This document shows, in pieces, positions 1 through 64,000 of a stretch of 64,000 nt of DNA. A program made the position numbers and the translations under genes. Source of the stretch: Spongiibacteraceae bacterium (GTDB lineage Bacteria > Pseudomonadota > Gammaproteobacteria > Pseudomonadales > Dasaniaceae). Location: the NCBI GenBank assembly GCA_028280715.1, contig JANQLG010000033.1, positions 1 through 64,000 on the forward strand, given 5' to 3'. The first letter of the stretch is position 1; the number at the start of each line of letters is the position of its first letter. Below the pieces are notes generated by a model. The model searched no databases and was not told the origin of the DNA. It worked only from the letters and a program-made list of their open reading frames with translations.

Positions 1-355
1 TACCGTGTCAGAGCCTGTAACACGCAGGGCAGTTACACCGCGTGTAGTGGTTATCGCACCGAAAGTGCCGCTGCTGTGGTGGCGAATGCGCCGGGTACGC
101 CGACCTCGATTGCAGCACCATCGACCGATAATAATGGCACCTTTACCGTCAGTTGGGGCACGTCATCGGGTAGCGTGGATGCCTATCAGTTGTATCAACA
201 AAAAGATGGTGGTAGTTGGGCCCAAATTTATAGTGGTACCGGTACCTCGAAAGCGGTCAGTGGTTTAAGTGATGGCAGTTACTTATACCGTGTCAGAGCC
301 TGTAACACGCAGGGCAGTTACACCGCGTGTAGTGGTTATCGCACCGAAAGTGCCG
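1..355 (+). repeat. Near-identical tandem FN3-coding repeat, 285-bp period
   Basis: Bases 1-70 are repeated exactly at 286-355, which gives a period of 285 bp or 95 codons, the size of one fibronectin-III-like module. The array continues upstream of the window. The next module (about 356-640) keeps the protein pattern (YRVRACN, CSG) but has diverged at the DNA level. Identity at DNA level suggests recent duplication or ongoing recombination between modules. Confidence 0.9.
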
Positions 356-3300
356 TTGCCATTGTAGCTAACGTTCCTGGTGCTCCATCTTCGTTAACAG
401 TACCTTCATCTGATAATGATGGTAGCTATACAGTTTCATGGGGCTCAGTTGCTGGGAGTGTAGATTTTTATGAGTTGCAAGAAGGAACAAATGGTAATTG
501 GGGAGTAGTTTACTCTGGTTCTAATACTTCTAAATCAGTTTCAGTAACCATTAACGGTGAATATGACTACCGAGTGAGAGCGTGTAATTCAGAAAGCACG
601 TACACGAGTTGTAGCGGGTGGTCAGGAACTTCTTCGATAGCTGTTATTGGTTTGTCAGTTGATCTCAACCCGTTAAGTGATAATACGCTGGCTTTTTCTC
701 AGCCGTCACATGATGAAACCGTTGGTGCCATCGCTTCACAAAGCTCAGTAGAAGCGGATGGTAGTGCCAATTATTCGATTCCAATTACAGCCCCACCCGG
801 AGTTGGTGGAGTGCAGCCTAACCTGGCGCTGACATATAACAGTAATGGGTCCAATGGTTTAATCGGCGTTGGTTGGGGGTTACAGGGCTTATCTTATATC
901 CATCGTTGTCCCGCAACGCTTTATCACGACGGATTCATCGATGCGATCGATTATGATGCCAATGATCAGTTCTGTTTGGATGGTCAGCGTTTAGTGCATA
1001 TCGGCAATAACGAATACCGCACAGCGATTGATTCGTTTTCAAAGATTGTGGCCAGCGGCACTTCAGGATCTGGACCAAGCTACTTTACAGTCTGGTCGCG
1101 CGATGGCCGTATTATGCAATACGGAGGCACAACAAATTCTAAGGTGAATGGGGGAAGTGCTTTCGGCACATCCGGTTCGGTTTCTATTTGGGGGTTAAAT
1201 AAAATTGAAGACCGTCACAGCAATACTCTAACAGTTACTTACCAACAAGAGGCAACTACAACAGAATTCCGGCCACTACAAATTGATTATGCCAATGGTA
1301 ATGCTTCTGTCGTATTTGAATATGACCCTGCAACCAGACCTGATTTTAAACGGTATTACGCGCAAGGCGATGAGATGACAAGCACCAAGCGTCTGACCAA
1401 TATTAAAACCTATTCAGGTAGCCAGTTATTACGTGATTATCGATTAACTTATGAAATAAATACGGTTAATACACAGTCACAATTAAAAACCGTAACTGAA
1501 TGTGCCGGCAACAACAGCTGTTTAGAACCAACGGTATTTGAGTGGGAAGTGACGACATTAGGATTGCAAACACCGTCGTTAAAATTAACTTCTGCACAAA
1601 CTGGAACAGCGGTGTATTCACCTCATGGGTATTATGAATTTGCGCTTGATGTGAATGGAGATGGTTTGAGTGATTGGATGTGGATGAGCTGGGATGATAG
1701 AACACTAAGAGTTGCCTATTCCACAGGAACAGGGTTTTCATCTCCACAAAACTTGGTTACCGATAGTGTTGTGAAGCCTTATTCTTCAGATGGTAAGCAC
1801 ACCAACTTTGCTGATGTTAACGGCGACAGTCTACCCGATATGATTTGGGCGCCATGGGGCAGAAATGATTTGTGGATAGCAATGAGTAATGGCTCGGGGT
1901 TTGATACACCCCAACAATTATTTGGCGGTAGTATTGCCACATCTGCTGGCTACAATATTTCGCCTCAGTCCTCTCATGGCATGCATGTCAGATACGGTGA
2001 CGTTAATGGCGATGGCTTAGCGGACCAAGTTTGGTATCCGCAATCAGGCAATTCCCCTCATTCGCTTTGGGTAGCGCTTTCTAATGGAAATGGCTTTGAT
2101 ACACCAACTCAATGGTTACAGGGAGGTGGGCTTAATACTACTTCTAACGACGGCCGCTTCACTCATCTTCAGGATATGAATGGCGATGGTCTGGCGGATT
2201 ATTTTTGGCGGCCTGCTGGGCAGAGTTCCATGTATGTTGCATTATCTAACGGTGTTGATGGATTCGACAATCCAACCATTTGGCTTAATCACACCAGTGA
2301 TGGTGCAGGGGTAGCGCCTTCGTCGTCTTACGACAAACACTCCAGTTTGGCAGACGTCAATGGTGATGGTTTGATTGACTACATATGGGTGCCCGATGGT
2401 CGTACAGATATTTGGGTATCAATAAATACCGGTACTGACCTCAAAAGACCCACATTATGGATGCTAGCTAATAGAGGTGTGGGTGGCGCAGTATCCTATT
2501 CCTGGGAGGGTAAGCTCAAATATTTCAGCGATATAAACGGCGATGGTTTCGCTGACTATGTTTGGGTGCCCGAAGCCAGGCATTCTCTCCAATATGCATT
2601 GTCTAACGGCACAGGGTCATTTGGTCCTACACAAATACTATTACCGGATGGGGTTGCTGCTGGCTATGATCCTCAATCCCATGAGGGCCAACACGAAATG
2701 TTTGGTGATTTTAATGGCGATGGAGCGCCTGATTGGGCCTGGGTTCCTGAAGGCAGACAAGATTTATGGCTTGCCTATTCCCACACGCCAGCAGGAAAAA
2801 TTAAAAAAGTAACCAATGGTTTTGGTGCAGCCACGGAGTTTGTTTACAAACCCATGACTGATAGCTCAGTTTATACCAACGGAACCGACGCCCTTTATCC
2901 GATGCTTGACCTAATCTCAGCAAGTTATGTGGTTAGTGAACTGAAAACGCCGACAGGATTAGGCAGTGGATCGCGCAGTACCCATTTTGAATATGAGCAA
3001 TTGAAAACTCACCTAAAAGGCTTGGGAAGCTTTGGCTTTGGAAAAATGATTGAAACTGATCAGGAAACGGGTATCAGCACAGAAACTGTTTACAAACAGA
3101 CTTATGATACGGGTAACTCCAGTGTGGACGGAGAAAAGCATAATTTTGGTTTGGTGGATTCAGTCATTACCAAAGCAAGCGATGGCACAGTAATCTCGGA
3201 TACACGTAATAGTTGGGTATCAAGGCGAATCTATAATAACGGTAATCGCTATCATGCCCAGAGTCTGTATTCGACCTATGTTAACAAGTACGACCTGAAT

Positions 3301-6300
3301 GGCGCGTTTATGTCCAGGGAGGGTAATGTCTATACCCATGATAGCTATAACAATATTGAAGCCATAACCAGTACGGTATACAACACAGCTGACAATTCAT
3401 CCTGGGCCAGAACAACAGTCACGAGCAATAGCTACACTAATAATGCGAGCAATTGGTTGATTGGCTTAATGAATAGTAGCCGTGTCGATACTACCGTGAA
3501 TGGTAAACCTATGTTATCGCGTGAATCTGCCTGGACGTTTTATTCAGCTACAGGCCGAATTGAGCGAGAGCAAATTCTGCATCCCGGTACCGGATCTGTT
3601 CTGCATGAAACCTATTATAGTAATCTGGACAGCTTTGGTAATCATCGAACGGTTACCATTAGTGGCGCTGACTTCGATACACGGTCAACAAGCTATACCT
3701 ACGATGTCACTGGTCGTTTTGTGGCTTCGGCAACCAATGTTGTTGATGGTGTTACTCATACCAGTTCGACCAGCTACTATCCCACGGGCCATATCAATGC
3801 GGGCTTGGTGCAACTGACAACTGGTGTAAATGGTCTTCAGTCCTACCATGAGTATGACGCCTTTGGTCGAAAGACTACGGTTACGGCAGCTTATGGCACA
3901 GCCAATCCGATAGTCTCTTACACTAGTCTGGAAAGCTGTGGTACCACCAATGATTGTCCGCTGTATGCTGAATATCGCATTACGAAATCAGCTCAAGGTG
4001 GTGCGGGCAGTCGCAGCTATGTTGACCTGTTAGGTCGAACCCTGCGTAAAGCTGGTCAAACGATGGATGGCAGTTTTGCCCTGGTGGATTACGATTATGA
4101 CGTTCGAGGCAATAACTATCGAGTCAGCGAGCCTTATTTTGCCGGTGATACCATTCATCGTAACGTAGTTCATTTTGATGATCTAGGTAGAACCACTCAA
4201 GCTGTCTATCCCAATGGACGTACGGATGAGATCACTTACAATGGCCTAACTAAAATTTCGACTAATGACATCAATGGCGCCAGCCAATCAAAAACGGAAA
4301 TTAGTAATGTTTTGGGCCAACTGATACAAGTTATCGACAATAACCTGCAAAGTGTTACCTATGGCTATGACAGTCATAGCAATATGACGCGCGTAACTGA
4401 TCCGCTCAATAATGTCACCACTATTGGCTACGATGTGATGGATCGCAAGGCCTGGATGAATGATCCTGACAAAGGTTATTGGTCCTATACCTATAATAGT
4501 TTGGGCCAACTGATTACTCAGGAAGATGCCAAGCAGCAAGTTACCTGTAATGCCTACGACAGTTTAGGGCGTATGACCAAACGTATTGATAACTATAGTG
4601 GTTCTGTTGCCACAGGCGTTGGTGCCACAGCACAATCGACGGCGCACTGTGCTGGAGATGGCGGTAATCCTGAAACAACCACCTGGAACTACGATAATGC
4701 GGCCAATGGTATTGGTAAAATTTATCAGATTCACAGCCAGAATGGTTATCAGGAAACAGTTAGTTACGACAGTTATTCGCGCGCAACACAAAGTCTGAAA
4801 ACGGTTAATGGTGAAAGCTTTACCACTAATACCTATTACGACAATCTGCATCGCGTAGACCGCGTTCGCTATCCTGGTCCCAGCAATCGTCTGGAAGTAA
4901 AAAATATTTACAACAATTTAGGCTTTAATATCGAATTAGCCAACGCCGCTAATGGTCATCGTTATTACCAGGCCTTGACTATGGATGCGCGTGGCAACAT
5001 TACTTCGGAGAACTTTGGTAATGGTTTGAAAACAGTCAGGACATACAATCAGCAGACCGGTCATGTCAAAAACATTGAAGGTTATACGCAACTGGATTTA
5101 CTGGGAGCACCTTCAATACAAAACAATGAGTTCTTTTTCGACAAACTGGACAATTTACAGTGGCGTGAAGACTACAAGCAAAATATTCGTGAGGACTTCA
5201 CCTACGACAATTTAAACCGTCTGCGCTATGCCTATGCTGATTTTGGTAATGGCCAATTACAAACCAGCGAAGTCACCTACGATGCGCTAGGTAATATTCG
5301 CTCAAAAACCGGTGTTGGTAATTATAAATACGGCAACGAGTGTGCAGTGGCAGCAGGACCACATGCGGTATGTGAAATCACCGGCACCAAAAACACCACT
5401 TATCAATACGATGCCAACGGCAATATGGAAACCGGTGATGGCCGTGCCATTTTCTATACCAGCTTTGATAAGCCGTCACTGATCACCAAGGGCAATAATA
5501 GTAGCTTGTTGAACTATGGGCCCAGCCGTGAGTTAGTCTATCGTCGTGACGATAACAATGGCCAGGTCACGACGACCACCTATGTAGATGGCTTATACGA
5601 AAAGGTGGTGTTGCCATCAACACAAGTAGAAGAGCGTCACTACCTTGCTGGCATTGGTATCTTAACCATCAAGGATCGTACCGGCAGTTCTGCGGGTACT
5701 TCGCAGGAAAATTACCTGCATAAAGATCATCTGGGTTCCATTGTTGTGATTACTGATCAATACGCTCAGGTCAAAGAGGAATTCAGTTTTGATCCGTGGG
5801 GCAAACGACGCGCGCCCAGTTTGCAGAAGCTGGAGGAGCTGTTAAACAAACCCTGGGCGAGTATGACCACCCTGGAGCGAGGCAACCTAACACTGGCTCC
5901 TGCGGTGTTGTCATCACCCACGACCAATAAAGGTTTTACCGGTCATGAGCAATTGGATGGTGTTGGCCTGATTCATATGGGGGGCCGGGTTTATGATGCC
6001 GAGATCGGGCGCTTTATTTCCGCTGATCCGTTTATTCAGGACCGCACTAATCTTCAAGCGCTGAATCGATATAGCTATGTGCAGAATAATCCGCTGAGTT
6101 ATACGGATCCCAGTGGGTATTTTTTACAGAAGTTGGTGGGTAAGTTTTGGAAGGCAGTTAAGAGCCGTTTAAGTCGACTTAATGAAGAGCGTAAGAGTGC
6201 GATAAAGAGTATTGGGCGGTTTTTAAATAAGAATCCGGCGTTGCAGTTTGTGGCGACGGTGGTGGCTTACTACTATTGTGGACCTTATTGTGCTGCGTAT

Positions 6301-7101
6301 CTAGGGGCAGGCTTAGGTGCTGCACAGGCTTATGCGGCAGGCGGTAGTGCTGGTGATATCTTGGAAGGATTAGCCGTTGCCGCTGCCACGTCTTGGGTTG
6401 GACTTGGGATAGAAAATTATATCGTTGGTAATCAATATATTGCGCAAATGATAGCGGCAGGGATATCGGCTAAGGCGCAGGGCGGCAAGTTTATCGATGG
6501 GGTGAAGGGTGCTGCTATGGGGATGGCGATTAGTTGGGCTGCAGGAAAGATGATTGGGATGATGGCAAAACCACCTGCTGATCCTGAAACTCAAACAGCT
6601 GATATTAATGTGCCGGAAACTTCTGGGGGGGATATTGCTAGTCCTGATATTGCAGAACCTGAATTTGTAGATGGACCAGCCCCAGATCTATCTACACCAA
6701 ATCCAGCGCCTTATTCAAGGGGGGGAATTATTGAAGAGGTTGTAGTAACTGCGCAGTATACAGGTGCAGTGGATGTTGTTCCGCCTATGTATATTACTCC
6801 GACGATCTCAATGCAGAGTTGGGTTGATCAGCAAGTATCGGCGGTTAACGATAGGATTATGGAATACGGCTCATATGCTTTTGGGGGAGGTGTTGCCGGT
6901 GTTGTAGGCAAAGCTATACTTTCTACTCGGTTTGGGCGGGCCGTGTGTGTGGCAGGAGCTATCGCATGTAGTGCTGCATTGGATCCCGGCCAGAAGTTTA
7001 AAATGCCATTACGAGCTGTATCTAGACATATGGAGACTAGGGAAAGCATCCGACAAACTGCTAGAATTACACGCCGCTACGGTAATGGACAGAATAAATG
7101 A
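1..7101 (+). CDS. Giant FN3-SpvB-FG-GAP-Rhs repeat protein (5' end outside window)
   Basis: The reading frame is open from base 1, so the true start lies upstream; 2366 codons are visible. Order of parts: fibronectin-III-like repeats (to about nt 650), an SpvB-type domain typical of Tc toxin B subunits (about nt 720-1050), seven repeats with D-x-N-G-D loops (near nt 1648, 1813, 1999, 2173, 2350, 2530, 2707) that look like calcium-binding FG-GAP/VCBS blades, then Rhs/YD repeats ending in a core motif (GRFISADPF, then YSYVQNNPLSYTDPSGY, nt 6007-6120). The last 325 or so residues form a variable tip with glycine/alanine-rich hydrophobic stretches, a proline/acid-rich linker and a basic end. Known relatives build a hollow shell that encloses a C-terminal effector. 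I infer a secreted or surface polymorphic toxin-like protein. I recognise no catalytic domain in the tip; no ADP-ribosyltransferase motif of true SpvB was seen. Confidence 0.85.
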   Translation, partial: YRVRACNTQGSYTACSGYRTESAAAVVANAPGTPTSIAAPSTDNNGTFTVSWGTSSGSVDAYQLYQQKDGGSWAQIYSGTGTSKAVSGLSDGSYLYRVRACNTQGSYTACSGYRTESAVAIVANVPGAPSSLTVPSSDNDGSYTVSWGSVAGSVDFYELQEGTNGNWGVVYSGSNTSKSVSVTINGEYDYRVRACNSESTYTSCSGWSGTSSIAVIGLSVDLNPLSDNTLAFSQPSHDETVGAIASQSSVEADGSANYSIPITAPPGVGGVQPNLALTYNSNGSNGLIGVGWGLQGLSYIHRCPATLYHDGFIDAIDYDANDQFCLDGQRLVHIGNNEYRTAIDSFSKIVASGTSGSGPSYFTVWSRDGRIMQYGGTTNSKVNGGSAFGTSGSVSIWGLNKIEDRHSNTLTVTYQQEATTTEFRPLQIDYANGNASVVFEYDPATRPDFKRYYAQGDEMTSTKRLTNIKTYSGSQLLRDYRLTYEINTVNTQSQLKTVTECAGNNSCLEPTVFEWEVTTLGLQTPSLKLTSAQTGTAVYSPHGYYEFALDVNGDGLSDWMWMSWDDRTLRVAYSTGTGFSSPQNLVTDSVVKPYSSDGKHTNFADVNGDSLPDMIWAPWGRNDLWIAMSNGSGFDTPQQLFGGSIATSAGYNISPQSSHGMHVRYGDVNGDGLADQVWYPQSGNSPHSLWVALSNGNGFDTPTQWLQGGGLNTTSNDGRFTHLQDMNGDGLADYFWRPAGQSSMYVALSNGVDGFDNPTIWLNHTSDGAGVAPSSSYDKHSSLADVNGDGLIDYIWVPDGRTDIWVSINTGTDLKRPTLWMLANRGVGGAVSYSWEGKLKYFSDINGDGFADYVWVPEARHSLQYALSNGTGSFGPTQILLPDGVAAGYDPQSHEGQHEMFGDFNGDGAPDWAWVPEGRQDLWLAYSHTPAGKIKKVTNGFGAATEFVYKPMTDSSVYTNGTDALYPMLDLISASYVVSELKTPTGLGSGSRSTHFEYEQLKTHLKGLGSFGFGKMIETDQETGISTETVYKQTYDTGNSSVDGEKHNFGLVDSVITKASDGTVISDTRNSWVSRRIYNNGNRYHAQSLYSTYVNKYDLNGAFMSREGNVYTHDSYNNIEAITSTVYNTADNSSWARTTVTSNSYTNNASNWLIGLMNSSRVDTTVNGKPMLSRESAWTFYSATGRIEREQILHPGTGSVLHETYYSNLDSFGNHRTVTISGADFDTRSTSYTYDVTGRFVASATNVVDGVTHTSSTSYYPTGHINAGLVQLTTGVNGLQSYHEYDAFGRKTTVTAAYGTANPIVSYTSLESCGTTNDCPLYAEYRITKSAQGGAGSRSYVDLLGRTLRKAGQTMDGSFALVDYDYDVRGNNYRVSEPYFAGDTIHRNVVHFDDLGRTTQAVYPNGRTDEITYNGLTKISTNDINGASQSKTEISNVLGQLIQVIDNNLQSVTYGYDSHSNMTRVTDPLNNVTTIGYDVMDRKAWMNDPDKGYWSYTYNSLGQLITQEDAKQQVTCNAYDSLGRMTKRIDNYSGSVATGVGATAQSTAHCAGDGGNPETTTWNYDNAANGIGKIYQIHSQNGYQETVSYDSYSRATQSLKTVNGESFTTNTYYDNLHRVDRVRYPGPSNRLEVKNIYNNLGFNIELANAANGHRYYQALTMDARGNITSENFGNGLKTVRTYNQQTGHVKNIEGYTQLDLLGAPSIQNNEFFFDKLDNLQWREDYKQNIREDFTYDNLNRLRYAYADFGNGQLQTSEVTYDALGNIRSKTGVGNYKYGNECAVAAGPHAVCEITGTKNTTYQYDANGNMETGDGRAIFYTSFDKPSLITKGNNSSLLNYGPSRELVYRRDDNNGQVTTTTYVDGLYEKVVLPSTQVEERHYLAGIGILTIKDRTGSSAGTSQENYLHKDHLGSIVVITDQYAQVKEEFSFDPWGKRRAPSLQKLEELLNKPWASMTTLERGNLTLAPAVLSSPTTNKGFTGHEQLDGVGLIHMGGRVYDAEIGRFISADPFIQDRTNLQALNRYSYVQNNPLSYTDPSGYFLQKLVGKFWKAVKSRLSRLNEERKSAIKSIGRFLNKNPALQFVATVVAYYYCGPYCAAYLGAGLGAAQAYAAGGSAGDILEGLAVAAATSWVGLGIENYIVGNQYIAQMIAAGISAKAQGGKFIDGVKGAAMGMAISWAAGKMIGMMAKPPADPETQTADINVPETSGGDIASPDIAEPEFVDGPAPDLSTPNPAPYSRGGIIEEVVVTAQYTGAVDVVPPMYITPTISMQSWVDQQVSAVNDRIMEYGSYAFGGGVAGVVGKAILSTRFGRAVCVAGAIACSAALDPGQKFKMPLRAVSRHMETRESIRQTARITRRYGNGQNK

Positions 7102-7107
7102 TAGATT

Positions 7108-7689
7108 GTGATTGATATAAGAAACAAAAATGACTGGCAGAAAGCTGTAGATTCATTCAATCAAGGAGATTTGATTGGTGCTTTGTATGTTTTCAAAAAA
7201 ATATCTAGAACCCGCCCTACAGCTCTAGTTGAAATAGGGAATATATATGAACTTGGCGGCGGTGGAGTTGAACAAAATTTTGTTGAAGCTTGTAAATGGT
7301 ATGAAAAATCGGTTGAGGAGCTAAATGATCCAAAAGCCCATATGGGGTTAGGTCGGTTGTATTTTTATGGTCATGGTGTTCATCGGAATTATGATAAAGC
7401 TTTATATCATTTTGGTTTGCTCGCTAGTGAGGGTGAACGAGGAGCTTTATATGCTTTGGGGTTGATGAGTCAATATGGCTTAGGAATAGAGATTAATAAT
7501 AGCTGCGCAGCAAATTATTATAGGCGAGCGGCAGATTTAGGACATTTGCTTGCTTTAAGGCAGTTAGCTCTTTTGAACTTTAAACAAGGACATTATATTT
7601 CTGGAGCAATATCATGGATAAAGTCATCATTTATGATTTTTAAGGCTGTAATGAAGGACGAAGAGGATCCTAGAGTTAGGATTGTATGA
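7108..7689 (+). CDS. Sel1-repeat protein, candidate immunity or accessory protein of the Rhs gene
   Basis: A 193-residue protein that starts with GTG only 6 bp after the Rhs stop codon, so it is almost certainly cotranscribed. It shows Sel1-like (TPR-like) helical repeats: A-x2-E-I-G-N-I-Y-E-L-G-G-G-G-V at about residues 46-60, then MGLGRLYFYGHGVHRNYDKA and LYALGLMSQYGLGIEINN. Such repeats bind proteins. No signal peptide is visible, so it is probably cytoplasmic. The gene is visibly more AT-rich than the Rhs core, like many toxin-tip and immunity pairs. Acting as cognate immunity protein or adaptor is inference from position only. An ATT start one codon upstream is possible but less likely. 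Confidence 0.8.
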   Translation: MIDIRNKNDWQKAVDSFNQGDLIGALYVFKKISRTRPTALVEIGNIYELGGGGVEQNFVEACKWYEKSVEELNDPKAHMGLGRLYFYGHGVHRNYDKALYHFGLLASEGERGALYALGLMSQYGLGIEINNSCAANYYRRAADLGHLLALRQLALLNFKQGHYISGAISWIKSSFMIFKAVMKDEEDPRVRIV

Positions 7690-8048
7690 GGTATTTAATG
7701 TTTAAAAAAATAAGAAAGAAAAAAGCATTAAAGGCTTATATTAAGGAATTACCATATTTTCTAGAGCAAGATTATGGCTATTCGGCTCTATATAATAATA
7801 TGCAAATACATAAAACTATTGAAAGGCATGGGCTTGATCAATCTATGGCCATTTATGGGCTTTCGATGATATTAGATAGAGAGGCCTTTTTATCTGCTAA
7901 TGCAGGTACACTTGAGGAATATACAAAGTGTAGAAAAGAACTTGCTGACCTTTTTTTTAAAGGTGATGTGGATTTTAAGCTAATATCTCCTCGTCTTTCT
8001 CGAAACGATAATTGCTCATCTTCGTCTATGGTTGACTCTGATAGCTGA
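7686..8048 (+). CDS. Small basic protein overlapping the Sel1 gene (resembles DUF6559)
   Basis: A 120-residue protein whose ATG overlaps the preceding TGA (ATGA arrangement), which implies translational coupling. The N-terminus is very basic (KKIRKKKALKAYIKELPYF). It continues with a helical pattern including YGYSALYNN, TIERHGLD and YGLSMILDREAF, and ends in a serine-rich tail. It has no signal peptide or membrane segment. From memory the pattern resembles the DUF6559 family of small gammaproteobacterial proteins of unknown function, but I could not check this. Its place as third gene after an Rhs gene makes it a second immunity candidate; function is unknown. Confidence 0.7.
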   Translation: MRYLMFKKIRKKKALKAYIKELPYFLEQDYGYSALYNNMQIHKTIERHGLDQSMAIYGLSMILDREAFLSANAGTLEEYTKCRKELADLFFKGDVDFKLISPRLSRNDNCSSSSMVDSDS

Positions 8049-8053
8049 AGGGA

Positions 8054-8091
8054 AAATCAAAGGGTCAGAGAGAGAAATCAAAGGGTCAGAG
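8054..8091. repeat. 17-bp direct repeat with GGGTCAGAG core
   Basis: AAATCAAAGGGTCAGAG occurs at 8054-8070 and again at 8075-8091, right after the end of the Rhs island. GGGTCAGAG words are common beside REP-type elements and IS200-like transposases in gammaproteobacteria (recollection). No transposase gene lies nearby, so this may be a scar of a lost element. Confidence 0.6.
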
Positions 8092-8232
8092 TAATTGAAA
8101 GAATAGGCATTTGCTTTTTCCAGCGTAGGTTTGTGGCCTATTTATTAAATAGCTAAAGGAAAACGAAGGCTAGGATCAGATGTGAATGAGTTAAGCATCA
8201 GTATTTATAGATTCTAATTATTCATATTAGTT

Positions 8233-9477
8233 TTATTCTCGATCAACCTTCGCATTACTATAAGCAGTAAACGACGGAATTGCAGCAGCAACAATAGTAG
8301 CAACTATAATCAACAGTAAAATCATACTATTACTATCTGAAAAAATATTAGTCCCGATATGTAGCCCAAAACTCGCAGCTAAAAAATTGCCTGCAGAGTG
8401 TAAAGAAAAATATAACCCGGCAATACCGATAACAATACTCATAAAACTGATTAATAACGCTTCCAGCTCTACTAATAAGAAAAGAAAAATCGGTGGAGCG
8501 CCAATGACTCTGAGTAAATGAATTTCATGTTTGCGTTCTCTGATAGAGGCTAGCATCATTGCACTTAAGCCTAGCAGGGCGGCTATTAAAATCAGTGCGG
8601 ATACCAGCCGAAGTGTGTTTTCTAATAATCCCATCATTTGCCATAGTTCAGATAAAGCAACACCGGGGAGAATGGCTGACAAAGGTTCATTGCGGTAATT
8701 ATTAATATCGCGTTGTACGCGAAAGGTGGCCATGCGGGAGGTTAAACCCAGCATAAACGCTGTAATACTTTTTGGTTCCAGCTTGGCTGCCATTAGCTGC
8801 TCGTTGGTAATTGTGCTGCCAGGCATTTTTACTCCCTGCTGCCAGTCGATATGAATTGCTTCGATACCCTGTAAACTTACATGCAGTGTTTGATCTACGG
8901 GTGTGCCTGTGGTTTCTAGAATGCCTACCACGGTAAATGGTCTGTCATCGTGCTGGCTGAAGCTGGTAGTGGCTAGGCCGTGCGCTAATACCAATGTATC
9001 GCCAAGCTTGTAGCCCAGTTTGCTGGCGACTTCTGAGCCGAGTACCACATCGAATACTTCGTTAAAGGGTTTGCCTGCTTTAAAGGCGAGGTTGCGTTGT
9101 TTGCCGTAGCTAAAGTGTTTGAAATAATCAGCAGTGGTGCCCATCACCCGATAGCCTTTATGAGAATCACCGAGTGAGATGGGTATTGCCCAATCCACTC
9201 TTGGGTTTGACGCAATATCTTGGAAGGTATTCCAGCTGATGTTGTTGGTGGGGGCGCCGATGCGAAACACAGAATACAGTAATAGGTTAAGACTGCCGGT
9301 TCTGGCACCGACAATCAGATCAACGCCTGACACCGTGCTGTTAAAGCTGTCTTTGGTTTGATGCCTGATATGCTCAACGCCCAGCAGTACAAAAACACTG
9401 ACACTCATGGCCAGCACAGTCAGTACTACGGAGCCTTTGCGGTTCAGTAAACTTTTTATTGCCAGCCGGATAAACAT
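8233..9477 (-). CDS. FtsX/MacB-family ABC transporter permease of the zinc-starvation locus
   Basis: A 414-residue permease of the LolCE/MacB/FtsX type: one N-terminal membrane segment (about residues 15-35), a large periplasmic domain (about 40-280), then three C-terminal membrane segments with the conserved A-S-I-R-E-R-K-H-E-I-H-L-L-R-V-I-G-A signature. Its ATG overlaps the stop of the upstream ATPase gene (TAATG), so the two are translationally coupled. Together they form a mechanotransmitting ABC module rather than a classical importer. Position beside a Zur-like operator and zrgA, yeiR and zur points to a role in zinc scarcity, as for the ABC genes of the Vibrio cholerae zrg locus; the substrate is not shown by sequence. 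Confidence 0.85.
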   Translation of the reverse strand: MFIRLAIKSLLNRKGSVVLTVLAMSVSVFVLLGVEHIRHQTKDSFNSTVSGVDLIVGARTGSLNLLLYSVFRIGAPTNNISWNTFQDIASNPRVDWAIPISLGDSHKGYRVMGTTADYFKHFSYGKQRNLAFKAGKPFNEVFDVVLGSEVASKLGYKLGDTLVLAHGLATTSFSQHDDRPFTVVGILETTGTPVDQTLHVSLQGIEAIHIDWQQGVKMPGSTITNEQLMAAKLEPKSITAFMLGLTSRMATFRVQRDINNYRNEPLSAILPGVALSELWQMMGLLENTLRLVSALILIAALLGLSAMMLASIRERKHEIHLLRVIGAPPIFLFLLVELEALLISFMSIVIGIAGLYFSLHSAGNFLAASFGLHIGTNIFSDSNSMILLLIIVATIVAAAIPSFTAYSNAKVDRE

Positions 9478-10157
9478 TAGTGACTTTCTCCTGCTGCGTT
9501 GATATCAGATAGCGCATCAATACGTTCAAAGTACTTGGCCAGCGACATATCGTGGCTGACAAACAATAGGGTGACGTTGTTGTCTTTAGCCATAGCCATC
9601 AGTTCGGACATGAAGTTGTCGCGATTTTGCTGGTCGAGTGATGAAGTTGGCTCATCGGCAATGAGCAGCTCTGGTTTATTGATCATTGCCCGGGCAATAG
9701 CAATACGCTGTTGTTGGCCAATACTGAGTTGAGCGACAGGTTTATTCCACTCGGCTTCAGTAATATTGAAGGTTGCTAATAAAGCGGTGATGTCATCATG
9801 TGATATTGCGGTTTTATCTTTTTTCGAGAAGTGATGGGCCAGCTGAATATTGTCAATCGGATCGAGATAGTCGATGAGATTGAACTGCTGGAATATATAG
9901 CCGATGTGATCGGCCCGAAAACGGTCACGCTGGCGGTTACTCATGGTATTCAGTGGTTGGCCGAGCACTGATACTTCACCGTGGCTGGCCGCTAGCATGC
10001 CGCTCAACAGATTTAGCAGGGTGGATTTACCGCCACCTGAAGGGCCATGGACAAATACGTGTTCCTGTTCAGCTACTGTCCAGTGTTTGATATCTAGTAC
10101 CGTCTTATTCGGTGTTTGAGGATATGCAAACCGGACATCCTTCAGTTGAATTGCCAT
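9477..10157 (-). CDS. LolD/MacB-type ABC transporter ATP-binding protein
   Basis: A 226-residue ATPase with Walker A GPSGGGKST (about residues 39-47), signature LSIGQQQ (about 143), Walker B LLIADEP and the switch histidine in VSHD. The length and the SSLD D-loop fit the LolD branch. It is coupled to the permease downstream by a one-base overlap. Its start lies 44 bp from the palindrome at 10201-10221, from which the DUF3299-like gene diverges. Likely repressed by Zur when zinc is sufficient (inference from the site and neighbours). The true transported or remodelled substrate is unknown. Confidence 0.9.
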   Translation of the reverse strand: MAIQLKDVRFAYPQTPNKTVLDIKHWTVAEQEHVFVHGPSGGGKSTLLNLLSGMLAASHGEVSVLGQPLNTMSNRQRDRFRADHIGYIFQQFNLIDYLDPIDNIQLAHHFSKKDKTAISHDDITALLATFNITEAEWNKPVAQLSIGQQQRIAIARAMINKPELLIADEPTSSLDQQNRDNFMSELMAMAKDNNVTLLFVSHDMSLAKYFERIDALSDINAAGESH

Positions 10158-10200
10158 AAATATAATCGTCCAGATACTCTAATAACAGGTTGCCTAAATC

Positions 10201-10221
10201 AAATGATGCACAGTATCATTT
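10201..10221. promoter_or_regulatory. Putative Zur operator between divergent genes
   Basis: Perfect inverted repeat AAATGAT-N7-ATCATTT. The same arms occur in the palindrome upstream of zrgA (13925-13947), the only other promoter of the zinc locus. It lies between the ATPase gene on the minus strand and the DUF3299-like gene on the plus strand, so one site could repress both. A possible plus-strand promoter, TTGCCT-N18-TATCAT, overlaps it. AT-rich palindromes of about 21-23 bp are usual for gammaproteobacterial Zur. Confidence 0.65.
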
Positions 10222-10255
10222 CGTCGTCTGATTTTAAATGTTGCAGGTAGTCTAC

Positions 10256-10855
10256 TTGAAAGCGATGGCCTTATTTGAACGTACTTTTTTATTGAGCTTA
10301 TTGGTTGTTTTATTCTTTAGTGGTGGTGTTTCTGCTGAGAGTTCATCAGTTGCATCAACTGTTACTGAGTTTAAAACCATTGAGTGGCCAGACCTTATCC
10401 CGCAAGATGATTTGGAAGCTTTGTTGAATCCACCCGATTATCTTAATGATATTGAGGATGGCTCCTTTGAGGATCAAATCACTGGTCAAATTCAGAATAC
10501 GATTGCTGCCGCGAGGGATGATCGTTACCAGCAGGCGCTAGTATCTACCAATATCAAACCTGAGATGGATGGCCAGTCAATTCGCATTCCTGGTTTTATT
10601 GTGCCTTTGGAGTTTGATGATGACCAAATCATTACCCAGTTTTTTCTAGTGCCTTTTTTTGGCGCTTGTATTCATGTGCCGCCACCGCCACCGAATCAAA
10701 TTATTTTTGTCAATTTTCCAAAGGGTTTAAAACTTGAAGCGCTGTATGATCCATTTTGGATTTCTGGCAAGTTGAACACCACTCTCACTCAAAATGATCT
10801 GGCAACATCTGCTTATGCTATGGAAATGGTCTCGTACGAAGCTTATACGGAGTAG
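10256..10855 (+). CDS. Exported DUF3299-type protein of the zinc locus
   Basis: About 200 residues with a clear signal peptide (LLSLLVVLFFSGGVSA) and a mature domain whose core IRIPGFIVPLEFDD ... FFLVPFFGACIHVPPPPPNQ matches DUF3299, a family often found with LolD-like ABC genes and Zur-regulated loci. It is presumably periplasmic; the Cys-Ile-His and proline run could be a metal or partner site (inference). Start choice is open: TTG at 10256 has an AGGTAG 5 bp upstream, ATG at 10265 gives the most compact signal peptide, and ATG at 10238 would leave almost no leader after the operator. It is divergent from the ABC pair and convergent with the yeiR end of the operon. Confidence 0.8.
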   Translation: MKAMALFERTFLLSLLVVLFFSGGVSAESSSVASTVTEFKTIEWPDLIPQDDLEALLNPPDYLNDIEDGSFEDQITGQIQNTIAAARDDRYQQALVSTNIKPEMDGQSIRIPGFIVPLEFDDDQIITQFFLVPFFGACIHVPPPPPNQIIFVNFPKGLKLEALYDPFWISGKLNTTLTQNDLATSAYAMEMVSYEAYTE

Positions 10856-10893
10856 GGTGTTTGGAGCAGGATCTTTGCAATAAGTTATTTGAG

Positions 10894-11904
10894 TTAGGCT
10901 GTGTCGATTAGACAGGAAAATAATTGATTTTCCCATTGGTCATCAATGGCTGGCGCAATAATTTCAATACGGCTTTCAAGGCAATCATCCAATTCAATCT
11001 CGGTTAAAGCGTCACTGGTAAGATTGTAACCATACACACCGCTATCCGTAATAAATACTGCTTTCATACGTTCTGCCGTAATACTATTTAAGAATGAAAA
11101 TAATTTATTGCGACTAAAGGTTTTAGCGGGGCTAAAACGCCAGCCAACGCTTTGAAATCCTTCGCCTTGATTGTTCGCTTTGATATAGCCACATTCTGGA
11201 ATAGGGCCATCGGCTATATTTTCGGTTTTTATCTGTGCTTGATGATGGTGATGATGAGAATGAGCAGTAGCCATGGTAGCACCATCAAGATGCTGAGTCG
11301 TTAATTTACCCTGTTCAGTGAAAATGACTTCAACATCAGGTGAAGCATTATTCTTAGCATAGTTTTCAAGCAAGGCTTTATCCTCTGGCTGATAAAGATC
11401 TTGCTTATTGCCGACAATGACATCGGCTATGGCAATTTGTTGGTTGAATGTAGCGTGTTGTGTATAACGTGTGTCGGCAAGTTTTCTTGCGTCGACTAAG
11501 GTGACTATTTTTTCAATGGATAATACTTCTCGATAATGATCGGCTGTTAAGACTTCCAGTACTTCAATGGGATGGCCCAGCCCAGTGGGTTCAATTAATA
11601 AACGATCCGGATTAGCGCGCTTGAGTAATTGGCTCAATGCAATTTGCATCGGTAAGCCCGCGGCGCAGCACATACAACCGCCTGGTACTTCGCGAATATA
11701 GACACCTGTTTCTTCAGTGTTTTGACCTTGGAACAAACTGCCATCCACACCAATTTCACCAAACTCATTGACCAAAATAGCCCAGTGTTCTTCAGGTGGT
11801 TTATTTTCTAGTAAATGTAAAATAGTTGATGTTTTTCCTACGCCCAAAAAACCCGTAATGATATTAGTTGGCACAGCAAGAATTTTTTCTGAGTTTTTGT
11901 TCAT
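10894..11904 (-). CDS. yeiR: COG0523 (CobW/YeiR-type) zinc GTPase
   Basis: A 336-residue P-loop GTPase. Visible motifs are Walker A GFLGVGKT (residues 18-25), NEFGEIGVDG (46-55), the metal-binding C-x-C-C site as GGCMCCAAG (C77, C79, C80), IEPTGLGHP, and NKQD for guanine specificity. A histidine run (SHHHHHHQ) forms the linker to the C-terminal CobW domain. The pattern is closest to E. coli YeiR, a zinc-binding GTPase of the family proposed to deliver zinc to client enzymes. It is the last gene of the operon zrgA-zur-merC-like-hisI-yeiR, 20 bp after hisI, which fits a zinc-limitation metallochaperone; its client here is unknown, possibly the adjacent HisI. Confidence 0.9.
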   Translation of the reverse strand: MNKNSEKILAVPTNIITGFLGVGKTSTILHLLENKPPEEHWAILVNEFGEIGVDGSLFQGQNTEETGVYIREVPGGCMCCAAGLPMQIALSQLLKRANPDRLLIEPTGLGHPIEVLEVLTADHYREVLSIEKIVTLVDARKLADTRYTQHATFNQQIAIADVIVGNKQDLYQPEDKALLENYAKNNASPDVEVIFTEQGKLTTQHLDGATMATAHSHHHHHQAQIKTENIADGPIPECGYIKANNQGEGFQSVGWRFSPAKTFSRNKLFSFLNSITAERMKAVFITDSGVYGYNLTSDALTEIELDDCLESRIEIIAPAIDDQWENQLFSCLIDTA

Positions 11905-11924
11905 GGCTTGGTGTGGCGATGGTT

Positions 11925-12347
11925 TTAAACAGGAGGCGAAGTTAATACTGAAACGGCTTGATTAGTTGTATCAACTTCAAAATAAAAGCAACTTTGACGA
12001 CCGGTATGGCAAGCTGCTCCCTTCTGGTGAACGAGGCATAAAATAGCATCACCATCGCAGTCAAAGCGCATGGATTGCAAAGATTGGTAGTGGCCGCTGG
12101 TTTCTCCTTTAATCCATAGTTCATTGCGGCTGCGTGACCAGTAGGTTACCCGGCCTGTGGAAAGTGTTGTTTCCAGGGCTTGTTGATTCATCCAGGCTAA
12201 CATAAGCACTTGTTTGCTAACGGCATCCTGGGTAATAACAGGAATAAGCCCTTTGCCGTTAAAGTTGAGCTCATCAACAATATCTTTGAGGGCTAATTCC
12301 TGGCCACTTTCTAGCCGTTCCAGGGACTGAAAATAAATATTTTTCAT
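11925..12347 (-). CDS. hisI: Phosphoribosyl-AMP cyclohydrolase, zinc-locus copy
   Basis: A 140-residue enzyme of histidine biosynthesis step 3 (opens the purine ring of phosphoribosyl-AMP). The family core is intact: W70-S-R-S-R, GETSGH, D96-C97-D98-x-D100 (magnesium site) and the zinc-site cysteines C97, C113 (ACHTG) and C120 (SCF). There is no HisE fusion and no his genes nearby. Instead it sits between a MerC-like gene and yeiR in a Zur-type operon, matching the described HisI2 class of Zur-linked paralogs. Because the zinc ligands are kept, it may be supplied by YeiR rather than being zinc-free. Whether another hisI exists in the genome cannot be seen here. Confidence 0.9.
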   Translation of the reverse strand: MKNIYFQSLERLESGQELALKDIVDELNFNGKGLIPVITQDAVSKQVLMLAWMNQQALETTLSTGRVTYWSRSRNELWIKGETSGHYQSLQSMRFDCDGDAILCLVHQKGAACHTGRQSCFYFEVDTTNQAVSVLTSPPV

Positions 12348-12353
12348 TGATAA

Positions 12354-12764
12354 TCAGCTACTAGCTTGTTGGTGACATTCACAGTTACTACGTTGACAGA
12401 GATTGTGATTCCATAAATGTCCTATTGCGACCAGGCTGGCACCGACTACTGTTAACGATTTTTCGATGATTTCTCCGAGAATGTCATGCCCTAACAAACC
12501 TGTGGCTATTAATGTTACTAATCCGACCACTCCTGGTAATAGCACTCGATATCGTCTGTGCTTACCGCAACCCAAAGTCAAGGCGTAGAGGCTTGTCGGT
12601 ACGACAGCGATCAACAGCCAGATATGAAAAATTTCGTTTTCCAGTGATAGGGCAGTGAGCGAAGGTAACAGCGTAACCATGATGGGTATGGCCAGGCAAT
12701 GAATGGTACAGATAACGGAAAGGCTAATAGCTGTTTTATCGGCGATAGCTTGTATATTTCTCAT
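12354..12764 (-). CDS. MerC-domain small membrane protein
   Basis: A 136-residue membrane protein with about four hydrophobic segments. Near the N-terminus it has C-T-I-H-C-L-A-I-P, the paired cysteine/histidine motif of MerC-family transporters, and the tail HNLCQRSNCECHQ is rich in cysteine and histidine. MerC proteins move mercuric ion inward; distant homologs in Zur loci are of unknown function and may carry or sense zinc. It lies 6 bp upstream of hisI and 22 bp after zur, so it belongs to the same transcript. No other mercury-resistance genes are present, which argues against a mer role. Confidence 0.8.
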   Translation of the reverse strand: MRNIQAIADKTAISLSVICTIHCLAIPIMVTLLPSLTALSLENEIFHIWLLIAVVPTSLYALTLGCGKHRRYRVLLPGVVGLVTLIATGLLGHDILGEIIEKSLTVVGASLVAIGHLWNHNLCQRSNCECHQQASS

Positions 12765-12786
12765 TGATATTACTTATATAGATTAA

Positions 12787-13248
12787 TTAAGAATTATTTG
12801 TCATGCAACTATTGCACAGGCAATGCATTTCCAGTTGCGGGCTGGTAAGGTGGAATCCTGCTTCTTTTACATTCTTTTTAAGTGCGTTGATGGTTGATCT
12901 TTTGATAGTGATTTCTTCTACATGTTGACAATTTCTGCAGATTAAAAATTGAGGTACACCATGATCGTGTTCACAGGTGATGTGCGAACATGCTATGTAT
13001 TTATTGGCCAGATTGAGTTTGTGTACCAAGTGCTCTTCTTGTAAAAAATCCAGAATTCGATAAACAGACATCGGTGGTAATGTTTCGCCAAATTCATTTT
13101 TGCAGTAATCAACCAGCTCATAAGCGGACATGGCTTTTCCCGATTGTAATAAACCTGTAAGCACTTGTTTGCGTTTGTTGGTTAGTCTCACACCGTTTTC
13201 ACTGCAACTTTTCTCGGCATGTTTAATGATGGTTTGTACTTTACTCAT
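12787..13248 (-). CDS. zur: Zinc uptake regulator Zur (Fur family)
   Basis: A 153-residue Fur-family repressor. The N-terminal winged helix shows GVRLTNKRKQVL and PPMSVYRILDFL, very like E. coli Zur. The dimer domain has HDHG, C104-R-N-C107 and C143-x-C145-x2-C148, fitting structural zinc sites. The EKSC and VHKLN contexts also match Zur rather than Fur. With zinc bound it should repress uptake genes; its place as second gene behind the palindrome at 13925-13947 implies autoregulation. It starts 6 bp after the zrgA stop codon. Confidence 0.9.
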   Translation of the reverse strand: MSKVQTIIKHAEKSCSENGVRLTNKRKQVLTGLLQSGKAMSAYELVDYCKNEFGETLPPMSVYRILDFLQEEHLVHKLNLANKYIACSHITCEHDHGVPQFLICRNCQHVEEITIKRSTINALKKNVKEAGFHLTSPQLEMHCLCNSCMTNNS

Positions 13249-13253
13249 AAGTA

Positions 13254-13856
13254 TTATCTTATGCGGACAACATGTGATTTTTCTGTCAGCTTGGTTGCCC
13301 CTTGTTTTTGGTCAGTGAGCCACATGACATTGAGTGTCTCAATACCCGGAAACTGGGGGAAAAAGTCTATAGATACCTGCGAAATATCTGACCCTTGTTC
13401 GCAATCATAATGATAAAAGGCCGTAATTTCGCTATGTGATATTTCATCATGATGGTGTATCTCTTTCTCTTGAGCAACATGTTCATGATGATCTGCGTGT
13501 GTCTCATTATGAGTCATATGGGCTGGCATATTAACCGTTGCCTTTACTGCGTTACATGTTGTGCCTGAGAAGGAAAATAGCTTGGGGGATGATTCAAGCA
13601 GCAACTTGGCTTTTTCAACGGCTTGCACTTGATCAGGCGATGTGACTTTGTGTTCAAACCCCACGATGTTTACTGCTGGGGATTCCAAATGTATTTCAAG
13701 CGTATTTTCTACAATGGCAATAGTCAGCTCAGCGGAGCCGTGAACATGGGCATTTGATTCTGAGTGTGTATGCTCATGTGCGTGAGGTACATCTGCTGCG
13801 TAGGCATGCAGCGAAATGAGTAGGAGAAATAAAGATTGTAGAAATATATTTCTCAT
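13254..13856 (-). CDS. zrgA: Histidine-rich periplasmic zinc-binding protein (DUF2796, ZrgA-like)
   Basis: A 200-residue exported protein with signal peptide LFLLLISLHAYA. The mature N-terminus is histidine-rich (HAHEHTHSESNAHVHGSAEL), and a second His-rich loop lies near residues 113-145 (HNETHADHHEHV, IHHHDEISHSE). The HVHGSAELTIAIV and FFPQFPGIETLNVMWLT blocks match DUF2796. In Vibrio cholerae the zrg locus with a DUF2796 protein supports zinc uptake beside znuABC. Here it is the first gene of the Zur-type operon. It likely binds zinc in the periplasm; whether it hands zinc to the ABC pair at 8233-10157 is inference. The symbol is by analogy. Confidence 0.85.
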   Translation of the reverse strand: MRNIFLQSLFLLLISLHAYAADVPHAHEHTHSESNAHVHGSAELTIAIVENTLEIHLESPAVNIVGFEHKVTSPDQVQAVEKAKLLLESSPKLFSFSGTTCNAVKATVNMPAHMTHNETHADHHEHVAQEKEIHHHDEISHSEITAFYHYDCEQGSDISQVSIDFFPQFPGIETLNVMWLTDQKQGATKLTEKSHVVRIR

Positions 13857-13907
13857 TACAAATGTCTCAAGTATGTTCGGTTAGCTGGTTCTGGTTAAGG
13901 GTGGCAC

Positions 13908-13947
13908 ATATAATCATAAATAGTAAAATGATACAACATATCATTTT
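13908..13947 (-). promoter_or_regulatory. Promoter and putative Zur operator of zrgA-zur-merC-hisI-yeiR
   Basis: The perfect inverted repeat AAAATGATA-CAACA-TATCATTTT spans 13925-13947. On the minus strand a promoter TTGTAT (13936-13931) N17 TTATAT (13913-13908) has its -35 box inside the palindrome, so a bound repressor would block polymerase. The arms equal those of the palindrome at 10201-10221. With zur in the operon this is most simply a Zur box. Confidence 0.7.
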
Positions 13948-14730
13948 TGCTATTTAAAGAAGAAATTAACGATAAAACTTACGCTTCGAGGTAGGGGTTG
14001 GCTATTTATTAGGTATAGGGTGATTATTTTGCTTGGCATACCAGCCACATTTTGCTGTGATTATTTTTTAACTGTTTGATTTATAAGGATTTAGTTTTGT
14101 TTAAACGCTCTCAAAGTGTAAGTTTAGATGCATTTTAAATGAGCAAGAGCAAATAAATAGGGACTACAGCCATGATTCATTGTTGTGATGGGTGTCTATA
14201 GGGCTTGAAGGTGGGGGTCATTATATCTGCAATTAAAATTATGCCATGATTTTATATTCTAATTATTTATATTAATAATGTGATAGTGTTCTCTATGTTG
14301 TTGTATATCTGGGATTTTTGGTTTTTTTACGCTGATTGTCTGTGACCAGTTATGTGAGGTGTAAGCAGGTTTGTACTTCGTTTATAGTTTGTGCCCATAC
14401 CTATCATAAGTTTGGTTTTTTATTTGGTTTCGTGTGTGAGAATCATTGGTAGGATACTCCGTATTCTAGCAATTTATTGAATAGCCAGTTTGTTTGTAAC
14501 GATAAAAATAACAGAGAGATGCTGTATTGCATGAGAAGCAGATGGTTAAGATGTCCCTTTGCATATTCCATATTTTGTATTAATTAGAGTCCAATCTAAT
14601 TGATAGGCATTTCTTTTTGTCTCGGGAAAGTAGCCAATAACGAGTTAGTCATTATCTAGCGATTTTAGGTGGTAGGTACGTATAGGCTTTTTCTATCAAT
14701 ATTTCTAACAATAGGATGAGAGGTTCTGCC
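13948..14730. other. Gene-free AT-rich region upstream of the TonB-dependent receptor
   Basis: About 780 bp with no convincing reading frame or RNA gene. The only structures I see are the inverted repeat AATTAGA-GTCCAA-TCTAATT at 14582-14601, about 130 bp before the receptor gene and a possible operator, and a Shine-Dalgarno-like GAGAGG at about 14718-14723. Confidence 0.5.
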
Positions 14731-16944
14731 ATGAAAAAAAATAAACTTGCCCATATCATCTCTGGGCTGGCGATAGCAACTTCGGGTGAAATAGCGTTTG
14801 CACAAGCTAATACGTTAGAGGAAGTGATCGTCACAGCGACTAAAAGGGAAGAAAGTCTGCAGGAAATACCCATAGCTGTTTCGGCCATTTCAGGAGAATC
14901 TTTTAAACAAGCCGGTTTAGATAACAATAAAGATCTGGCGGTAAAATCGCCAAACTTGAATATTTCTTCACCCTTCTCGGCGGCAAATCCTTATATCACT
15001 TTACGTGGTGTTGGTAATGGTGGTGACTTTTCACCACTGCCTGAAGGTTCAGTGGGTGTGGCCTTTGATGGTGTAACTGTTATCGCTCAAAATGGTCGTT
15101 TAACTCAGGCATTTGACTTGGAACGTGTCGAGGTACTTCGCGGACCACAGGGCACGCTATTTGGTAAGAACACAACCGGCGGTGTTATCAGTTATATCTC
15201 CCGCAAACCTGGTGATGAATTTGATTACAACATTGATTTAACGGTTGGCCGTTTTGCTCAAACGGATGTTGAATTCGGTATGGATATGCCAGTCAGTGAT
15301 GAACTTAAAGTACGTGTCGCGGGTGTTTCTAATAAAAGAGATGGTTATGTCGATAATCTTCTGACTAAAGAAGATCTGAATGATGTAGATAATCAAGCGG
15401 CAAGGGTTGTTATGGTGTGGGAGCCATCGGATACATTTGATGCCACACTAAACCTGAATACTTTTCGTGATCGAGGTGGTGTAAATACAGGTAAAAACAG
15501 GCCTGTTGGTGTTGAATTTGGTGGCACTGGAACAGATTATTTGGGCTTTGATGGCTTTGCTATAGATGATCCATTCACTGTAGAAATTAATACCGATACC
15601 TATGAACACATTGATTCTGATGGTTCGATTCTTACGATGAATTGGGACCTTGGCTATGCAACGCTGACTTCTGTATCAGGTGTGGTCGAAGTCGATCGTG
15701 ATCAAGTACAGGATTTCGATTATTCCATTAATGATTCTGTAGAACATCGTTATATCGATAATACTGAACAGTTTTCCCAGGAGCTTCGTTTAGCATCTAA
15801 TACGGATTCAGATCTTCAATGGATGCTTGGATTATTTTATTTTGATTCAACGTTGGAGACGAATCACCGCTTTTCCTTTGCCGCGATAAGTACCTTTTTT
15901 CATCAAAATGCAAAACTGGATACTGAGAGCCAAGCCATTTTCGGTAATATCTCTTACAACCTATCCGATGCCTTAAGATTAAGGGTTGAAGGCCGGTATA
16001 CCGACGAAACGAAAGATTATCGGTTTGAGCAGCTAGGGTTCCCCGGTGCCACAGCTCCAGACTATAGCCGTGCTGATAGCATCACGGGACCTACTGTGGT
16101 TAATCAGCCATCTATATCTGATGATGCTACCTTTGATGAATGGTCGGGCCGTATCACCTTGGATTATCAAATGAATGATGAGGTGATGCTATATGCCAGC
16201 GCTAGCCGTGGTTTTAAGTCGGGTATATTCCAGTTTCCATTATTTCTGACAAATACAGCTACTAACGCTACTGGCCCTGAGACCATCGTAGCCTATGAGG
16301 TAGGTGCTAAAACTACTTTGTTTGATAATCGGGCACGGATTAACTTCAGCGCGTTTAATTACAATTTTGAAGACCAACAGGTCTTTACGTTAAGTGGTAT
16401 CAATCCGCTTGTGCCTGAATTATTAACAGAAAATGCTGATGAAGTGGAAATCATTGGTATGGAGCTGGATTTTACTTTGATACCAACAGCGAATTGGACC
16501 ATTACGGGCAGTGTTGGTTATTTACCCATTGCTGAATATGAAGAGTTTACTTACTTGGAAGGCCTTCCCAATGCTGCAGATTTGTCTGGCGAGCGAATTC
16601 AATATGCGCCGAGAACTGATGGCACCATAGAAGTAAGTCATTTGTCTGAGTTTGGTAATGGTATGCAGTTAACCAGTAGTGTTAGTTATGATTTTCAAGC
16701 TGAACATTCTGCCGATGCAGCTAATGCTGTAACGGGGGGTAGACTGTATGTGCCTCGCTGGCACACATGGAATGCTCGGTTTTCTTTAGACGTATCTGAG
16801 CAATTGACAGTTACTGCATGGGCTAAAAACATTACAGATGAAGAATACATTGACGGCCTTGTAAACATAGGGGCCTTTGGATATGACATGGCTCTATATG
16901 GTGAACCGAGAACTTTTGGATTAACGTTATCCTTTAAACATTAA
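14731..16944 (+). CDS. TonB-dependent outer membrane receptor
   Basis: A 737-residue receptor of unknown substrate. It has a signal peptide ending AFA (residues 22-24), TonB box LEEVIVTA (29-36), a plug domain with ITLRGVGNG and VEVLRGPQGTLFGKNTTGG, then a beta-barrel with YGEPRTFGLTLSFKH at the end. The ATKREESLQEIPIAVSAIS opening is typical of the large receptor group common in sphingomonads and marine gammaproteobacteria, which take up sterols, lipids, glycans or siderophores. I start at the ATG at 14731 because GAGAGG sits 7 bp upstream; an in-frame ATG exists at 14716. The next gene is a molybdopterin enzyme, but the 236-bp gap and a weak hairpin suggest separate transcription. No TonB or ExbBD nearby. 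Confidence 0.92.
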   Translation: MKKNKLAHIISGLAIATSGEIAFAQANTLEEVIVTATKREESLQEIPIAVSAISGESFKQAGLDNNKDLAVKSPNLNISSPFSAANPYITLRGVGNGGDFSPLPEGSVGVAFDGVTVIAQNGRLTQAFDLERVEVLRGPQGTLFGKNTTGGVISYISRKPGDEFDYNIDLTVGRFAQTDVEFGMDMPVSDELKVRVAGVSNKRDGYVDNLLTKEDLNDVDNQAARVVMVWEPSDTFDATLNLNTFRDRGGVNTGKNRPVGVEFGGTGTDYLGFDGFAIDDPFTVEINTDTYEHIDSDGSILTMNWDLGYATLTSVSGVVEVDRDQVQDFDYSINDSVEHRYIDNTEQFSQELRLASNTDSDLQWMLGLFYFDSTLETNHRFSFAAISTFFHQNAKLDTESQAIFGNISYNLSDALRLRVEGRYTDETKDYRFEQLGFPGATAPDYSRADSITGPTVVNQPSISDDATFDEWSGRITLDYQMNDEVMLYASASRGFKSGIFQFPLFLTNTATNATGPETIVAYEVGAKTTLFDNRARINFSAFNYNFEDQQVFTLSGINPLVPELLTENADEVEIIGMELDFTLIPTANWTITGSVGYLPIAEYEEFTYLEGLPNAADLSGERIQYAPRTDGTIEVSHLSEFGNGMQLTSSVSYDFQAEHSADAANAVTGGRLYVPRWHTWNARFSLDVSEQLTVTAWAKNITDEEYIDGLVNIGAFGYDMALYGEPRTFGLTLSFKH

Positions 16945-16972
16945 CTCTAAAATTTGTTTAATTGCTAGATTC

Positions 16973-17006
16973 TACCCCTAAAAAATTAGTGCTTTGATTA
17001 GGGGTA
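16973..17006 (+). terminator. Possible weak terminator after the receptor gene
   Basis: The inverted repeat TACCCCTA ... TAGGGGTA has 8-bp arms and an 18-nt loop and is followed by TTTAAG. It lies 29 bp past the stop codon. The short T tract makes termination uncertain. Confidence 0.35.
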
Positions 17007-17180
17007 TTTAAGCATTCTAAACGGTATTTTTAGCGTTAATGTAGAAAGGCTTAGGATCACTTTTTATAGTCAATTTAATAAACAATTTAATAGACACATT
17101 GGCTATATGAAGTAATTTAATTTGAGTAACGTAGTTATTTTTTGTATGTTGCATGCAAGAAGTCTTTGGAGAACTTTATT

Positions 17181-19364
17181 GTGAATAATATTGTGGCGAG
17201 TACTGGGCAAGATGGCGAACACATAACCTATTGTCGAATTTGTGAAGCGCTTTGCGGACTAAAAGCGACGGTAAAAGATGGCAAAGTAGTCAAGGTTGAG
17301 CCTGATAAGGACAATATCAGTTCCAAGGGTTTTATATGCACTAAAGGCCCTAATATGGTCAATGTCATGAATGACCCTGAGCGTGTGCTTTATCCGATGA
17401 AACGCACAGGTGGTCCTGGCGAGTTTTCCCGAGTGAGCTGGGAAGAGGCGATGGATGATATCTGCACCAAGCTCGGAGCCATTAAAGAAGAACATGGTGG
17501 CGAAAGCATTGCTGCTTATGTGGGTAACCCCATGGCCTTTGCTGGTAATAATTATGGGATGGTGATTAGCTTTCTCAATTCCCTGGGGTCAACACAAAAT
17601 TACACACCTTGTGCGGTCGATATTTCTGCTGTGTGCTTTGCGACAGAAACTGTATTGGGGCCTGGTTTTCCTATCCCCGACATTCCAAATTGTGATTACT
17701 TTTTAATTATTGGCGCTAATCCATTGGAGTCACATGCATCGCTCGTGCATGCACCAACCATTCGTGAAGATATGGATGCGATTGCTGAACGGGGCCAGGT
17801 TGTGGTGGTTGACCCTCGCTTGACCAAAACGGCAAAGCGCTACCATCATCAACCCATTTTGCCGAATACCGATATTTATTTTCTGGCCGGATTGTTGAAT
17901 ACGGTATTTGATGAATCGTTAACCGATGAGCAGTTTCTTGCTGAGAACGTAGTTGGCGTTGAACCATTTCGAAATGCATTAAAAGGTCTGCCCATTGAGC
18001 TATGTTCGGAGCAATGTGGAATCCCGGTTGAGGATATTCAGAAAATTGCACGAGATTTCGCAGGGCACAAACGTGCCGCTGCCTACAGCCGGTTGGGAAC
18101 AAGCAGAGCCAGTTATGGTGCATTGACTAACGTCTTAATCATGGCGCTAAATATTGTTACGGGTAAGTTTGGTGTTAAAGGCGGAAGTTTTATGGGGGCT
18201 AACCCCTATCTGCCCGAGAGCTTTTCAAACAGAGGTGCACCTAACAGCCATGGTATGCAGAAGACGCGTACTGGTGATTTGCCCGCTATTGGTGGTCACT
18301 TGCCTGGTACTGTGATGGCTGATGAGATTTTGAGTGAAAGAGCTGATCGACTGCGTGCAATGATTGTTAGCGCCGGTAATCCTGTGGTTTCCTTCCCCGA
18401 CGGTAGTCGTTTGGAAGAAGCACTACAACAACTGGATGTGATGGTGGGCATTGATCTTTATATTAACGAAACCAATCAATATGCCGATTATATTTTGCCG
18501 GCGACGTCTTTCTTTGAGCGTGAAGATTTGCCGGTATTTTCGATTTCCACAATGCCGCGGCCTGCCATGCACTTTTCACCCAAAGTCATTGATCCCATGG
18601 GCGAAGCGAGAGAAGAGCAGTATATCTTTATGGAAATTGCCGAGCGTTTAGGTTTGCCTAATCCAGTAGCGATGACGTTCTTGCCTGAAGATATGTGGGA
18701 GCAACATAAAAAGTCGGACATGATTGATATGTTGGATCTTTGTATTCGTAATGGTATGGCGGGTGATCATTATGGTGAAAATCCTGAAGGTTTAAGCCTT
18801 GATAAAATCAAGCAGCATCCACATGGTATTGAAGTGACTGGTATTGATTCCTACAACGAGTGGCGTCGCCATGCACGGCATGAAGAAGGCAAGCTGGTGC
18901 TTTGGGAAGACAATATCGCTGCTGATTTTAAGCGTTTGACCACAGAAGGGTTACGTTTAAAACCGGCGAGTGATCAGTTGGCTCTTTTTGGACGTCGTTC
19001 TATCAAAAATATCAATTCCTGGATGCACAATATCGAAAATCTGGTAAAAGGCGCTCCACCAGCGTTATACATAAATCCGGAAGATGCTGAACAGCGCAAT
19101 ATTCAGGATGGCCAGATGGTGGTCATCAAAGGTAAAAATCGCGAAGCCCAATGCCCGGCTAAAGTGACCGGGGATGTGGTGAAGGGTTCAGTCTGTTATC
19201 CACATGGCTGGGGTCATAATGGTAAAGCCAATTGGACGCGGGCAAACCAGACAGAAGGCATTAACATCAACGATTTGCTGTCTTCAGATATAGAGGATGT
19301 TGATGCGTTAACTGGTTCTCCACTGCTGGATGGCTTTCCGGTGTATGTGGAAGCCGTTAGTTAA
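17181..19364 (+). CDS. Molybdopterin-dependent oxidoreductase (DMSO reductase family), orphan
   Basis: A 727-residue enzyme with an N-terminal iron-sulfur motif C18-x2-C21-x3-C25-x27-C53 ([4Fe-4S]), the central molybdopterin-binding domains (IGANPLESH, VVVDPRLTKTA, ADYILPATSFFERED) and a C-terminal dinucleotide-binding domain (ALYINPEDAEQRNIQDGQMV ... CYPHGWGH). It has no Tat signal peptide, so it should be cytoplasmic. I start at GTG 17181, which has GGAG 9 bp upstream; a TTG at 17142 lacks one. No iron-sulfur or membrane partner subunit adjoins it, unlike formate dehydrogenase or nitrate reductase operons. It could be an oxidoreductase acting on a small organic substrate, but the substrate is not readable. 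The molybdenum ligand is uncertain, perhaps near PCAVDISAVC. Confidence 0.85.
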   Translation: MNNIVASTGQDGEHITYCRICEALCGLKATVKDGKVVKVEPDKDNISSKGFICTKGPNMVNVMNDPERVLYPMKRTGGPGEFSRVSWEEAMDDICTKLGAIKEEHGGESIAAYVGNPMAFAGNNYGMVISFLNSLGSTQNYTPCAVDISAVCFATETVLGPGFPIPDIPNCDYFLIIGANPLESHASLVHAPTIREDMDAIAERGQVVVVDPRLTKTAKRYHHQPILPNTDIYFLAGLLNTVFDESLTDEQFLAENVVGVEPFRNALKGLPIELCSEQCGIPVEDIQKIARDFAGHKRAAAYSRLGTSRASYGALTNVLIMALNIVTGKFGVKGGSFMGANPYLPESFSNRGAPNSHGMQKTRTGDLPAIGGHLPGTVMADEILSERADRLRAMIVSAGNPVVSFPDGSRLEEALQQLDVMVGIDLYINETNQYADYILPATSFFEREDLPVFSISTMPRPAMHFSPKVIDPMGEAREEQYIFMEIAERLGLPNPVAMTFLPEDMWEQHKKSDMIDMLDLCIRNGMAGDHYGENPEGLSLDKIKQHPHGIEVTGIDSYNEWRRHARHEEGKLVLWEDNIAADFKRLTTEGLRLKPASDQLALFGRRSIKNINSWMHNIENLVKGAPPALYINPEDAEQRNIQDGQMVVIKGKNREAQCPAKVTGDVVKGSVCYPHGWGHNGKANWTRANQTEGININDLLSSDIEDVDALTGSPLLDGFPVYVEAVS

Positions 19365-19391
19365 TCAACTCGAGTCTGATAAGTTACTCTC

Positions 19392-19420
19392 AATGGCCAG
19401 GCAGTTACTGTCTGGCCATT
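19392..19420. terminator. Bidirectional terminator between convergent genes
   Basis: AATGGCCAG-G-CAG, loop TTA, CTG-T-CTGGCCATT forms a 13-bp stem with one G-U pair, followed by TTTTGT on the plus strand. It serves the molybdopterin oxidoreductase gene and overlaps the last codons and stop of the antiporter gene on the minus strand. Confidence 0.8.
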
Positions 19421-20889
19421 TTGTATTGTGTACTGGCAAATAGCAGTGTCATAAATGGACTAATCAGGCAGAAAAATGCGAAGGGCGCATAGCTGAGAGT
19501 TGCTACTCCCAGCACAGAGGCATGGTAAGCGCCGCAGGTATTCCAGGGTACCAGCACAGATGTGACTGTGCCGGTATCTTCCAAGGTGCGGCTGAGGTTT
19601 TGTGGAGCCAGACCGCGTTCTTTAAAGCTTTCGGTAAACATTCTTCCAGGTACAACAATCGATAAGTATTGATCAGAGGTTGTGGCATTACTGAATAAGC
19701 AGGTTCCTGCTGTGGTGCTGATTAAGCCTCTGATGGATTGTGCTCTGTTCATTAACGCTGTTGTGATGCGCTTTAAAAAGCCCGATGCCTCCATCGTGCC
19801 ACCAAACATCATGGCCGAGATAATTAACCATATCGTGCCTAGCATGCCTGAGATGCCGCCTGCGGTAAGCAGTTCGTCCAATAATGGATCACCGGTAGCA
19901 ATGGCGATATCGCCAAAACAGGCCTGCATAATACCTTGGTATAGAGCGTAGTCGCCGCTGCCGCCGGCAGTCCTGACCTGATCGACTTGAAAAATCAGTG
20001 CGAAAATGGCGCCGAGAACCACGCCAATAAAAATAGCGGGCAGGGCAGGAATTTTGCGAATAATCATGATTAATACTGCCAGAGGAACCAGCAACAGCCA
20101 GGGCGTAATATTCAGGCTTTGTTGCAGCGTGTTGGCGATGGTTTCTGATTCGGTTGTGCTTTGCTGCTCGGTGCCAAGGCCGAGAAAGAGAAATAACACT
20201 AAGGTGATGCTTATTGATGGCACTGTGGTTAACATCATGTAGCGAATATGGGTAAAGAGTTCGGTTCCGGTAGTGGCTGCAGCGAGATTAGTGGTATCCG
20301 ACAGCGGTGACATCTTATCGCCAAAATAGGCGCCAGAGATGACTGCCCCTGCGATGAGCCCAGGTGCAATACCTAACACCTGACCGATGCCCATCAAAGC
20401 GATACCTATGGTAGCGGAAGTAGTCCATGAGCTACCGGTGAAAACGGCCACAATGCTGCTGATGATAACTGCGGCTACCAGAAACCAGCTGGAATCCAGA
20501 ATCTGCAGGCCATAATAAATCATTGTTGGAATGATTCCCGACAGCAACCACGTGCCGGATAACGCGCCTACCATTAACAGGATCAGCATGGCAGGAGTAG
20601 CCACTAGTAGGCTCTGGCTAATTCCCTTTTCGATAGCCTTCCAGGGTGTTTTATAGAACATCGCTAAGGCCGCAGTTAAAGCGGCTGAAAGCATAAGAAT
20701 AACCTGATTGGAACCGCTGACTGCATCATCGCCGTAGATAAATACATTGCCACTCAAGAGACTGACCAGCAAAAGCAGAGGGATGATTGCAATCCATAAG
20801 GGAATATCTGAGTGTTTTCCCAATGCTAAATCTGAAACAGAATTAACGGACGATGATTCATTGGGCGTAAGATTATTGTTATCTGACAA
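19405..20889 (-). CDS. NhaC-family Na+/H+ antiporter
   Basis: About 494 residues with some 11-12 hydrophobic segments. Family marks include VFTGSSWTTSATIGIALMGI, GAVISGAYFGDKMSPLSDTT (the conserved aspartate motif of NhaC) and LVPWNTCGAYHASVLGV. It exchanges sodium (possibly malate and lactate in some NhaC relatives) for protons across the inner membrane. The start is chosen at TTG 20889 because CGGGAG lies 6-7 bp upstream; a GTG at 20949 would add 20 residues without a ribosome site. It stands alone; its 3' end lies inside the shared terminator hairpin. No link to the neighbouring redox genes can be shown. Confidence 0.88.
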   Translation of the reverse strand: MSDNNNLTPNESSSVNSVSDLALGKHSDIPLWIAIIPLLLLVSLLSGNVFIYGDDAVSGSNQVILMLSAALTAALAMFYKTPWKAIEKGISQSLLVATPAMLILLMVGALSGTWLLSGIIPTMIYYGLQILDSSWFLVAAVIISSIVAVFTGSSWTTSATIGIALMGIGQVLGIAPGLIAGAVISGAYFGDKMSPLSDTTNLAAATTGTELFTHIRYMMLTTVPSISITLVLFLFLGLGTEQQSTTESETIANTLQQSLNITPWLLLVPLAVLIMIIRKIPALPAIFIGVVLGAIFALIFQVDQVRTAGGSGDYALYQGIMQACFGDIAIATGDPLLDELLTAGGISGMLGTIWLIISAMMFGGTMEASGFLKRITTALMNRAQSIRGLISTTAGTCLFSNATTSDQYLSIVVPGRMFTESFKERGLAPQNLSRTLEDTGTVTSVLVPWNTCGAYHASVLGVATLSYAPFAFFCLISPFMTLLFASTQYKMARQ

Positions 20890-21042
20890 TATTTGCTCCC
20901 GAAGAGTCTTTTTATTTCTAGCCTGCGCAATGGTATCGTAGCCTATCACTTTACAAGTGACGATTCACTTTGCTTAAACTATCAGATCTTATATCCAGGG
21001 TTTACACGGTTTTGTTGATTAGATGGTTTTGTTGAATAGTAA

Positions 21043-21060
21043 TCTCGGTGTTAACCGAGA
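21043..21060. other. Small perfect hairpin just before the cytochrome b561 gene
   Basis: TCTCGGT-GTTA-ACCGAGA forms a 7-bp stem with a 4-nt loop, 21 bp upstream of the chosen ATG. No T run follows on either strand, so it is not an obvious terminator. It could be an operator half or a structured leader. Confidence 0.4.
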
Positions 21061-21081
21061 GTGTGGGTTAAGTTATCGATT

Positions 21082-21756
21082 ATGACTGTAAAAGAAAAAC
21101 ATTATCCGATCTGGGATTTGCCGACACGTTTATTTCACTGGATACTGGTTATTGCCTGTGCCACGGCATGGATAACCTATGAATTAGGAGAAATGGAATA
21201 TCATAGTTGGTGTGGTTATACCGTTCTGACACTCATACTCTTTCGCATTGTATGGGGTTTTTGGGGGAGTGTGCATTCGCGCTTTGCAGATTTTATTACG
21301 CATCCCAAGGCGGCTATACACTATATGCAGGGGCGTTTGCCAGTAAAGGCAGGTCATAGTCCTCTGGGTGGTGCAGCCGTTGCAGCTATGTTAATGATTA
21401 TTTTTATGCAGGCGGTTACCGGGTTATTTAATAGTGATGAGATTTTCTTTGATGGCCCGTATTTTCATGCTATTGATCGCGAGTTAGCAGGGACCTTGGG
21501 GGCACTGCATGAAACGCTCTTTAATGTACTGCTATTTCTTGTGGTGTTGCATATTAGTGCCATTGCCTTTTATCAATTAAAGTTGAAAAAAAAATTAATC
21601 GTAGCGATGTTCACCGGCTATCACCCGGAATTAAGTGGGGCATCGGCTCCAGTAGCATTGTGGAAGGCATTATTGGTTATTGCGATCAGTGCGGGTTTGG
21701 TTTATTTACTGTTAAGTAATGCGCCGCAACCTGCGTTATCAGAATATTATTTTTAA
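21082..21756 (+). CDS. Cytochrome b561-type membrane protein
   Basis: A 224-residue di-heme b-type cytochrome of the b561/Ni-Fe hydrogenase cytochrome family. It opens with YPIWDLPTRLFHW, the signature of this group, followed by four membrane segments with histidines on the expected helices (FHW in helix 1, YHSWCGY in helix 2, LHETLFN and VVLHISA later) and a fifth hydrophobic segment near the C-terminus. It would pass electrons between the quinone pool and a periplasmic partner. The convergent neighbour is a cytochrome c', and b561 and c' genes often sit together, so the two may be partners. The ATG at 21082 is preferred over a GTG at 21061; neither has a strong ribosome site. Confidence 0.85.
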   Translation: MTVKEKHYPIWDLPTRLFHWILVIACATAWITYELGEMEYHSWCGYTVLTLILFRIVWGFWGSVHSRFADFITHPKAAIHYMQGRLPVKAGHSPLGGAAVAAMLMIIFMQAVTGLFNSDEIFFDGPYFHAIDRELAGTLGALHETLFNVLLFLVVLHISAIAFYQLKLKKKLIVAMFTGYHPELSGASAPVALWKALLVIAISAGLVYLLLSNAPQPALSEYYF

Positions 21757-21770
21757 TATTTTCATGAATA

Positions 21771-21831
21771 AATCCTTACATCGTTAATACCAGTGTTAAT
21801 GTCGGTGATTTGATAAAAAGATGTAAGGATT
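21771..21831. repeat. Perfect 12-bp inverted repeat between convergent cytochrome genes
   Basis: AATCCTTACATC (21771-21782) is matched by GATGTAAGGATT (21820-21831) across 37 nt. It fills the gap between the cytochrome b561 and cytochrome c' genes. It has no T tract, so it may be an mRNA 3'-end stabilising stem or a protein site. Confidence 0.6.
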
Positions 21832-21882
21832 AGTGAGAGATACTTCTTAACCTACTATTATGAAATTATTGGTATTACGAGA

Positions 21883-22353
21883 TTATTGGTTTAAGAAATC
21901 TTTGGACCTGTAATCATCGTGGCAACTTTTGCAAGCACCACCGACTTTTTTGAATTGCTCGATAAAGGCTGCTTTGTCTTTAGCTGCGGCTGCAGGTAAT
22001 GCTGCACTGGCTACTGCTAAGTCGTTTCCTTTGCTAGTAAAATCTTCCATATTACTCCAAATTTCTGGTTTGGCTTTGGTCTTACCTTTTTCGCTACCAG
22101 GAATGTATCCACGCTGGAAATTTGTGGATGCCACTGCAGCTAAATCTTTGGCATAGGCTTCCAGTGCAGCTTGATCCCATGGGATTTCACCTTTAACCAT
22201 TGCAGCCATTGGACCCATATTGGCACCAATCAAGGTCATTCTGGATTGACGGTATTTAAGCGCATATTCGGTTGGGTCCATTTGGGCGAAGGATAAGCTT
22301 GGCGCTGTTAATACGGTGGCCAAGGCCAACGTTAGCATTTTATTCTTTTGCAT
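21883..22353 (-). CDS. Cytochrome c' (periplasmic)
   Basis: A 156-residue protein with signal peptide ending SFA and a four-helix-bundle pattern. The single C-terminal heme site is C-K-S-C-H (ACKSCHDDYRSKDF), exactly where class II cytochromes c carry it. R-Q-S-R-M-T-L-I-G-A-N-M-G-P-M fits the N-terminal helix that packs on the distal heme face. Cytochromes c' bind nitric oxide and carbon monoxide and can protect against nitrosative stress, or transfer electrons from b561. ATG is preceded by GGAG on the minus strand. A single-gene unit whose promoter region contains the palindrome at 22452-22470. Confidence 0.9.
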   Translation of the reverse strand: MQKNKMLTLALATVLTAPSLSFAQMDPTEYALKYRQSRMTLIGANMGPMAAMVKGEIPWDQAALEAYAKDLAAVASTNFQRGYIPGSEKGKTKAKPEIWSNMEDFTSKGNDLAVASAALPAAAAKDKAAFIEQFKKVGGACKSCHDDYRSKDFLNQ

Positions 22354-22451
22354 TTACTGGTCTCCATTCATGGTGTATTACGCAACGATAAAAAATTAAG
22401 TAAACTGCGGTTGCTACTTTTCAGTTGTAACAGCATAACAATTTATTATTA

Positions 22452-22470
22452 CTTGGAGAACCTCTCCAAG
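22452..22470. promoter_or_regulatory. Palindromic operator candidate between cytochrome c' and AGCS genes
   Basis: CTTGGAGA-ACC-TCTCCAAG is a perfect inverted repeat with 8-bp arms in the divergent promoter region (22354-22640). No adjacent regulator gene is present. The arm and spacer layout suits a dimeric regulator. A short hairpin of an upstream leader is the alternative. Confidence 0.45.
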
Positions 22471-22640
22471 ATTGGTGAGCTGTTTTCTATCATATTTTTA
22501 ATGAAGCGAGTTAAAGCATATATACTGAAGGGCTGAATACAAGTAAATCGGGTAGCAGACGAGAAACTTGAAAGAGAAGTGATCGATGCTTAAATTACTG
22601 GTCACTGCTTTAGAAAATTAATAATAAAAATGGAGATGTT

Positions 22641-24122
22641 ATGCAAAACGCTGTCGATTTTATCAACGGAGTCATTTGGAGCCCTGCGCTGGTGTATCTG
22701 TGCTTGGGCACTGGGCTGTTTTTTTCCATTGTGACCCGTTTTGTCCAGGTACGGCACTTTGGTGAAATGTGGCGTTTGTTGATGTCTGGTGAGAGTTCTA
22801 AAGAAGGTATTTCCCCTTTTCAAGCATTAACTGTGTCGCTGTCTGGCAGGGTCGGAACAGGTAATATCGCTGGGGTTGCTGCCGCCATTGGATTTGGTGG
22901 CCCTGGCGCTGTTTTCTGGATGTGGGTAGTGGCCTTTCTGGGGGCGGCTACTTCTTATATTGAATGTACCCTGGGGCAAATTTATAAAGAGGAGCAAGAG
23001 GGGCAGTATCGCGGAGGCCCGGCTTTCTATATAGAAAAAGCACTGGGTCAAAAATGGTATGCGTGGATTTTTGCCCTGGCCACTATTCTGGCAACGGGTA
23101 TTTTATTGCCGGGTGTGCAGTCAAATAGTATGGGTAATGCCATTGTTACGGCCCTGGGTACCGGTGAAACCGTTGAAACAGCGATGGGGGCATTGAGTTT
23201 TGCCAAGATCGCGACAGGCACGGCTATAGTACTTTTGTTAGGGTTTATTATCTTTGGTGGGGTAAAACGCATTGCGCATTTTACTCAGTTTGTTGTGCCT
23301 TTTATGGCACTTGGTTACATCATCATTGCCAGTGTGATCATTGCTCTTAATATCAGTGAGCTACCCGGAATTATTGCCTTAATTATCGGTGATGCCTTTA
23401 ATCCCATGGCGGGTATCGGCGCAGCCATAGGCTGGGGGGTTAAGAGGGGTGTCTATTCCAATGAGGCCGGGCAGGGCATGGGGCCTCATGCAGCTGCTGC
23501 CGCAGAAGTACAACACCCAGCACAGCAGGGCTTGGTGCAGGCTTTTGCCGTTTATATAGACACTTTGTTTATCTGTACAGCAACGGCCTTCATGATTTTG
23601 ATCACAGGTGCCTATAACGTTTATGGTACCGGTGAAGGCGTTATCGTGCAGAATTTGGCGGCAGATGTTGCCGCCAATAGTCCTGCGTATACTCAGACGG
23701 CAATAGAAAGTGTTTTGCCGGGTGTAGGAAACCTATTTGTTGCCATTGCGCTGTTTTTCTTTTCCTTCACTACGATTCTGGCTTATTACTATATTGCTGA
23801 AACTAACGTCAGTTATCTTCAGCGCGATCTGCACATTCCGGGCTTTACCTTTTTCTTGAAAGTCGTACTAATGGCGTCAACCTTCTATGGTACGGTGAGG
23901 ACGGCCAATCTTGCTTGGGCGCTGGGGGATATTGGTGTGGGTCTAATGGCATGGCTGAACATTATTGGTATTTTGATTATTTTCTTCATCGCTAAACCGG
24001 CGCTTAAAGCCTTAAGGGATTATGAAAGACAGCAGAAGGCAGGCGTTGAAAGCTATCATTTTGATCCTGAGGCATTGGATATAAAAAATGCCCATTTTTG
24101 GCAAAATAAGAAACGCAATTAG
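22641..24122 (+). CDS. AGCS-family sodium:amino acid symporter
   Basis: A 493-residue transporter with about 10-11 membrane segments. Family signatures are visible: the N-terminal FSIVTRFVQVRHF, SLSGRVGTGNIAGVAAAIGF, GGPGAVFWMWVVAFLGAATS and ECTLGQIYK, then RGVYSNEAGQGMGPHAAAAA in the second half. The family imports alanine or glycine with sodium across the inner membrane. A ribosome site TGGAG lies 7 bp before ATG. It appears monocistronic, divergent from cytochrome c'. The exact amino acid is not readable from sequence. Confidence 0.92.
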   Translation: MQNAVDFINGVIWSPALVYLCLGTGLFFSIVTRFVQVRHFGEMWRLLMSGESSKEGISPFQALTVSLSGRVGTGNIAGVAAAIGFGGPGAVFWMWVVAFLGAATSYIECTLGQIYKEEQEGQYRGGPAFYIEKALGQKWYAWIFALATILATGILLPGVQSNSMGNAIVTALGTGETVETAMGALSFAKIATGTAIVLLLGFIIFGGVKRIAHFTQFVVPFMALGYIIIASVIIALNISELPGIIALIIGDAFNPMAGIGAAIGWGVKRGVYSNEAGQGMGPHAAAAAEVQHPAQQGLVQAFAVYIDTLFICTATAFMILITGAYNVYGTGEGVIVQNLAADVAANSPAYTQTAIESVLPGVGNLFVAIALFFFSFTTILAYYYIAETNVSYLQRDLHIPGFTFFLKVVLMASTFYGTVRTANLAWALGDIGVGLMAWLNIIGILIIFFIAKPALKALRDYERQQKAGVESYHFDPEALDIKNAHFWQNKKRN

Positions 24123-24224
24123 TTAATCCGAATTTACCAGATCACATTGGTCGCCTATTATCATAATAAGGTTATCAATATTCGGGAAAGAAAGCCCTTG
24201 GAGTTATCTGAGGTCTTTTAGTGT

Positions 24225-25025
24225 ATGAGTGTTTTAATGGTATTGCTAACGAAGATAACACAGTCTCTTCTCCTGGTGCTGAGTATACTTTTAACGAGTT
24301 TCTCAGTCGCTGCTGAAGCAGAAGGTGCTGTAAAGCCATTCCAAATTTATCAATTCCTCAATGAAGATGCTAATGACCCGAGTCTGAAAGCATTTGAGAG
24401 CATGTTGCAGAAGATGCTGAAGGCCCCTTTTGCCCAGTGTGGTCTTGATTCGAATGTCATACCGATGCCAAGTAACAGGGCAGAAAGGTTGTTTAAAAAT
24501 GATCAAGTAGATCTTGAGTTATTTCGTCCAGAGTTTAGGCCGGCCCGAATTGCAAATACGACCAAAATTCCCCATCCCATTTTAGTTGTGAACCTAAGGG
24601 TATGGGCGCATAAAGATGCAGCAATTGCTCATATGGGTGATTTACAAAAATTACGGCCGGTTGTTTTAACAGAAGACGGTTGGATGAATCTGCCGAAAGT
24701 TGTAGAGCATTTTCAGCTCGGATGGATCCAAGAATTGGATGATAATGAAATTGAAAAGGCTGATTCGTTTGCTTCAGCACTTAAAATCATTAATTCTGGT
24801 CGAGCCGATTTTATTGTGTGGGGAGAGATTTTAGCGAGTCGTTATATTCGGTCTTATCAGCTGAGTAACATTCGTGGTATTAGCGAATTACCTCCGTTAA
24901 CAGCATTTTTTTATTCCTGGTTGGCGGATAGAAACCGGGAATATTTGTCATGCTTAACACAAATATATCAGCAACATTTCCCGTTAGATTTGCTTAATGT
25001 ACAGGATAATCAGCAAAAATCTTAA
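24225..25025 (+). CDS. Orphan periplasmic substrate-binding-like protein
   Basis: A 266-residue exported protein with a signal peptide (LLLVLSILLTSFSVAAEA) and the fold pattern of small extracellular solute-binding proteins of family 3: FQIYQFLNEDANDP near the N-terminus, a middle strand-helix region RPVVLTEDGW, and INSGRADFIVWGEILA near the hinge return. No ABC permease or ATPase of the same kind lies beside it. Such orphans often act as sensors or belong to a distant transporter. It sits between the AGCS symporter and the convergent phoU gene. No ligand can be proposed. Confidence 0.65.
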   Translation: MSVLMVLLTKITQSLLLVLSILLTSFSVAAEAEGAVKPFQIYQFLNEDANDPSLKAFESMLQKMLKAPFAQCGLDSNVIPMPSNRAERLFKNDQVDLELFRPEFRPARIANTTKIPHPILVVNLRVWAHKDAAIAHMGDLQKLRPVVLTEDGWMNLPKVVEHFQLGWIQELDDNEIEKADSFASALKIINSGRADFIVWGEILASRYIRSYQLSNIRGISELPPLTAFFYSWLADRNREYLSCLTQIYQQHFPLDLLNVQDNQQKS

Positions 25026-25066
25026 AAAATAAGTTAATGCTTTTTTGAGATAAATGAGGAACCAAT

Positions 25067-25780
25067 TTAAGAGTTGGCTTCTTGTATGGCCTGATTGTTG
25101 TGACGAATGTCTTCACCGCTTCTTATATAGATAATGTGTTCGGCGATGGTTCTGGCATGACTGCTGATACGTTCCAGGCATTTAATAACTTGAACAACGC
25201 TTACACCTTTGCCGACGTTGCGAGTATCTTCCAGTAAGTAAGAGACAACAATGCGTAAACTGGAAGGAAATTCAGCTTCAATTTCCCGAGTGTCTTCAAT
25301 CAGTGTTTGGGCAAGGTCTGTGTCCAGCGTATCGATAACTTCGATGGCGTCGCGAACATTTCTGCGTGTCGTTTTCATGGTTTGAAACACTTGCCTGAAC
25401 ATATCTTTTGGTAACCGAGAGTGGTTTTGTTCGAACATCTCGTGGGCAATGGTGGCGCAGTGAACGGCTTCATCGCCGATTTTTTCCAGCTCAGAAACGA
25501 TTTTAGAGCAGCCAAGTACTAAACGTAGGTCTTTGGCTATCGGTGTGCGTTTAGCGACTAGCGCTTCAATTTCAGCATCAATCTTAATTTCTAATTGATC
25601 TACCTCGATATCACGTTCGATGATTTCCTGGGCAGCATCAGGGATGTGCTTTTTTACCGCGCCCATGGCTGAATCTACCTGGCTGCTAACCAGAGCGCCC
25701 ATTTCTGTGAGCAAAAGGTGTAAAACCGATAGCTCACCATCGTAGCGCTTGATGATATGGCCTTCGACAAATTGCGTCAT
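25067..25780 (-). CDS. phoU: Phosphate signalling regulator PhoU
   Basis: A 237-residue all-helical protein with two PhoU repeats; E-x3-D metal-binding patterns are visible in both halves (ERDIEVDQLEIKID, KIGDEAVHCATIAHE and later the KCLERISSHARTIAEHIIYI block). PhoU links the Pst transporter to the PhoR/PhoB two-component system and damps phosphate uptake when phosphate is ample. It is the last gene of pstSCAB-phoU, 40 bp after pstB, with the ribosome site GGACGGTGA. phoB and phoR are not in the window. Confidence 0.95.
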   Translation of the reverse strand: MTQFVEGHIIKRYDGELSVLHLLLTEMGALVSSQVDSAMGAVKKHIPDAAQEIIERDIEVDQLEIKIDAEIEALVAKRTPIAKDLRLVLGCSKIVSELEKIGDEAVHCATIAHEMFEQNHSRLPKDMFRQVFQTMKTTRRNVRDAIEVIDTLDTDLAQTLIEDTREIEAEFPSSLRIVVSYLLEDTRNVGKGVSVVQVIKCLERISSHARTIAEHIIYIRSGEDIRHNNQAIQEANS

Positions 25781-25820
25781 TTTGTCACCGTCCTTTGCAG
25801 TCGGCCCTAGTGATTGTTAA

Positions 25821-26675
25821 TTACCCGAAGCGTCCACTGATGTAATCTTCGGTCAACTCATGGCGAGGGCGAGTAAAGATATCGTTGGTCGCACCTATTT
25901 CGATTAAGTCACCGAGGTGAAAGTAGGCGGTACGTTGTGATACCCGCGCGGCTTGGTGCATGGAGTGCGTTACAATGGCAATGGTGAATTGCTCGCGTAG
26001 CTCATCGATCAAGTCTTCCACAATGGCTGTGGCAATCGGATCAAGCGCGGAGCAGGGTTCATCCATAAGAATGACCTCGGGGTTGATGGCGATAGTTCTC
26101 GCAATACATAAACGTTGCTGCTGGCCACCAGAAAGGCCTGTGCCTTGAGCATCAAGACGATCTTTCACTTCGTTCCATAGGCCTGCTTTTTGTAGCGATG
26201 TTTCTACGATTTCGTCCAGCTCCGCATTGGTGTTTGCTAGGCCGTGAATACGAGCGCCCCAGGCAACATTCTCATAAATTGATTTGGGAAACGGGTTGGG
26301 TTTTTGGAAGACCATGCCTACTTGCGCTCTGAGTTCAACCACATCCAATTTTTTGTCATAAATATTCTTGTTGTCGAGGGTGATATCGCCAGTCACTTTA
26401 CAGTCCTTGACGGTATCATTCATACGATTCAGACATCTGAGGAAGGTTGATTTACCACAGCCAGATGGGCCTATCATTGCAAGTACTTCATTGCGGCCAA
26501 GGTCCAGGTTAACGCCTTTTATCGCGTGCTTGTCACCATAGTGTACGTTGACATCACGGGCCGACATGCGAGGGCTTTCTACAGTGTAGTCACCCACAGT
26601 TTCCCGATGATCACGAGGAATTTGTGAAGAGGGTATACTTGGGCTAGCTGGCGCCGCCTGCTGATTATTTTCCAT
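25821..26675 (-). CDS. pstB: Phosphate import ATP-binding protein PstB
   Basis: About 284 residues. ABC motifs are Walker [11 protein letters not shown]-loop VFQKPNPFP, signature [16 protein letters not shown], Walker [14 protein letters not shown] and H-loop [11 protein letters not shown]; the end [10 protein letters not shown] is the usual PstB end. It powers PstCA-mediated phosphate import. I take ATG 26675 because GAGG lies 5 bp upstream; ATG 26696 is possible and would add seven residues. The N-terminal 35 or so residues before the ABC domain are a poorly conserved extension. It follows pstA by 81 bp. Confidence 0.95.
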
Positions 26676-26756
26676 TGTGACCTCAATTTCTTGCATGGTG
26701 TACCCCAATTTTTATACGTCAGATGCAGTTAACTCAGATAAAGTTAATCTTGCCGC

Positions 26757-28076
26757 TTACCATCTACGTTCTAATTTCTTTCGAATAAAAACAGCAACTG
26801 CATTCATCGTTATCAGGAAGGCCAGCAGTACCATAATAGCGCCTGATGTTTTTTCTACAAATGCACGTTCAGGGCTATCTGCCCATAGAAAAATCTGTAC
26901 CGGTAATACGGTAGATGGATCTGTAAAGCTCGATGGTACATCCACGATAAAGGCTACCATACCAATCATCAGTAGCGGAGCAGTTTCTCCCAATGCTTGA
27001 GCCATGCCGATTATTGTACCAGTGAGCATCCCAGGCAGAGCCAAAGGTAACACGTGGTTGAAGACCATTTGCATTTTTGATGCCCCCAGGCCAATTGCTG
27101 CCTCCCGGATTGCCGGTGGCACTGATTTCAACGCTGCTCGACTGGAAATAATGATGGTCGGTAGTGTCATTAATGTCAGGACCAAACCACCGACTAGTGG
27201 TGCTGAACGGGGCAAGGCAAAGAAGTTGATAAACACGGCCAGGCCCAGCAGACCGAATACAATAGATGGAACCGCAGCCAGATTATTAATGTTAACTTCG
27301 ATGATATCAGTCAGTCTGTTTTGGGGCGCAAACTCTTCCAGATAAATGGCTGCGGCAACGCCGATCGGGAATGACAGCAGCAAGGTCACAATCAGCGTGA
27401 AGAAGCTGCCTGATAGAGCACCTAATATACCTGCCAATTCCGCATCGCGAGAATCTCCTGCTGTAAAGAAGGTGGTGTTAAATTGGGTTTTAACGCGTCC
27501 TTCTTCATTCAGTTTGTCTATCCAGGCAATCTGGTTGTCTTTAATACGGCGATCATCTTCAGGTATATTGCGGTCGATATAGCCTTTGATCAGCATATCG
27601 ATGTCATCGTCAGCTGGTACCCAAAGTCTGAAGGTATTGCCAATATATTCCGGGTGTTCACGTACAAGATCGGCCAGCTGATAACTGGCGCCACTGCTAA
27701 CCAAAGAGTAGAGATTGCGGCGTTCTTGACGTGAAGAAACCTCAGGAAACATTTCCCTCAGATTGCTGCGAATAATGCCAAAATAATTGGCATCGGCGAT
27801 GACCGCTGGATCGCGTGTCCCATCGGGGTCGATTTGTTGTTCATCGAGATAGATATCCAATGCGATATAAGATTGGACGAAAGCGCCTTTGCCCTTATTA
27901 ATAATGTCGAAGAACAGAATAAAGACAAAACTAATAGCAAGCGCTATGGCCACTTTGCCGTATAGTTGAAAACGTCTTTCTGCCGCATTGCGTTTATTGA
28001 TGTTCTTTCTAACAACATCAATTGTTCTTGGGCGTTTGGGGATATTGGGTGAGAGTGTAGAATTATCTTCTGTCAT
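26757..28076 (-). CDS. pstA: Phosphate ABC permease PstA with large periplasmic insertion
   Basis: A 439-residue permease, well above the usual size near 300. After a first membrane helix (about 40-58) comes a hydrophilic stretch of about 150 residues (61-215), probably periplasmic, before the usual five-helix core with the EAA loop (PPAIREAAIGLGASKMQMVFNH, quoted in parts: PPAIREAAIGLGASK). The C-terminus is typical. ATG 28076 is chosen since GGAAG lies 9 bp upstream and the gap to pstC is only 4 bp. The matching extra domain in PstC suggests both halves share a derived architecture. Confidence 0.93.
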   Translation of the reverse strand: MTEDNSTLSPNIPKRPRTIDVVRKNINKRNAAERRFQLYGKVAIALAISFVFILFFDIINKGKGAFVQSYIALDIYLDEQQIDPDGTRDPAVIADANYFGIIRSNLREMFPEVSSRQERRNLYSLVSSGASYQLADLVREHPEYIGNTFRLWVPADDDIDMLIKGYIDRNIPEDDRRIKDNQIAWIDKLNEEGRVKTQFNTTFFTAGDSRDAELAGILGALSGSFFTLIVTLLLSFPIGVAAAIYLEEFAPQNRLTDIIEVNINNLAAVPSIVFGLLGLAVFINFFALPRSAPLVGGLVLTLMTLPTIIISSRAALKSVPPAIREAAIGLGASKMQMVFNHVLPLALPGMLTGTIIGMAQALGETAPLLMIGMVAFIVDVPSSFTDPSTVLPVQIFLWADSPERAFVEKTSGAIMVLLAFLITMNAVAVFIRKKLERRW

Positions 28077-28080
28077 GATA

Positions 28081-29466
28081 TTAAACTTCCAATTCCTCTC
28101 GATAGCGGCGAACAATATGTAATGCGATAACGTTTAATACTAGGGTGGTTAAAAACAGCATAAGCCCCAACGCAAAAGCAGCCAGGGTTTTTGCGCTGTC
28201 AAATTCCTGGTCACCAGTCAGTAGAGTAACGATTTGAACCGTTACAGTAGTAACCGCATCCAAAGGATTAAGAGTTAAATTAGCAGCTAAGCCTGCTGCC
28301 ATTACCACGATCATGGTTTCACCGATGGCACGTGAAGCTGCTAACAAAATGCCTCCAACTATGCCGGGCAATGCCGCTGGGAAAACAACTTTGCGAATGG
28401 TTTCTGATTGAGTGGCGCCTAGGGCCAGTGCGCCATCGCGCATTGACTGTGGTACTGCGTTAATAACATCGTCGGAGAGTGATGAAACAAATGGGATGAT
28501 CATAACACCCATGACCAAGCCGGCAGCTAAGGCGCTTTCGCTGGCGACGTCTAAACCAATCGATGTGCCGAAATTTCTGATCATTGGAGCAACGGTAAGA
28601 GCGGCAAAGAAGCCATAAACTACGGTGGGAATGCCCGCTAATATTTCCAGTAATGGTTTGGCGATGGAGCGTGTTTTCTCAGTAGCGTATTCTGACAGAT
28701 ATACCGCAGATAAAAGACCGATAGGCACTGCAACGGTTAAAGCGATAAATGAAATTAATAGGGTACCAACAAATAATGGGATAGCACCGAAGGCACCTGA
28801 TGACCCCACTTGGTCAGCGCGAAGAGCTGTTTGAGGGCTCCATTGGGTACCAAACACAAACTCAGTAAAAGGTACTTTGCCGAAGAATGAAATCGATTCG
28901 TACAGCACTGAAAAAACAATGCCGACAGTGGTGAATATCGCTAACGTAGAGCTGGCGATTAAAAAGAACATCATGAAACGCTCTACTGCATTACGTGCGC
29001 GCTTTTCCTTGGATAATGACATATAGCCGCTTAAACCGCAGAGCAACGTAATGGCGAAGGTGACAAAGGTTAGTAATTGAAAACTGGTACTGCGATGATC
29101 GGAATAGAGTTTGGCGGCTTGCTGTATTTCTGGTGTCAGGTTGGTTGCAATAACATTGCCGTTGACGAGGTTTCTAATATCGTTAATCAACAGCTTGATT
29201 TCACCATCGGTTTTATTGGTCATGGTTTCAGGTAAATTACCTACCACCATATTCATGATGATGCTTTCGTGCAGAGAAAGCCAAATGGCAAGAACAATCA
29301 TTGCCGGGCCAATGGCAGCTAATGCAGAAAAATAACCATGGTAGTGAGGAAGGGAATGTAGCTGGCTGATACGTCCACTCACCAATGCGGATGCCCGCCT
29401 AATGCCAAGCTGATAGGCTATAAACCCTATCACCAGTAAGCATAGTAGCAAACCGGTTGACCCCAT
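28081..29466 (-). CDS. pstC: Phosphate ABC permease PstC with N-terminal extension
   Basis: About 461 residues. Before the standard core (from about residue 165) there are two extra membrane helices (about 3-20 and 45-65), a periplasmic loop (66-127) and another helix (128-150). The core shows SEYATEKTRSIAKPLLEILAG (in parts: KPLLEILAGIPTVVYGFFA) and the EAA loop RDGALALGATQSETIRKVVFP. It forms the transmembrane channel with PstA. I favour ATG 29466, which has GGGGGA 5 bp upstream; ATG 29490 would add eight residues. Directly upstream are a terminator and a large stem-loop that separate it from pstS. Confidence 0.92.
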   Translation of the reverse strand: MGSTGLLLCLLVIGFIAYQLGIRRASALVSGRISQLHSLPHYHGYFSALAAIGPAMIVLAIWLSLHESIIMNMVVGNLPETMTNKTDGEIKLLINDIRNLVNGNVIATNLTPEIQQAAKLYSDHRSTSFQLLTFVTFAITLLCGLSGYMSLSKEKRARNAVERFMMFFLIASSTLAIFTTVGIVFSVLYESISFFGKVPFTEFVFGTQWSPQTALRADQVGSSGAFGAIPLFVGTLLISFIALTVAVPIGLLSAVYLSEYATEKTRSIAKPLLEILAGIPTVVYGFFAALTVAPMIRNFGTSIGLDVASESALAAGLVMGVMIIPFVSSLSDDVINAVPQSMRDGALALGATQSETIRKVVFPAALPGIVGGILLAASRAIGETMIVVMAAGLAANLTLNPLDAVTTVTVQIVTLLTGDQEFDSAKTLAAFALGLMLFLTTLVLNVIALHIVRRYREELEV

Positions 29467-29492
29467 AAATTCCCCCATAACTACAGACATAT

Positions 29493-29558
29493 AAAACGGC
29501 CCTGAGAAGGATAAACGAAATGCAGTCGGATTTCGTCTATCAATTCATGGGCCGTTTT
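29493..29558 (-). other. Large two-part stem-loop between pstS and pstC
   Basis: Outer arms AAAACGGCCC (29493-29502) and GGGCCGTTTT (29549-29558) are perfect complements. Inside, ATAAACGAAAT and ATTTCGTCTAT form a further 12-bp stem with one G-U pair when transcribed from the minus strand. The structure ends right before the pstC start region and its 3' arm runs into TTTTAT, so it may act as a second terminator, an attenuator or an RNA-end protector. Confidence 0.65.
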
Positions 29559-29570
29559 GTTATTAAATAT

Positions 29571-29595
29571 AAAAAGGCGCAGTCATTACTGCGCC
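29571..29595 (-). terminator. Rho-independent terminator after pstS
   Basis: On the minus strand GGCGCAGT-AATG-ACTGCGCC is an 8-bp GC-rich stem followed by TTTTT, 9 bp past the pstS stop. It should end many transcripts after pstS, giving more PstS than PstCAB-PhoU. Confidence 0.85.
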
Positions 29596-29604
29596 CGATT
29601 CTTA

Positions 29605-30645
29605 CTATATCTTAGAGGGCATTGGCTCCAAGCCATTAACCGCTTTTTGGTAAGACTGGTGTTCTTCTGATGGTGCGGGAATTAAACCGCGATCAGACAG
29701 ATAGCCTTCCTCACCTGAAGCGTTTTCACTAACGAATTCTTTGGCATATTCTTGGATGCCGGGAATTGTTCCTACGTGCGCCTTCTTGATATAGAAATAT
29801 AAAGAACGAGATACTGGGTATTCGCCATTAGCGATGGCATCGAATTCTGGCTCAACACCACCAACTTTTGCACCATGTACCTTGTCCGAATTCTGGTCCA
29901 GGAAGCTGTAGCCAAAGATGCCATAGGCGTTGGGATTGGCTTCCAGTTTTTGTACGATCAGGTTGTCATTCTCACCCGCTTCAACGTAGGCGCCATCTTC
30001 TCTAATAGAATGACAAACTGTTCTGTGTTTATCTTTAGCAAGGGCCTTAATCCAGTCGATCTGATTGCAGCCACCTTCCATTCCAAGTTCGACAAAGGCG
30101 TCGCGAGTACCTGATGTTGGTGGTGGGCCCAATACCTCAATTTTTGTATTGGGTAGGTTAGGGTTGACTTCATTCCAAGTGGTATAAGGGTTAGCAACCA
30201 GTTTTTCTCCGCCTTTTGGATCGGGTACTTCTTTCGCTAAAGCGAGGAAAATATCTTTTAGTTCAACTTCAAGCTGAGCAGATTTTTTAGAATTGGCGAA
30301 GGCAATACCATCGTAGCCTACTTTAACTTCAATGATTTCCTTCACACCATTTTCTACGCATTGATCAAGCTCGGTTTGCTTGATGCGGCGAGATGCGTTG
30401 GTGATATCGGGATGTTCTACACCTACACCAGCGCAAAATAGCTTCAGGCCACCGCCAGAGCCAGTGGACTCAATTTTTGGTGTTTTAAAGGATGTTGATT
30501 TACCGAAGCGTTCGGCGACTACGGTAGCAAAGGGATATACCGTTGATGATCCCACAATGCTTACGTAATCACGAGAGGCTGCTTGGCCTACAGTAGCTGC
30601 TGTCAAAAGTGCTGTTGCGGCCATGGATGTTATCAGTTTGTTCAT
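29605..30645 (-). CDS. pstS: Phosphate-binding periplasmic protein PstS
   Basis: A 346-residue protein with a signal peptide ending GQA, followed by VSIVGSSTVYPFATVVAE, where the SST loop holds phosphate, and later GSGGGLKLFC and PPPTSGTRDAFVE with the second phosphate loop. Members of this long PstS type are common in marine gammaproteobacteria. It captures phosphate for PstCAB. Start ATG has AGGAG 7 bp upstream. It is the first gene of the operon, behind a PhoB box, and is followed by a strong terminator. Confidence 0.95.
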   Translation of the reverse strand: MNKLITSMAATALLTAATVGQAASRDYVSIVGSSTVYPFATVVAERFGKSTSFKTPKIESTGSGGGLKLFCAGVGVEHPDITNASRRIKQTELDQCVENGVKEIIEVKVGYDGIAFANSKKSAQLEVELKDIFLALAKEVPDPKGGEKLVANPYTTWNEVNPNLPNTKIEVLGPPPTSGTRDAFVELGMEGGCNQIDWIKALAKDKHRTVCHSIREDGAYVEAGENDNLIVQKLEANPNAYGIFGYSFLDQNSDKVHGAKVGGVEPEFDAIANGEYPVSRSLYFYIKKAHVGTIPGIQEYAKEFVSENASGEEGYLSDRGLIPAPSEEHQSYQKAVNGLEPMPSKI

Positions 30646-30736
30646 GGATTAACTCCTGTGGTGTAAGTAAGACCAGTACAACGTCTCCCCGACTCTGGCC
30701 TATGGATTTATTACCCCGCATTTATATTGCATTTAT

Positions 30737-30754
30737 GTAACAGTTTTATGACAG
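30737..30754 (-). promoter_or_regulatory. PhoB box of the pst operon
   Basis: On the minus strand CTGTCATAAAACTGTTAC matches the two direct heptamers CTGTCAT/CTGTTAC with a 4-nt AT spacer, the classic Pho box. About 10 bp further downstream AATATAAAT can serve as the -10 element. The site lies about 90 bp before pstS, so the operon is expected to rise on phosphate starvation. Confidence 0.88.
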
Positions 30755-30907
30755 TTTTCCGATTATTCCTAAATCAGCACATAAATGTGCCCATGCCACA
30801 AATAAACATCCTATGGGCGCGCAATTGTAGTGCTGAAATGAAGAGAAGTCAGGTACTAAATGTACCTAAAATAAATATGAGTTGGATTAAAGCTTGATGA
30901 TATGAAA

Positions 30908-31309
30908 TTAGGGGTCCAATAATAGTCTGAATTCGCGATATACCTGGCCATCCGGCCAAACAAATTCCAGGACAAAATTGAGGAATGGCTCTTTTATCGG
31001 AGCACGGGTAGAGAGTATGACGGTTTGATTTTCGTCCAATGTGATCACTAAGTTATCGATAGTGCTGAGTCGTTCCAGTCCAAATTGATCATATATCTCA
31101 ACTGGGGCCATGCGAACGATGACCTGCTCGTTACTCAGTTGCTCAGAATGGGATATTGGCAGTGTAGCTTTAAGCGGATCACCTAATCGGGAATGCAGCG
31201 TAATGTCCCCTACGCTCAGTGCATAGAGCGTGCTAGGTGTAACAGCTCCTATAAAAAAGAAACATATATATAGAAGAGGGTAGAGCTTCTCTAGAGAGGG
31301 CTTTTTCAC
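30908..31309 (-). CDS. Stand-alone FimV N-terminal domain protein
   Basis: A 133-residue exported protein: signal peptide region (YICFFFIGAVTPSTLYA) and then a single domain matching the periplasmic N-terminal domain of FimV: LSVGDITLHSRLGDPLKA, IYDQFGLER, REPFLNF-like KEPFLNFVLEFVWPDG and the terminal REFRLLLDP. Full FimV continues with a LysM domain, a membrane helix and cytoplasmic TPRs; this protein stops right at LLLDP. FimV organises cell poles, type IV pili and, in Pseudomonas, cyclic-AMP signalling. A truncated paralog could bind the same partner without polar anchoring. It lies beside a GGDEF-EAL gene, transcribed away from it. It could also be a remnant, though the frame is clean with intact export signal. 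Confidence 0.75.
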   Translation of the reverse strand: MKKPSLEKLYPLLYICFFFIGAVTPSTLYALSVGDITLHSRLGDPLKATLPISHSEQLSNEQVIVRMAPVEIYDQFGLERLSTIDNLVITLDENQTVILSTRAPIKEPFLNFVLEFVWPDGQVYREFRLLLDP

Positions 31310-31715
31310 GACTGCCTTCCTTTAATGTTTTGAGCGCGCGAAACATCAAGTATATAGGCTTATGTATATTGGGTATGTGAAGGAAAGCTCAAAGTGAGTG
31401 ATATTTAAGTCAATAAAATAACTTTTTTACCTTGATTTTCGACATAAAAATATTTGTGTCAAAAAAATATTAATTAAGGTGTTTCGCTCTGTTTTTATTG
31501 GTATTTTTTATAACTTAATGATAAATAACAAAATATTTCATTTAATAATCGGGATTATTACCGTGATGTAGCGCACATTTTTCTTTTTTGCTGGTTATAA
31601 TGCATTCGCAAATTCGTCAATAAAATGTTCTTTTCTGTGAGTAAGCATTGCACATGGATAATCGGAAGCGAGCAAGCAGAAAAGATGTGTGAATGAATAG
31701 TTAGTGAGGCATACC
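31310..31715. other. Gene-free AT-rich divergent region
   Basis: About 400 bp between the FimV-domain gene and the GGDEF-EAL gene. It is strongly AT-rich. I see one imperfect hairpin (31441-31460) and no convincing promoter pair, RNA gene or coding frame. Confidence 0.5.
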
Positions 31716-33842
31716 TTGAATTCTTTAAATACTTTCCTGCGACAAACATCGATGTTTAGTCGCCGTGTAAAGCCCAAAAAGAAAAGTAGTTTGGTTAGGC
31801 GCTTTCAGGCATTGCTTATTTGCTTGGGGGTGGCGATTTATTTGATCTCTGTGGCGGGGTTTTGGATATCCTCTAATCATGTCATCCAGTCTACCTTTAA
31901 ACAGCAAACCATGAGCTGGATTTCAGCTCTGGTACCGCAGGCAAAATCACTTTTTATTTCCCAGGACTTCTCTAGTTTATCTACGGTAGAAGCTATTACT
32001 CAGGGTAGGGGGGAAGTTGGATATGTCAGATTTTATGCGAAGGATGGTAGGACTATTCAGGCAGAATTGGATACTGGCTTAACCAGTGTAGAGGCCATCC
32101 CTACATTTGATGCCGATATTTTTAAGGACTATACGCAACATCAATTAAGGGTTGCAGAGCCGCTCATGCAAGAGGTAAGTCTGTGGCCGTCTTTGATTCA
32201 GGTATCTATTCCCATTTACGAAGAAACCAGTGGTGACGCTCTTTTTGTTGATGGCTCCAGTGAGGTAATCGGTTATGTCGATATTGGCTTGTGCTATGGG
32301 GCCTATTTAGGGTTGTTGGTTGAGAGTGTGTTATTTGGCAGTTTATTTATTTCATGCGTTTTTCTTGTTGCGGCGGTTGCAGGAAGGCAGTTAATCCAGC
32401 GTTCGTTACGTCCTTTGTTGGAATTGAGAGAGCCATTAGATCGTCTTGCTCGGGGTGAAACCGATGTGTGGGTTAGCCACGAAGGCGATGAAGAAATTGT
32501 TGCTATCAGTAATGCATTAAAAAGTACGATAGGCGCTATTAAATTACGAGATGCAGAGCTAAGGCGGCTCGCAGATTATGATTCGTTAACAGGCCTGATT
32601 AATAAAAGAAGTTTTGATGTAGTGCTTGAAAATGAGCGTAAACGGGTCATTAAGGAGCATGATAGCAGCGCACTGTTTTATATCGATCTCGACCAATTCA
32701 AGTACGTAAATGACACCTTGGGCCATGAGGCAGGTGATCGCCTTTTAGTTCAAGTAGCTGAGATGTTGAAGTCAAGAATGCGTTCAGATGATGTGGTTTC
32801 AAGAATTGGTGGCGATGAATTTATTGTATTGGCGAAATCTGTTGATCGGGAAGGTGCACTTGAAATAGCGAGTGCAATTGTTAAGGCAATGTGTGGATTT
32901 GTTTTTGCGGAGCAAGGCAAGGTTTTTAACATTTATTGTTCTGTGGGTATTTCATTGCTTGAAGACAATCAATGTACGGCGGATGAGGTGCTGTCTAATG
33001 CTGATATGGCTTGTTATACAGCAAAATCTCAGGGTCGAAACCGTTACTTTTTGTTTGAAGCGAAAGCTGGTGCAAATAGTAGGCTGGATATAGGTTGGTC
33101 ACACCGAATTGCTCAAGCATTATCTAACAATAATTTTATGTTGCATTTTCAGCCGATAGTGCAAGTTGATGAGTCGGATATGCCAAGTTTTGAAGTGTTG
33201 CTGAGAATGTTGGATGATGATGGAGGTATCATACCCCCCAATATGTTTATTCCTATTGCCGAGCGTTTTGGTTTGTTGGCTGATATTGATTATTGGGTTA
33301 TTCAGCGAAGCATGGAGCAATTGAATTTGCTGAATAAGCAAGGGAAAAAAGTGTGTCTATACGTTAATTTGTCAGGACAGCTAATGGATGATCCAGATTT
33401 TGTTGAGCGTGTACTTGAGTTGAAGGATGAATTGAATATCGATGCTCGGCAAATGGTATTTGAACTTACCGAAAGAGCAGCAGTTGCCAGTCTGAAAGCT
33501 GCCTCTATAAAGATGCAAAAGTTGCGTAATCATGGATTTAGTTTTGCTGTAGATGATTTTGGTTCGGGATTTAGTTCTTTTTCATATCTAAAGCATATGC
33601 CTGTCGAATTCGTAAAAATTGAAGGTGAATTTGTTGAGCGTATTGTTGATGATGAAATTGATAGAGCGATGGTCAAATCGATGATTGATGTGGCTAAATC
33701 CTGTGGTAAAAAAGTGGTAGCCGAATATGTCTGCGACGAAAATACATTTAAGATGTTAGTAGGGTTTGGCATTGATTATATGCAGGGTTTTTATATCGCC
33801 GAACCTGCTTCAGAGCCTGATTTTGATATTGTTGTTGAGTAA
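31716..33842 (+). CDS. Membrane GGDEF-EAL cyclic-di-GMP enzyme
   Basis: About 708 residues: membrane helix near residues 30-50, a periplasmic domain of about 150 residues, a second helix near 205-230, a HAMP-like linker, then GGDEF and EAL domains. The cyclase site RIGGDEF is canonical and the domain opens with DYDSLTGLINKRSF. The phosphodiesterase site reads EVLLR in place of EALLR but keeps the metal and catalytic residues seen in N of YVNLSGQ, E of FELTERA, DD of VDDFGSGFSSF, K of VKIEGEF, E of VAEYV and Q of YMQGF. Both activities may therefore work. I favour TTG 31716 because GAGG lies 6 bp upstream; GTG 31704 and ATG 31752 are alternatives. No cofactor-binding sensor motif was recognised. 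Confidence 0.9.
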   Translation: MNSLNTFLRQTSMFSRRVKPKKKSSLVRRFQALLICLGVAIYLISVAGFWISSNHVIQSTFKQQTMSWISALVPQAKSLFISQDFSSLSTVEAITQGRGEVGYVRFYAKDGRTIQAELDTGLTSVEAIPTFDADIFKDYTQHQLRVAEPLMQEVSLWPSLIQVSIPIYEETSGDALFVDGSSEVIGYVDIGLCYGAYLGLLVESVLFGSLFISCVFLVAAVAGRQLIQRSLRPLLELREPLDRLARGETDVWVSHEGDEEIVAISNALKSTIGAIKLRDAELRRLADYDSLTGLINKRSFDVVLENERKRVIKEHDSSALFYIDLDQFKYVNDTLGHEAGDRLLVQVAEMLKSRMRSDDVVSRIGGDEFIVLAKSVDREGALEIASAIVKAMCGFVFAEQGKVFNIYCSVGISLLEDNQCTADEVLSNADMACYTAKSQGRNRYFLFEAKAGANSRLDIGWSHRIAQALSNNNFMLHFQPIVQVDESDMPSFEVLLRMLDDDGGIIPPNMFIPIAERFGLLADIDYWVIQRSMEQLNLLNKQGKKVCLYVNLSGQLMDDPDFVERVLELKDELNIDARQMVFELTERAAVASLKAASIKMQKLRNHGFSFAVDDFGSGFSSFSYLKHMPVEFVKIEGEFVERIVDDEIDRAMVKSMIDVAKSCGKKVVAEYVCDENTFKMLVGFGIDYMQGFYIAEPASEPDFDIVVE

Positions 33843-33939
33843 GCTAGATCATTCCAAAATGCCTAATGAAAAGGTGTGCTTCTGGGGGATAAAGCACTTT
33901 TCAAAAATAAAATGTATAGAAGGGAAATACATAGAAATA

Positions 33940-33975
33940 AAAAAGGCGATGCAGTTAAACTGTATCGCCTTTTTT
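33940..33975. terminator. Bidirectional terminator between GGDEF-EAL gene and gltA
   Basis: AAAAAGGCGATGCAG pairs with CTGTATCGCCTTTTT (one G-U pair) and T runs flank both sides. It lies between two convergent genes. Confidence 0.88.
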
Positions 33976-33989
33976 GATTTTAGTGTTGG

Positions 33990-35276
33990 TTATCGCTTAT
34001 CTAAAGGAACAAAGTCTCTTTGTGCAGAGCCTGTATAAAGCTGACGTGGACGGCCAATTTTGTAAGGGTTACCAATCATTTCATTCCAGTGAGCGATCCA
34101 GCCTGGAGTACGACCCAGGGCAAAGATTACAGTGAACATGCTGGTTGGGATGCCCATGGCTTTCAAAATGATGCCTGAGTAGAAATCAACATTGGGGTAG
34201 AGCTTCTTCTCAATAAAGTATGGATCTTCCAGGGCGATTTGTTCAAGACGTTTTGCGATGGCTAGGGATGGATCGTCCTCTAAGCCAAGTTCAGCCAATA
34301 CTTTGTCGGCAGTTTCCTTCATTACCTTCGCTCTTGGATCAAAGTTTTTGTAAACCCGGTGACCAAAGCCCATTAAGCGGAACGGATCATTTTTGTCCTT
34401 GGCGCGTGCGACAAATTCATCAATACGAGAGACATCGCCAATTTCGTCTAGCATAGTCAATACTGCTTCATTGGCGCCGCCATGTGATGGTCCCCACAGT
34501 GCTGCAATACCCGCTGAGATACAGGCAAAAGGATTGGCGCCAGTAGAGCCGGTTAGGCGTACGGTTGAGGTCGAAGCGTTTTGCTCGTGATCAGCATGAA
34601 GGACGAAAATCTTATCCATTGCGTCAGCGAGAGTCGGACTGATTTTATGTTCCTCACAGGGGGTGCTGAACATCATATGCAGAAAGTTTTCAGCATAGTT
34701 GAGATCGTTGCGAGGATAGATGAAAGGTTGGCCAACTGAATATTTATACGCCATAGCAGCCAGGGTTGGCATCTTGGCGATTAAGCGGATGGCAGAAATG
34801 TTACGGTGTTTCTCATTGGTGATATCCAATGAGTCGTGATAGAAGGCAGACAGTGCGCCAACAACACCACACAGGATGGCCATTGGGTGCGCATCACGAC
34901 GGAAGCCGCGGAAGAAGTTGTTCATCTGATCGTGAACCATGGTGTGCATGGTGACATTATCTACAAATGCTTCTTTTTCTTCTTTTGTTGGTAGTTCGCC
35001 GTTCCAAAGTAGCCAGCAAGTTTCGAGAAAATCTGATTCATTGGCGAGTTGTTCGATAGGGTAGCCGCGGTGCAATAATATGCCTTTACCGCCATCAATA
35101 TATGTGATTTGTGATTCGCAGGCGGCTGTTGAGACGAACCCTGGGTCATAAGTAAACATACCTTGGCTGGTTAAAGCACCAACATCAATCACATCTGGGC
35201 CTATGCTCCCGGAATAGATGGGAAGTTCGATGGCGTCTTTACCTTCTAAGGTCAGAGTCGCTTTTTTGTCTGACAT
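33990..35276 (-). CDS. gltA: Citrate synthase
   Basis: A 428-residue type II (hexameric, Gram-negative) citrate synthase that condenses oxaloacetate and acetyl-CoA. Active-site blocks are visible: [18 protein letters not shown] with the catalytic histidine, [16 protein letters not shown] with the second histidine, and the aspartate region in the C-terminal third ([14 protein letters not shown]). The N-terminal zinc-less domain with [13 protein letters not shown] and the length match E. coli and Pseudomonas GltA. It is transcribed away from sdhCDAB from a TTGACA-N16-TATAGT promoter and ends at a shared terminator. Confidence 0.97.
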
Positions 35277-35384
35277 GTAATAGCTCCTAACAAATCTAAA
35301 AAACTTTGTTTAACAGTAAGCTCTCATACTAATGTGTTGCAATGAGAGGTGGCTACTTAACTTATAGTAATCGGCGGGCTGCCC

Positions 35385-35412
35385 ACTATAGAGTTTTGGC
35401 TGTTTTTGTCAA
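35385..35412 (-). promoter_or_regulatory. Sigma70-type promoter of gltA
   Basis: On the minus strand TTGACA (35412-35407), a 16-bp spacer and TATAGT (35390-35385). The start codon is about 110 bp downstream. Confidence 0.7.
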
Positions 35413-35644
35413 TGTTATATTACCTTTTAGATCAAGAGATTAGGTTTTTTATAATTCAAATCAATTGGTTGGTTTTGCGTGTGTGGATGACATTGGGGTA
35501 TGGCGGTGTTTGTGCACACTATTGTGCTAAGGTTTATTTTGGTGCGCCGCTTGATGAAAAATTATTCGATTTTTCTTGTCTTTGCGTAATGTTGGTGCAA
35601 GAGCATGTGACGCTTTAAACGGATCTTTAAGATTTAAAGTAAGT

Positions 35645-35673
35645 TTGTATTTCAATAAGGAACTGCCTATAAT
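35645..35673 (+). promoter_or_regulatory. Sigma70-type promoter of sdhCDAB
   Basis: TTGTAT (35645-35650), a 17-bp spacer and TATAAT (35668-35673), about 140 bp before sdhC. Confidence 0.7.
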
Positions 35674-35815
35674 TCGCCGCGAATTTTGAGGGCGAGCTAA
35701 GTCTCTTTGGGGATTGGATTTTTTCGCTTTTTAGGTTCTCGTATCTGGGTTCTCGCATCGTTGAGTTTCTCTAACCTTAACCGCCTGCACTCTTTTTGGG
35801 TGGGGCCTGACAAGT

Positions 35816-36199
35816 GTGAATACCGTGACTGATAAACGACCTGTAAATCTCGATTTAGGCAAATTTTCCTGGCCTATCACTGCTATTGCTTCTATTACGC
35901 ACCGTATTTCAGGTGTGTTTTTAGTGGCTGGCGTAGCACTATTACTTTGGATGTTGGATGTGTCTCTGGCGAGTGAAGAAAGCTTTAACACTATGAAGGC
36001 TGTAGCTGATTCATTTCTTTTTAAAGTTTGTTTGTGGGCAGTATTGGCTGGGCTGATATATCACACTGTAGCCGGCGTAAAACATTTGGTAATGGATCTT
36101 GGCTATGGTGAGTCGATGGAAGGTGGTATTGCTGGCGCCAGAATCGTATTTGCCGTTTCCGCAATTTTGATCGTATTGGTAGGAGCTTGGATATGGTAA
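35816..36199 (+). CDS. sdhC: Succinate dehydrogenase cytochrome b556 subunit
   Basis: A 127-residue membrane anchor with three helices. The quinone-site motif SITHRISGVFL and the heme-ligand histidine region YHTVAGVKHLVMDLGYGE match SdhC. It anchors SdhAB and passes electrons to ubiquinone with SdhD. The frame starts with GTG 35816; a second GTG three codons on is possible. It is the first gene of sdhCDAB and overlaps sdhD by 7 bp. Confidence 0.95.
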   Translation: MNTVTDKRPVNLDLGKFSWPITAIASITHRISGVFLVAGVALLLWMLDVSLASEESFNTMKAVADSFLFKVCLWAVLAGLIYHTVAGVKHLVMDLGYGESMEGGIAGARIVFAVSAILIVLVGAWIW

Positions 36200-36576
36200 C
36201 CGCAGTAACTAACTTGGGCCGTAGTGGTCTGTCTGATTGGCTAACACAGCGTGTCACTGCCGTTATCATGCTGGCCTATATTATTTTTATCGCCTCCGTA
36301 GTTGTGGGTGGTGTGGAATACACAGAATGGAAGGCCTTATTTAGCCAAACCTGGGTTCGCGTTTTTAGTCTTGCGACATTTCTTTCCATAGGTATGCATG
36401 GCTGGATTGGTCTTTGGGCCGTTTCTACTGATTATCTGGTGCCTCACGTTTTACGTATCAAAGCAGGTGAAGCAGTTGCTTCGCAGGCAAACTTACTGCG
36501 TTGGGTTTTTCAAGCGGCCAGTGCCATCGTTTTATTTACATATGTTGTCTGGGGTATCCAGATTCTGTGGGGTTAA
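36193..36576 (+). CDS. sdhD: Succinate dehydrogenase membrane anchor subunit
   Basis: A 128-residue three-helix protein. The N-terminal GRSGLSDWLTQRVTAVIM and the heme-side GMHGWIGLWAVSTDYL match SdhD. It completes the quinone and heme pocket with SdhC. I choose ATG 36193, which has AGGAG 7 bp upstream inside the sdhC end; the overlap implies translational coupling. Confidence 0.94.
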   Translation: MVTAVTNLGRSGLSDWLTQRVTAVIMLAYIIFIASVVVGGVEYTEWKALFSQTWVRVFSLATFLSIGMHGWIGLWAVSTDYLVPHVLRIKAGEAVASQANLLRWVFQAASAIVLFTYVVWGIQILWG

Positions 36577-36582
36577 TCAAGC

Positions 36583-38355
36583 ATGACTACTATTAGAACT
36601 ATCTCTTTTGACGGTGTAATCGTGGGCGGTGGCGGCGCAGGTATGCGTGCGGCATTGCAGTTGTCCCAGTCTGGTTACAAGACTGCAGTCATTTCAAAAG
36701 TTTTCCCTACGCGTTCACACACTGTGTCTGCGCAGGGTGGTATCACCTGTGCTATTGCCTCAGCTGATCCCAATGATGATTGGCGCTGGCATATGTATGA
36801 CACAGTAAAAGGTTCTGATTACATCGGCGACCAGGATGCTATTGAGTATATGTGTAGTGTGGGTCCAGAAGCTATTTTTGAGTTGGATCATATGGGTTTG
36901 CCTTTCTCTCGTACAGAGGAAGGTCGTATCTATCAGCGCCCATTTGGTGGTCAGTCCAAGAACTTCGGTGAGGGTGGCCAGGCTGCTCGTACCTGTGCTG
37001 CGGCAGACCGTACTGGTCACGCGCTGCTTCACACGCTTTATCAGGGCAATATGAAAAACAATACTGTGTTTTTCAATGAGTGGTATGCCACTGATCTGAT
37101 TAAAAACCAAGATGGTGCGATTACCGGTGTTATCGCTATTTGTATCGAAACGGGTGAAGTTGTACATGTGAAATCTAAAGCGACTGTACTGGCGACAGGT
37201 GGTGCGGGGCGTATCTACGCATCAACGACTAATGCCCATATCAATACTGGTGATGGTGTTGGTATGGCGTTGCGTGCTGGTGTTCCTGTTCAGGATATCG
37301 AAATGTGGCAGTTCCACCCAACGGGTATTGCTGGCGCGGGAGTACTTGTCACTGAAGGGTGTCGTGGTGAGGGCGGTTACCTGGTGAATAAGGATGGTGA
37401 GCGTTTCATGGAGCGTTATGCGCCGAATGCTAAAGATTTGGCGGGTCGAGATGTTGTTGCTCGTTCAATGACGTTGGAGATTCTTGAAGGGCGTGGCTGT
37501 GGCCCTGAAGGTGATCACGTATTCCTGAAACTTGATCATTTGGGAGAAGAGGTTCTAGAAAGCCGCTTGCCCGGTATCTGTGAATTGTCGCGTACTTTTG
37601 CACATGCCGATCCAGTTAAAGAGCCGGTACCCGTCGTGCCGACTTGTCACTATATGATGGGTGGTATTCCGACTAACGTTGATGGTCAGGCGATTACAGT
37701 TGATGCTGATGGCAACGATCAGGTTATCCCTGGCTTATATGCTTGTGGTGAAGTGGCCTGTGTGTCGGTTCATGGTGCTAATCGTTTAGGTGGCAACTCA
37801 TTGCTTGATTTGGTGGTATTTGGTCGTTCTGCAGGTTTGCATATCGAAAAATCGTTGCGGGAAGGCGTTGATTTGAAAGATGCAACGGATGACGAAATTG
37901 CGAAGGCTGCATCTCGTTTGACTAATCTGAATAATACCAGTGGTGGTGAAAGTGTTGCTGAGCTTCGTAAGGAGCTTCAGACTATCATGCAAAATCACTT
38001 CGGCGTTTTCCGTCGCGGTGATTACATGCAGGAAGGCATTAAGAAGTTGGCTGAGCTACGTCCACGTATTGAAAATGCTTACCTTGAAGATAAAAGCAAT
38101 GCCTATAACACTGCTCGTATTGAGGCGCTTGAGTTGCATAATTTGTTTGAAGTGGCTGAAGCGACTGCGATTGCTGCAGAAGAGCGTAAAGAGAGTCGCG
38201 GCGCGCATGCTCGTGAAGATTTTGAAGACCGTGACGATGAGAATTGGCTCTGTCACTCTATGTACTTCCCAGGTGAAAAGCGAATTGGTAAGCGTTCAGT
38301 GAATTTTGAACCAAAAACTGTTGATACGTTTGAACCTAAAGTACGTACCTACTAA
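36583..38355 (+). CDS. sdhA: Succinate dehydrogenase flavoprotein subunit
   Basis: A 590-residue flavoprotein that oxidises succinate to fumarate. Motifs: FAD-binding [14 protein letters not shown] at about residues 13-26, covalent-FAD histidine in [10 protein letters not shown], substrate-site HPTGIAGAG and RGEGGYLVN, and the C-terminal block [18 protein letters not shown] (seen as [15 protein letters not shown]). Length and motifs are standard. It lies 6 bp after sdhD. Confidence 0.97.
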
Positions 38356-38374
38356 GGCAAGGGGATAGAGACTA

Positions 38375-39082
38375 ATGTTGAAAGTAAGTATTTATCGTTA
38401 CAACCCGGAAACTGATGCCGAGCCTTACATGCAGGACCTTGAAGTTGATACCGGTGGTAAAGACTTGATGGTTCTGGATGTTCTTGAGCTCATTAAAGCT
38501 AAAGATACAACGGTTGTTTATCGTCGCTCATGCCGTGAAGGTGTGTGTGGTTCCGATGGAATGAACATCAATGGCAAAAACGGTTTGGCTTGTATCATTC
38601 CTCTATCTGAGGCGCTTAGCGGTAGCAGCAAATTGGTTCTTCGTCCATTGCCCGGCTTGCCTGTTATTCGTGACCTGATTGTAGATATGAGCATGTTCTA
38701 CAAGCAGTATGAAAAAGTTAAGCCTTATTTGATCAATAACACACCAGCACCTGCTATTGAGCGTCTACAGTCTCCTGAGGAGCGCGAGAAGTTGGATGGT
38801 CTGTATGAGTGTATTCTGTGTGCGTGCTGTTCAACAGCTTGTCCATCGTTCTGGTGGAATCCAGAGCGTTTTATTGGTCCATCGGGTCTGCTGCAAGCTT
38901 ATCGCTTCCTTGCTGATAGCCGTGATACAGCCACTGAGCAGCGTTTGGCTGAGCTGGATGATCCATTTAGTGTATTCCGTTGTCACGGTATTCAAAATTG
39001 TGTCAATGTTTGCCCCAAGGGCTTGAATCCAACCAAGGCGATTGGGCACATCCGCAATATGTTGTTAACCAGCGCAACTTAA
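38375..39082 (+). CDS. sdhB: Succinate dehydrogenase iron-sulfur subunit
   Basis: A 235-residue iron-sulfur protein. The [2Fe-2S] site is SCREGVCGSDGM with a later LAC cysteine; the [4Fe-4S] and [3Fe-4S] sites are CILCACCSTACPSFWW and CHGIQNCVNVCPKGLNP. It carries electrons from SdhA to the membrane anchor. Ribosome site AAGGGGATAG precedes ATG. After it comes a 373-bp gap before sucA. Confidence 0.97.
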   Translation: MLKVSIYRYNPETDAEPYMQDLEVDTGGKDLMVLDVLELIKAKDTTVVYRRSCREGVCGSDGMNINGKNGLACIIPLSEALSGSSKLVLRPLPGLPVIRDLIVDMSMFYKQYEKVKPYLINNTPAPAIERLQSPEEREKLDGLYECILCACCSTACPSFWWNPERFIGPSGLLQAYRFLADSRDTATEQRLAELDDPFSVFRCHGIQNCVNVCPKGLNPTKAIGHIRNMLLTSAT

Positions 39083-39455
39083 ATAACGTTTGGTGTCGAT
39101 AAAAGTTGCCATAAATACGGCCAAAAGCTAATTTTTTATGGTAACAACATTACGTAAGTGTAAGAAACGTCTACACTTACGTAGTATTCCGAGTATTGGG
39201 GTGGGTTACTAAGCCTCGATACTTTTTCGGGTATGGCTCTGAGATAGATGCAGAGTTTTGACTGGTGCCTCTCAGTGAGGTTAGTGCTATATCCTACAGG
39301 TGAAAGGGTTGTCCATTAACCTATGGCGATCCGAGTTATCCGGTAAATACCACAGCCACTTGCTGGCTTATTTCATAGTGAGTTTTCATCATGAATAGAG
39401 CAATCATGTGGGCTGCGTGAGCCGATAACCTGCCTGTTATCGAGGTTAGAAGACC
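39083..39455. other. Structured leader region before sucA
   Basis: A gene-free stretch of about 370 bp with two hairpins: a 33-bp perfect inverted repeat (39151-39183, listed separately) and CGATAAC-CTGCCT-GTTATCG (39423-39442), which ends just before the GAGG ribosome site of sucA and could mask it. No T-run terminator follows sdhB. Confidence 0.5.
39151..39183. repeat. Perfect 12-bp inverted repeat between sdhB and sucA
   Basis: TACGTAAGTGTA and TACACTTACGTA flank a 9-nt loop AGAAACGTC. There is no T run on either side, so a plain terminator is unlikely. It may be an mRNA processing stem or a protein-binding site controlling sucA. Confidence 0.7.
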
Positions 39456-42287
39456 ATGCAAGAAAGCTCAATGGAGTTGTTGTGGGGTAGCTCCCATATT
39501 TCTGGCGGAAATGCGGCTTATGTGGAAGAGCTGTATGAAGCTTATCTATTGGATCCCAATAGCGTCCCTGAAAATTGGCGTGCCTACTTTGAAAAATTAC
39601 CGCAGGTGAACGGTAATGTTAAACAGGACGTTCCTCATTCAACCATTCGTGATCACTTTGCGCATCTGGCAAAAATTCGTATCAAGCCAACCGTTATCGA
39701 TGCCGGTAGTGAAGTTACTGAGCATGAACGCAAGCAGGTACGTGTTATTCAATTGTGTAGCGCCTATCGCCAGCGTGGACATCAACAAGCCGACTTGGAC
39801 CCATTGAAATTAACGGAACGTCCACCGGTTCCTGATCTTGATCTTCACTACCATTCTCTCTCAGCGGCGGATCTGGATACTGTATTCCAAACGGGCAGCT
39901 TATTTATCGGTAAAGAGCAGGCGACGCTAAAAGAAATTGTCGATGCACTGGAACAAACCTACTGCAGCTCAGTAGGGGCTGAATTTATGCATATTGTCGC
40001 CACAGAAGAACGGCAGTGGATTCAGCAGCGAATGGAAAGTGTGCGCTCAAAACCAGAATACGGTGAAGAAGTGTTGCTGCATTTGCATGAGCGTCTTACC
40101 GCAGCAGAAGGGTTGGGTAAATTATTAGCTTCAAAATATCCCGGTGTTAAGCGCTTTGGTCTTGAGGGTGGCGAGAGTTTGATTCCGATGATGGATGAGC
40201 TTATCCAGCGTATAGGTTCCTATGGTTCTAAAGAAGTTGTTATCAGCATGGCGCACCGTGGGCGTCTTAACGTCTTAGTTAATGTGTTAGGCAAAAACCC
40301 TTCAGATTTATTTGATGAGTTTGAAGGTCGAGCTGAATATCAAGGCTCTGCGGATGTGAAATACCACCAGGGTTTTTCTTCAGCCGTAGACACTTCGGGC
40401 GGAGAAATGCATTTGGCCTTGGCCTTTAACCCTTCGCACCTTGAAATAGGCGCACCAGTTGTTGAAGGTTCAGTACGCGCTCGTCAGGATCGTCGTGATG
40501 ACCCTGAAGGCAAAAAAGTTGTTCCCATTATTTTGCATGGCGATGCCGCTTTTGCCGGACAAGGCGTGGTAATGGAAACCTTTCAAATGTCGCAAACCCG
40601 TGCCTACAAAACGGGCGGCACTGTGCATGTGGTTGTCAATAACCAGGTTGGTTTTACTACCAATAAACGTGAAGACGCGCGTTCTACAGAATATTGTACT
40701 GATGTGGCGAAAATGGTGCAGGCGCCTATTTTTCATGTCAATGGTGATGATCCAGAGGCTGTTTTGTTTGTAAGCCAAATGGCGGTGGATTATCGCCAGC
40801 AATTTAATAAAGATGTTGTTATTGATTTGACCTGTTATCGTCGCCGTGGCCACAACGAAGCCGATGAGCCTTCTGGTACGCAGCCGCTGATGTATAAGCA
40901 AATCAAAAAACAGCGCACAACTCGTGATTTGTATGCGGAGAAATTAATCGCAGAAGGCTATCTCTCGAAAGAGCAGGATGAAGAAGTTATTGATGGCTAT
41001 AGGAAAGCAGTAGAGTGTGGCGAGCATGTTGCTAAGAGCTTAATTCATGAGCCGAATGAAAAATTATTCGTGGATTGGGCACCTTACCTGGGCCATGATG
41101 CTGATTACCCGTGCGACACATCCATTGATCTAAAGCATCTGCAAAACTTGGCTAACAAGTTAAACCATATTCCAGAAGGTTTTCCGTTACAGCGCCAGGT
41201 AGCAAAAATTTATGAAGATCGTCATAAAATGACGGCGGGCGCTACCCCTATTAACTGGGGCTTTGCTGAAACGTTGGCCTATGCAACGTTAATTGATGCT
41301 GGCCACGCGGTTCGTTTAACAGGGCAAGACGTAGGGCGTGGAACATTCTCACACCGCCACGCCGTTTTACATAATCAAAATGACGCCAGCACTTATGTGC
41401 CGTTGCAAAATATCAATGAGGAACAGCCTCAATTTACCATTCACGATTCATTACTTTCAGAAGAAGCCGTGTTGGCTTTCGAGTATGGTTATGCCACCAC
41501 CATGCCGAATGTGTTAGTGATTTGGGAAGCGCAGTTTGGGGACTTTGCTAACGGTGCCCAAGTGGTGATTGACCAATTTATTACCAGTGGTGAGCACAAA
41601 TGGCAGCGTCTTTGCGGTTTAACCATGCTGTTACCTCATGGGTATGAAGGCCAGGGCCCGGAGCATTCATCGGCTCGTTTGGAGCGCTACCTACAGCTTT
41701 GTGCGGAACATAATATCCAGGTGTGTGTGCCGACTACACCCGCTCAGGTTTTTCATATGTTACGTCGTCAGGCGATACGGCCGTTAAGAAAGCCTCTGAT
41801 TGTGATGTCGCCAAAAAGCTTGTTGCGTCATAAAGAAGCGGTTTCTACATTGGAGGAGTTGGCAGAGGGTCAGTTCCAGTTGGTCATTCCAGAAAAGGAT
41901 GATTTAGCGCCAGAGAATGTAACGCGCGTGGTCATGTGTAGTGGTAAGGTGTATTACGACCTGTATGAAGCACGTCGTGAGCAGGAAATGGAAAATGTTG
42001 CGATCCTTCGTCTCGAACAACTCTATCCGTTTCCTGAAACAGAATTAGAACAAGCATTAGCTCCTTATACTAATTTGAAGGAAGTTGTTTGGTGTCAAGA
42101 AGAACCGATGAACCAGGGTGCATGGTACTCCAGTCAGCACCATATGCGACGGGTTGTTCATCGTTTAAATAGTAGTTTGTATCTAGAGTATGCAGGACGA
42201 GATGCATCGGCTTCACCAGCGGCAGGTTATATGGCATTGCACATTGCTCAACAAGAGAAAGTAATGAAAGATGCACTCGGTTTTTGA
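39456..42287 (+). CDS. sucA: 2-oxoglutarate dehydrogenase E1 component
   Basis: A 943-residue thiamine-diphosphate enzyme that decarboxylates 2-oxoglutarate. The N-terminal lid segment (YVEELYEAYLLDPNSVPENW) binds E2, and the core has SMAHRGRLNVLVN, the thiamine motif HGDAAFAGQGVVMETFQMS, CYRRRGHNEADEPSGTQP and GRGTFSHRHAVLHNQ, all standard. It forms a complex with SucB and Lpd, the next two genes. GAGG lies 10 bp before ATG, close to a small hairpin. Confidence 0.97.
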   Translation: MQESSMELLWGSSHISGGNAAYVEELYEAYLLDPNSVPENWRAYFEKLPQVNGNVKQDVPHSTIRDHFAHLAKIRIKPTVIDAGSEVTEHERKQVRVIQLCSAYRQRGHQQADLDPLKLTERPPVPDLDLHYHSLSAADLDTVFQTGSLFIGKEQATLKEIVDALEQTYCSSVGAEFMHIVATEERQWIQQRMESVRSKPEYGEEVLLHLHERLTAAEGLGKLLASKYPGVKRFGLEGGESLIPMMDELIQRIGSYGSKEVVISMAHRGRLNVLVNVLGKNPSDLFDEFEGRAEYQGSADVKYHQGFSSAVDTSGGEMHLALAFNPSHLEIGAPVVEGSVRARQDRRDDPEGKKVVPIILHGDAAFAGQGVVMETFQMSQTRAYKTGGTVHVVVNNQVGFTTNKREDARSTEYCTDVAKMVQAPIFHVNGDDPEAVLFVSQMAVDYRQQFNKDVVIDLTCYRRRGHNEADEPSGTQPLMYKQIKKQRTTRDLYAEKLIAEGYLSKEQDEEVIDGYRKAVECGEHVAKSLIHEPNEKLFVDWAPYLGHDADYPCDTSIDLKHLQNLANKLNHIPEGFPLQRQVAKIYEDRHKMTAGATPINWGFAETLAYATLIDAGHAVRLTGQDVGRGTFSHRHAVLHNQNDASTYVPLQNINEEQPQFTIHDSLLSEEAVLAFEYGYATTMPNVLVIWEAQFGDFANGAQVVIDQFITSGEHKWQRLCGLTMLLPHGYEGQGPEHSSARLERYLQLCAEHNIQVCVPTTPAQVFHMLRRQAIRPLRKPLIVMSPKSLLRHKEAVSTLEELAEGQFQLVIPEKDDLAPENVTRVVMCSGKVYYDLYEARREQEMENVAILRLEQLYPFPETELEQALAPYTNLKEVVWCQEEPMNQGAWYSSQHHMRRVVHRLNSSLYLEYAGRDASASPAAGYMALHIAQQEKVMKDALGF

Positions 42288-42366
42288 TTATTTAAGTGTA
42301 TTAGAAATTACCAAATGGAAAAATATTCATTGGAAATAAACTCCCATTAACGGCTAAGGAAATAGA

Positions 42367-43569
42367 ATGACTATCGAAATTAAAGCACCAACGTTTCCCG
42401 AGTCTGTGGCAGATGGCACCGTCGCCACATGGCATAAGCAACCTGGTGAGGCAATTAGCCGCGACGAACTGATTGTTGATATTGAAACCGATAAGGTTGT
42501 GCTGGAGGTTGTTGCTCCTGCTGATGGTGTGATTTCAGAAATCATTAAAAGCGAGGGCGAAACTGTTCTTAGCGATGAATTAATTGGTAAATTTGAAGCA
42601 GGTGCAGCGGGAACAACGGCTGCGCCTGCAGCTGCACCTGTTGCTTCGGCAGAGCCTGTGACAGCTGATGAAGATCTGAAAATTAGTCCTGCTGCGCGTA
42701 AATTGATTGAGGAAAAAGGGCTGGACGCAAAAACTATAACCGCGACAGGTAAAGGTGGTTTAATCACAAAAGAAGATGTGATGAATCATCAAACTGCTGC
42801 ACAGCCAGTTTCAACTCCAGCTGCTGCTAAACCGGCGCCTGCCACTGTAGAACTTGATGCTGGCGAGCGTATTGAGAAGCGTGTTCCGATGACACGTCTT
42901 CGTAAACGCATTGCAGAACGGTTATTGGAAGCGACTCAATCAACGGCAATGCTGACAACCTTCAATGAAGTGAATATGCAGCCGTTGATGACACTGCGCT
43001 CTCAATATAAAGAACTTTTTGAAAAGACCCATAATGGTGTTCGCCTTGGCTTCATGGGTTTCTTTGTTAAAGCGGCCTGCGAAGCGCTGAAACGTTTCCC
43101 CGCTGTGAATGCGTCTATCGATGGTGATGACATTGTTTATCACGGTTATCAAGATATCGGTGTAGCGGTATCTTCTGACAAAGGCTTAGTAGTACCGATT
43201 CTTCGCGATGTTGAATCGATGAGTATAGCGAATGTTGAAAATACAATTCGTGATTTTGGCCTTCGCGCCAGAGAAGGTAAGTTGGGGCTGGAAGAAATGC
43301 AGGGTGGTACATTTACTATTTCCAACGGCGGTGTGTTTGGTTCGTTGATGTCGACGCCTATCATTAATCCACCGCAAACCGCTATTCTGGGTATGCATAA
43401 AATTCAGGAGCGACCCATGGCAGTGAACGGTGAGGTAAAAATCCTGCCAATGATGTATCTTGCGCTGTCATATGACCATCGTTTGGTTGATGGCAAAGAA
43501 GCGGTGCAGTTTCTGGTTACAATCAAAGACATGCTAGAAGATCCAGCACGTATTCTGTTAGAAGTTTAG
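42367..43569 (+). CDS. sucB: Dihydrolipoyllysine succinyltransferase E2
   Basis: A 400-residue E2 core. One lipoyl domain with lysine in [13 protein letters not shown] (about residues 40-52), an alanine/proline-rich linker, the E3/E1-binding domain [15 protein letters not shown], a second linker and the catalytic domain ending in [16 protein letters not shown] with the active histidine. It moves succinyl groups from the E1 product to CoA. It lies 79 bp after sucA in the same transcription direction. Confidence 0.97.
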
Positions 43570-43641
43570 TCTTAGAAGTTTAATATCATCGCAAAATTTG
43601 GGTGCTAGCATAGCTAACACCTGAGTTTACTTAAAAATTAG

Positions 43642-45103
<1,462 letters not shown>

Positions 45104-45416
45104 GCTTTATGTTGGTGCATAAGTTGGCGCATAAAGTATAGGAAAAATTGGGTTGCGCTGGGTTTAAAAAACCAAGCAAGATTTTGAAAGATAAATGTAA
45201 ATTATTTAGGAATATTCACCCAGACAATTTGCGGATAAAACCGAAATTCGGGAGAATACGCCACCGAATTTTGCAGATAAATTTATTTGCGGTATTTTGA
45301 GTTATTAAAGTTTGCATTATTAAAGAAAGAGGGGAGCAGTCGGTACTGGCCATTTTGTAGTTTTGAATGCCTCAATCAGACTTCTCTAAACTTCACAACC
45401 AAGACGGTAATACAAC
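45104..45416. other. Gene-free region before sucC
   Basis: About 310 bp. It contains short related words (TTTGCGGATAAA, TTTGCAGATAAA, TTTGCGGTATTT) and a short palindrome CCGAAATTCGG near 45240. No clear promoter, RNA gene or coding frame. Confidence 0.45.
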
Positions 45417-46583
45417 ATGAACCTTCACGAGTATCAGGGCAAACAATTGTTTGCTGAGTATGGGTTACCAGTATCGAAAGGCTATGCCTGTGATACACCC
45501 GAAGAAGCAGCTCAGGCAGCTGACCGTATAGGTGGCGACCAGTGGGTCGTTAAAGCACAAGTTCACGCAGGCGGTCGCGGCAAAGCCGGCGGCGTTAAGT
45601 TGGTTTCGACTAAAGATGAAATCAGAGAATTTGCACAAAAGTGGTTAGGTCAAAACTTGGTAACTTACCAAACTGATGAAAATGGACAGCCTGTTTCTAA
45701 AATTTTGGTAGAAGACTGTACTGACATCGCACAGGAATTATATCTGGGTGCTGTTGTTGATCGCTCAACTCGTCGAATCGTATTCATGGCCTCAACTGAG
45801 GGTGGTGTTGAAATCGAGAAGGTAGCGCATGAAACACCGGAAAAAATTCTCAAAGCAGAAATTGATCCACTGGTAGGCGCTCAGCCATATCAGGGTCGCG
45901 AGCTGGCTTTCAAGCTGGGTCTTGAAGGTGATCAAATCAAACAATTCGTTAAGATTTTCCAAGGTTTGGCTGCATTGTTCCAGGATCTGGATTTGGCGCT
46001 GCTGGAAATCAACCCTTTAGTAATCACCAATGCCGGTGACCTCCACTGCCTGGATGCCAAGATTAACATCGACAGCAATGCGCTTTATCGTCAACCGAAA
46101 TTACGTGAAATGCATGATCCTTCGCAGGAAGATGAACGTGAATCGCATGCGGCACAGTGGGAACTGAACTACGTAGCGCTGGATGGCAATATCGGCTGTA
46201 TGGTTAACGGTGCTGGCCTAGCGATGGGTACTATGGACATTGTTAAATTACACGGCGGTGCTCCAGCCAACTTCCTTGATGTAGGCGGTGGCGCAACTAA
46301 AGAGCGTGTTTCTGAAGCCTTCAAAATCATTCTTTCTGACGATGCTGTTCAAGCTGTCCTGGTTAATATCTTCGGGGGTATTGTCCGCTGTGATCTGATT
46401 GCAGAGGGTATCATCGGTGCAGTTGAAGAGGTTGGTGTAACGGTTCCTGTCGTTGTTCGCCTCGAAGGTAACAATGCAGAGCTCGGTTCAAAATTGTTAG
46501 CCGAAAGTGGTTTAAACATTATTGCTGCCAACAGCTTAACGGAAGCTGCCGATGCAGTGGTTAAAGCAGCGGAGGGCAAATAA
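45417..46583 (+). CDS. sucC: Succinyl-CoA synthetase beta subunit
   Basis: A 388-residue ATP-grasp subunit that holds the nucleotide. [19 protein letters not shown] at the start, [17 protein letters not shown] and the C-terminal [16 protein letters not shown] loop are standard. With SucD it makes ATP (or GTP) from succinyl-CoA. The stop codon TAA overlaps the sucD ATG by one base, so the two are coupled. Confidence 0.97.
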
Positions 46584-47455
46584 TGAGCGTTTTAATTAAC
46601 AAAGACACTAAAGTCATCTGTCAGGGTTTTACTGGTTCGCAGGGTACTTTTCACTCGGAGCAAGCCATTGCCTACGGTACCAAAATGGTTGGTGGTGTAA
46701 CCCCAGGTAAAGGTGGTCAAGAGCACCTTGGTTTGCCAGTATTCAATACTGTAGCTGATGCGGTTGAAGCAACTGGTGCTGAAGCTTCTGTGATCTACGT
46801 ACCAGCTCCATTCTGTAAAGATTCGATCCTGGAAGCGGCTAACGGCGGTATTAAACTGATTGTTTGTATCACTGAAGGTATTCCAACGCTGGATATGCTG
46901 GATTGTAAAGTGAGGTGTGACGAGTTGGGTGTAACCTTAATTGGTCCTAACTGTCCAGGTGTTATCACTCCTGGAGAATGTAAAATCGGCATCATGCCAG
47001 GTCATATTCATCAGCCTGGTAAAGTGGGTATCGTATCGCGCTCAGGTACTTTGACCTACGAAGCGGTTAAGCAAACAACCGATTATGGTTTTGGTCAGTC
47101 CACCTGTGTTGGTATCGGCGGTGACCCTATCCCTGGGTCTAACTTCATCGATATTCTGAGCCTGTTCCAGGAAGACCCTGCTACAGAAGCGATTGTGATG
47201 ATCGGTGAAATCGGTGGTACAGCTGAAGAAGAAGCTGCTGCCTTTATCAAGGAGAATGTCACCAAGCCAGTAGTTTCCTATATTGCTGGTGTCACAGCTC
47301 CTCCTGGTAAGCGCATGGGCCATGCGGGCGCTATTATCTCTGGTGGTAAAGGTACTGCTGATGAGAAATTCGCTGCTCTGCAGGATGCAGGTGTTAAAAC
47401 CGTTCGCAGTCTGGCTGAGATTGGTAAAGCATTGCAAGAAGTGACCGGCTGGTAG
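46583..47455 (+). CDS. sucD: Succinyl-CoA synthetase alpha subunit
   Basis: A 290-residue subunit with the CoA-binding Rossmann domain ([19 protein letters not shown] near residues 16-34) and the phosphorylated histidine in [32 protein letters not shown] is the usual linker. It carries the phosphohistidine intermediate. It is followed by a strong terminator. Confidence 0.97.
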
Positions 47456-47502
47456 GTTTCGAGTCTGTCCTAGAATCTATCCGAGAACTTATGCTGTAAG
47501 CT

Positions 47503-47531
47503 AAAAAAGGGTGCCGAAGGCACCCTTTTTT
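47503..47531. terminator. Strong terminator after sucCD
   Basis: AAAAAAGGGTGCC-GAA-GGCACCCTTTTTT is a 13-bp perfect stem with a 3-nt loop and a T run, 48 bp past the sucD stop. Confidence 0.93.
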
Positions 47532-47550
47532 GTATCCACCTATTTTCCCC

Positions 47551-47578
47551 CTTGAATTTTGATCGTAAGCCCCCAAAT
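47551..47578 (+). promoter_or_regulatory. Sigma32-like heat-shock promoter of htpG
   Basis: CTTGAA (47551-47556), a 14-nt spacer and CCCCAAAT (47571-47578) match the heat-shock pattern CTTGAAA / CCCCATnT with the usual spacing. It lies about 90 bp before htpG, a known heat-shock gene. Confidence 0.75.
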
Positions 47579-47669
47579 AGCTGATATTTAATAGGCCTGG
47601 GTAATTTCAGGTCATAGTCTTAACCATAAATACAGATATTCCAAGAAAGAGAGAAGGGTACCCAGCATC

Positions 47670-49610
47670 ATGATCACAGCTACTGATAAAGAAACTTTAG
47701 GATTTCAAACCGAAGCCAAGCAGTTGCTTCATCTGATGATTCACTCTTTGTACAGTAATAAGGAAATCTTTTTACGTGAATTAATTTCCAATGCTTCTGA
47801 TGCTGCCGACAAGTTGCGTTTCGAAGCGCTCTCTGACGGTTCTCTGTACGAAGAAGATCCAGAGTTAAAAATTACTATTACCTTTGATGCTGAAGCCAAG
47901 ACGGTTTCTATTGCCGATAACGGTATCGGTATGTCGAAGGATGAAGTGATTAATCATTTAGGCACCATTGCGAAATCAGGGACTGCAGAATTTTTAAGCA
48001 ATCTCAGTGGCGATCAGCAGAAGGATTCTCAATTAATCGGTCAATTTGGTGTTGGTTTTTACTCTGCCTTTATTGTCGCTGATAAAGTAGAAGTTTTGAG
48101 CCGTCGTGCGGGATTGAGTGCAGCTGAAGGTGTGCACTGGGAATCTGAAGGAGAAGCGGAATTCAGTATTGAAACCATGGAGAAAGCCGATCGTGGTACT
48201 ACTATCATTCTGCACTTGCGCAAAGACTGTGAAGAGTTTGCCGATAACTGGCGTATCCGTTCCATCGTTAAAAAATATTCCGACCACATTTCAATTCCTG
48301 TGATGATGGAAAAGCAGGATTTCTCAGCATCTGGTGATGATGAGGAAGGAAAACAAGAGGAAAGCTCACAAGAAGAAAACAAGGTGCCAGAGTGGGAGGC
48401 GGTTAATGATGCCACGGCATTGTGGACACGTTCACGCAGTGAAGTCGAAGAAGAGGAGTATAAAGAGTTTTATAAACATGTCTCGCACGACTTTGAAGAT
48501 CCTCTAACTTGGAGTCATAACAAAGTCGAAGGTAAGCTGGAATACAACAGCTTGTTGTATGTTCCCAAGCGCGCGCCTTTTGATATGTGGAATCGTGATG
48601 CTTCACGCGGTTTAAAACTGTATGTTCAACGTACTTTTATCATGGATGACGCCGAACAATTTTTACCACTCTACCTGCGTTTTATTAAAGGTGTAGTGGA
48701 TTCCAACGATTTGTCTTTGAATGTATCCCGCGAGATTTTGCAGCAAGATCCTGCTGTGGAATCCATGAAGAGTGCATTAACCAAACGTGTGTTGGATATG
48801 TTGGCAAAAATGGCGAAAAATGATGCTGAGCAGTATCAAGTTTTTTGGGAGCAGTTTGGTCAGGTATTGAAAGAAGGTCCTGCTGAAGATTTTTCTAATA
48901 AAGAAAAAATTGCCAAGCTATTCCGTTTTGCAACAACCTACACAAATTCTGAAGTACAGGATCAATCGTTGGAAGACTATATTGGTCGTATGAAGGAAGG
49001 GCAGGACAAGATTTATTACGTTGCGGCAGAAAATTTCACTACCGGTAGCAACAGCCCGCATTTGGAAGTTTTCCGCAAGAAAGGTATTGAAGTATTAGTG
49101 CTTTTTGATCGCGTCGACGAATGGCTGATGGGTCACTTGATGGAATTCGAAGGTAAGTCGTTCCAGGATGTTGGTAAAGGCCAATTGGATTTAGGTGAAC
49201 TGGAAGACGAGGCTGATAAAAAAGAGCAGGAAAAGCTCGAAACAGAAAACAAGGATTTGATTGAGCGTGTTAAAAACGTACTTGAAGATAAAGTTGAAGA
49301 AGTTCGGGTAACCAATCGTTTGACTGACTCACCCGCATGTTTGGTGGTTGGTGAAGGTGATATGGGTGCTCAAATGAGAAGAATCATGGAGCAGGCAGGG
49401 CAAGCTTTACCAGAGAGCAAGCCGATTTTTGAATTAAATCCATCCCATTCTCTGGTAAATAAACTGGATCAGGAAAGTGACGAAGACCGTTTTGCCGATT
49501 TGGTTGAAATTTTATTCGACCAATCAACACTGGCAGAAGGTGGACAACTTAGTGATCCTGCTGCTTATGTTCATCGTTTGAATAAACTGATTCTTGAACT
49601 AAGTCAATAA
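47670..49610 (+). CDS. htpG: Heat-shock protein 90 HtpG
   Basis: A 646-residue Hsp90 chaperone. ATPase motifs are [26 protein letters not shown] and [17 protein letters not shown]; the middle and C-terminal domains are complete. An acidic stretch near residues 225-240 ([15 protein letters not shown]) forms the charged linker. It folds client proteins in the cytoplasm. It is likely induced by heat through the sigma32-like site upstream and is monocistronic between two terminators. Confidence 0.97.
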
Positions 49611-49625
49611 ACATAAGCGTCATAG

Positions 49626-49661
49626 ATAACTGGCATCATAATCAATATTGATGCCAGTTAT
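49626..49661. terminator. Terminator after htpG
   Basis: ATAACTGGCATCA ... TGATGCCAGTTAT is a 13-bp perfect stem with a 10-nt loop, followed by TTTAGTTTT, 15 bp after the htpG stop. Confidence 0.85.
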
Positions 49662-49735
49662 TTAGTTTTAAGCTGGCTCATACGTTGTCACTGCATTAGA
49701 CTACAGTCCAACTTTTTGCGATAGCGAACAAGCTT

Positions 49736-50752
49736 ATGGGGACCAGTCATAAAATAGCCGTATTAGGTGGTGGTAGTTTTGGAACTGCCATCGCCAATAT
49801 TATGGCTGATAATAATCATGATGTCTGTCTTTGGCTTCGCAACAAAGAACGGGCCGAAGAAATTAATACAGTTCATGTCAACTCGGCCTATTTGCCCGAT
49901 TATCCTTTAAATCCTAAATTATTAGCCTCAACAGAATTAAAAGATTCCGTCGACAGTTGCGATATTGTTTTTATGGCAGTACCGAGTAAATCCTGCCGAG
50001 ATGTTGCTGCTGAAGTTAGTAAATACCTTAAGCCTGGAACGATCCTTATCAGTACCACTAAGGGAATAGAACCAGAGAATTTTAAATTAATGAGTGAGGT
50101 ATTATCAGAAGAAATTCCTCACAGTCGCATTGCTGTATTAAGCGGCCCTAACTTTGCCAAAGAAATTGCGGCGAAACAAATTACCGCAACTGTTGTTGCC
50201 AGCAAAGATGATGAGTTGAATAAAACGGTTCAGACATTACTGCATTGCGGAAATTTTCGTGTTTATGCCAGTAATGATGTCTATGGCGTAGAATTGGGTG
50301 GTGCACTTAAAAATGTTTACGCGATTGTTGCGGGTATGGCCGCTGCCTTTGACGTTGGTCAAAATACCCTGAGTTTATTAATTACTCGAAGTCTTGCTGA
50401 GATGAGTCGTTTTGCCGCTAATGAAGGTGCAGACCCTTTAACTTTCCTGGGGTTGTCGGGTATTGGTGATTTAATCGGTACCTGTATGTCGCCATTAAGT
50501 CGCAATTATCGAGTAGGTTATGAACTGGGTAAGGGGCGTTCTTTGGATGAGATTGTCACAGAGCTGGGTCAGGTCGCAGAAGGTGTTAATACGTTGAGGT
50601 TACTTAAGCACCAATCGGATAAACGCAATGTTTATATGCCGTTGGTAAATGGTTTGTACGATATTATCTATAATAAAAAAACTGTAGAGGATGTTGTTGG
50701 GGGATTGATGTTTGCTGAACAGCATAAGGATGTTGAATTTACTCTCAAGTAG
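49736..50752 (+). CDS. gpsA: Glycerol-3-phosphate dehydrogenase [NAD(P)+]
   Basis: A 338-residue enzyme that reduces dihydroxyacetone phosphate to glycerol-3-phosphate for phospholipid synthesis. NAD motif VLGGGSFGTAIANI, then STTKGIE, SGPNFAKEIA, the catalytic lysine in GGALKNVYAIVAG, and GLSGIGDLIGTCMSPLSRN are all present. It lies 14 bp before sixA with the same direction, so an operon gpsA-sixA-hydrolase is likely. Confidence 0.96.
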   Translation: MGTSHKIAVLGGGSFGTAIANIMADNNHDVCLWLRNKERAEEINTVHVNSAYLPDYPLNPKLLASTELKDSVDSCDIVFMAVPSKSCRDVAAEVSKYLKPGTILISTTKGIEPENFKLMSEVLSEEIPHSRIAVLSGPNFAKEIAAKQITATVVASKDDELNKTVQTLLHCGNFRVYASNDVYGVELGGALKNVYAIVAGMAAAFDVGQNTLSLLITRSLAEMSRFAANEGADPLTFLGLSGIGDLIGTCMSPLSRNYRVGYELGKGRSLDEIVTELGQVAEGVNTLRLLKHQSDKRNVYMPLVNGLYDIIYNKKTVEDVVGGLMFAEQHKDVEFTLK

Positions 50753-50766
50753 GAGTTATTCCAACA

Positions 50767-51246
50767 ATGAAGATTCTGATCATGCGGCATGGAGAAGCTG
50801 AAACTAGAGTTACTACTGATGCTGAAAGGCAGTTGACCGATCGAGGAAGAGAGCAAGCGGCGACAGCGGGTAAAGTGCTAAGTGCCACGGGGTTTGAACC
50901 CGATATTGTTTGGTGTAGTCCCTATCGGCGAGCGCAGCAAACCTGCTCTGAAGTAATAGCGTTTTTCGGTGGCGTAGAGCCTATGACGATTGATTTACTT
51001 CAACCTGATACGAATCCAAATCAGGTGGTTAATTTAATCTCAGAGACAAAGGCCCAGCAATTGATGATTGTGAGTCATCAACCACTGGTAAGCAGCTTAA
51101 CAGGGCTGTTAGTCAATGCCGATCATCGCTCTGGGCCGCCAATGTCTCCTGCTTCAATGGTATTGTTAGATACTGAAATTCCACTGGCTGGCTGCTGTCA
51201 ACAACAGTGGCTAAAACATGCACCAACCTTTGAAAATTCAAACTAA
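50767..51246 (+). CDS. sixA: Phosphohistidine phosphatase SixA
   Basis: A 159-residue histidine phosphatase with the R7-H8-G9 catalytic start (LIMRHGEAE), WCSPYRRAQQTC in the middle and the second histidine in IVSHQPLVSSL. It removes phosphate from histidine phosphotransfer proteins such as ArcB or PTS-Ntr NPr. AGGAG precedes its start. It abuts the next gene with no gap. Confidence 0.93.
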   Translation: MKILIMRHGEAETRVTTDAERQLTDRGREQAATAGKVLSATGFEPDIVWCSPYRRAQQTCSEVIAFFGGVEPMTIDLLQPDTNPNQVVNLISETKAQQLMIVSHQPLVSSLTGLLVNADHRSGPPMSPASMVLLDTEIPLAGCCQQQWLKHAPTFENSN

Positions 51247-52107
51247 ATGCAATCACAGGAACGTTGTTTTAGCGTTAATGACTACAATCTGGCTGCAAAG
51301 GAATGGAATTCCGGTGGCGATATAAAAGTGCTGGCCTGTCATGGTTGGTTAGATAATGCGGCCAGTTTCGATGTGATGGCACCATTAATGTCGAGTTGTC
51401 ATATTGTCGCTTTAGATTCTCCTGGACACGGGCTCAGCGATCATAAGTCGCAACATGCAGATTACTCTATTTGGGCTGATTTGCTGGATATTCTGGCTGT
51501 GGCCGATGAGTTGGGCTGGCAGCAGTTTTGTGTGTTAGGCCATTCGCGTGGTGCCATTATGAGCATGTTACTTGCTTCGGCTATGCCAGAGAGGTTACAG
51601 GCAGTTGCTATGATTGATGCGCTGGTGCCCATGCCTGCCTCGGGCGAAGAGGGTGTTCATCAATTGAGAAAATATTTATTGGAATATCGAGCGGCCGCTT
51701 CCAAAAAGATCACTTCTTTTATATCGATAGATGAGGCGGTAACAGCAAGGTGTAAAGCGTCTGAAATGGCAAAGAGCAGTGCACGTTTAATAGTGGAGCG
51801 CGGGCTAAAGGAAATTGACGGGCGCTACCATTGGCGAACAGATCCACGGTTAACCGCTGCTTCTGCATTAAAATTTACCGAAGTGCATAATCGCGCTTTT
51901 GTGGAGGCAATCAGCATTCCCAATTTAATGCTGTTGGCCAAACGTGGCTTGGGCAAATATTCGTATTTAGTGGATTTTTGTAAATCGGTAGATAATTTAA
52001 GGACTCAAATGATAGATGCTGGTCATCACTGTCATATGGAAGAGCAGGCTGCCGATATTGCGGAACACGTAGAAAGGCTGTTTAAAACAGCGGTGTCTAT
52101 TAGCTAA
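51247..52107 (+). CDS. Alpha/beta hydrolase
   Basis: A 286-residue serine hydrolase fold. Oxyanion loop CHGWLDNAASFD (31-42), nucleophile elbow GHSRGA with Ser100, a cap region in the middle (residues 130-210) and the C-terminal histidine in DAGHHCHMEE. It has no signal peptide, so it is cytoplasmic. Its substrate is unknown; the family includes esterases, epoxide hydrolases and haloalkane dehalogenases. It starts directly after sixA and converges on folE. Confidence 0.88.
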   Translation: MQSQERCFSVNDYNLAAKEWNSGGDIKVLACHGWLDNAASFDVMAPLMSSCHIVALDSPGHGLSDHKSQHADYSIWADLLDILAVADELGWQQFCVLGHSRGAIMSMLLASAMPERLQAVAMIDALVPMPASGEEGVHQLRKYLLEYRAAASKKITSFISIDEAVTARCKASEMAKSSARLIVERGLKEIDGRYHWRTDPRLTAASALKFTEVHNRAFVEAISIPNLMLLAKRGLGKYSYLVDFCKSVDNLRTQMIDAGHHCHMEEQAADIAEHVERLFKTAVSIS

Positions 52108-52122
52108 GTGAGAGCCTAAGTG

Positions 52123-52740
52123 TTAGCGTGAATTAACCAGGGCTAAAAACTCGGTGCGGGTTTTTTCATTCTCTTTAAACGAACCTAAAAGGGATGAAGT
52201 TCTCATCAGTGAATTTTGTTTCTCTACCCCGCGCATCATCATGCACATATGCTGTGCCTCGATAATGACCCCAACACCAGAAGCGCCAGTAATGTCTCTA
52301 ATGGATTGGGCGATTTGAGTTGTCAGATTTTCCTGGATTTGTAAACGACGGGCATACATGTCGACAATTCGGGCCACTTTGGATAATCCAAGCACCTTGC
52401 CGTTAGGTGTGTAGGCGACATGACATTTGCCGATAAAAGGCAGCAGATGATGCTCGCAAAGCGAGTAGAGTTCGATATTGGAAACCAATACCATTTCGTT
52501 AGCATCGGATTCGAACAGTGCTCCGTTTACGACATCCTCAATCTTTTGATCGTAACCTCGGGTCAGGAACTTAATCGCCTTGGCCGCCCGCTGAGGAGTA
52601 TCCTGCAGACCATCACGATTCATATCTTCACCGACACCTTCAATGATGGTCTCAAAGGCTTTTACCAGTGAATCAGCCTGTTCATTAGCAAGTGTTTCAG
52701 GTGTGTTGGCAGAAGAGTCTTTTTTAATAGGATGAACCAC
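52123..52740 (-). CDS. folE: GTP cyclohydrolase I (zinc-dependent, FolE type IA)
   Basis: A 205-residue enzyme that starts folate synthesis by converting GTP to dihydroneopterin triphosphate. The zinc site is in [18 protein letters not shown] and the C-terminal block is [17 protein letters not shown]. It begins at GTG with GGAG 5 bp upstream. It stands alone and is divergent from prmB. This is the zinc-requiring form, and it is not part of the zinc-starvation locus 40 kb away, so no FolE2 substitute is seen in this window. Confidence 0.95.
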
Positions 52741-52968
52741 TTTGGCTCCGCAGTTTTCGGTTGTCGAAGGCGTCGAATGTTACCAGATAGGTTTATTTAA
52801 AACAAAGTACGCAACTAGGATTTAATTGGATCTGAATCAGAGTAAAATGGTGATTTTTCAGGTGCTTAAGTGCCAGAGTTGAATATTTTTTGAAACTAGT
52901 AGCTTGTAACTGAAAAGTTTGGAGCTATTTGAAGCTAAATTATAGTTGAGAATAGTACAGAGTATTTT

Positions 52969-53895
52969 ATGCAGTCTGACCCCGCCATTGATCAACAACT
53001 AACAACCCTGCGAGACTATCTGCGCTGGGCGGTGAGTCAGTTTTCCGCAGCAGGTGTTTATTATGGGCATGGAACTGATAATGCCCTGGATGAAGCATTG
53101 CGCTTATTGTTGCCAACTCTGGGTATTCCTGAGGGAAGTGAAAGAGAATTGCTCGATGGAACCCTAACGTTTACTGAGCGTAGGCAAGTGATAGCGGTAA
53201 TTGAAAAGCGTACCAAGGATCGAATCCCGGTACCCTATATCACCGGCGAAGCCTGGTTTGCGGGTATGCCCTATAAAGTCAATCCGAGTGTTTTGATACC
53301 GCGTTCACCTATTGCAGAATTGATTGATGCCGGTTTTGAACCCTGGCTGCAACTGCCGATGGTGACGAATATTCTTGATTTATGCACTGGGTCCGGCTGT
53401 ATTGGTATTGCCTGCTCCCATTACTTTGAAGAAGCGATGATCGATCTTGCCGATATCTCGACAGATGCATTAGGGGTAGCTCAGGAAAATATTGAACGTT
53501 ATGAGCTTCAGCATCGTGTTAATGCCATAGACTCGGATCTATTTTCCGGATTGCAAGGGAAGCAATATGACCTGATCGTTAGCAATCCGCCCTATGTTGA
53601 TCGTGAAGACCTGTTATCAATGCCAGCTGAATACCAACATGAACCGGCTTTAGCTTTAGGTTCCGGTGATGATGGTTTGGATTTAACAAGAAAAATTTTG
53701 CAGCAGGCAGCTGATTACCTTACAGAAGAGGGTGTGCTAGTGGTGGAAGTGGGTAACAGTGGTATTGCGCTGGAGCAGGCTTTTCCCTCTGTTCCCTTTA
53801 CGTGGGTTGAATTTGAACGTGGAGGACACGGCGTATTTGTATTCAATCGCAGTGAGTTAATCAGTCATCGGGAGAAATTTAATCAAGGCCTTTAG
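52969..53895 (+). CDS. prmB: Ribosomal protein L3 glutamine methyltransferase
   Basis: A 308-residue AdoMet methyltransferase. The N-terminal helical domain (LRDYLRWAVSQFSAAGVYYG) is that of PrmB rather than PrmC; the AdoMet motif is LDLCTGSGCIGIA and the catalytic glutamine-binding motif is SNPPYVDRED. It methylates a glutamine of ribosomal protein L3. Location directly before aroC is the usual arrangement in gammaproteobacteria. Confidence 0.93.
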   Translation: MQSDPAIDQQLTTLRDYLRWAVSQFSAAGVYYGHGTDNALDEALRLLLPTLGIPEGSERELLDGTLTFTERRQVIAVIEKRTKDRIPVPYITGEAWFAGMPYKVNPSVLIPRSPIAELIDAGFEPWLQLPMVTNILDLCTGSGCIGIACSHYFEEAMIDLADISTDALGVAQENIERYELQHRVNAIDSDLFSGLQGKQYDLIVSNPPYVDREDLLSMPAEYQHEPALALGSGDDGLDLTRKILQQAADYLTEEGVLVVEVGNSGIALEQAFPSVPFTWVEFERGGHGVFVFNRSELISHREKFNQGL

Positions 53896-53900
53896 CTGGT

Positions 53901-53929
53901 CTGACGGCGGTGAGTGAATCACGTATAAT
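53901..53929 (+). promoter_or_regulatory. Sigma70-type promoter candidate of aroC
   Basis: CTGACG (53901-53906), a 17-bp spacer and TATAAT (53924-53929), 42 bp before the aroC start. Confidence 0.55.
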
Positions 53930-53970
53930 CCTCCGCAGTTTATTTTTAAATATCAGGAAAGAGCAAATTA

Positions 53971-55071
53971 ATGTCAGGAAATACCATCGGAAAATTATTT
54001 TCAGTGACCACCTTCGGTGAGAGTCACGGTAAGGCTATTGGTTGTATTGTTGATGGGTGTCCTCCCGGACTTGAATTGTGCGAGGCTGATTTACAACATG
54101 ATTTGGATCGACGTAAGCCTGGCACCAGTCGTTTTACCACTCAACGCCGTGAAGACGATGAAGTGACTATTCTTTCCGGTGTGTTTGAAGGTAAAACCAC
54201 AGGTACTTCGATTGGTATGGTCATTAATAACACTGACCAGCGTTCCAAAGATTACTCCAAGATTAAAGATCGTTTTCGCCCAATGCACGCCGATTACACC
54301 TACACCCAAAAATACGGTGATCGCGATTATCGTGGTGGTGGCCGTTCTTCTGCTCGGGAAACAGCTATGCGTGTTGCAGCAGGTGGTATCGCCAAAAAGT
54401 ATCTGCAAGATGGCTTTGGTATTTCAGTACGCGGTTATTTGTCGCAATTGGGGCCCATTAAGGCAGAAAGCTTCGATTGGGATCAGGTTGAACAAAATCC
54501 CTTCTTCTGTCCCGATGTGTCAAAGGTGCCAGAGATGGAAGAGTACATGAATGCATTGCGTAAAAGTGGCGATTCTATTGGCGCGAAAATTTCTGTTGTT
54601 GCTACGGGTGTTCCTCCCGGATTGGGTGAGCCTGTTTTTGATCGTCTCGATGCCGATATTGCTCATGCTTTGATGGGTATTAATGCTGTGAAGGGTGTAG
54701 AAATTGGTGCGGGTTTTGATGCAGTGGTAGCGAAGGGTAGTGAGCATCGCGATGAGTTAACGCCGGAGGGTTTCACGTCTAATAATGCCGGCGGCATTTT
54801 AGGCGGTATCTCCAGCGGCCAGGATATCGTGGCTCATATGGCTTTGAAACCAACGTCGAGTATTTTGGTTCCCGGTAAAACTATTGATGTTGATGGCAAT
54901 CCTACTGAAGTGATTACTACCGGGCGTCATGATCCCTGCGTGGGAATACGCGCTACACCTATTGCCGAAGCGATGGTAGCGATTGTGCTGCTAGATCATC
55001 TTTTGCGTAACCGGGCACAAAATGCTGAGGTCGACTGCAAAACCCCTGTGATTACTGATTCTGCGCGTTGA
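53971..55071 (+). CDS. aroC: Chorismate synthase
   Basis: A 366-residue FMN-dependent enzyme that makes chorismate, the branch point of aromatic amino acids, folate and quinones. [18 protein letters not shown] (residues 13-30), the [14 protein letters not shown] and [19 protein letters not shown] blocks and [17 protein letters not shown] near the C-terminus are conserved. AGGAAAGAG precedes ATG. An MFS gene starts 4 bp after its stop. Confidence 0.97.
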
Positions 55072-55075
55072 GGCA

Positions 55076-56242
55076 GTGACGTCTCCTCACTATTTTGAAA
55101 GCAGCGCGTCAGTGCCTTACTGGCGCCTGTCCAATTTCTACTTTTTCTACTTCGCGTTACTGGGTGCCTGGTTACCCTTTTGGCCTTTATTTCTGCAGGG
55201 TGAAGGCTTCAATGCTGAACAGATTGGTTACCTCGCAGGTATTATGATGGCGACCAAAATTGTCGCCCCCAGTATTTGGGGGTGGTTGTCTGATGTCAGC
55301 CAACGCCGCATGATGATTATTCGCTGGGGTGCTTTCCTGGCCCTGCTCAGCTTCATGGTTATTTTTCTGGAGCGTGGCTTTTGGTGGTTGGCGTTGATTA
55401 CGGCCGCGTTCAGTTTCTTCTGGAATGCCATACTCGCACAGTTCGAAGTCACGACATTAGCTTATTTGGGAGGGCGTTATCGACGTTATAGTCTGATTCG
55501 TCTATGGGGTTCGATTGGTTTTATCGTCGCCGTAAGCGGTTTAGGGCTGTTCTTTGATTTTTACTCGGTGAGTTATTTGCCTTTGGTGATGGTGTTGCTG
55601 CTGATAGGAATATGGGTATCCAGTTTATTGGTAGCTGAGAAAGGTAAAGCTGAGCATGATCAAAACACAGGCCAGACATTAAAGGCAGTATTGAAACAAC
55701 CGGCGGTGATTACTTTTTTTATCGTTTGTTTCCTGATGCAAGTCTCCCATGGTCCTTATTACACATTTTTTACCGTTTACCTGGAGGATCACGGATACAG
55801 CAGGACGGTTTCCGGGTTGATGTGGTCCTTGGGAGTTATCGCCGAAGTAGTGCTTTTCCTTTTTATGCATCGCTTATTACAGCGTTGGTCATTGAGGGTT
55901 ATCATGTTGGCTAGCCTGACTTTGTCAGCTTTGCGTTGGTTTATGCTGGCTTTTTGGGTGGAGAATACCTCTTTGTTGTTAATAGCTCAGTGTTTACATG
56001 CTGCCAGCTTTGGTAGCTTTCATGCCTATGCTGTCGAGGTAGTGAGACGAGCCTTTGCCGGTGGGCTTGCTGGGCAGGGTATGGCGTTGTATAGCAGTTT
56101 GAGTTTTGGTGCTGGAGGTGCAGTGGGTGCGGTTTTGAGTGGTTGGATTTGGGAGTTTAATCCAGCATATACCTTTCTAATGGCGGCAGTAGCATGCCTA
56201 TTGGCGATTGCAATAGAGTTAAAATCAACTTTAGAAAAATAA
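55076..56242 (+). CDS. MFS transporter (MFS_1_like/HcaT type)
   Basis: A 388-residue protein with about 12 membrane segments. FYFFYFALLGAWLPFWPLFL at the start and the loop WGWLSDVSQRRMMIIRWG mark the LacY-like/HcaT branch of major facilitators; LIRLWGSIGFIVA is also typical. Substrate unknown. It starts at GTG with GAGG 4 bp upstream, coupled to aroC. The same gene often follows prmB-aroC in relatives. Confidence 0.88.
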   Translation: MTSPHYFESSASVPYWRLSNFYFFYFALLGAWLPFWPLFLQGEGFNAEQIGYLAGIMMATKIVAPSIWGWLSDVSQRRMMIIRWGAFLALLSFMVIFLERGFWWLALITAAFSFFWNAILAQFEVTTLAYLGGRYRRYSLIRLWGSIGFIVAVSGLGLFFDFYSVSYLPLVMVLLLIGIWVSSLLVAEKGKAEHDQNTGQTLKAVLKQPAVITFFIVCFLMQVSHGPYYTFFTVYLEDHGYSRTVSGLMWSLGVIAEVVLFLFMHRLLQRWSLRVIMLASLTLSALRWFMLAFWVENTSLLLIAQCLHAASFGSFHAYAVEVVRRAFAGGLAGQGMALYSSLSFGAGGAVGAVLSGWIWEFNPAYTFLMAAVACLLAIAIELKSTLEK

Positions 56243-56253
56243 TATAACTTAAT

Positions 56254-56278
56254 GAAAATAAATAACTTATTTATTTTC
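56254..56278. terminator. AT-only perfect palindrome after the MFS gene, possible terminator
   Basis: GAAAATAAATAA-C-TTATTTATTTTC has 12-bp arms and a single-base centre, 11 bp after the stop codon, followed by TTTTAAAG. An all-AT stem is weak, so it may instead be a binding site. Confidence 0.4.
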
Positions 56279-56437
56279 TTTTAAAGCAAAAGCTGCTTAT
56301 CACTTTTTTATCCATCGGTTGCCTGTGATTTACGGATATACTTTTAAAGACGTTTCCGGCGCGGGCGTAGAAAGGCAGGGAAGAATGCTTGCTCGTCCAG
56401 TTACTACTAGAGATACTACTGATAGAGGTACTGAACG

Positions 56438-56656
56438 ATGGCAAAAGTCTTCTTGAATAGACGTTCGGGTGTCGATAGGCGAAACCATGCCGTACATAAA
56501 AGTGAAGAGCATTTTAATCGCCGCAGTCTGGATCGGCGGATGGAAGATAATGAGTATGTAGTCGTGATTGGTGATAGCGGAATGGATCGCTTCACGCTAC
56601 TGGTCACAATTCCGGTCCTGTTTATTTGTGGGGTAGCCCTCATCGCAAGCGCTTGA
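56438..56656 (+). CDS. Small membrane-tail protein with two RRSGxDRR-type motifs
   Basis: A 72-residue protein with FLNRRSGVDRRNH at residues 5-17, FNRRSLDRRMED at 26-37, and one C-terminal membrane helix (TLLVTIPVLFICGVALIAS). The RRSGxDRR motif recurs in many unrelated bacterial proteins, often before or after domains, and its role is unknown. The tail-anchored layout puts the basic motifs on the cytoplasmic side. No family or function recognised. It stands alone between the MFS gene and moaC. Confidence 0.65.
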   Translation: MAKVFLNRRSGVDRRNHAVHKSEEHFNRRSLDRRMEDNEYVVVIGDSGMDRFTLLVTIPVLFICGVALIASA

Positions 56657-56703
56657 ATCCAGGTTTTTCCTCATAAAATATAAGCATTTGTTATTGTTTT
56701 CTA

Positions 56704-56746
56704 ACGATAATTTATCGTGCGTTCGCTTGAAACACTCCTTTATAAT
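56704..56746 (+). promoter_or_regulatory. Palindrome and -10 element upstream of moaCDE
   Basis: The palindrome ACGATAA-T-TTATCGT (56704-56718) lies just upstream of TATAAT (56741-56746). No good -35 box sits at 17 bp; the palindrome covers the region next to where one would be, so an activator site is plausible. Confidence 0.45.
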
Positions 56747-56776
56747 GGGGATTACGTTTCAAACTGAGTGTATTCA

Positions 56777-57271
56777 ATGAATCAATTAACCCATCTCGAT
56801 GACCGCGGTAACGCGCAAATGGTTGATGTCGCTGAGAAGTCGGTGACTCAACGTGTTGCTATCGCTGAAGCGACTGTCTCAATGACGTCAGAAACACTTA
56901 ATATGATTGTTGATGGCACTCATAAAAAAGGCGATGTGTTTGCAGTGGCTCGTATCGCCGGTATTCAGGCGGCAAAACAATGCTCTTCACTAATTCCATT
57001 GTGCCATCCTCTAATGTTGTCATCGGTAAAGGTGGAGCTCAATGCCGACAAAGCAAATAATCAAGTTGTCATTCAGGCCCGCTGTAAACTTGCTGGTCAG
57101 ACAGGAGTTGAAATGGAGGCCTTAACTGCCGCTTCAGTTGCTGCGTTGACGATCTACGATATGTGTAAGGCGGTCGATAAAGGTATGGTGATCGGCAATG
57201 TCAGATTGCTGGAAAAAACTGGTGGCAAGTCGGGCAATTGGTACCGTGAAGAACAGCTAGGAACGAAGTAG
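56777..57271 (+). CDS. moaC: Cyclic pyranopterin monophosphate synthase MoaC
   Basis: A 164-residue enzyme of molybdopterin synthesis that acts with MoaA to form cyclic pyranopterin monophosphate. [49 protein letters not shown] and [20 protein letters not shown] are conserved. ATG 56777 is chosen; a GTG three codons upstream is possible. It heads moaCDE; moaA is not in the window. Confidence 0.95.
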
Positions 57272-57306
57272 CGGGATAGTGGAATAAACAGGAGCACAAT
57301 AGAGAA

Positions 57307-57561
57307 ATGATTAATGTGTTGTTCTTTGCTCGTATTCGAGAGCAGTTAGGCGTTGATAAGTTATCGCTTTCTTTGGAAGAGGCAGGTCCTACCATTGCTG
57401 ATCTTCGTGCATCTCTCGTTGCTGATAAAGATGCCAAGTGGCAAGAAGTGCTTGGTGCGGACAACGTCATTACGGCCGTTAACCAGGCTGTGGTCGATCA
57501 TCAGCATGCGTTATCCGATGGTGATGAGGTAGCCTTTTTCCCGCCAGTGACGGGAGGTTGA
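57307..57561 (+). CDS. moaD: Molybdopterin synthase small subunit MoaD
   Basis: An 84-residue ubiquitin-like sulfur carrier ending in PPVTGG, the di-glycine that is thiocarboxylated. FFARIREQLGVD at the N-terminus is typical. It gives sulfur to precursor Z through MoaE. It starts 35 bp after moaC and ends 4 bp before moaE. Confidence 0.93.
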   Translation: MINVLFFARIREQLGVDKLSLSLEEAGPTIADLRASLVADKDAKWQEVLGADNVITAVNQAVVDHQHALSDGDEVAFFPPVTGG

Positions 57562-57565
57562 TTGC

Positions 57566-58033
57566 ATGAGCTGTTATTGCAGTGTGCGTGTTCAAGAGCA
57601 AGATTTTGATTTATCCACCGAAGTGGCTGATCTGCGTAGTCATACCGCAGAAGTTGGTGCAATTGCCAGTTTTGTCGGCGTTGTTCGCGATACCAATCTG
57701 GCCAGTGATATTCAGGCGATGGAGCTTGAGCACTACCCAGGTATGACGGAAAAAAGCATTCAGGATATTATCGACCAAGCCTGCGAGCGCTGGCAGATAT
57801 ACGGTGTCACCGTCATTCATCGCATTGGCAAACTCAACCCTACTGATCAAATAGTTTTAGTGGCTGTTAGTAGTATGCATCGTGGCGATGCGTTTTCTGC
57901 CTGCGAATTCATCATGGATTATCTTAAGGTGAATGCGCCTTTCTGGAAAAAAGAGCATACCCCTGAGGGAGCTCGTTGGGTTGACGCCCGCTGCTCAGAT
58001 GATTCAGCTGCAGAGCGCTGGGCTTTGAAGTAA
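57566..58033 (+). CDS. moaE: Molybdopterin synthase large subunit MoaE
   Basis: A 155-residue catalytic subunit. ASFVGVVRDTN, MELEHYPGMTEK, IGKLNPTDQIVLVAVSS, HRGDAFSACEFIMDYLK and APFWKKE carry the conserved arginine and lysines. It forms a heterotetramer with MoaD. Product feeds enzymes such as the molybdopterin oxidoreductase at 17181-19364. Confidence 0.94.
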   Translation: MSCYCSVRVQEQDFDLSTEVADLRSHTAEVGAIASFVGVVRDTNLASDIQAMELEHYPGMTEKSIQDIIDQACERWQIYGVTVIHRIGKLNPTDQIVLVAVSSMHRGDAFSACEFIMDYLKVNAPFWKKEHTPEGARWVDARCSDDSAAERWALK

Positions 58034-58140
58034 AACTGTTGGCGTTAGCTGTCTTGTTCTCTTCCTCAGCATTCACAATGACTACTTTATCATCAATCCC
58101 TGTGTATAATGCGGCACCTTTTAATGTACACAGTGGATAC

Positions 58141-58161
58141 ATTTCATAACCCCTATGAAAT
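58141..58161. other. Inverted repeat beside the flavin-reductase ribosome site
   Basis: ATTTCATA-ACCCC-TATGAAAT has 8-bp perfect arms and ends next to the AAGG before ATG 58173. Further upstream CTGTGTA (58100-58106) and TACACAG (58127-58133) bracket a TATAAT box. Control of the next gene at transcription or translation is possible. Confidence 0.4.
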
Positions 58162-58172
58162 AAGGTTTTTAA

Positions 58173-58649
58173 ATGCAGATTGATAATAGAGAGTTTCGTG
58201 ATGCCTTGGGAACATTCCCCACTGGTGTTTGCATTATCACCGCCCATCCACAGGGACAAAAACCCTTTGGCATGACTGCGAATTCCTTCGCCGCTGTTTC
58301 TCTAGACCCTGCATTGATCTTGTGGAGTTTGCAAAACTCTTCCGACTGTTTTGATGGTTTTTCTGCAATAGATAAGTTTGCTGTCAGTGTGCTCGCCAGT
58401 GATCAGTTAGCACTATCCGATCAATATGCGAGACGAAATTCGCATGATCTGAAACCGCAACATTTTCGTTTAGGTAAAAGCGGCTTGCCGATTATTCGCG
58501 GCGCAGTGAGTAGCTTTGAATGTAACATCTGGGCGAAAAACCCAGGTGGTGATCATGTGATTTTTATCGGCGAAGTCACCCACTTTGAATCGAACGCCAA
58601 TAAGCAGCCATTAGTGTTCAGCTCGGGCCAATATTGCGCTTTACGCTAA
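58173..58649 (+). CDS. Flavin reductase domain protein
   Basis: A 158-residue flavin-binding protein of the flavin reductase-like family that uses FMN or FAD. FRDALGTFPTGVCIITAHPQ, GMTANSFAAVSLDPALILWS and GGDHVIFIGEVTHFES are the family blocks. Such proteins supply reduced flavin to monooxygenases or act on their own. No monooxygenase lies nearby. The MoaE gene is 139 bp upstream; separate transcription is likely given the promoter-like box. Confidence 0.88.
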   Translation: MQIDNREFRDALGTFPTGVCIITAHPQGQKPFGMTANSFAAVSLDPALILWSLQNSSDCFDGFSAIDKFAVSVLASDQLALSDQYARRNSHDLKPQHFRLGKSGLPIIRGAVSSFECNIWAKNPGGDHVIFIGEVTHFESNANKQPLVFSSGQYCALR

Positions 58650-58684
58650 GCTTTAGTGCAAACGATTGGTAGTAGGGAAAAGGT

Positions 58685-59239
58685 ATGAAATTTTGTAGTG
58701 AATGTGGTCAGCCAGTCAGCAAGCGAATCCCTGAAGGGGATGACCGCCATCGCTATGTTTGCGATAGCTGCGGTGCTATTCACTACCAGAACCCAAGAAT
58801 CATTGTCGGCACGATTCCTGTCTATCAACAGCAGATTTTATTGTGTCGCCGAGCGATTGAGCCTCGTAAGGGGTTTTGGACTGTACCAGCTGGCTTTATG
58901 GAAAATGGTGAAACTACCTTGCAAGGCGCATTGAGAGAAAGTTGGGAAGAGGCTCGGATTAAACTTGAGCACGGTAATCTCTACCGTTTGTTCGATCTAC
59001 CCTATATCAATCAGGTCTATATTTTTTATCTCTCTGAATTGAGTGAGCCGGTTTTCGATGTTGGCCCGGAAAGTTTAGAGGTTAGCTTATTCCATGAGCA
59101 GGACATTCCCTGGGATGAAATTGCTTTTCCCGTAGTGAAGGATGCCTTGCAGGAGTATCTTGAAGACCGTAAAAATAATGTTTTTCCAGTTAGAATATCA
59201 GCAATGGAGCCTCATTGGGCTCCATCGAAAAAGGGTTGA
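58685..59239 (+). CDS. Nudix hydrolase with N-terminal zinc ribbon
   Basis: A 184-residue hydrolase. A zinc ribbon C4-x2-C7 ... C26-x2-C29 precedes the Nudix box from G70: G70-x5-E76-x7-R84-E85-x2-E88-E89, in which the last conserved glycine is replaced by Arg91. The catalytic glutamates are kept, so it should be active. Substrate may be NADH, FAD or CoA derivatives; the ribbon layout resembles NudC, but it lacks NudC's full length. It follows the flavin reductase by 35 bp and may be cotranscribed, hinting at flavin or nicotinamide nucleotides. Confidence 0.87.
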   Translation: MKFCSECGQPVSKRIPEGDDRHRYVCDSCGAIHYQNPRIIVGTIPVYQQQILLCRRAIEPRKGFWTVPAGFMENGETTLQGALRESWEEARIKLEHGNLYRLFDLPYINQVYIFYLSELSEPVFDVGPESLEVSLFHEQDIPWDEIAFPVVKDALQEYLEDRKNNVFPVRISAMEPHWAPSKKG

Positions 59240-59254
59240 AGTTTAAGCGGTTGG

Positions 59255-59701
59255 CTACTTTTCCAGGCGATTTTCTACTACTACCCGATATTTTTCTTCT
59301 TCCCTCATCAACATATCCTGACCACCATATTCGAGTACTTGAATGAATTGTTCAGTCGCGCCGCTGACATCACCTAATTCGTACAGACATTGGCCAAGAC
59401 GCAAATGAATAGTCGGGTTGCCCTTGGCCTTGGGGCAGTGCAGGGCAGAGGTTAGTGCATTCTGTGCTTGAGTAAAATCGCCCTTGGCGACATAGGCATC
59501 ACCCAGTGCTGTTAACACCCAACCAGATTCCTCCCAGTTTGTTTGGGGCTTGGGCAATTCATTCCAGGCCATATAAAATTGTCGGATAGCGGCTTTGTAA
59601 TCGCGGTCATCAAACAGGATGTAGCCCTGCTCACAGAAGTCCAGCACCTTTTTGCGAATGGCCTGGTCGAGCGCGGGACGATCTGTGGTGATGTCATTCA
59701 T
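59255..59701 (-). CDS. TPR-repeat cytoplasmic protein
   Basis: A 148-residue protein without signal peptide, made of tetratricopeptide-like helices: GYILFDDRDYKAAIRQFYMAWN, GWVLTALGDAYVAKGDFTQAQNALTSAL (in part) and LRLGQCLYELGDVSGATEQF. It probably mediates protein-protein contact; partner unknown. It resembles the small TPR proteins found near type III chaperone genes only in fold, and no such genes are present. Convergent with the Nudix gene and divergent from rmuC. Confidence 0.75.
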   Translation of the reverse strand: MNDITTDRPALDQAIRKKVLDFCEQGYILFDDRDYKAAIRQFYMAWNELPKPQTNWEESGWVLTALGDAYVAKGDFTQAQNALTSALHCPKAKGNPTIHLRLGQCLYELGDVSGATEQFIQVLEYGGQDMLMREEEKYRVVVENRLEK

Positions 59702-59829
59702 GGTAGTATTTTTATTCTTGGACTTGATGGTACTATTCGATCAGTTCAGTCAGTACAGCAATGTACATCAATTAAAAATCTTTAAAAAGTATACGGCCTA
59801 ACTAAAGCCAGAATAAGAGCTCATAGTCG

Positions 59830-61305
59830 ATGAATGATCCAGTGTTAGTTGATCCCTTACTGCTAGTAGCAGCTCTTGTCGCTGCAGTCTTGGGAGGTTT
59901 GATCAGCTTTATCTGGGCGAATCACCGCAGTCAGCATACATTGAATCAGCAAAAATCAATGTGGGATGAGTCACAAGCAAACCTGCAAGAACACCTGGAA
60001 CAACAAAAGGAACAGCGTATTCAGCTTGAGGCCAAGCTGGATGCTCAGAATAGTCAGCTTGATCAGAGACAAAACCAAGTTGAGCAAATGCTGACAGATC
60101 ATGAGCAGCTCAGGCGAGAAATTAATCAATTGATGGCGGCTAATTCGGTGCTAAAAACTGAATTGGAAGCTGAGCGTAAACTTAGTGATCAAAGAGCTGA
60201 AGAGCTGGAAAAAACTAGTCAAAAATTGAGCAAAGACTTTGAGCTGTTGGCCAATAGGATCTTTGAAGAAAAGACACAGGCCTTCAGTCAAAATAGCAGG
60301 GCATCACTGGAGCAAACGATAACTCCATTGCGTGAACAGTTAACTGACTTTAAGAAGAAAGTCGAAGACGTTTATGACAAGGAAAGTAAAGAGCGAATAT
60401 CTCTTGCTACAGAACTGGAAAATCTCAAAATGCTCAATCAGCAAATGAGTACTGATGCATTAAATTTAACCAATGCGCTTAAAGGAGATAACAAAGCACA
60501 GGGTAACTGGGGGGAAGTAATACTGGAACGTATTCTGGAAGAATCTGGTTTACACAAAGGCAGAGAGTACGAAACCCAAGTTGATTTGAAAGCAACGAGA
60601 GGCAAAAGCCGCCCCGATGTAATTGTCAGACTTCCTGAAAATAAAGACATTATTATCGACTCTAAAGTCTCGCTTGTAGATTATGAGCGTTATTGCAGTT
60701 CGGAACTGGAAGAAGAACGCCAGCAGTATTTGAAGAATCACGTTGCTTCGGTACGCAGCCATATCAAACTACTTAGCGAAAAAAATTACGAAGGTTTGGA
60801 AGGGCTGCGTACCTTGGACTTTGTGTTTATTTTTATTCCCATTGAAGCGGCATTCATGGCCGCTTTTGAGCACGACCAATCTATTTATCGTGATGCCTAT
60901 GAAAAGAATATTATCGTAGTGGGCCCTACTACGTTACTGGCAACTTTGCGAACTGTGCAGAGTATCTGGCGCTATGAGCATCAGAATAAAAATGCTGAAG
61001 AAATTGCTCGTCAGGCCGGAGCTATGCATGATAAATTTGTTGGTTTTGTTGATGATTTGCAAAAAATTTCCGAACATATCGACCGGGCCAGTCAGGCTCA
61101 CAGCAGCGCATTAAATAAGCTTTCCAAGGGTAGAGGAAATTTGGTCACCAGCACTGAACGATTGAAAAAACTGGGAGCTAAGGCAAAAAAATCCATCCCT
61201 GATGCAATCCGAGATGAAGCGATTGACGTAGAGTCTCTCACTACAGATGAACAAACCAAAACTGATCAGTTGAAATTAATAGAAACAGCTGACTCAGACG
61301 ATTAA
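59830..61305 (+). CDS. rmuC: DNA recombination protein RmuC
   Basis: A 491-residue protein with an N-terminal membrane helix (LLLVAALVAAVLGGLISFIW), a long coiled coil (about 35-215) and the RmuC nuclease-like domain with KAQGNWGEVILERILEESGL and DVIVRLPENKDIIIDSKVSL. It limits inverted-repeat and short-homology recombination. The last residues are charged. It ends one base before a TTG that would extend the next gene. Confidence 0.92.
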   Translation: MNDPVLVDPLLLVAALVAAVLGGLISFIWANHRSQHTLNQQKSMWDESQANLQEHLEQQKEQRIQLEAKLDAQNSQLDQRQNQVEQMLTDHEQLRREINQLMAANSVLKTELEAERKLSDQRAEELEKTSQKLSKDFELLANRIFEEKTQAFSQNSRASLEQTITPLREQLTDFKKKVEDVYDKESKERISLATELENLKMLNQQMSTDALNLTNALKGDNKAQGNWGEVILERILEESGLHKGREYETQVDLKATRGKSRPDVIVRLPENKDIIIDSKVSLVDYERYCSSELEEERQQYLKNHVASVRSHIKLLSEKNYEGLEGLRTLDFVFIFIPIEAAFMAAFEHDQSIYRDAYEKNIIVVGPTTLLATLRTVQSIWRYEHQNKNAEEIARQAGAMHDKFVGFVDDLQKISEHIDRASQAHSSALNKLSKGRGNLVTSTERLKKLGAKAKKSIPDAIRDEAIDVESLTTDEQTKTDQLKLIETADSDD

Positions 61306-61341
61306 TTGATACCCTCAAAAATAGTTATAAGGAGTAGCGCA

Positions 61342-61815
61342 GTGGCACATCCGAAAATTGGCAATATGGCGCCGGCATTTAGCTTATTGGATCAGGATGG
61401 CAATAAGGTCAGCTTGAAGGATTTTAAAGGTAAGAAAAATGTAGTGTTGTATTTTTATCCTAAAGCAATGACGCCTGGTTGTACTGTTCAGGCTTGTGGT
61501 ATTCGAGATAGCAAAAAAACCTTTGATAAACTGGATACGGTTGTACTTGGTGTTAGCCCTGACCCAGTGGCTCGTCTGCCTAAATTTATTGAAAAACACG
61601 ACTTAAACTTCACTTTGCTCTCTGATGAAGATCATGCTATTGCAGACAAATACGGTTGCTGGGGAATGAAAAAATTTATGGGCAAAGAGTTTATGGGGTT
61701 GATTCGCACAACATTTATTATTGGTAAGGATGGGCGCCTGAAGAAAGTAATGGATAAGTTTAAGACCAAGACACATCATGATGATGTGTTGGCCGTTCTG
61801 GCAGAAATATTGTAA
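61342..61815 (+). CDS. bcp: Thiol peroxidase Bcp (peroxiredoxin Q)
   Basis: A 157-residue atypical two-cysteine peroxiredoxin. Peroxidatic Cys47 in TPGCTVQACG and resolving Cys52 five residues later, as in E. coli Bcp. It reduces hydroperoxides with thioredoxin. GTG 61342 is the start: AAGGAG lies 7 bp upstream, whereas a TTG at 61306 has none. It follows rmuC by 36 bp. Confidence 0.93.
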   Translation: MAHPKIGNMAPAFSLLDQDGNKVSLKDFKGKKNVVLYFYPKAMTPGCTVQACGIRDSKKTFDKLDTVVLGVSPDPVARLPKFIEKHDLNFTLLSDEDHAIADKYGCWGMKKFMGKEFMGLIRTTFIIGKDGRLKKVMDKFKTKTHHDDVLAVLAEIL

Positions 61816-61924
61816 AAATAAATCTAAAGCAAAGCCTATTTAAGCAAATGGATAATAGTTAAATGTTAAATGAAGTAGCGATTAATTTTTATCTCGTTAT
61901 AAACATTCTTGCTTTTATATTGGC

Positions 61925-63376
61925 TTAGATAGGCTTAATCGACAACACGTTGGACAGCTTTTCGATCATGGCTTTGGCTGCGTCAATTTGTTCAGTAGAT
62001 ATGGGGACTTGTTTTATCCCCATATCCATATAAGCAATGGATGTTACTACATTATTGTGAATGATCGGCGCCAGATAAAATTCACCATTAATATCAGCAA
62101 TTGTCTTAATGCTGTTATCGATTAGGTCGTAAGTGTCTGGATCATCGTTTTTGGATAAGTAGAGAAATTCTTTTGTTTCAATGATTGTGGATATTATCGA
62201 TTCTCCGAAATTAAAACTAAAGCTGAACGCTGAGAATAATTCCTGAGAGTCAGTTCCGGCACCTACCACATTGGTTGCTTTCAGTTTTGAATTGTCTATG
62301 ACTTCAGCGATAACCACTCTTTCAAAAGCAGTGTAGCCATAGAGCGCATCTGCAAGAATGGAATAATAAACTCTGATGGTGGAGTTTTTCTTGGCAAGGT
62401 CTAAGAATTTATTAATAGCGCTCTTTTGTCCTTCGCTATCAAGGGGCCTAGCAACATTTTTGTCAGATGCTGAATTACCGGCGCCCCTACTGCCATGTTT
62501 GGTAGTCTGTGACAGGTAGGGATTTGATTTCTCTTGTAATAATGGTCTGAATTTATTGAATTCTACTTGTGAGTATTCAATGCCTTTTTCAATAAAAGCA
62601 ACTGATTCTTTAAGGCTTAATCCGAAATCACGAACAAGACGTTTTGAGGCGTTGATAAAAGCTTTCGAACTTTGTCCGCTGTGATAAGCATGCGTTAATT
62701 CATAGGCCATTTTGACCGCTTTTCCTTCGTTAGTAGCAGGAACTTCATTAAATGCATCATTGATGAGAGTAGATAACTCCCATTTCTCCACCAGTTGTTC
62801 ACTTAATTCGCTGTAATCGAACCCACATAATGATAAGCAAGCCATTTCAGGGGTGAGTCCAGTATTAATAAGCTCTTTATATTCTTTTAGGTTAAGCATT
62901 GAGCTGGATAGAAATGCAAGTTCCCCCACGTTGCTTAAGAGGCCTGCAATATAGGCATCTTTGTTGGTACTACCATTAAGCCTTTCCGATAGATTTTGTG
63001 CATGAACGGCAGTTTCAAAGCAACGATGAAGGCATTCCAGGATCATAATTCTTTGATCATGATGTCGTAATGGAATGTTTTCTACGATACCGATACAGAT
63101 GCAGATAGAGTGAAGTCCATCGTAGCCAATGCGGACTACAGCCTCGTGAAGACTCCTTCTTTCAGTATCGGTGTCATATTTTGAGGTATTTGCAACTCTT
63201 ATGATCTGCGCGGTTAAGGCTGCATCCTTAAGAATAATATCTTCAATAACAGTTGAATCAGACTGCGTATTTAGTGCGGAGATTACTTCTGTAGCAATCG
63301 CACCTAATGACCTTAAATCAGAATTGAGAATGATATCTAAGATGTTATCTTTTTTATCTTGATCCATCAGTATCAT
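61925..63376 (-). CDS. HDOD-domain protein with C-terminal GAF-like region
   Basis: A 483-residue protein. The N-terminal two-fifths has HDOD pattern: ILKDAALTAQIIRVANTSKY, EAVVRIGYDGL and GLLSNVGELAFLSS. HDOD is an HD-like fold without its catalytic pair and often acts in signalling. The last 160 residues look GAF-like (YSILADALYGYTAFERVVIA, FYLAPIIHNNVVTSIAYMDM). A middle linker is rich in glycine and charged residues. It is probably a cytoplasmic regulator; ligand unknown. It starts at ATG with GAGG 4 bp upstream. Confidence 0.82.
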   Translation of the reverse strand: MILMDQDKKDNILDIILNSDLRSLGAIATEVISALNTQSDSTVIEDIILKDAALTAQIIRVANTSKYDTDTERRSLHEAVVRIGYDGLHSICICIGIVENIPLRHHDQRIMILECLHRCFETAVHAQNLSERLNGSTNKDAYIAGLLSNVGELAFLSSSMLNLKEYKELINTGLTPEMACLSLCGFDYSELSEQLVEKWELSTLINDAFNEVPATNEGKAVKMAYELTHAYHSGQSSKAFINASKRLVRDFGLSLKESVAFIEKGIEYSQVEFNKFRPLLQEKSNPYLSQTTKHGSRGAGNSASDKNVARPLDSEGQKSAINKFLDLAKKNSTIRVYYSILADALYGYTAFERVVIAEVIDNSKLKATNVVGAGTDSQELFSAFSFSFNFGESIISTIIETKEFLYLSKNDDPDTYDLIDNSIKTIADINGEFYLAPIIHNNVVTSIAYMDMGIKQVPISTEQIDAAKAMIEKLSNVLSIKPI

Positions 63377-63702
63377 GCAGCCTCATAACCCTATGATATG
63401 TAAAAACTATTTTGACAGCCCGAATTATATAGAAGTATACCTTCGAGTCCAAAGCTCGTTGTTATTTTTTTATGTGAATATGCAAGCTGCACTTTATATT
63501 AGCACTTCAGGTATAAAGTGAGTCACTTGCATTAACTATTTGTAGTTACTATATTGATCCAGTGCCTTCTGGCCCCCATGTTCGCGGAAAGGGCTGCGCC
63601 CAATCTATATTGATAGATAACGAAAATCCGAACTGTTTGTAGCTTATGCTGCAGTCGCTGACCTGTTATGCGGACACAGGTATTGGATTATTCGGAGTTC
63701 GT
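63377..63702. other. Gene-free divergent region before the window end
   Basis: About 325 bp between the HDOD gene and a plus-strand gene cut by the window end. I see no hairpin, RNA gene or strong promoter; GGAG at 63694-63697 is the ribosome site of the next gene. Confidence 0.5.
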
Positions 63703-64000
63703 ATGTCTATTTTTAGTACAGCTATTCGCAAATTATCTTCTCCTGCTTCGCCACGACAAATCTTCCACGGTAAGTTAAATCTTGAGCAACAGAAAAAGCG
63801 TGCTAAAGAATTATTGCGTGGTTGTCATCATCAACAGGTTGATTCGCTGACGCGTTTTAACAATACACATCCGCGAGCAGAGTCGGTTCAGGATAATGAG
63901 ATTAAGCTAACGCATTGTCAGCTAGTGATCGCCCGCGAGAACGGTTTTTCCAGTTGGCAGGTGATGAAAGCTCATATTGAAAGCTTAAGTATTGATCAAC
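63703..64000 (+). CDS. N-terminal part of an ankyrin-family-like protein (cut by window end)
   Basis: The frame runs open from ATG 63703 to the last base. The visible 99 residues include KLNLEQQKKRAKELLRGC, then DSLTRFNNTHPRA and THCQLVIARENGFSSWQVMKAH. This block (leucine-rich charged helix, HP motif, then V-I-A-R-E-x-G-F-x-S-W) commonly precedes ankyrin repeats in bacterial proteins (recollection). The rest of the gene is outside the window, so no function is given. GGAG lies 5 bp before ATG. Confidence 0.6.
   Translation, partial: MSIFSTAIRKLSSPASPRQIFHGKLNLEQQKKRAKELLRGCHHQQVDSLTRFNNTHPRAESVQDNEIKLTHCQLVIARENGFSSWQVMKAHIESLSIDQ

Follow-up and report, generated by a model that had tools for sequence, protein, structure and literature searches.

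The two exact palindromes at the promoters of a zinc-type gene group in the 64,000-nucleotide stretch of marine bacterial DNA analysed here (the window) are very probably operators of the Zur repressor that is encoded between them, through which Zur would control this locus and, by way of like sites, other zinc-type loci of the genome. The analysis shows the sites, the gene content, conservation and the lack of a match to the znuA and znuB families. The Zur switch itself is of a known, textbook kind; its setting, without a ZnuA match, is what adds interest.

Gene content and layout of the locus

The genes and sites are, in order along the window:

8233..9477, minus strand: MacB/FtsX-type ABC permease, zrgB type as named in PMC9820375 (Pfam MacB_PCD, FtsX; synteny in relatives)
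9477..10157, minus strand: ABC ATPase, zrgC type in the same naming (PMC9820375; Pfam ABC_tran, 8e-30; synteny in relatives)
10201..10221, no strand: site 1 (operator 1), candidate Zur box of the one-dimer type, exact palindrome AAATGAT-N7-ATCATTT
10238..10855, plus strand: DUF3299 protein, zrgE/PA4066 type by synteny (Pfam DUF3299, 9.7e-49)
10894..11904, minus strand: COG0523/CobW-family GTPase, putative metal chaperone (Pfam cobW, 1.9e-44)
11925..12347, minus strand: hisI paralogue, phosphoribosyl-AMP cyclohydrolase (Pfam PRA-CH)
12354..12764, minus strand: MerC-like membrane protein (Pfam MerC, 7.5e-29)
12787..13248, minus strand: zur, Fur-family zinc repressor (Pfam FUR PF01475, 4.3e-14; aligns to E. 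coli Zur, 4mtd)
13254..13856, minus strand: zrgA, periplasmic zinc-binding protein, DUF2796 (Pfam PF10986, 1.1e-44)
13925..13947, no strand: site 2 (operator 2), candidate Zur box, exact palindrome AAAATGATA-N5-TATCATTTT

This content agrees with the initial annotation, one name excepted: the gene called yeiR there can be assigned only to the COG0523/CobW family, its product reaching no NCBIfam cut-off. ZrgA scores 152.7 against a Pfam ZrgA cut-off of 27.4 and matches PA4063 (7ahw, 4.8e-22) and a zinc-binding protein (8ezw, 3e-16) in the PDB; with the NCBIfam equivalog NF047873 it scores 110 bits, below the cut-off of 185. The Zrg transport system set (ZrgA, ABC ATPase and MacB-like permease) is present together. 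The DUF3299 protein matches 4hsp (3.8e-28), a 'hypothetical protein' that we take to be possibly PA4066. In the MerC-like protein, C19, H22, C23, H47, H69, H116 and C123 are found in 22/22 sequences (the window included) and C66 in 21; its conserved motifs are C-x2-H-C, C-x2-H and a C-terminal Cys/His motif.

The top NCBIfam model for the window Zur is Zur NF008646, at 94.6 bits (49.9 for the next), with the cut-off of 167 missed; judged by its sequence, the protein is a Zur-class repressor of the Fur family, not filed as the E. coli-type equivalog NF008646. Residues H76, C87, C104, C107, E112, C145 and C148, the metal-ligand positions by the model of E. coli Zur, are kept in 48/48 sequences. 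Kept as well in all 48, window included, are Y43 and R64, which pairwise alignment with E. coli Zur (4mtd) maps to Tyr45 and Arg65, residues described in PMC4219657 as making base contacts. The genome carries two hisI copies (the other at G000:C11), and the window HisI retains C97, C113 and C120 in common with the second, much as HisI paralogues are described in PMC2770081 to retain zinc ligands.

Site 1 lies inside the 80-bp divergent spacer (10158-10237) between the ABC ATPase and DUF3299 genes; site 2 heads the five-gene minus-strand run, with the zrgA start ~70-90 bp downstream, a layout that bears out the placing of the palindromes at two promoter regions. When zinc is sufficient, Zn-Zur dimers would bind RNNNY-N3-RNNNY cores, shutting the zrgA-zur-merC-hisI-COG0523 run from site 2 and, from site 1 in its 80-bp spacer, the DUF3299 gene and the ABC ATPase-permease pair together; at low zinc Zur would release and both units come on. 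The proposal of feedback through zur is likely to be right, since zur belongs to the run that begins at site 2; the feedback would be negative. Zur binding, the zinc response, co-transcription and feedback at the locus are what we infer.

Two known systems come close to this arrangement. PA4063-PA4066 of P. aeruginosa, as described in PMC11481552 and PMC4542158, likewise joins a ZrgA-type protein (PA4063, which the window ZrgA matches), an ABC ATPase, a MacB-type permease and a fourth periplasmic protein; the PA4063 operon is reported to be zinc-repressed and to carry Zur boxes upstream (PMC11481552). In contrast to that operon as described, the window genes form two units with separate candidate operators: a run in which zrgA is joined by zur, merC, hisI and COG0523, and a divergent DUF3299/ABC unit. 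The zrgABCDE genes of Vibrio cholerae and V. parahaemolyticus (PMC9820375, PMC9817125) share ZrgA and the ABC pair with its MacB-like permease, and are reported to be under Zur (PMC9817125); the window genes depart from the described order and also include zur, merC, hisI and COG0523. In the Vibrio accounts (PMC9820375, PMC9817125) the Zrg ABC pair is taken to be a zinc importer, while PA4064-65 is proposed as a MacB-type exporter in PMC11481552.

The palindromes and the Zur code

Both palindromes are exact (0 mismatches), and the statement that they are the only such sites holds for the window, where no other match has fewer than 3 mismatches; with as many as 3 allowed, the count is unremarkable (13 against 8.5 expected from shuffles). 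Window base composition predicts ~0.0007 exact sites per 64 kb, and none occurred in 40 Markov versions of the window, but the pattern was derived post hoc from the sites themselves and that expectation flatters the finding. The choice of a pattern after its sites were seen is one point in favour of chance, or some other purpose, with the locus not controlled by Zur through these palindromes.

The E. coli motif, coming from the literature, is a test independent of the palindrome pattern. Site 2 agrees with the 20-bp two-dimer motif TRWNAYRWTATAWYRTNWCA (string from PMC6103462) at 19/20 positions. Although the window as a whole holds 13 matches at up to 3 mismatches against 13.3 expected, the zrgA site, with 1 mismatch, is the best of them and all the others have 3. 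Genome-wide, at most 1 mismatch is found at 5 forward and 5 reverse places, the zrgA site among the forward ones, against 0 forward and 1 reverse for a reversed-pattern control. Site 1 departs from the 20-bp motif at 5 positions and from ATGWTAYNNNRTAWCAT at 1. The one-dimer core RNNNY-N3-RNNNY (PMC4219657) is present at site 1 (GATGC-ACA-GTATC) and at site 2 (GATAC-AAC-ATATC), a low-information test that amounts to four purine/pyrimidine choices. The one-dimer motif occurs in the window at up to 2 mismatches 4 times (3.9 expected), with 0 or 1 mismatch at the two sites only. The P. aeruginosa consensus GWWAYWNNNTWHCR (PMC10393844) was set aside as a discriminator: its 10 hits (7 expected) include site 2 and miss site 1.

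The suggestion of a lineage variant unlike E. coli is thus weak, the zrgA site conforming to the E. coli code and site 1 to its one-dimer core alone. A lineage-specific operator is weakened further because relatives combine TGATA and TGTTA half-sites, at times within one operator. Overlapping double boxes of the E. coli kind occur in this genome, at C19, C37 and C50:111009.

The reported overlap of site 2 with a -35 box was not borne out, the promoter scan finding no minus-strand promoter-like match over the site. Matches near site 2 stand at chance level (5 against 4.8 expected), with none overlapping it on the zrgA strand, which may be counted on the side of chance; one on the plus strand (13901-13929) touches the palindrome and points away from zrgA. 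By eye, TTGTAT within the site 2 palindrome lies 17 bp from TTATAT, a pair below the sensitivity of the scan. At site 1 there are 2 matches (0.4 expected); a plus-strand match (10190-10219) is directed at the DUF3299 gene and has its second hexamer within the palindrome.

Sites elsewhere in the genome and in relatives

The initial annotation envisaged one small regulon confined to this locus, but like sites also precede three more zinc-type loci, zigA-dksA2-DUF1826, TonB receptor-CobN-ExbB (exbB-like) and TonB receptor-pyrC-folE2, which the same Zur would also control. In the case of zigA the longest ORF start overlaps its site, which is upstream of the gene only if the inner start, the one used in the sister genomes, is taken. 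Gene types described in Zur-regulated paralogue clusters (COG0523, DksA, HisI, PyrC, FolE2; PMC2770081) are the ones found behind the sites of this genome; the MerC-like gene within the window run is a departure from those clusters as described. Genome-wide, exact ATGATA-N5-TATCAT occurs 6 times against ~0.55 expected from window base composition, and 4 of the 6 precede zinc-type genes. Relaxed to at most 1 mismatch it yields 31 places against 13 for a control, and single-mismatch sites are therefore often noise. The remaining exact sites are C8:7925, within an ABC gene, and C50:144924. C8:7925 was dismissed as an operator together with C28:27527, both being within ORFs. Two other candidate targets were dropped: the TonB receptor downstream at 14716, 769 bp from site 2 with no high-scoring site nearby, and the ZIP transporter at C27 (at best 4 mismatches to the one-dimer motif and 3 to the 20-bp motif).

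C50:144924 (AAATGATAATGATTATCATTA) was dismissed as a Zur operator since it reads like a Fur box by the Fur consensus. This look-alike, the TGAT-rich palindromes themselves, which resemble Fur boxes, and the three FUR-domain proteins of the genome would speak for Fur (iron) or another Fur-family regulator as the owner of the sites. We consider this very unlikely: the genes at the sites are zinc-type, the E. coli Zur motif fits the zrgA site, the site spacers CAACA and CATCA are unlike that of C50:144924, and the Fur-family protein at C16 is, by eye, without CxxC pairs.

Comparison of related genomes, a proposed check, shows the sites to recur at these two promoters in the majority of the relatives examined. 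One-dimer sites with 0-1 mismatch stand in 13/19 zrgA promoters (6/19 are without) and 10/15 divergent spacers (5/15 without). Under an alternative threshold, set by either the own-genome matrix or the E. coli motif, the figures are 13/19 and only 5/15, with 19/28 for zur promoters without an adjacent zrgA and a background of 33 sites over 666 kb of other sequence. Loci duplicated from the same genomes (L129, L130, L136, L137 and L142) were left out of the promoter and residue-conservation counts.

Within the genus, zrgA and zur are both matched in 3 of 7 genomes and neither in 4. Motif places (at most 1 mismatch) on the forward strand number 5, 3 and 3 in genomes with zur against 1, 1, 1 and 1 in those without a zur match, which seemed strong at first; merging of strands narrows the gap to 5, 3 and 3 against 3, 1, 3 and 2, and the comparison therefore supports the Zur reading only weakly, a point that favours chance. 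The genomes without a zur match are mostly larger, and G001 and G006, being near-identical, are not independent. In the two zur-carrying genomes of the same genus, the motif places stand before zrgA, a zigA-like gene and a TonB receptor (names by eye); of the 9 places in genomes lacking zur, the surroundings of 3 (L167, L171, L174) were examined and showed no zinc-type gene. Against chance stand the independent E. coli motif match, the recurrence of both positions in most relatives examined and the like sites before other zinc-type genes; together they leave it extremely improbable. Operators of Zur remain the preferred reading of the palindromes: site 2 matches the E. coli motif and both positions recur.

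Zinc import and the MerC-like protein

The description as a complete zinc-starvation locus is overstated: no member of the ZnuA or ZnuB family was found in the locus or anywhere in this genome. P. aeruginosa, by the accounts of it, has ZnuABC in addition. ZnuA found no match in the 7 genomes of the genus either (0/7; one of them is 64% complete). The genome seems to be without the standard zinc importer, and the Zur-linked candidates at the inner membrane are ZrgBC and the conserved, Cys/His-bearing MerC-like protein. A literature search on Oceanicoccus and zinc gave no paper, and among the matches listed none places MerC in a Zur regulon by title; as titles and searches go, neither is proof of absence in print. 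A genus without a ZnuA match offers a clean background for studying the function of ZrgABC and of the MerC-like protein, and its three genomes with zrgA and zur against four with neither form a natural comparison.

It is conceivable, and we put it forward as a tentative suggestion, that the MerC-like protein is itself an inner-membrane zinc importer that works together with ZrgABC and the DUF3299 protein, in a lineage in which no ZnuA family member was found. The suggestion comes from the conserved Cys/His motifs given above and from gene neighbourhoods elsewhere: on a Sphingomonas plasmid a MerC-domain gene adjoins genes for a GTP-binding protein and a repressor, and in Catenovulum one lies next to DUF3299-ABC genes.

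The zur locus and its two palindromes

The two palindromes noted in the initial annotation are present as described, both in the sequence itself and in a pattern scan, and they are most likely real operators, of a known kind, for the zinc repressor Zur. Site 2 below matches the E. coli motif, and candidate sites recur at both promoters in most relatives compared. The annotation is probably right about the operators.

Features of the locus
13925-13947: site 2, palindrome, ~70-90 bp upstream of zrgA
13856 down to 10894, minus strand: five-gene run zrgA-zur-merC-hisI-COG0523, gaps of 5-22 bp
plus strand, convergent with the run: DUF3299 gene
10201-10221: site 1, palindrome, in the divergent spacer (80 bp) that separates the ATPase and DUF3299 genes
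minus strand, beyond the DUF3299 gene: ABC ATPase and MacB/FtsX permease pair (ZrgC and ZrgB, respectively, in the naming of PMC9820375)

Since site 1 sits in a divergent spacer, one operator could serve both directions, and a promoter scan places a promoter-like match aimed at the DUF3299 gene across it. The same scan gives no zrgA-strand match overlapping site 2, which speaks against the proposal that this palindrome covers a -35 box. Zur would bind both sites, the genes would form operons that respond to zinc, and the proposed feedback through zur is probably right. The gene context around the sites is unusual, not unique. Elsewhere in the window, 14716-19364 holds a TonB receptor, with no high-scoring Zur-type site nearby in a site scan, and then a gene that by eye is molybdopterin oxidoreductase-like; 76-7101 encodes a 2341-aa protein that, again by eye, looks RHS/YD-repeat-like.

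Like sites elsewhere in the genome

Base composition predicts ~0.0007 exact copies of AAATGAT-N7-ATCATTT per 64 kb, a figure to be read in the knowledge that the pattern was picked post hoc, from the sites themselves. A genome scan with this longer pattern at ≤2 mismatches yields 64 forward sites, the control 26. The independent test is a genome search with TRWNAYRWTATAWYRTNWCA, the motif reported for E. coli Zur in a review (PMC6103462): at ≤1 mismatch, 5 places match on the forward strand and 5 on the reverse, where the reversed pattern that serves as control has 0 and 1. The forward places are site 2, C37:3912 (0 mismatches), C19:74729, C50:111009 and C28:27527 (C-numbers denote contigs), the last within an ATP synthase-like ORF and probably due to chance. 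ATGATA-N5-TATCAT occurs exactly 6 times, with ~0.55 expected from window composition, and 31 times at ≤1 mismatch (control, 13). Zinc-type genes lie downstream of four of the six exact sites; one of the others is inside an ABC gene and one in a Fur-like box.

Genes at the four exact sites
window: zrgA
C34: zigA, DksA, DUF1826
C19: TonB receptor, CobN-like protein, MotA/ExbB, DUF2149
C50:26617: TonB receptor with His-rich stretches, dihydroorotase, FolE2

Exact sites before zinc-type genes at several loci imply a regulon that extends beyond this one locus, contrary to what had been supposed. The C34 zigA scores 705.6 bits (cut-off 600), and DksA there has, by eye, two of four zinc-finger cysteines. 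The longest ORF start of this zigA overlaps the site; we nevertheless place the site upstream of the gene, because the ZigA model matches from residue 22 and the starts in sister genomes are further in. A 22-bp palindrome at C37:3911-3932 (L052 3911-3932) contains a perfect match to the E. coli motif and precedes genes for a Pyr_redox_3 flavoprotein, a sodium/bile acid symporter-family protein and an AstE/AspA-type protein, a candidate Zur operon whose zinc role is not obvious.

Downstream of a double Zur-type box around C50:111009-111028 (L100 3507-3532) come the gene for a short DUF4880 protein and then one that is polyphosphate kinase-like by eye. At C50:144924-144940 there is a Fur-box-like palindrome, AAATGATAATGATTATCATTA, with a gene downstream that by eye resembles an iron-type solute-binding protein.

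Recognition and conservation of the sites

One E. coli Zur dimer element has been given as RNNNYxxxRNNNY, with two dimers on overlapping elements (PMC4219657). The cores are GATGC-ACA-GTATC in site 1 and GATAC-AAC-ATATC in site 2, a core match alone being a low-information test. Overlapping double boxes occur at C19, C37 and C50:111009, and the window's Zur keeps the residues aligned with E. coli Tyr45 and Arg65. The suggested lineage variant of the E. coli operator is not clearly one.

Conservation of the sites was examined in relatives (duplicates removed). The one-dimer motif ATGWTAYNNNRTAWCAT was composed after the sites were known, and its conservation figures lean towards it: among zrgA promoters, 13 of 19 have 0-1 mismatches, one has 2 and five have at least 3 (two of these five, L134 and L139, carry one before zur rather than before zrgA); among divergent spacers the numbers are 10, one and four of 15, with 0 mismatches in both sister genomes and 1 in the window. 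An alternative threshold (own-genome site matrix, or E. coli motif within 2 mismatches) retains 13/19 zrgA promoters, 5/15 divergent spacers and, among zur loci lacking an adjacent zrgA (19 of 28 from Vibrionaceae), 19/28 zur promoters, with a background of 33 sites in 666 kb elsewhere. In the Vibrionaceae loci (L144-L162) a related Zur of 48-56% identity is encoded near a COG0523 gene, and 15/19 have a Zur-type box ≤300 bp upstream.

Within the genus, zur and zrgA are both matched in three of seven genomes and neither in four. Forward matches to the E. coli motif at ≤1 mismatch number 5, 3 and 3 in the zur-bearing genomes versus 1 in each of the four zur-lacking ones; reverse matches number 5, 3 and 2 (window's genome, G006, G001) versus 3, 1, 3 and 1, and merged places 5, 3 and 3 versus 3, 1, 3 and 2. 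Control matches are 0, 0, 0 forward and 1, 0, 0 reverse in the former, and 0, 0, 1, 2 and 0, 1, 1, 3 in the latter (G002-G005). These counts lend weak support to Zur operators, because reverse-strand matches blunt the contrast and the zur-lacking genomes are mostly larger. Gene content supports them better. The two zur-bearing sisters, nearly alike and weighing little more than one genome, have zrgA, a zigA-like gene and a TonB receptor gene downstream of their motif places, and no zinc-type gene adjoins any of the three places inspected, out of nine, in the zur-lacking genomes.

Zinc transport and the MerC-like protein

The window's ZrgA matches PA4063 (PDB 7ahw, 4.8e-22) and a zinc-binding protein (8ezw, 3e-16). 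ZrgA of V. cholerae is described as a solute-binding protein for zinc whose permease is MacB-like (PMC9820375), and PA4064-65 of P. aeruginosa as a MacB exporter tied to pyochelin and cobalt (PMC11481552). ZnuA is present in 161 of 194 genomes searched and was found in none of the seven of the genus, one of them 64% complete; zrgA is matched in 75 genomes, five of them outside the ZnuA set (three from the genus, two from elsewhere). Since no ZnuA or ABC-3/ZnuB family member was found in the window's genome (98.35% complete), and its ZIP-family gene has no good Zur-type site in a motif search at the gene, the ABC pair and the MerC-like protein are the Zur-linked inner-membrane candidates.

All 22 MerC-like sequences compared, that of the window among them, share C19, H22, C23, H47, H69, H116 and C123, and 21 keep C66; these Cys and His residues may bind metal. 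MerC-domain genes also occur in metal-type neighbourhoods outside the window's lineage (L182, L183, L184). The one in Catenovulum adjoins DUF3299 and ABC genes, and a Sphingomonas plasmid has one next to two genes for GTP-binding proteins, DUF1826 and a 'transcriptional repressor' gene, but in Tolypothrix the neighbours are a P-type ATPase and a regulator of ArsR type.
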